From NCBI GenBank assembly GCA_009663005.1, contig VIGQ01001749.1:1-22518 (forward strand): a DNA stretch of 22,518 nucleotides, written 5' to 3'. Below are positions 1 through 22,518 of the stretch, piece after piece. Made by a program: the position numbers and the translations under genes. The DNA comes from Actinidia chinensis. Its lineage: Eukaryota; Streptophyta; Magnoliopsida; Ericales; Actinidiaceae. Within the stretch, counting starts at the first letter, position 1; each line of letters starts with the position of its first letter. The notes under the pieces are model-generated. The model searched no databases. It was not told the origin of the DNA and was given only the letters and a program-made list of their open reading frames with translations.

Positions 1-59
1 GGAAATAATTTTTTACCCAAGCACGTACCTTTATGAGAATTTTTTTGGTTGCATATTCA

Positions 60-500
60 TTTCAATAATTGGATGATGAAACCAGTTTTCTCACGCAAAA
101 CGAAGGACATGGTGACGAAACAACTTTTCTCACCTAAATACTTACTTTTTGATGAAATTTTTTCGTCACCTCTTTGTTTCAAATATTTAGATGACGAAAC
201 TAATTTCTCCCACAAAATGAATACATTGGGTGATGAACAACTTTCCTCACAAAACACTTACTTTTGTCATCTTTTAAGATGAAAAAAAAATTCTTCAATA
301 TTCGTTTCAAATAATTGGGTGCCGAAAAACAGCTTTTTTCCGAAAAATGACACACATTGGGTGACAAAATAACTTTCCAAACTCAAATAATGTATCTTGT
401 GAGAAATTTTTTTGTCACTTTTAATGTTCAAATACATTTGGTGACAAAATAAGTTTTCTCACGTATTCACACCTTTCTTTGTGAGAATTTTTTTTGGTCA
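60..500. repeat. about 120-bp subterminal tandem repeat inside the CACTA end
   Basis: Four degenerate copies begin near 60, 178, 304 and 425, spaced 118, 126 and 121 bp. Each contains, in order, a TTCAAATA-like start, a GTGACGAAA-type word, a TTTCTCAC-type word, then a GAGAATTTTTTT or GATGAAATTTTTT stretch and a GTCACC-type word. Direct and inverted versions of the short words alternate, so each unit can fold into weak hairpins. Confidence 0.6.
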
Positions 501-745
501 CCTATTGGGTTTTAAGTTACAATGAAAATGGAGGAAAAATATTAGTGACGAAAAAAAATAAATCATCACCTAAACCGTTTTTTCATCCAAGTTTAGTGAC
601 GAAATTATATTTCTCACTAATGAACAATTATAATATTTGTACTTAAAGTTTGTTTCTCTCGTAATTGATGATAAAAGAAATTTTTTCTCAACAAAATAGG
701 ACATATTTGGTGACGAATTTTACCTTATCACAGATATATTTCATA

Positions 746-758
746 TTTTGTTGTAGTG
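746..758. repeat. CACTA terminal inverted repeat (right terminus as drawn)
   Basis: The 13 bases TTTTGTTGTAGTG are the reverse complement of CACTACAACAAAA. They mark an abrupt change from GTGACGAAA-rich repeat to ordinary AT-rich flank. Confidence 0.7.
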
Positions 759-1568
759 GAACTCAGGTAACATTATTCCATCAAAGTGTTGGTCTGACAG
801 TGTTTTCAGTCATATGGCATGTGGGGTCATATGAGTATGCTAGGTGTTATTATTTATGGGGACATTTTTTGATGTTCTTACCCCTTGAAGCATATTCCTC
901 ATTCACATAATTCAAAAAGATTTTCTTAGGAACTATTTCAATTGTATCATTTTATTAGGTAATAACACAAAAGGATTGTTCGAGTTGCCTATTTTGGCAT
1001 CCCCTGTGTATTACTTCACGTTTCAATGTCGGTAAATTGCACAAGTGCCAACTACAAACCTGTATAATATTAAACTAAATCTAATTCAATGGAAGCCATT
1101 CCAAACTCCTTGGTTTGTATGAAGAGCAATTTTATTTTAAAATTGATCTATTTTGGAGGTTGCAAACTTAAAAGCCTACTACAGTATTTGGTATTTGTCA
1201 GAGTTTTATTATCAGAATCTTAGATCACCGATAAGTAAAGTTCCGCCAGTTAGTACTCATGAATTGAGTGTTTTATAAGAAAAACATTGTATACAGTCTA
1301 ACATTTGGCAAATATCACAAAGGGTTTGCTCTTAAGACTGAACTGCCAACTTCATGGTTGGAGGCACCAGTATTCCTTGTCAATTTAACTAGTGACTCTC
1401 ACTAGATTCGACGATAAATATTGCACTATTTTGATTATATACACAAATTATAGACACAAGTGTAGATTCATATATATAGCCTTCTGGGAATGATAAAACT
1501 GAAATAACAAAATGTTAAAAAAAAAACCAAAAAAAAACAAAAAATTAAAAAAAAAATTAAAAACCCCC

Positions 1569-1608
<40 letters not shown>

Positions 1609-1829
1609 AAAATACCTGAAACTTGAGAAGTTGTGAATTTGTGATATGTACAATTGATATGATTTATGAATGATATTGTATTAAATCTATTGCCATTTGG
1701 AGATTTTAAATTGTGTGATGCATAAGTCAGCTTCAGGGACTTTCTGTGTTACTGTTCCATAGATATGGTGAGGTGGTGTACTTTTACTATTGCTATCTAG
1801 CTGTAACCTTCGTATTCAATTTCTGGCAG
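759..1829 (+). other. AT-rich non-coding stretch, probable intron or upstream region of the gene at 1830
   Basis: No long open frame or recognisable domain is present. The stretch runs from the CACTA terminus to a good splice acceptor (TTCTGGCAG, ending 1829). It contains one long A-rich tract, listed separately. An upstream coding exon may lie here or beyond the CACTA element, but I cannot point to one. Confidence 0.4.
1516..1612. repeat. A-rich low-complexity tract with embedded C-run
   Basis: The tract is nearly all A, with CC, a short C6 run followed by TTTT near 1564-1573, then an uninterrupted A34 at 1574-1607. It resembles the block at 9397-9482 in composition. It could be a true homopolymer or a poorly resolved sequence segment. 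The reverse-strand Phe-rich reading frame over it (1468-1653) is an artefact. Confidence 0.85.
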
Positions 1830-1941
1830 GCTGTCAAAGATGACATTGCGAACAATCCAAATTCCAACAACCTCATTAGGACAATTTTATGCTCTCATGA
1901 AAACATGACCCAGCCATTGCAGAGCTTGGAAAGTGGGACAG
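1830..1941 (+). CDS. internal exon of an unidentified plant gene (3' end of the gene lies in this window)
   Basis: A 112-bp candidate exon is bounded by an acceptor TTCTGGCAG and a donor ACAG/GTTGTA. In phase 0 it encodes 37 residues starting AVKDDIANNPNSNNLIRT, with the later words CSHENMTQPLQS and LESGT, and leaves one base (G) over. The protein segment is hydrophilic, non-repetitive and unlike the low-complexity frames elsewhere in the window. Joining it to 3275-3319 and 3411-3430 keeps the frame open to a stop, giving a C-terminus of the form ..LESGTG-FLLMHAKEQAQDNEG-SESER. I do not recognise the family and assign no function. The following intron (1942-3274, if no exon is missed) carries the hAT MITE. 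The upstream exons are not found, and the CACTA element ending at 758 could lie in an upstream intron or 5' of the gene. Confidence 0.45.
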
Positions 1942-1969
1942 GTTGTATTTAATTATTTCACCGCATGCA

Positions 1970-1977
1970 CATGCGTG
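1970..1977. repeat. target-site duplication of hAT MITE (left copy)
   Basis: CATGCGTG here is identical to 2149-2156 immediately after the right terminus. Confidence 0.88.
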
Positions 1978-2148
1978 CAGGGACGGACCCAAATGAGAGT
2001 CCAGCTGGGCTCAGACCCTCCCCCATTAACTTTTAAAATTAAAAATTTATTTTAAAATTTTTTTTACACTTTCAGCTTCCTGAAAATATAGGATTAAATT
2101 TTTTTTACACTTTAGCCCCCTAATCGAAAAATCCTGGCTCCGCCCCTG
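1978..2148. mobile_element. hAT-type MITE, 171 bp, complete
   Basis: The termini are CAGGGACGGACCCA on the left and, read on the other strand, CAGGGGCGGAGCCA on the right: 12 of 14 positions match. The element is flanked by a perfect 8-bp direct repeat CATGCGTG at 1970-1977 and 2149-2156, the target-site duplication length of hAT transposases. Internally, a TTTTTTTTACACTTT-type sentence is repeated near 2060 and 2100. CAGGGGCGGAGCC-type termini are common among plant non-autonomous hAT elements. It is non-coding and would need a transposase supplied elsewhere. Confidence 0.88.
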
Positions 2149-2156
2149 CATGCGTG
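2149..2156. repeat. target-site duplication of hAT MITE (right copy)
   Basis: CATGCGTG, identical to 1970-1977. Confidence 0.88.
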
Positions 2157-3274
2157 TTGTTATAATTCTTCCATGTCATTAACATGGATTGAACCTTGCA
2201 CGTGTTATAAATTCCTCGGTGGTGGGTAATGTATTGGTGTATATCTGCTGGCCTAAGCATGCATTCCATATGTCTGAAGAAGCCATCATTGGGAAATTGC
2301 AAAAGAGGGGGACTCACTGGCGTAATCATTTTCATGTTGTTCCTCATTTTCATTGCTGTCGACGCTGTTCAAATCTTATTGCAAGGCAAACAAACAAAAA
2401 GTTGGCTATTAGGAAAGTAAAGAAAAACATTGAGCATCAATGAAGTCAGACTGAACAAGGACCAAGTCTGGACGAGGGCTATTTGCCATCACATAGATGT
2501 ATTCATGCAAATTGATATATTTAACCCCCACCGATTGTCAGAATTGGGACTCAGTGCTCATACTGTCATATTGGTGTTTGCAGGAAAACATATCTCTGCT
2601 CATTATTCTGATGAGTTCTCATGTTGTATTATATTTGGTCTCCTGACTTTAAATCAAGAAAGAAACAAAGTGGACGAGCACAAACTTCTAGGAAAAGTCG
2701 AATTATGGTTATATTGAAAGGAAAAGGTCTAAACAGTGGACTTTTGCTCTTAGCCAGAAAACGTTGAGTATCCCGCTCCCACTACCCAAAGTTATGAAAA
2801 ATTGACCATCATGTAATTAGAAGACTCAGCATAGGTGATGGCAGATAAAAGTGGTGATTAGAAGTAATCCATACTCAGAGACTTCCTGTTGTCAATGTGA
2901 TATACAGATAGATGGGCTTGAAGGGCTGATACGATTGAACATCTTTAACCCTGTAGGAATTGAAACACAGCAGATCAGGAAATTGAATGAACCAAAAATG
3001 GGCTTACATGGTTAAGAGATTCGTTGCAAATAGAGGCGAACAAATTCATGCCACTTAGATCCCCACTTCATATTACCCCAAGCTATGAAAAATAGGCATT
3101 GGTAAGCAATATGAAGAAATGCCTTAAATCTGTGATTAGATCATGATTGCTATCATTCATCATTCTTTTTGTTTTAAATCAAAGTCAACATCTCTAACAT
3201 TTCTGATTTCTGGAGATTAGGCTGGTTCATGTTACTCCCCCCGTTTTTTATGTTTCCATTTCCTGTCCATGCAG
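2157..3274 (+). other. probable intron remainder; no firm exon
   Basis: This is unique-looking AT-rich sequence between the MITE and the acceptor at 3274. Two modest open frames occur: 2229-2420 has a hydrophobic run (GVIIFMLFLIFIAV), and 2430-2717 is 95 codons. An acceptor-like GGTGTTTGCAG at 2572-2582 could begin an alternative last exon, because its frame is open in the required phase to 2717. None has a recognisable domain, so I treat the stretch as intron with possible missed or alternative exons. Confidence 0.35.
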
Positions 3275-3319
3275 GGTTCTTGCTGATGCACGCAAAAGAA
3301 CAGGCCCAAGATAATGAAG
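3275..3319 (+). CDS. candidate 45-bp exon of the same unidentified gene
   Basis: It follows a pyrimidine-rich acceptor (TTTCCTGTCCATGCAG) and ends at a donor AAG/GTAACT. Only one of the three frames is open (FLLMHAKEQAQDNE). That frame needs two leading bases to complete a codon, exactly what the one-base overhang of exon 1830-1941 supplies, giving Gly at the junction. It leaves one base for the next exon. The phase match is the main support; the exon is short. Confidence 0.42.
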
Positions 3320-3410
3320 GTAACTTGCTGTGCGTTCGAAAATTTTGTCTTTTCTGATGATGGTTGGCTGTAGTGGCAAAAAAAATGGTGCTTATTGTCG
3401 TTTCCCCCAG

Positions 3411-3430
3411 GTTCAGAAAGCGAAAGATGA
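3411..3430 (+). CDS. candidate terminal exon with stop codon
   Basis: The acceptor is TTTCCCCCAG ending at 3410. The intron before it is 91 bp, a common plant intron size. In the phase inherited from 3275-3319 it reads Gly (split codon), SESER and then TGA at 3428-3430. A short acidic/basic C-terminal tail is plausible but not diagnostic. The 3' UTR would follow; no clear polyadenylation site was assigned. Confidence 0.38.
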
Positions 3431-5030
3431 TCTGTACTACTAAGGAAATACGGATTAATACCAGAAGTGGCAATATGCTTAGTATGCTTAGAGCAGTACT
3501 AGTAAAAATTCTGTTTTTGTCTGTAAGCAATCCAAACATTCTCTTATTTCAGCACATAAATTATTCGATGAAACATTTCTTTGCGTCTGTTAGCTTCTTA
3601 AATTGATTCCCACTCCGTGGGATTACTCTTATTGGTGGCTCTTTAACCGCCATCAGACATCTTATAATACTGCTTTATATATTCTCATGCTAATAGTCGT
3701 CCTGATAAAAATGCCCAAGACTACTGAGCAGATTGCGCAATTTTAAGTGTGCTAATTCTATATTTTAGCATGCGTTAAAATTCTATAATGATAGACCTGC
3801 TACGACAAGCTATATTTTTTACATGATCACCTTCCACCAGGCCACATGAATCATGCGGACCTAACCAAGACCTTGTTTGTCACCGCAATTAAATAAATTC
3901 AGGATAATATAAAACACTGAAATTACAATAAGTTCTTTTTGTCACCATATGACTCGATCTTCCAAAACTCCTCCATACCATTCCCTCTTAATGACCTCTT
4001 TGGATTATTTGTAGTCACTACAGGATAGCGTAAATTAATTGAGTATTTTTTTTACATATTTGGAATGCTTTGAATTGTACTTGAATGAAATTATTTTTTA
4101 TTTTGTTTGGAAATAATACTTTATGACTTTATTAAATGGATAAATAAAAAAATAAAAAATTGCGAATATGCAATATTTGTTGGATAACAGGTCCATTCTA
4201 TGAAATTCAAGGATTAAATTTTTTATCATGAACAAATTTAGCTCGATAATATAGCCAAATCGCGTCAAATTATAGCATTAGACTAAATTGTGGGAGCTCA
4301 ATTGGGGAGCACTACCAGAGATGCTCTAAACACCTAATTATCATATCACGACAAGACGGTTGGGTCAATTGTTTTGTTCTATAAATGACGAGTTACAAAT
4401 TAACCTGTTAAAGCATAGATAATAATTGCGACCCTTTTATAGTATGGGTGAACGAAAGGATTATGTAATGGCAAGATTTCCTGACATGTCGTATTTAATG
4501 TAATTTGGGGATTTGAGTCTCAATCACAAGCATGCGGAAAGATTTTCAAGCCTTATTCATGCAACTCGTGACTAAAAAGAGATTGTAGATACCGTAGGAT
4601 GATAAGGGATTTCTAGGGACGTCGATGGAGTCGAAGGATCTCGAGAAAAAATACGGAGTTGGACAAAAAACACAGGCTCGCAAGTACTTCGCGGGATGTC
4701 GCGGACGTCGATGGCCCAAAAGACGAAGAGCTCACAAAAATACAATCTTAGCACAGATCTTCTTCAACCAAATTGAAGAAATCAAAATTCTTGGTGGAGT
4801 CAAGGCCATTAAATCCGTTTTAAAGGGATCTAAACAGTGATCAGCATAGAGACGGTAAATGTGGATACGAGCAGATTTTAGACATCAGTAAATTCATGGA
4901 ATTGATAGATTTGACGTGCGTCTTGTAAATGTCTGAAATTCAAATATAACATGAATATCTTTGTCCCGGCAAAAAGGGACACGTTGATTGTTCTCCCATT
5001 CAAGGGTTTTCACGAAAAAAGGTTGGTGTA
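3431..5030. other. AT-rich non-coding DNA between gene end and satellite array
   Basis: I see no gene here. 3960-4340 is very AT-rich. It ends near 4293-4330 in a GGGGAGCACTACCAGAGATGCTC-like phrase (shown split: GGGGAGCACTACC / AGAGATGCTC), which resembles the ends of some plant MITEs, but I cannot find a matching opposite terminus. Around 4600-4840 the DNA is richer in GC and has a basic 71-codon frame (4625-4840) and a 12-bp direct repeat GGACGTCGATGG at 4617-4628 and 4703-4714. This may be decayed transposon sequence. 4860-5030 is featureless up to the first satellite module. Confidence 0.4.
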
Positions 5031-7858
5031 TTCTGAGAATGTGATGGTTGTTTCCTAGCGGGCAACTATAGTTGCAACCACGGTGCGGCAAATCATTTTT
5101 CTTCCTCTTATTAGTTTAAAATTCGAATGCTAAGAGTGATTGAGATGTTTATGGCGGGACAACTGTACTTGCAGCCATGATTTGAGGTCCATTCTATTCT
5201 CTTTTAATTTTAAATCTCAAATGCTAAGAATGTGATTGATCAATTTCGTGATGTATCATAATTTCTCTTTTGAAGTTTGCAATAGATGTTGAGAATGGGA
5301 TTATAATTTCTTGGCAGGGCAATTATGGTTGTAGCCCACGGTTTGCAAATCCTTTCTCTTTCTTTTTCAGTTTAAAATTGAATACTAAGAATTGGAATTT
5401 GCTTGTTTCTTGGCCGGGCGCTGCTGGCTACAACCATGGTTAGTAAGTTATTTCTTTCTCTTTAATTTTAATTTCAATGCTGATAATGTGATTGATCATT
5501 TTCATGATGTTCATAATTTCTCTTGAGGTTTTAGATTAGATGTGGGTTTTTTTAATTTAAATTCATAATGTTGAGAATGTGAGGGATCATTTTCTTGATG
5601 TTTCATTAATTTGCTTCTGAATTGATATGAGATATGTGAGAATGGATTGATCTATTTCTTGGCAGGGCAAATTATAGTTGTAGCCACGGTAGGAAATCTT
5701 TCTCTTCTCTGTTCAGCTAAAATTGAATGCCAAGAAGAGTGATTGACCCGTTCTTGGCGGGGCAATGTAGTTGTAAACCAAGTTAGCAAGGCCATTTTGT
5801 TCTCTTAAATTTTAAATCTCAAAAGAATGTGAATTTATCCATTTTTGAGTTTCATTATTTCTCTTTGAGTGCATATGAGATATTAAGAATGTGATTGATC
5901 TATTTTTTGGCGAAACAAGATAGTTGCAGCCGCTGTGGGCAAATAATTTTCTCTGCCTCTTGTCAGTTTAAAATTCGAATGCCAAGAAGTGATTGGACCT
6001 ATTTCTTGGTTGGGGCAAACTGTTGTTGCAGCCCATGGTGGAAAATCCATTCGCTCTTCTCTTCTTAGTTAAAATGAATGCTAAGATGTGATTGACCCGA
6101 TTCTTGGAGGGGCAAAAACTATAGATGCAACCATGGTTAGGAAGTCCATTTTATTATTTTTTTATTTTTAAATCTACAAAGGTGAGAATATGGAGGGATC
6201 ATTTTCTTGAGGTTTCATAATTTGTCCTTCGAATTTGCCATATGAGATATGAGAAGTGAGGATCTGTTCTTGGCGGGGCAACTATAGTTGCATCCACTAT
6301 GCGGGCGTCCTTTCTCTTTCTTTTTCAGTTTAAAATTCGAATGCCAGAATTTTGACTTTTTCTTACGGGGCATCTATAGTTGCACAGCCACGGTGGCAAA
6401 TCCTCTATTTCTTTTTCAGTTTAAAGTTCGAATGCTACTAATATATTGACTGTTTCTCGGTAGAAGCAATTGTAGTAGCAGCCATGGTTAGCAAGTCCAT
6501 GTGTTTCTCTTAATTTTAAAATCTCAAATGATGATAATGTAATTGATTCATTTCGATGTTTCTTAATTTATCTTTTGAGTTGCATATGAGATGTTGAGAA
6601 TGTGATTGATTTGTTTCTGGCGCGGCAACTATAGTTCCAAACCATAGTGGGCAAATCCTTTTTCTTTCTCTTTATTTTAAAATTCACAATACTACGAATG
6701 TGATTGACCTATTTCTTGGTGGGGCAACTATAGTTGGCAGCCATGATTTGCAGATCCACATGTTTCTTTCTTGTAATTTAAATCTCAAACGTGAGAATGG
6801 GATTAATCCTTTGTTGATGTTCATAAATTCTCTTTTAGTTCGCATATTAGATGTTGAGAATGTGATTATCTATTTCCTTGCAAGGCAACTATAGTTGCCA
6901 GCCACGGTAGCAAACCTTTCTCTTTCTCTTTTTAGTTTAAAATTTGAATACTAGATTGAGTTGATTGTTTCTTGGCGTTGCAGACTGTCATTGTAGCCAT
7001 GGTAGCAAGTCCATTCTTTTCTCTTTAATTTTAAATCTCAAATGCTGATAATTTGATGACATTTCTTGATGTTTCATATTTCTATTGATTTGTGATGAGA
7101 TGTTGAGAATGTCTTTATGATGGACCCTGTTCTTGAGTTTCATAATTTCTAATTAGAGTTTGTGTATGAGATGTTCAGAAGTGATTGATTATTTCTTAGC
7201 GGGGAACTGTTGTTACAGCCACAGTGCGTAAATCATTTTTTTCTCTTCAAGTTAAAACTGAATGCTAAAAATGTGATTTACCCGATTCTGTTTATTAATT
7301 TTAAATCTAAAAATGTTGAGAAGTGAATTGACTATTTTCTTGATGTTCCATAATTGTCTTTTGAGATGCATATGAGATGTTGAGAATGTGATTGATTTGT
7401 TTCTTGGCGAAGCAACTACATTTGCAGCCACTATGGCCAATTTTTTTTTCCGTTCTCTTTCTCTTTCAGTTTAAAATTCGAATGCAAAGAATGTGATTGT
7501 CTTATTCTGACGGGCCAAATGTAGTTGCAGTCACGGTAGGCAAAATCCTTCCTCTTTCTCTTATCATTTAAAATTCCAATGCTAGAATTAGGTTCACCCG
7601 TTCATGGAGGGGCACTATAGTTGCAAAAAACCAGAGTTACCAAAGTCCATTCTCTTTCTCTTTTAATTTAAATCTCAAATGCATGAGAATATGATTGACC
7701 CCTTTGTTGATGTTACAAAATTTCTCTTTGAGTCGGCATATGAGATGTTCAGAATATGATTGATTTGTTTCTTGGCGGGGGCACTATAGTTTAGCCATGG
7801 TGGGCCAATCATTTCTCTCTGCTAGTTTAAAATTAGAAGGTCGATTTTATTGATCTAT
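5031..7858 (+). repeat. satellite array, segment 1 (trimeric A-B-C unit, about 264 bp)
   Basis: The array starts at TTCTGAGAATGTGATGG. Every module opens with a GAGAATGTGATTGA word. Module A follows with TTTCTTGGCGGGGC, the dyad AACTATAGTT, a GCAGCCACGGTGGGCAAATC word, a TTTCTCTTTCTCTTCTCAG tract and TTTAAAATTCGAATGCTA. Module B follows with CTTGGCGGGGC, AACTGTAGTT, GCAGCCATGGTTAGCAAGTC, a CT tract and TTTAATTTTAAATCTCAAATG. Module C follows with TTTTCTTGATGTTTCATAAT, then TTTGAGTTCGCATATGAGATG, and lacks the dyad. CATATGAGATG landmarks fall near 5868, 6240, 6585, 6842, 7088, 7163, 7368 and 7738. Typical spacing is 245-260 bp, but intervals of about 345-372 bp carry an extra 98-bp module and the roughly 75-bp interval at 7088-7163 is a doubled C module. 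Confidence 0.93.
5062..5075. other. 14-bp perfect dyad in satellite module A (first intact copy)
   Basis: GCAACTATAGTTGC equals its own reverse complement. Further intact copies are at 6278-6291, 6885-6898, 11678-11691, 11782-11795, 12207-12220 and 14629-14642. Many other modules have it with one base lost or changed. In B modules the centre reads CTGTAG (for example 11249-11262, 20126-20139). Whether a protein binds it is unknown. Confidence 0.85.
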
Positions 7859-7980
7859 GGGGGGGGGAGGGAAAAAGAGGTGGAAGAAATGGGGAGCACA
7901 GAAGCGAGAGATAGGCTTCGCAGGTTAGTTCAAATGCGATATTTTTTTTGTTTTGTTGCCAAAAAGGTAATTACAAGTTT
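7859..7980. other. 120-bp unrelated insert in the satellite
   Basis: The module A/B sequence stops after GATTTTATTGATCTAT. A G9 run, purine-rich DNA (GGAAGAAATGGGGAGCACAG) and a T-rich end follow, and module B resumes around CTGGCATCGGCACATTGAG at 7981. The insert matches no other part of the window. No terminal repeats are seen. It could be a small insertion, a deletion scar of a larger element or an assembly patch. Confidence 0.6.
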
Positions 7981-9396
7981 CTGGCATCGGCACATTGAGT
8001 TGCATCCATGGTAGCAAGTCCATTCTTTTCTGTTTAATTTTACATCTCAAAAGCTGAGAATGTGATTGACCCTGTTTCTTTGATATTTCATAATATTTCT
8101 CATTAGAGTTGTGTTGAGATGTGAGAATTCTTGACAGGGCAACTTTAATTGCAGCCACGGTGGGCAAATCCTTCCTCTTTCCTTTTTCAGTTAAAATTCG
8201 ATGCTAAGGAATATTATTGAATTTTTTTTTGGTAGGGACAACTGTAGTAGAAGTCACGGTTAGCAAGTCCATTCAATTTCTTTAATTCAAATCTCAAATG
8301 GATGATAATGTAATTGACCATTTTCTTATGTTTCTTAATTTCTCTTTTGAGGTTGCTATGAGAGGTTGAGCAATGTGATTGATCTGTTTCTTGGCGGGAA
8401 ACATAGTTGCAACCACGGATGGGCAAATCATTTTTATTTTCTTTTAGTTTAAAATTTCAAATTCTAAGAAGTGATTGACCTATTTCTTGGCGGGGGGCAA
8501 CTGTAGTATAGCCATGATTACAGATCCATTTGTTTCTCTTTTAATTTGAAAACTCAATGTGGAATGGGTGATCCTTTTTTTGAGTTTTATAATTTCTCTT
8601 TTGAGTTCGCATATTAGATGTTGAGCATATGATTATTATTTCTGCAAGGCAACTAGTTGACAGCCCACGGTGGCAATCCTTTCTCTTTTCCTTTAAGGTT
8701 AAAATTCGAATGTTAAGAATGAGTTTTGACTTGTTCTTGGCGGGGCAAGCTGTCATGCAGCCATGGTTAAAAAGTCATTTTCTTTCTCTTAATTTTAAAT
8801 CTCAAATGTTGATAATGTGATTGATCATTTTCTATGTTCATAATTTCTCTTGATTTGCTGATGAGATGTTGGAATGGATTGATCTGTTTCTTGGGAGGGC
8901 AACTATAGTTGTAGCCCCAGTGGGCACATCCTTTCTCTTTCTCTTTCTTTTTTTAGTTCAAAATTGAATGCCAAAAATGTAATTTACCTATTTCTTAGCG
9001 GGGCATGTAGTGTAGCCATGGTTAGCAAGTCCATTCTATTTTATTTAATTTAAAAATCGAAGCTGAGAATGTGATCTGACCATATTCTTGATGTGTCATA
9101 ATTCTCATTAGAATTCTATGTATGGAGATGTTGAGAATGTGATTAATATGTTTACAGGCCGGGGTAACATGTTGTGAAGCCATGGTTAGAAGTCCATCTC
9201 TTTCGTCTTTAATTTCGTAAATCTCAAATGCTGAGAATGTGGTTTATCCTTTCTTGATAGTTCATGTAATTTCTCTTGGAGTTTTGCCATATGAGATAGC
9301 GAGAATGGATGATCTGTTTCTGGCGGGGCAATGTAGTTGGAGTCACGGTGGGCAATTCCTTTCTCTTCTCTGTAGTTTTTAAATTCAAAATGTAAG
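7981..9396 (+). repeat. satellite array, segment 2
   Basis: The same A-B-C unit continues, with C-to-A landmarks near 8113, 8353, 8610, 8860, 9120 and 9290 (mostly 240-260 bp apart, the last only about 170 bp, implying a lost module). It is interrupted at 9397 within the TTCGAATGCTAAG/AATG stretch at the A-B boundary. Confidence 0.92.
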
Positions 9397-9425
9397 AAAA
9401 AAAAAAAAAAAACCCACCCCAAAAG

Positions 9426-9482
<57 letters not shown>
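9397..9482. repeat. poly-A/C block interrupting the satellite
   Basis: The block reads A16, then CCCACCCC, AAAAG, then an uninterrupted A56 (9426-9481) and G. It sits between ATGTAAG and AATGAATGAGATGACCC, the same point in the satellite unit where both Tourist-like MITE copies are inserted. It may be the remnant of an insertion with a poly-A tail, or a badly resolved homopolymer. Phe-rich frames on the reverse strand across it are artefacts. Confidence 0.85.
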
Positions 9483-9483
<1 letters not shown>

Positions 9484-9741
9484 AAATGAATGAGATGACC
9501 CATGTATGGCAGTGGCAACTAAGTTACAGTTCATTGGTACAACTCCTTTCTCTTTTTCTTTAATTTTAAATCTGAAATGCACAAAGAATGCGATTGATTT
9601 CTTTATTGATGTTTCATATTTCTTTTGAGCGCATATGAGATGTTGAGAATGTGACGTCTTTTTCTTGGCGAGGAAACTATAGTTGCAGCAAAGTGGGCAA
9701 ATCATTTTTCTTTGTCTTATCAGTATTAATCGAATTACTAA
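9483..9741 (+). repeat. satellite array, segment 3
   Basis: About one unit: a B module (GATGACCCATG.., GGTACAACTCC), a C module with GCGCATATGAGATGTTGAG at about 9618, and an A module ending CGAATTACTAA at the MITE insertion point. Confidence 0.88.
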
Positions 9742-10646
9742 GGTGATATTTGGTGGATAATCTGTTAATTTCGTTTTTCTTATTTGTGTTTGGTTTAATT
9801 TATTAATGGACATAGAAAAAACTTGTTTGTGTTGCCAAAAAACCTAAATGAAAAACAAGGCTTAAAGAGTTTTCACTATTTTTGAAAATAGGAAAATAAG
9901 AAAAAGTTGTTTTTGTTTTGTTTAACAAATTTATTTACCAAATTTTTTATCGAAAATTTTTCAACTCCACCTCCTCCTCCTCTCCTCCTTTACCCACACC
10001 GCCTCCTCCTCACCACCTCATCACCGCCACCACCTTCCACCCCACCGCCTTCTCTCCTCCTCTATTCCACCCCGCCGCCGCCAAAGCCTCGCTCCTAACT
10101 CCACCACCTCCGCCCCAGAGCTTCTCCTCATCCACCATCACATCCTATACCAGCAGAACCATCACCACAACCCCACTTCCACACCCCCTCCTCCACATCG
10201 CCTCACACCACCACCGCCTCCTTTCCTACTCCCCACGCCTCACCACCACCACCACCGCCGCTACCTCCACCACCGAGACGCCGCCACCCCACCTCCTCCT
10301 CCTCCTCCTCCATCACTACCTCCTCCACCACCTTTCTCACCTCCATCACCAAACCACCACCTCAACCGTTGTTCCGCTTTTGCCACCTCCACCACATTTT
10401 CCATCCACCTCCTCCACACCTCCACCTCTACCACCTTCTCACCTCTCCTCCACCACGGCCTCCACCACACACTTTTTTTTAAAATATTTAAAGTAGGTGA
10501 AAACCAAACATATTTTTTAAAAAAGTTTTTTTTTAAAAAAAGGAACACATAATACTTTGAGTTTTTTGTTTACAAAAATTAAACAAAAAAAACAAACTTA
10601 AACAAACACAAAAAATTAGAAAAAACAAACGTTACCAAACATCCCC
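9742..10646. mobile_element. Tourist-like (PIF/Harbinger) non-autonomous element, copy 1, 905 bp, expanded by a CCT/CCA tract
   Basis: The left terminus is GGTGATATTTGGT; the right terminus read on the other strand is GGGGATGTTTGGT (11 of 13 match). TAA flanks it on both sides (9739-9741 and 10647-10649), the 3-bp target duplication typical of PIF/Harbinger. Subterminal DNA is T-rich on the left (TTTGTGTTTGGTTTAATTT) and mirrored on the right (AAACAAACTTAAACAAACAC). A shorter relative is at 19462-19834 and shares the words TTTTTGAAAATAG, CAAATTTATTTA and GTTACCAAACATCCC. The centre is replaced by a long pyrimidine-rich microsatellite. There is no transposase. Removing it restores a nearly normal satellite A-B boundary. 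Confidence 0.75.
9961..10480. repeat. (CCT/CCA)-type trinucleotide-rich tract, about 520 bp, inside MITE copy 1
   Basis: Almost no G occurs on the plus strand; CTC, CCT, CCA and CAC triplets dominate with few A/T interruptions. The plus-strand frame 9918-10496 reads as a Pro/Ser/Thr/His-rich 192-residue protein and the reverse frame 10261-10548 as Gly/Val/Trp-rich, both explained by the triplet composition rather than by coding. The shorter family member keeps only a brief C-rich patch (about 19649-19685) at the corresponding place, so the tract is a local expansion. Confidence 0.88.
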
Positions 10647-11229
10647 TAAAGAATGAGATGACCCATTTCGTGGCAGGGCCAAGTGTAGTTGCAGCCATGG
10701 TTAGCATGACATCCCTACATGGTTTGCAAGTCCATTCTCTTTCTCTTTTAAGTTTTAAATCTTAGATGTGAGAATGTGATTGATCCGTTTCTTGATGTTT
10801 ATTAAATTCTTTTTGAGTTTTATATGAGATGTAAGAATGTATTGATCTATTTTTTGGCGAGACAACTGTCGTTGCAGACACGGTAGGCAAATCATTTCTA
10901 TTTCCTTCTTAGTTTAAAATTCAAATGCTAAAGAATATGTGATTAGGCCGTTTCTTGGCCAGGGGACGATAGTTGTAGCCATGGTTAGCATGACAGTAGT
11001 TGTAGCAATGATTAGCAAGTCCATTCTCTTTTAATGAAGGCTTATATAATGTTGAGATTGTGATTGAAACCGTTTCTGGATGTTACACATTCTCTTTTGA
11101 GTTCGCATATGGAAAAATGTAAGAATGTGATTGATTTGTTCTTAGCTGCGGAAACTAAGTTGCAACCACGGTGGGCAAATCATCTTTCTTTCACTTCTCA
11201 GTTTAAAACTTGCATGACTAAGAATTGAT

Positions 11230-12630
11230 TCACAAGTTGCTTAGTGGGGCAACTGTAGTTGCAGCCATGGTTAGCGAATCCATTCTCTTTCTTTTTAATT
11301 TTAAATTATCAGATGGTGAGAAGTGATTGAATCCATTCTTGACATGTATAAATTTTTCTTTTTGAGTTCGCATATAAGATATTAGGAAAGGGATTACCTA
11401 TTTCCTTGGCGGAGAACCTAAATTTGCAGCAACGGTTGGCAAATCCTTTTTCTTTCTCTCATTTTAAATTCAAATGCCTAAGAATGACATTCACCTATTT
11501 CTTGGCGGGACACTATAGTTTGTATGCCATGGTTAGCAAATCCATTCTCTTTCCCCTTATTTTAAATCTCAAAGCTTAGAATTGTGATTGATCGGTATCT
11601 TAATGTTTTGAAATTTTCTCTTTTGAGACTTTGTCATATGAGATGTTTAAGAATGTGATTATCTGTTTCTTGGCGGGGCAACTATAGTTGCAAGCCCACG
11701 ATGGACATCTTTCTCGTTCCTCTTTCTTTTCCGTTTGAAAATCGAATGCTAAGAATGTGATTGACATTTTTCTTTGCAGGAGCAACTATAGTTGCAACCC
11801 TGGTTCCTAAAATCAATTGCTCTTTTCTTTTAATTTTGAAAACTCGATGTTATTATGTGGATTTATCCTTTTCTTGATGTTTATAATTTCCCTTTAGAGT
11901 TTGCATTGAGATGTTACAATGGTGATTGGAATCTATTTCCTTAGTGTGGACAATTATAGTTATAGCCAGGTGGCAATTCTTTCTCTTTCTCTATTCAGTT
12001 TAAAATTCGAATATGCCAAGAATGTGCTTGACTTATTTCTTGGCGGCAACTGTTTTGCAGCCATGGTTAGCAAGTCCATTCTCTTTCTTTTTTATTTTTA
12101 AATTTCCAATGCTGAAATGTGATTCATCATATTCTTGAGATTTCATATTTCTCTTTTAGTTTGCATATGAGATGTCAAGAATGTGATTGATCTGTTTCTT
12201 GGCGTGGCAACTATAGTTGCAAGCAAGCCACGATGGTCAAACCTTTTCTCATTCCTTCTCAATTTTAAATTCAAATGTAAGATGAGATTGACCTGTTTCT
12301 TGGCAGGACAACTATATTGCAGCCATGGTTACCAAGTCTCATTCTTTTTCTTTTTTTAATTTTAAATCTGAGAGCTGAGAATAGTGTTGATCCATTTCTT
12401 GATGTTTATAAATTTTTCTTTTTTGAGTTTTGTAATATAGATGTTAAGAATGTGATTGTTTCTGTTTTTTTTGGTGAGCCAACTGTCATTGCGCACGGTA
12501 GGGCAAATCCTTTCTATTTCCCTTTTTTATTTTAAAAATTTTGAATCGCTAAGAATATGATAGCGTTTCTTGCCGGGGCGACTTAGTTCAAAACCATGGT
12601 AGCCATGACCATCCTGCCATGGTTCGTAAG
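11230..12630 (+). repeat. higher-order duplication within the satellite, copy 1
   Basis: About 1.4 kb shares ordered private variants with 17725-19100: CAGATGGTGAG, TTGACAT..TATAAATTTTT, CGCATATAAG-GATATTAGGAAA, AATGACATTCACCTATTTC, GATTATCTGTTTCTT, GGACAATTATAGTTATAGCC, AAGATGAGATTGACCTG and the CATGACCATCCTG variant near the end. The order is identical, with an offset near 6.5 kb. This indicates block duplication of several units rather than independent monomer drift. Confidence 0.72.
12165..12435 (+). repeat. representative well-preserved A-B-C satellite unit
   Basis: The unit runs from GCATATGAGATGTCAAG through module A with the intact 14-bp dyad (12207-12220), module B with GCAGCCATGGTTACCAAG (about 12319-12336) and module C to the next TAATATAGATGTTAAG. 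The length is about 270 bp. It is given as a reference copy. Confidence 0.85.
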
Positions 12631-15186
12631 TCCCATTCTCTTTTCTCTTTTAATTTTAAAGCTTAGATTCTGAGATTTGTGATTGATCCGTTTCCTTATG
12701 TTTATAAATTTTTTTTTTTGAGTTTGTATATGAGATGTTAGGAAGGTGGATTGATCTTTTTTTTGGCGAGACAACCGTCTTGCAGACCGGTAGCCCAAAT
12801 CCTTTCTATTTTCTTTCATATTTAAATAAAATTCGAATGCGAAGAATATATTGAGTCCGTTTCTTGGCGGGGCACTAAGTTGCAGGCCAGGTTAGCCAAG
12901 TTCCATTCTTTTCTCTTGTAATTTTAATCTGTAATTCTGAGATGTTATTGGTCCTTTTCATGATGTTTACTAATTTCTCTTTTAAGTTCGCATATGAGAT
13001 TTGAGATGTATTGACTCTGTTTCCCTGGCGGGCAACTTAGTTGCCAGCAGCAGCCACAGTGGGCAAATCCTTTCTCTTTCTCTTCTCAGTTGAAAATCGA
13101 CTAAGATGTTTGTGCACCCGTTTCTTGGCGGGACACAGTAGTTGCAGCCATAGTTACCAAGTCCCTTCTCTTTCTCTTTTAGTTTTAAATCTTAGATGCT
13201 TAACATATGTGACACATTTCTTGATAACACAAAATTTCTCTTGTGTCCGCATATGAGAAATGTTGAGAATACTGATCATTTCTTGGTGGGACAAACTCTT
13301 ATAGTCAAAGCCATGTGCGCAAATCCCATTATCTTTTCTTTTCTCATTTAAAAACGCATGCTATGAAACGTGATGGACCCGTTTCTTGGCGGGACACTTA
13401 AGTTGCAAGCCATGGTTACAAGGCCTTCTCTTTTAATTACAATCTCCATAATGAGAATGTGATTGAATTATTCGTGTGTTACCCAATTTCTCTTTGAGTT
13501 CGCATATGAGAGGGTTAAAATGTGATGATTTGTTTCTTGGCTAGGGCCACTATAGTTGCAGCCACGGGTTGGCAATCATTTCTCTCTCTTCTCAGTTTAA
13601 ATTTGAATGCTAAGAAATGTGATTGACCCTTTTGTTGGCGAATGAACTTAGTTTGTAGCCATGGTCTAGCACTCCCATTATCGTTTCTTTTAATTGAATC
13701 TCAAATGTTGATAATGACATTTATCCTTTGTTGATGTTTCGTATTTCTCTTTTTAAGTTCGCATAGGAGATGTCAAGAAATGTGATTGATTTGTTTCTTG
13801 GCTGGGCAACTAAGTTTGCCGCCAAAGTTTACAAATCTCTTCTCTCTTCTCAGTTTAAAATTTGAATTCTAAGAATGTGATTACCCTTTTGTTGGCGAAT
13901 GAGCTTTAAGTTGTGAGCATGGTTTCGCAATCCTTACTTTCTTTTTTTAATTTTTTAATCTTCAATGTTGAAGGGACAGTTACCTTTTGTTGTGTTTCAT
14001 AATTTCTATTTTTAGTTTGCATATGAGATTTCAAGCAATGTGATTGATCTGTTTTCTTGGCGGGTACTTCTGTTGCAGCCATAGTTGGCAAATCATTTAT
14101 CTTTCTCTTCTTAGTTGAAAACTCGGAAATCTAAGAATGTGATTGACCCGATTCTTGGCAGGGCAACATAGTTGCAGCCATTGGTTAGCCAGTCCATTTT
14201 CTTTTCCTTTCTCTGTAATTTTAATCTAAAATGCTACGAATGTGATTGATCTCTTTCTTGGTATGGCAACTATAATGCAGCCAAGGTGGTCCATTCATTT
14301 CCTTTCTCTTCTAATTTTTAAAACTCGAATGCTAAGAATGTGATTGACCATTTTCTTAGCGGGCGCAACTATACTTGTAGCCTGGTTAGAAATCCAATTT
14401 CTTTCTCTTTTACTTTTAATCTATTTGCTAAGAAATGTGAGTAATTAATCCTTTTTTTGATGTTTCATAATTTCTCTTTGAGTCGCATATGAGATGTTGA
14501 GAAATGTGAATTGATCTATTTTTTTTTGGTGGCCAATTGTAGTTGCTGCCACGGTGGTGAAATTCTTTCTCTTTCCTCTTCTCTGTCTAAAATTCAATAT
14601 TAAGATATATTGACTCTTTTTCGTGCAAGCAACTATAGTTGCGCCATGATTTAGTATCCCTTCTTTTCTGTTTTAATTTGAAATCTCAGATGCTGAAAGG
14701 TTGGATTAACCGTTTCTTGAATGTTACAATATTGTTTTTGGTTTGCATATGAGATGTTGAGATTTTAATTGATTTATTTCTTGGCGAGCGATTATAGTTT
14801 CATCCATGGTGGGCAATCATTTTCTCTCTCGTTTAAATTTGATCTAATAATATGAGTGACCCTTTTTTTTTTTTTTGTTAGTAAAAGAACTTTAGTTGCA
14901 AAGCCGTGGTAAGCAGAATCCGTCCTCCTTTCTCTTTTATTTTAAAACTCAATGTTTGAGCATGTGGATTCCTCCTTTTGTTGATGTTTCCTCATTTCCC
15001 TTTTTAGGTCGCATATGAGATGTCAAGAATTGGATTGATCTATTTCTTGGCGAGGCAACTATAGTTGACCGCCACGAGTGGGCAAATTCTTTCTCGGTCT
15101 CTTCTCATTGAAATCAATGTTGGAATGAGAATTGACCTATTTCTAGGCTGATACTATAGCTTTAGCCTGGTTAACATGGTCCATTC

Positions 15187-15826
15187 TGGTTTCACCAAGG
15201 TTTGAACTATCCACTCCATTTACCTTCAAGGAGTTTGTTTTCAACCTTGTATCATCTTCATACGCTAATCCTTGTAGTTTGAGTGTAGCTTGAACAAAAA
15301 CACTGGTGAAGCTTTTTGAGTATTTCTATTGTAAAAAGCCAAACCCTTAGAGTTGAGTGTTTCCTCTTATAGTAAAACCCTAGGAAGCTTGAGTTAGCTT
15401 AGACAACAACCTTAGTGAGAGTTTTGAGTGGTTCTCTGTACAAAGCCACCACTTAGAGTTTAAGTGTTTTGTCTCTTGTAAAGTAAAATCCATGAAGTTT
15501 GAGTGGAGTTAGACAAAATCACTTATAGAACGTGAGCGGAGCCTTGGTAAATCAGCCCCCCCGTTATAATTGTTAATAAAATTGCAAGTAGTGGCAGAAG
15601 ATCTGTAGAGGTTTTGGGGAGAACGTGATCACACAAGTGTGATCGAAACCTCGAATTATTTGTGTCCCCTTCTTGTGCTTGATTCTTTCTTTATATGGCT
15701 TTATTACTTTGGCATATAATTGATTCATAGATGATTGAGTAGATTAAGTTTTATTAATCAATACTTGTCATTAATTTAGAAAAACCCATTCACCCCCCTC
15801 TTGGTTTGTCTTTTGGGCAACAAGTA
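15187..15826 (+). mobile_element. copia-type LTR fragment or solo LTR in the satellite
   Basis: The segment begins TGGTTTCACCAAGG and ends with CCCATTCACCCCCCTCTTGG..GGGCAACA, a phrase characteristic of the 3' end of many plant Ty1/copia LTRs. It also holds an 8-bp hairpin (GATCACAC-AA-GTGTGATC, 15627-15644) and a GGGGAGAACGTG phrase seen in such LTRs. GTCCATTC flanks it on both sides (15179-15186 and 15827-15834); eight or more bases is longer than the usual 5-bp copia duplication, so the exact ends are uncertain. No primer-binding site, coding region or second LTR follows; satellite resumes at once. Confidence 0.6.
15270..15545 (+). repeat. about 110-bp internal tandem repeat in the LTR fragment, 2.5 copies
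   Basis: Units start at about 15270 (CCTTGTAGTTTGAGTGTAGC), 15380 (CTAGGAAGCTTGAGTTAGC) and 15490 (CCATGAAGTTTGAGTGGAG). Each then has an AGACAA / GAACAA word, an ACTT-AGTGA word, a TTTTGAGT word, CTGTACAAAGCC or TTGTAAAAAGCC, CTTAGAGTT, and TAGTAAAA or AAGTAAAA. The third unit is truncated. Confidence 0.78.
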
Positions 15827-18800
15827 GTCCATTCCTCTTTAATTAATAAATCTCACATATGAAATGTGATTGAACTGTTTCTTGACGTTACACAATTTTT
15901 CTTTCTTTTGAGTTCTCATTGAGATGTTCAAAAAATGTGATTGATTTGTTCTTAGCTGTAACTGTAACTGAGCCACGGGACAAGATCATTCTCCCTCTTC
16001 TCAGTTTAGAATTTGAATGCTTAAGAATGTGAATTGACCCTTTTGTTGGTGGAAGAATTTAGTTTCAAGGCATGGTTACCAAATCCTTCTCTTTCTCTTT
16101 TATTGTAAATCTCAAAGATTTATGTGAGTAGACTTGTGTTGAGCTGTCCAGTAATTTCCGGGGGGGAGTCACATAGAGATGTCAATATGTGATTTATCTA
16201 TTTCTTTGCGGAGCAAACTATAGTTGGCAGCCACAGTGGGCAAATCTTTTTATTTCCTCCTTAGTTTAAAATTCAAATGCTCAAGAATGGAGGCACCATG
16301 GCGGGGGCGGGGCACGGAGGTTGCAGCCATGGTAAACAAGTCCATTTTCTTTTCTTTCTTGTTTTAATTTTAAATCTGAAATTCTAAGGAAATGTGATTG
16401 ATCTGTTTCTTTGGTGGGGCAAAGTGTAGTGGCAGCCATGTGGGATATCATTTCCCTTTCTCCTTCGCCTAAGTTTAAAACGCGAATAGCTAAGAATGTG
16501 AATTACCATTTTCCTTAGCGGGCAGTAAAATCAATTTCTTCTCTTTTAAATTTTAAATCTATTTTGCTGAATGTGAGTAATCCTTTTTTTGATGTGGCAA
16601 AGTCTCTTTTGAGTTCGCATATGAGAGTTTTGAAGAATGTGATTGATCTTTTTTTTGGTGGGACACTATAGGGGCTGCCACGGTATGCAAATTCTTTCTC
16701 TTTTCTCTTCTCTGTCTAATACTCGAAGCTCGAATTGTGATTGACCCTTGTCTGGGCAGCGCAACATAGTTGCAGCCATGGTTAGTAAAATCCTTCTCTT
16801 CTGTTTTAATTTTAATCTCCAACTTGAAATCGAATACCTTTGTTTGAATGTTTCATAATTTCCTCTTTTGAGTTCGTGCCTATGATATGTCAGGAATGTG
16901 ATTGATCTGTTTTGGTTGGCACTATAGTTGCTTGCCCACGTGGGCAAATCATTCTTCTCTCCTCAGTTTTAAATTTATGCAAGATGTGAATTCACCTATT
17001 TCTTGGCGGGGCCAACTGTTGTTACAAACCAGGGTTAGCAAGTCAATTTTCTTGCTCTGTTAATTTTAAATTCTAAAAATGCTAAGAATTATGGATCTGT
17101 TCTTGGTTAGGCAACTTAAGAAGAAAACAATGCCGTCCAACGGTGGGGCCATTCATTCCCTTTCCTTCTTTGCCTAAAATTCCAATATAAGAATTGAATT
17201 GACCCGTTGCTTGGTATAGCAACTAATTGCAGCCATGGTTTAGTAAACCATTCTCTTTCTATTTTAAAAATTTTAAATCCTCAGATGCGAGATGTTATTG
17301 CACCGTTTCTTAAAGTTCCAAATTTTTTTTGAGTTCGCATATGGAATGTAAGAATGATTGATTGTTCTTGGTGGTGCAACTATAGTTTTTTTCCTCACAG
17401 CCCCGTGGGCAAACCATTTTCTCCCGTCTCAGTTTTAAACTTTGGAAAACTAAGAAATGTGATTGCCTTTTTGTTTCGCAGAGGAACTTTAGTTCAGCCA
17501 TGGTTAGCAAATCAATCTCTTCCTTTAATTTTTACATCTCAAATATTAAGAAATGTGGATTATCCTTTTGTTGATGTTTCATAATTTCTCTTTTTTTAGT
17601 TCGCATATGAGATGTCAAGACTGTGATTGATTTTTTTCTTGGCGGGGCAACTAATTGGTCAATACCACGGTGGTCAATCCTTTCATCTGCTTTCTCATTT
17701 GTCTGATTCGAATGTTAAGAATGATATTACTTGTTTCGTGGCATGCCGCTGTAGTACCGCCATGGTTAACGAACCATATCTTTTTTTTAGTTTTAAATCT
17801 CAGATGGTGAGAATGTGATTGATCCATTTCTTGACATTTATAAATTTTTTCTTTTGAGTTCGCATATAAGGATATTAGGAAAGGATTGACCTATTTCTGC
17901 GGGGAACCAAATTTGCAAGCACGTGGGTAAATCCTTTTTCTTTCTCTCAGTTTCAAAATTCAACATGCTTAGAATGACATTCACCTATTTCTTGGAGGGA
18001 CAACATAGTTGCAGCAGCCATGGTTTACAAATCATTCTCTTGTCCCCTTTTGTTTATTTTAAATCTTCAATTCTTAGAATGTGATTGATCTGTATCTTGA
18101 TTTTTGAAATTTTCTCTTTTGACTTTGCATATGGATTTAAATGTGATTATCTGTTTCTTTGGCGGGCAACTATAGTTTTGCAACCACAGTGGACAATATT
18201 TCTCTTTCTTTCTCTTCTCAATTTAAAACTCAATGCTAATAAATGTGATTACCATTTCTTTCTTTGCGGAGCATATATAGTTTCAAACCGTGGTTGTGAA
18301 TGTGATTATCCTTTTCCTGGATGTTTCTAATTTATCTTTAGATTTCGCATATGAGATGGTTGAAAAGTTAGTGGATTTTGTGTCTTGGTGGACAATTATA
18401 GTTATAGCCACGGTGGGCAAATTCTTGTCTCTTTCCATTCGTTTAAAATTCGAATGCCAATATTGTGGATTGGACTTATTCTCTTGGCGGGCAACTGTTG
18501 TTGCTGCCATGGTTAGCCAAGTCCCTTCTCTTGCTTTTTATTTTTTTTTTTTTTTTTTTTTAAATGTTCAAATGCTGAAATGTGATTGATCCTATCTTGA
18601 TGTTTTTCATTATTTCTCTTTTTAGGTTCTCATATGAGAGTCGCAGATGTGATTGATGTTTTCTTCTTGGCGGGGCAAACTATTTTTGCAAGCCACGGTG
18701 GCAAATTCCTACCTTTTCTTCTCTTCTCATTTTGGAATTCGAATGTTTAAGATGAGATTGACCTGTTTCTTGGCAGGGCAGCTGTAGTTACCGCCCTGGT

Positions 18801-19461
18801 TAACAAGTCCATTCTCTTACGCTTTTTAATTTTAATCTCAATGTTGAGAATCGTGATTGATCTATTTCTTGATGTTTTAAATTTCTTTTTTGAGATCGCA
18901 TATGGATGTTTAAGAGTGTGATTGATCATTTTTTTTGGGTGGGACCACCAAAGTTACATCCACGGGGGCAAATTCCTTTCTATTTCCTTTTCCTTATGAA
19001 AATTCGAATGCGAAGAAATGTGAGTTACCCCTTTCGTGGCGAGCGACTAATAGTTGCAGGCATGGTTAGCATGACCATCCTGGCCATGGTGAGTAGTCCA
19101 TTCCTCTTTATTTTTAATTTTAAATCTCCACTTCTGAAATGGTATTGGGTTCCTTCTTGTGTTCCATAATTTCTCTTTTTGGTTCGAATATGAGATGTTG
19201 AGAATTGATTGATCCCTGTTTCCTGGCGAGGCACTTAGTTGTAGCCATGGGTTTAACAAGTTCCATTCACTTCTCTTTGTATTTTTAAATCTCCACTTCC
19301 TGAGAATGTAATTGGTCTTTTCTTGTTGCAAAATTCTCTTTTGAGTTCGTATATGAGAGGTTGATAATGAATTGATGTTTTGCTTGGCCGGGGAACCTAT
19401 ATGGACAGCCATGGTCGGAAAATCTTCCTCTTTCTCTTCTCATTCAAAATTCAAAGACAAA
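15827..19461 (+). repeat. satellite array, segment 5
   Basis: The A-B-C units continue with landmarks near 15925, 16170, 16620, 16880, 17335, 17605, 17865, 18130, 18350, 18630, 18900, 19190 and 19350. Larger intervals (16170-16620, 16880-17335) contain extra A/B modules; the 19190-19350 interval lacks one. A T21 run at 18541-18561 expands the CT/TTTAATTTT tract of one B module. A GC-rich oddity, GGCGGGGGCGGGGCACGG, occurs at about 16299-16316. Confidence 0.93.
17725..19100 (+). repeat. higher-order duplication within the satellite, copy 2
   Basis: Partner of 11230-12630; see the ordered private variants given there. It differs by many single-base indels and by the T21 expansion at 18541-18561. 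Confidence 0.72.
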
Positions 19462-19834
19462 GGTGATTGTTTGTTACTCTTAATATTTTGTTTTGTTTAA
19501 TTTGCGTTTTCTAATTTAACTGAACACTTTTTTGTGTTGCTATTGATAATTTTTAAATAAGGGAACATTATTTCACATTTTTGAAAATAGTAAAAAACAA
19601 TAAATGATTTTTTTGTTTTGTGTTACAAAATTTATTTATAAAACTTTTTCACCCTCACCCCTCCCCCGCTGCCGCCAACCACCTTTTTTAAATTTGCTTA
19701 AAAAAAAGGTAAATAGACTTTTTTTTGCTTTTAAATAATTTTTAATAAAGTGACACAACATATAAGTTAGTTTTCGTTTTTACAAAACTAAACAAAAAAA
19801 AATACCAAAAAGTGAAAACGTTACCAAACATCCC
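19462..19834. mobile_element. Tourist-like (PIF/Harbinger) element, copy 2, 373 bp
   Basis: The left terminus is GGTGATTGTTTGTTA; the right terminus on the other strand is GGGATGTTTGGTAACG. Shared words with copy 1 (9742-10646) are TTTTTGAAAATAG, TTTTTTTGTTTTGT, AAATTTATTTA and GTTACCAAACATCCC. AAA flanks both sides (19459-19461, 19835-19837), possibly a degraded TAA. It has only a short C-rich patch where copy 1 has 520 bp of CCT/CCA. It is inserted at the same A-B boundary of the satellite unit. A reverse reading frame over it (19742-20041) is spurious. Confidence 0.7.
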
Positions 19835-20382
19835 AAAAATGTGATTCATCACATCACGCCCGTTTCTCCTTACGCGGCAACTATAGTGCAGCCATGGTTG
19901 AAGTTGATTCACTTTCTCTTTTAATTCTAAATCTAATATATGAGAATGTGTTGATCCATTTCTTGATATTACAAAATTTTTATTTGGGAGTTCACATCTT
20001 AATGTGAGAATGTGATTGATCGATGTCTTGGCGGGCAACATAAGTTGCAGTCGAAAATTCTTTCTCTTTCTCTTCTCAGTTTACAACTCGATGCTAAAAT
20101 GTGATTGACTCTATTTCTTTGGGGTGCAACTGTAGTTGCAACCATGGTTAGCAAGTCATTCTCTTTCTCTTCTTAATTTTACATCTCAATACTTAGAATG
20201 GTGTTCTTAAAATACTGAGAATGTGGATTGATCCTTTTCTTGATGTTTTAAAATTTTCTTTTAAGTTCGCACATGTTATCATGTTCTTTCTCTTTCTTTT
20301 TAATTTTACAATCTCAATGCTACGAATGTGAATTGAACCTTTTCTTTGATGTTTTTAAATTTTCTCTTTTGAGTGCGCAATA
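19835..20382 (+). repeat. satellite array, segment 6
   Basis: About two units. It includes a B module with GCAACTGTAGTTGC (20126-20139) and a partly duplicated B-C stretch (20190-20350, AATACTGAGAATG then CTACGAATGTG). It ends inside a C module at TTTTGAGTGCGCAATA where the LTR is inserted. Confidence 0.9.
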
Positions 20383-22223
20383 TGTAAGGACCCGAATTTT
20401 GCATAACTTTTCTCTGAAATAATTAGTACTGGAGAATTGAAAAATTTTACTAAGCGAGATAAATGTGATGTGGGGGGTAGAATTCATTTGGGTGTGTTTT
20501 AATATACATTTGAAAGTCGGGGGGTTAAAAGTGTTGAGGGGTAAGAGTATAATAGATTTCTTAGCCTTGCACACACACAAAAAATATCAACCCCTTCTAA
20601 TAAGCCAACTCTTATCTCTCTCTCCTCTCTCCGCTCTCCTCTCCTCCCTTTTTTGTTCTTACTCAATAGCGCTAAAATTCACCAAAACTTCAGTCCCCTT
20701 CAAGACTCCAAACGCCTAAATCGCTTCTTCTACCCGTATTAAAGCTGCAATCGCGTTCATATTCGTCACCAAGAAACTCACATTCGGTTGGAGCTCTTGG
20801 AGGCTAGGGTTCCATTTTTCCATTCAATTCAACTCAAATCTTGAGATAGGGAAGACAATTCTACTCCCTCTAAGTTTTGTCTCATTTGATGTATAGCATT
20901 TACTCTTGTCCTTATTGCTCACACCACTAAATTATCATTTGCTCCCAATTGGGTGTTGGTATTTGATTTTGTGATCTACGAATTAATACTTGTTTGATGC
21001 AATTGATGGTTGATTTGCACTCCTTTGGATGTCCATTTAATTTGCTCTACATATCAAATTTTGGCTTAGATCTCAGAATTTGTTTGGGTGAAATTCCACA
21101 CCTCTAAAATGAAAATCTCCTTGTTGCCCCTATTTTTAGGCTGCTGCCCCTATTTTCCATGTTGTCCCCTTTTTTGGATGGCTTCCAGCCCCTTTTGATG
21201 CCATATGGCCCCCGATTGTCCATTCTTTCTGTTCTTGACCCGTACCATCATTTTGAATACCGAATTCACTTTGATATACTAAATTTAACTCTTTGGACAC
21301 ATGATTTAATATTTCTTAATTATAATTATACACCGCGGTTGATATTTTTTGGCGAAAAAGCTGAACTTTTGGACTAAATGTGACTTTTGGGGAGCGTTTG
21401 AAATACGAATTATTTTGATATATATTCATGGTACAAATGAACCTCTACTATCATCATTTGTTTTGTCCCTAGTCATGGGTGCACGAAGCCCACGAAATCT
21501 GGCAGGATTGACAACGGAGCCCACGAATCTGGCGGAGGATACTTTTCCTAATAAATTATGAGGCATTTTCTTAGAAATGTCCGACCCTTTGATGTATTTG
21601 GACCGTTTGGTGAATTTTACGAAATAGATGTTCAATATGAGAAATGAGAATTTTGGGTAACTGTTTGGACCTTGGTGGGATCCTTAACTAATTTGGGACA
21701 CTTAGACATATTTTAAAGACACATGAACAATTTCGGTACTTAATGTTGATTAAGCTTTTTGTTCAGTCCGATCCTTCACATGGGTCGTTGTCCCATCATC
21801 ATAACTCCTCATTATGCATTTATCATGTTTATACACCTTGCGATGGTAGAATAGTTTTCCTACTGGGCTAGTGAGCTCACCTAAAAATTTTCAGGTACTC
21901 GACATGGAGCATGAGATGGATCTGAATGTGGTTTTGGCATACCATTGGAGTTCATCGAGCATGAAGTTATTTTCCATCTTTGTCTTTATTTTTGAAAGTG
22001 GTTTTTATAACTTCATTTAATTAATCCTTTTTGACGATTGGTTATTGTACTAACTTTTAAACTTTGCACTTATATCAGGTTATGAACGATAGTGGGATAA
22101 ACTTGTTTTACTCTGATGGTGGGATGATATTATTTGAATTTGACATTCAAGGAATATTATGAAATCTGACTTGTCCTACGTGGATTTTATTTACTTTTGG
22201 GTATTAAACTTTAAGGAGTGACA
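20383..22223 (+). mobile_element. solo LTR of a gypsy-type retrotransposon, about 1.84 kb
   Basis: It starts TGTAAGGACCCGAATTTT and ends GGAGTGACA, so it has TG..CA ends of the style seen in long plant Ty3/gypsy LTRs. Satellite sequence on the two sides belongs to one interrupted C-A junction (..GAGTGCGCAATA / ACATATGTTATGTTGAGAATG), with CAATA before and ACATA after, consistent with a 5-bp duplication blurred by one change or indel. A polypyrimidine stretch (TCTCTCTCTCCTCTCTCC, about 20615-20632) and a GAGGCTAGGGTT phrase (about 20801) fit a transcribed leader region. No gag-pol, primer-binding site or second LTR is seen, so recombination between LTRs probably removed the interior. Lineage is not assigned. 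Confidence 0.68.
21487..21538 (+). repeat. short direct repeat inside the gypsy-type LTR
   Basis: AGCCCACGAAATCTGGCAGG (21487-21506) recurs as AGCCCACGAATCTGGCGGAG (21518-21537), 31 bp downstream. Confidence 0.7.
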
Positions 22224-22283
22224 ACATATGTTATGTTGAGAATGTTATTGGTCTAATGTCTTGGCGGGAACTTATATTTATAG
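22224..22283 (+). repeat. satellite remnant beyond the LTR
   Basis: CATATGTTATGTTGAGAATG, TTATTGGTCTAATGTCTTGG and CGGGAACTTATA continue the C-A junction interrupted at 20382. Similarity stops near 22283 before the dyad and CACGG word are completed, so a second break or divergence point lies here. Confidence 0.75.
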
Positions 22284-22507
22284 GTAAACCTTAACGAGGG
22301 CTAAACTAAAAGCACAAAAACTTCTGAGACCAAATTATAAAAATCCCCCTAGGGACTCAAACTGTAACTTTTAAAAATTCTAGGACAAAAATATAATTTT
22401 TAGAACTCAATGACTAAATATAATTTTTGAAAATTATACGGACCTGAAGTGTAATTATCTAAACTTTAGGAATATTCCCATAATATTCAGTTGGCTCCAT
22501 TAAACGC
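22284..22507 (+). repeat. AT-rich DNA with a degenerate 30-bp repeat
   Basis: About five imperfect units between 22325 and 22475 follow the pattern GGACT/CAAA..TGTAATTTTTAAAAATTCTA: starts near GAGACCAAATTATAAAAATC, GGACTCAAACTGTAAC, GGACAAAAATATAATTT, ATGACTAAATATAATTT and CGGACCTGAAGTGTAAT. Such phrases are common in plant LTRs, so this is probably LTR-derived, but the element ends are not seen. Confidence 0.55.
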
Positions 22508-22518
22508 TGTAACATCCC
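22508..22518 (+). other. possible start of another LTR, cut by the window end
   Basis: TGTAACATCCC resembles the TGTAA..CCC start of the LTR at 20383 and of many plant gypsy LTRs. Only 11 bases are available. Confidence 0.3.

Follow-up and report, generated by a model that had tools for sequence, protein, structure and literature searches.

A trimeric satellite of two sister modules and a shortened third in Actinidia chinensis

The DNA analysed here (the window, 22,518 nucleotides) is a whole unplaced contig, C1367, from an assembly of 638 Mb in which 29 contigs are chromosome-sized. From 5038 to 20379 it carries, on the + strand, about 150 head-to-tail modules in the order A (~100 bp), B (~97 bp) and C (~66 bp). 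This array is a plant-type tandem repeat (satellite) of two sister modules and a shortened third. Very probably a monomer was duplicated, C was shortened and the trimer was amplified and dispersed, the window holding a transposon-broken, interstitial and partly error-decayed copy.

Layout of the array and its inserts

Repeated 9-mers in 5031-20395 are spaced chiefly near 64, 98, 164, 200 and 260 bp, and 9-mer pairs at most 1200 bp apart number 2814 there versus 47 in the left flank (761-5030). Iterated module HMMs gave 162 non-overlapping matches in the whole window, weak ones counted; 12 of these, outside 5030-20390 or scoring 9 and below, were dropped, leaving 150 modules (start 5030-20390, score >9), of which 56 are A-like, 50 C-like and 44 B-like. 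The HMM labelling places some B copies under A. At E<1e-3 matches occur on the + strand only, with none before 5031 or after 20400, and five mononucleotide shuffles gave none at this threshold. The label string of the 150 modules contains 36 strict ABC triplets, and mean module identity to the consensus is 82%. Spacings and HMMs together bear out the trimeric satellite with a period near 264 bp that the first-pass annotation had described, the period measured here being about 260 bp. The kinship of A and B, also proposed there, holds as well: their consensus sequences are identical at 84 of 97 aligned positions. Among module pairs with more than 40 compared columns, mean identity is 0.740, 0.740 and 0.759 within the module types and 0.684-0.706 between them. 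A one-strand head-to-tail unit, related monomers repeated as a multimer and presence at more than one locus place the array among satellite DNA. Of the 17.25 kb (5031-22283) at first assigned to the array, the satellite itself is real but about 3.9 kb is inserted DNA. The features are:

5038-9729, + strand: satellite array, stretch 1 (A-B-C), from module HMM matches; interrupted at 7837-7975
7837-7975: inserted DNA, ~140 bp, non-module, between A (7753-7836) and B (7976-8050) module matches
9744-10650: MITE-like insert 1, a gap in module matches; ends GGTGATRTTTGG...CCAAACATCCCC, possible TAA target duplication
10659-15187, + strand: satellite array, stretch 2, from module HMM matches; collinear with C27 14.8216-14.8264 Mb
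15190-15825: LTR-like insert with direct GTCCATTC repeats on both sides
15826-19452, + strand: satellite array, stretch 3, from module HMM matches; collinear with C27
19457-19836: MITE-like insert 2, at an A-B junction like insert 1 and related to it
19838-20379, + strand: final contiguous stretch of the array, from module HMM matches
20392-22223: LTR-like insert with TG...CA ends, from sequence and junctions
22227-22281, + strand: array tail beyond the LTR-like insert, from sequence; weak alone (E 0.31)
10997-12633, + strand: larger duplication, copy 1; pairs with 17490-19099, ungapped identity 0.911
17490-19099, + strand: larger duplication, copy 2; pairs with 10997-12633
6540-7100, + strand: smaller duplication, copy 1, best-aligned part; 20-module lag, pairs with about 8310-8870
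8310-8870, + strand: smaller duplication, copy 2; pairs with 6540-7100

We take the MITE-like class of insert 1 from its end motif, and the LTR name of the insert at 15190-15825 is likewise our assumption. The insert at 20392-22223 is flanked by a near-perfect target duplication (ACATA right, AATA left) and reads as a putative solo LTR; two short ORFs in it have no Pfam match. Joining the empty site across this insert gives a weak A match (E 0.0054). The array also contains two segmental duplications that the first-pass annotation did not describe. The copies of the larger lie 64 modules (~6.49 kb) from each other and those of the smaller 20 modules (~1.77 kb), both whole numbers of modules; their diagonals reach z 3.08 and 2.49, and 20 label-preserving shuffles did not exceed 1.97.

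The window was also searched for elements other than the satellite. The modules showed no conserved element for binding or folding. The palindrome GCAACTATAGTTGC was rejected as a functional box because in A it is conserved to an average degree (rank 24 of 81 windows) and in B, with a centre that is mostly G, poorly (rank 70 of 77). Single-strand folding of the three consensus modules, B being folded with the A-centre form of the palindrome, was no better than that of shuffles (z 0.01, 0.43 and 0.74). The window has no Rfam match at gathering score and no tRNA. By eye, exon-like stretches lie in the left flank at about 1830-1940 and 3275-3430; a peptide from them has no PDB match and only one sub-threshold Pfam match, and of five further ORFs two have sub-threshold Pfam matches and three none.

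A second copy on C27 and the probable share of read error

The right 12 kb of the window is a second copy of a locus near 14.82-14.835 Mb on contig C27, with the inserts at matching places. The insert at 15190-15825 is present at the same place (C27:14826376-14827021), MITE-like insert 2 corresponds to C27:14831999-14832374 and the LTR-like insert at 20392-22223 to C27:14833145-14835013. MITE-like insert 1 is found in overlapping pieces of 70.7-73.6% identity at C27:14820433-14821530, immediately to the right of a 100-N gap, a weaker match than that of the other inserts (about 80-81%). The placed copy of the array begins ~1.1 kb right of this gap, insert 1 lying between. The left 9.7 kb of the window is without C27 counterpart, 12.7 of the 22.3 kb examined there left of a gap being N, and 7837-7975 has no match in the C27 stretch compared, which does not represent that part of the window. 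Judged from these alignments, the right part of the window is probably a second assembly of the C27 locus, probably of the other allele; C1367 and C27 may be two alleles, a single locus that was assembled twice, or the products of a recent duplication.

Between the two copies, substitutions, rich in transversions, amount to ~8% and indel events, mostly of one base, to ~8-11%. Between the copies of the LTR-like insert at 20392-22223 we counted 141 substitutions, of which 42 are transitions and 99 transversions, and 171 indel events in 1735 aligned bases, and the array shows similar rates of both. Since these differences are transversion-rich, indel-heavy and alike in array and inserts, we read them as read error rather than evolution. 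By our estimate, base errors of the long reads account for about half of the visible copy-to-copy difference and for most single-base indels. The age that the array seems to have on a first reading is thus overstated, because assembly error makes up part of the difference between its copies.

It is unlikely that the strong divergence is real and that an old array is decaying through many small deletions and insertions. The internal duplicates have gap:substitution ratios of 1.53 and 1.11; simulations gave 0.09-0.55 in seven substitution-dominated runs and 1.21-1.36 in four indel-rich runs. With 4 of 26 module pairs left out for unlike labels, the duplicates share 46 substitutions versus a mean of 17.4 under random pairing (30 of the 46 are C-to-T or G-to-A), and their indels are common to both hardly above random (21 versus about 16), which speaks against real decay; 207 substitutions are private, not all of which need be errors. 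Real decay is also indicated by the excess of C-to-T (9.4%) and G-to-A (9.5%) among changes from the consensus, the others amounting to 2.0-5.4%, and by other arrays of the genome: with modules containing N or shorter than 50 bases dropped, C25a, C25b+c, C7 and C642 have 0.057-0.064 indels per base, as many as the window (0.061), versus 0.027 in C12, 0.034 in C27c+d and 0.041 in C18. Therefore, some indels may be real, or those four groups may bear errors too; their transition/transversion ratio is 1.18-1.45 versus 0.99 in the window. Excerpts of a study of Arabidopsis (PMC8145854) describe natural indels as mostly 1-3 bp long, with a bias to deletions in heat and warming lines, but almost all lie near simple or tandem repeats, whereas here homopolymer runs of at least 3, which hold 28% of array bases, contain only 28 of 141 and 21 of 103 gaps of one base between duplicates. 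For control lines, the same excerpts count 31 SNVs and 8 indels (and, likewise, 60 and 10), with 0.46 transitions and 0.16 transversions arising in a genome per generation (PMC8145854), against the transversion-rich, indel-heavy differences between the C27 and window copies.

The family at other loci and the origin of module C

The module family occurs on C7, C12, C18, C25, C27, C642 and the window's own contig, with at least 139 matches, a lower bound from 40 scored candidates out of 99. All 16 of the 10-kb stretches examined contain modules, and the trimer forms small arrays on four chromosome-sized contigs besides C27. Of 17 array pieces, 14 yielded a TRF unit of 240-300 bp and three (C18c, C27b and C27d) did not; C27a is the window's own locus. 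In all 14 units, from other arrays and the window, the B part resembles module B more than module A, and in 12 the A part resembles A more than B (exceptions C12c and C7). A-B-C order alone is no test here because the units were rotated and split by alignment to the window's trimer. Identity is 82-95% in 12 units; of the remaining two, one is the window's own and the other, C12a, fits poorly (75% in the C part).

Module C had been described as either shortened or fused to a different end. Its end aligns without gaps to the end of the long monomer of the C12 array (23 of 31 columns identical), a monomer that was assembled by eye and for which the last three aligned columns are the head of the next module. 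None of 5000 block-2 shuffles and one of 5000 mononucleotide shuffles equalled this alignment. Because of it, shortening is favoured over fusion, and the best reading of C is a monomer with an internal deletion. Against the A and B tails of the window the C tail gives a pyrimidine-rich match only, equalled by 7 and 33 of 2000 block-2 shuffles, and for contig C642 the C tail gives no significant match (122 of 5000 shuffles as good).

A ~100-bp ancestral monomer would thus have been duplicated to give the sister modules A and B, and C would derive from a further copy through the loss of about 31-35 internal bases. Amplification would then have taken the A-B-C trimer as its unit and given rise to small blocks on several chromosomes, with expansion possibly by unequal crossing-over or by reinsertion of excised circles. 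Mobile elements have inserted into the array and broken it up. Since C-to-T and G-to-A are the commonest changes from the consensus, the array may be kept as methylated heterochromatin; it presumably has no sequence-specific function.

That the sequence was not recognised as a known plant satellite agrees with the open-access literature searched, where no published match was found. One 15-mer had no match there, and six 12- to 16-mers gave only single-12-mer matches, in six papers on other subjects. A mention of '264 bp' in an excerpt of PMC10407605 is part of a base count and not a repeat unit. One 19-mer had two matches in microbial genome contigs, about the chance expectation that we estimate for 257 Gb, and three patterns had none in viral contigs. 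A 35-base C-A junction word gave no match at up to 3 mismatches, which we attribute to indels.

Relation to centromeric repeats and significance

The first-pass suggestion of a large centromeric or subtelomeric array is not supported. On C27, a contig of 21.8 Mb, the placed copy has an interstitial position at 14.8 Mb, and family blocks are roughly 2-20 kb in the stretches scanned, although assembly gaps may hide more. They lie at separate places along one contig (13.75, 13.80 and 14.82 Mb on C27; 7.40, 7.42 and 9.08 Mb on C25), and a block on C18 lies ~1.5 Mb from the contig end. A centromere function of the satellite is unsupported.

Alpha-satellite consists of 171-bp monomers in near-identical units, is centromeric and carries CENP-B boxes. 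Like its higher-order repeats, the array here consists of diverged sister monomers amplified as a multimer; it differs in having ~100-bp monomers and no CENP-B-like box. For the CENP-B box core, as we take the motif to be, the window has no site at up to 1 mismatch (1.22 expected). In the parts of the report consulted, switchgrass centromeric repeats likewise combine full-length monomers with a truncated one, in long indel-rich reads (PMC4053949). There, the monomer is 175 bp, several like monomers accompany each truncated one and the arrays are centromeric, in contrast to the ~100-bp monomers and small interstitial blocks here, the comparison being one of descriptions and not of sequences. 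In kiwifruit itself, the accessible part of PMC9909506 describes the centromere repeat Ach-CEN153 and, on Chr03, a unit of three monomers of 152, 188 and 189 bp, likewise unequal; by description, monomers of 152-195 bp and centromeric regions of 0.1-2.1 Mb are unlike our array.

It is improbable that the A-B-C blocks are what is left of an earlier centromeric satellite displaced by the present centromere repeat; if they were, their positions would mark ancient or shifted centromeres. Quite improbable is a functional, CENH3-binding centromeric higher-order repeat whose true size is hidden by assembly gaps: the truncated monomers of switchgrass units and the start of the C27 copy ~1.1 kb from an N gap would fit it, but the blocks are small and scattered, the array is interrupted by inserts, CENP-B-box-like sites are absent at up to 1 mismatch, and the kiwifruit centromere monomer is 153 bp in the part of PMC9909506 seen. 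Very improbable is that the modules belong to a transposon (e.g. CACTA or Helitron-like), as its internal or subterminal repeats, and do not form a free satellite. In favour of this, the left flank (1-757) carries a transposon-like end that has subterminal repeats, and the modules contain a short near-palindrome, but the flank repeats have no module matches at E<1e-3 and arrays vary in length and composition between loci.

The plant-type satellite proposed here adds one family with a readable history, from monomer to sister pair, shortened third module, trimer and several loci. Shared inserts can tie an unplaced contig to its chromosome, and a draft long-read assembly can make a repeat array look more decayed than it is, owing to wrong bases.

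Array, inserts and flanks

Profile and spacing analysis of the window revealed a single-strand tandem array of three module types, A, B and C, in which common 9-mers recur mainly at about 64, 98, 164, 200 and 260 bp. Iterated profile searches, counting only matches with a score >9, gave 150 modules from 5038 to 20379, with 36 strict A-B-C triplets; 56 carry the label A, 44 B and 50 C, the A and B labels of diverged copies being occasionally exchanged. All module matches at E<1e-3 in the window lie on the + strand, none lies in the flanks of the array, and none appeared in five of five shuffles. The first-pass annotation proposed a unit of about 264 bp; the tandem-repeat finder TRF gave array periods of 249-294 bp and also about 97-103 bp. 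The 17.25-kb interval assigned to the satellite does hold the array, but 3.9 kb of it belong to five interrupting stretches, whose MITE-like and LTR-like names are suggested by their end motifs:

7837-7975, non-module DNA
9744-10650, MITE-like insert 1, related to 19457-19836
15190-15825, LTR-like insert, flanked by GTCCATTC repeats
19457-19836, MITE-like insert 2, related to 9744-10650
20392-22223, LTR-like insert, TG...CA ends, target duplication ACATA/AATA

Positions 1-757 resemble the end of a CACTA-type transposon, having ...TTTTGTTGTAGTG at the terminus and, subterminally, several copies of GTGACGAAA/TTTTCTCAC in either orientation; 22283-22518 resemble a portion of a further LTR-type element that the end of the contig truncates. 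In the left flank, 1830-1940 and 3275-3430 are exon-like open stretches with splice-like borders; they had no PDB match and no Pfam match above cut-off. Long A-rich tracts at 1502-1616 and, within the array, at 9399-9486 (97% A in 9421-9486) may be assembly artefacts.

Modules, duplications and spread

The consensus sizes are about 101 (A), 97 (B) and 66 bases (C). A and B are identical at 84 of 97 aligned positions, and C shares with A the initial 16 bases and the following TTTCTTG word. The end of module C aligns gap-free with the end of the long monomer of the C12 array (23 of 31 columns; 0 of 5000 block-2 shuffles equal), as does the C tail of the C27 13.75-Mb array (0 of 5000). For the C tail of C642 the alignment was non-significant (122 of 5000); the long monomer and tails compared were assembled by eye. 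The window's own A and B match the tail weakly. Module C is best interpreted as a monomer from which an internal stretch of about 31-35 bases was deleted. Four B-like modules (10659-10764, 10939-11032, 12554-12662, 19020-19130), one of them labelled A in the profile searches, carry about 20 additional bases, e.g. CATGACCATCCTGGCCATGGT, and are perhaps a sub-lineage inside the array.

At least 139 genome matches to a 260-base query lie on contigs C7, C12, C18, C25, C27, C642 and C1367 (the window), and module counts in the 16 fetched 10-kb stretches range from 3 to 103. Spacing peaks at about 101 bp in two of three C12 pieces and at 245-267 bp in most remaining pieces; the C27 13.75-Mb stretch has an additional spacing of about 165 bp. 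TRF found a unit of 240-300 bp in 14 of 17 array pieces. When these units were cut by alignment to the window's trimer, which the piece C12a fits poorly, all 14 B parts were nearer B, and 12 of the 14 A parts were nearer A. Since units of this size with A- and B-like parts recur across loci, the trimer probably predates dispersal of most blocks.

In a module-by-module comparison, two diagonals, at lags of 64 and 20 modules, exceeded all 20 label-preserving shuffles:

11059 onward vs 17552 onward, lag of 64 modules
about 6260-7100 vs 8060-8870, lag of 20 modules

Ungapped identity in the longer local alignments is 0.911 and 0.890, respectively, the first half of the alignment at the 20-module lag being rich in gaps. 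Over the remaining lags, tested to a distance of 75 modules, more distant modules were on average no less identical. Unequal exchange within arrays fits these whole-module duplications, and excision as circles followed by reinsertion would fit the spread between loci; circles of plant satellites are described in PMC2543021.

For kiwifruit, PMC9909506 reports centromeric regions of 0.1-2.1 Mb made up mainly of 153-bp repeats, with a three-monomer unit in one centromere. Switchgrass centromeres have higher-order units including truncated monomers (PMC4053949), comparable to the shortened module C here. The open-access literature searched held no description of the A-B-C sequence. Conservation, folding and a CENP-B box search yielded no functional element in the modules, and the window contains no CENP-B box; a short palindrome was rejected, its conservation not being special and its folding no better than chance.

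The C27 counterpart

The window is the entire contig C1367 (22,518 bases) of an assembly of 638,422,350 bases in 1499 contigs. C1-C29 measure 13.9-27.1 Mb and C30 0.2 Mb, hence the chromosome number is likely 29, which with the assembly size would fit kiwifruit (Actinidia, x=29). From 10158 to 22518 the window runs collinear with C27 (about 14.8210-14.8353 Mb), and this collinearity takes in both the right end and the inserts at 15190, 19457 and 20392; the right part of the window thus duplicates the C27 locus near 14.82-14.835 Mb as a second copy.

Differences between window and C27
Region; substitutions (transitions); indel events; aligned bases
LTR-like insert 20392-22223; 141 (42); 171; 1735
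Array stretch 1; 256 (73); 336; 3225
Array stretch 2; 289 (89); 357; 3230
Insert at 15190; 51; 55; 605
Insert at 19457; 24; 38; 353
Right end; 22; 22; 277

Random error gives an expected transition:transversion ratio of 1:2, and plant mutation favours transitions (control lines 0.46 vs 0.16, PMC8145854). Gap:substitution ratios are 1.53 and 1.11 for the internal duplicates and 0.09-0.55 for simulated substitution-dominated pairs. Duplicate module pairs (22 used, 4 of 26 dropped) share 46 substitutions, 32 of them transitions, against a random-pairing mean of 17.4, and 21 indels against about 16. Changes from consensus reach 9.4-9.5% for C-to-T and G-to-A and 2.0-5.4% for the others, an excess that is real decay. 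Among the control arrays, indels per base are lower than in the window array in C12, C27c+d and C18 and about equal in C25, C7 and C642, where transitions are commoner. The window array is thus truly diverged, but probably less than apparent.

MITE-like insert 1 is represented on C27 by overlapping pieces only (70.7-73.6%), immediately right of this feature:

C27:14820288-14820387, 100-N gap

A related element in reversed orientation lies near C27 14.838 Mb. The window's left 5030 bases had no match within the fetched C27 stretch, and the 22.3 kb fetched left of the gap, 12.7 kb of them N, gave no module matches. The window seems to extend beyond the gap, and C1367 could assist closure of C27:14820288-14820387, where the window continues leftward.
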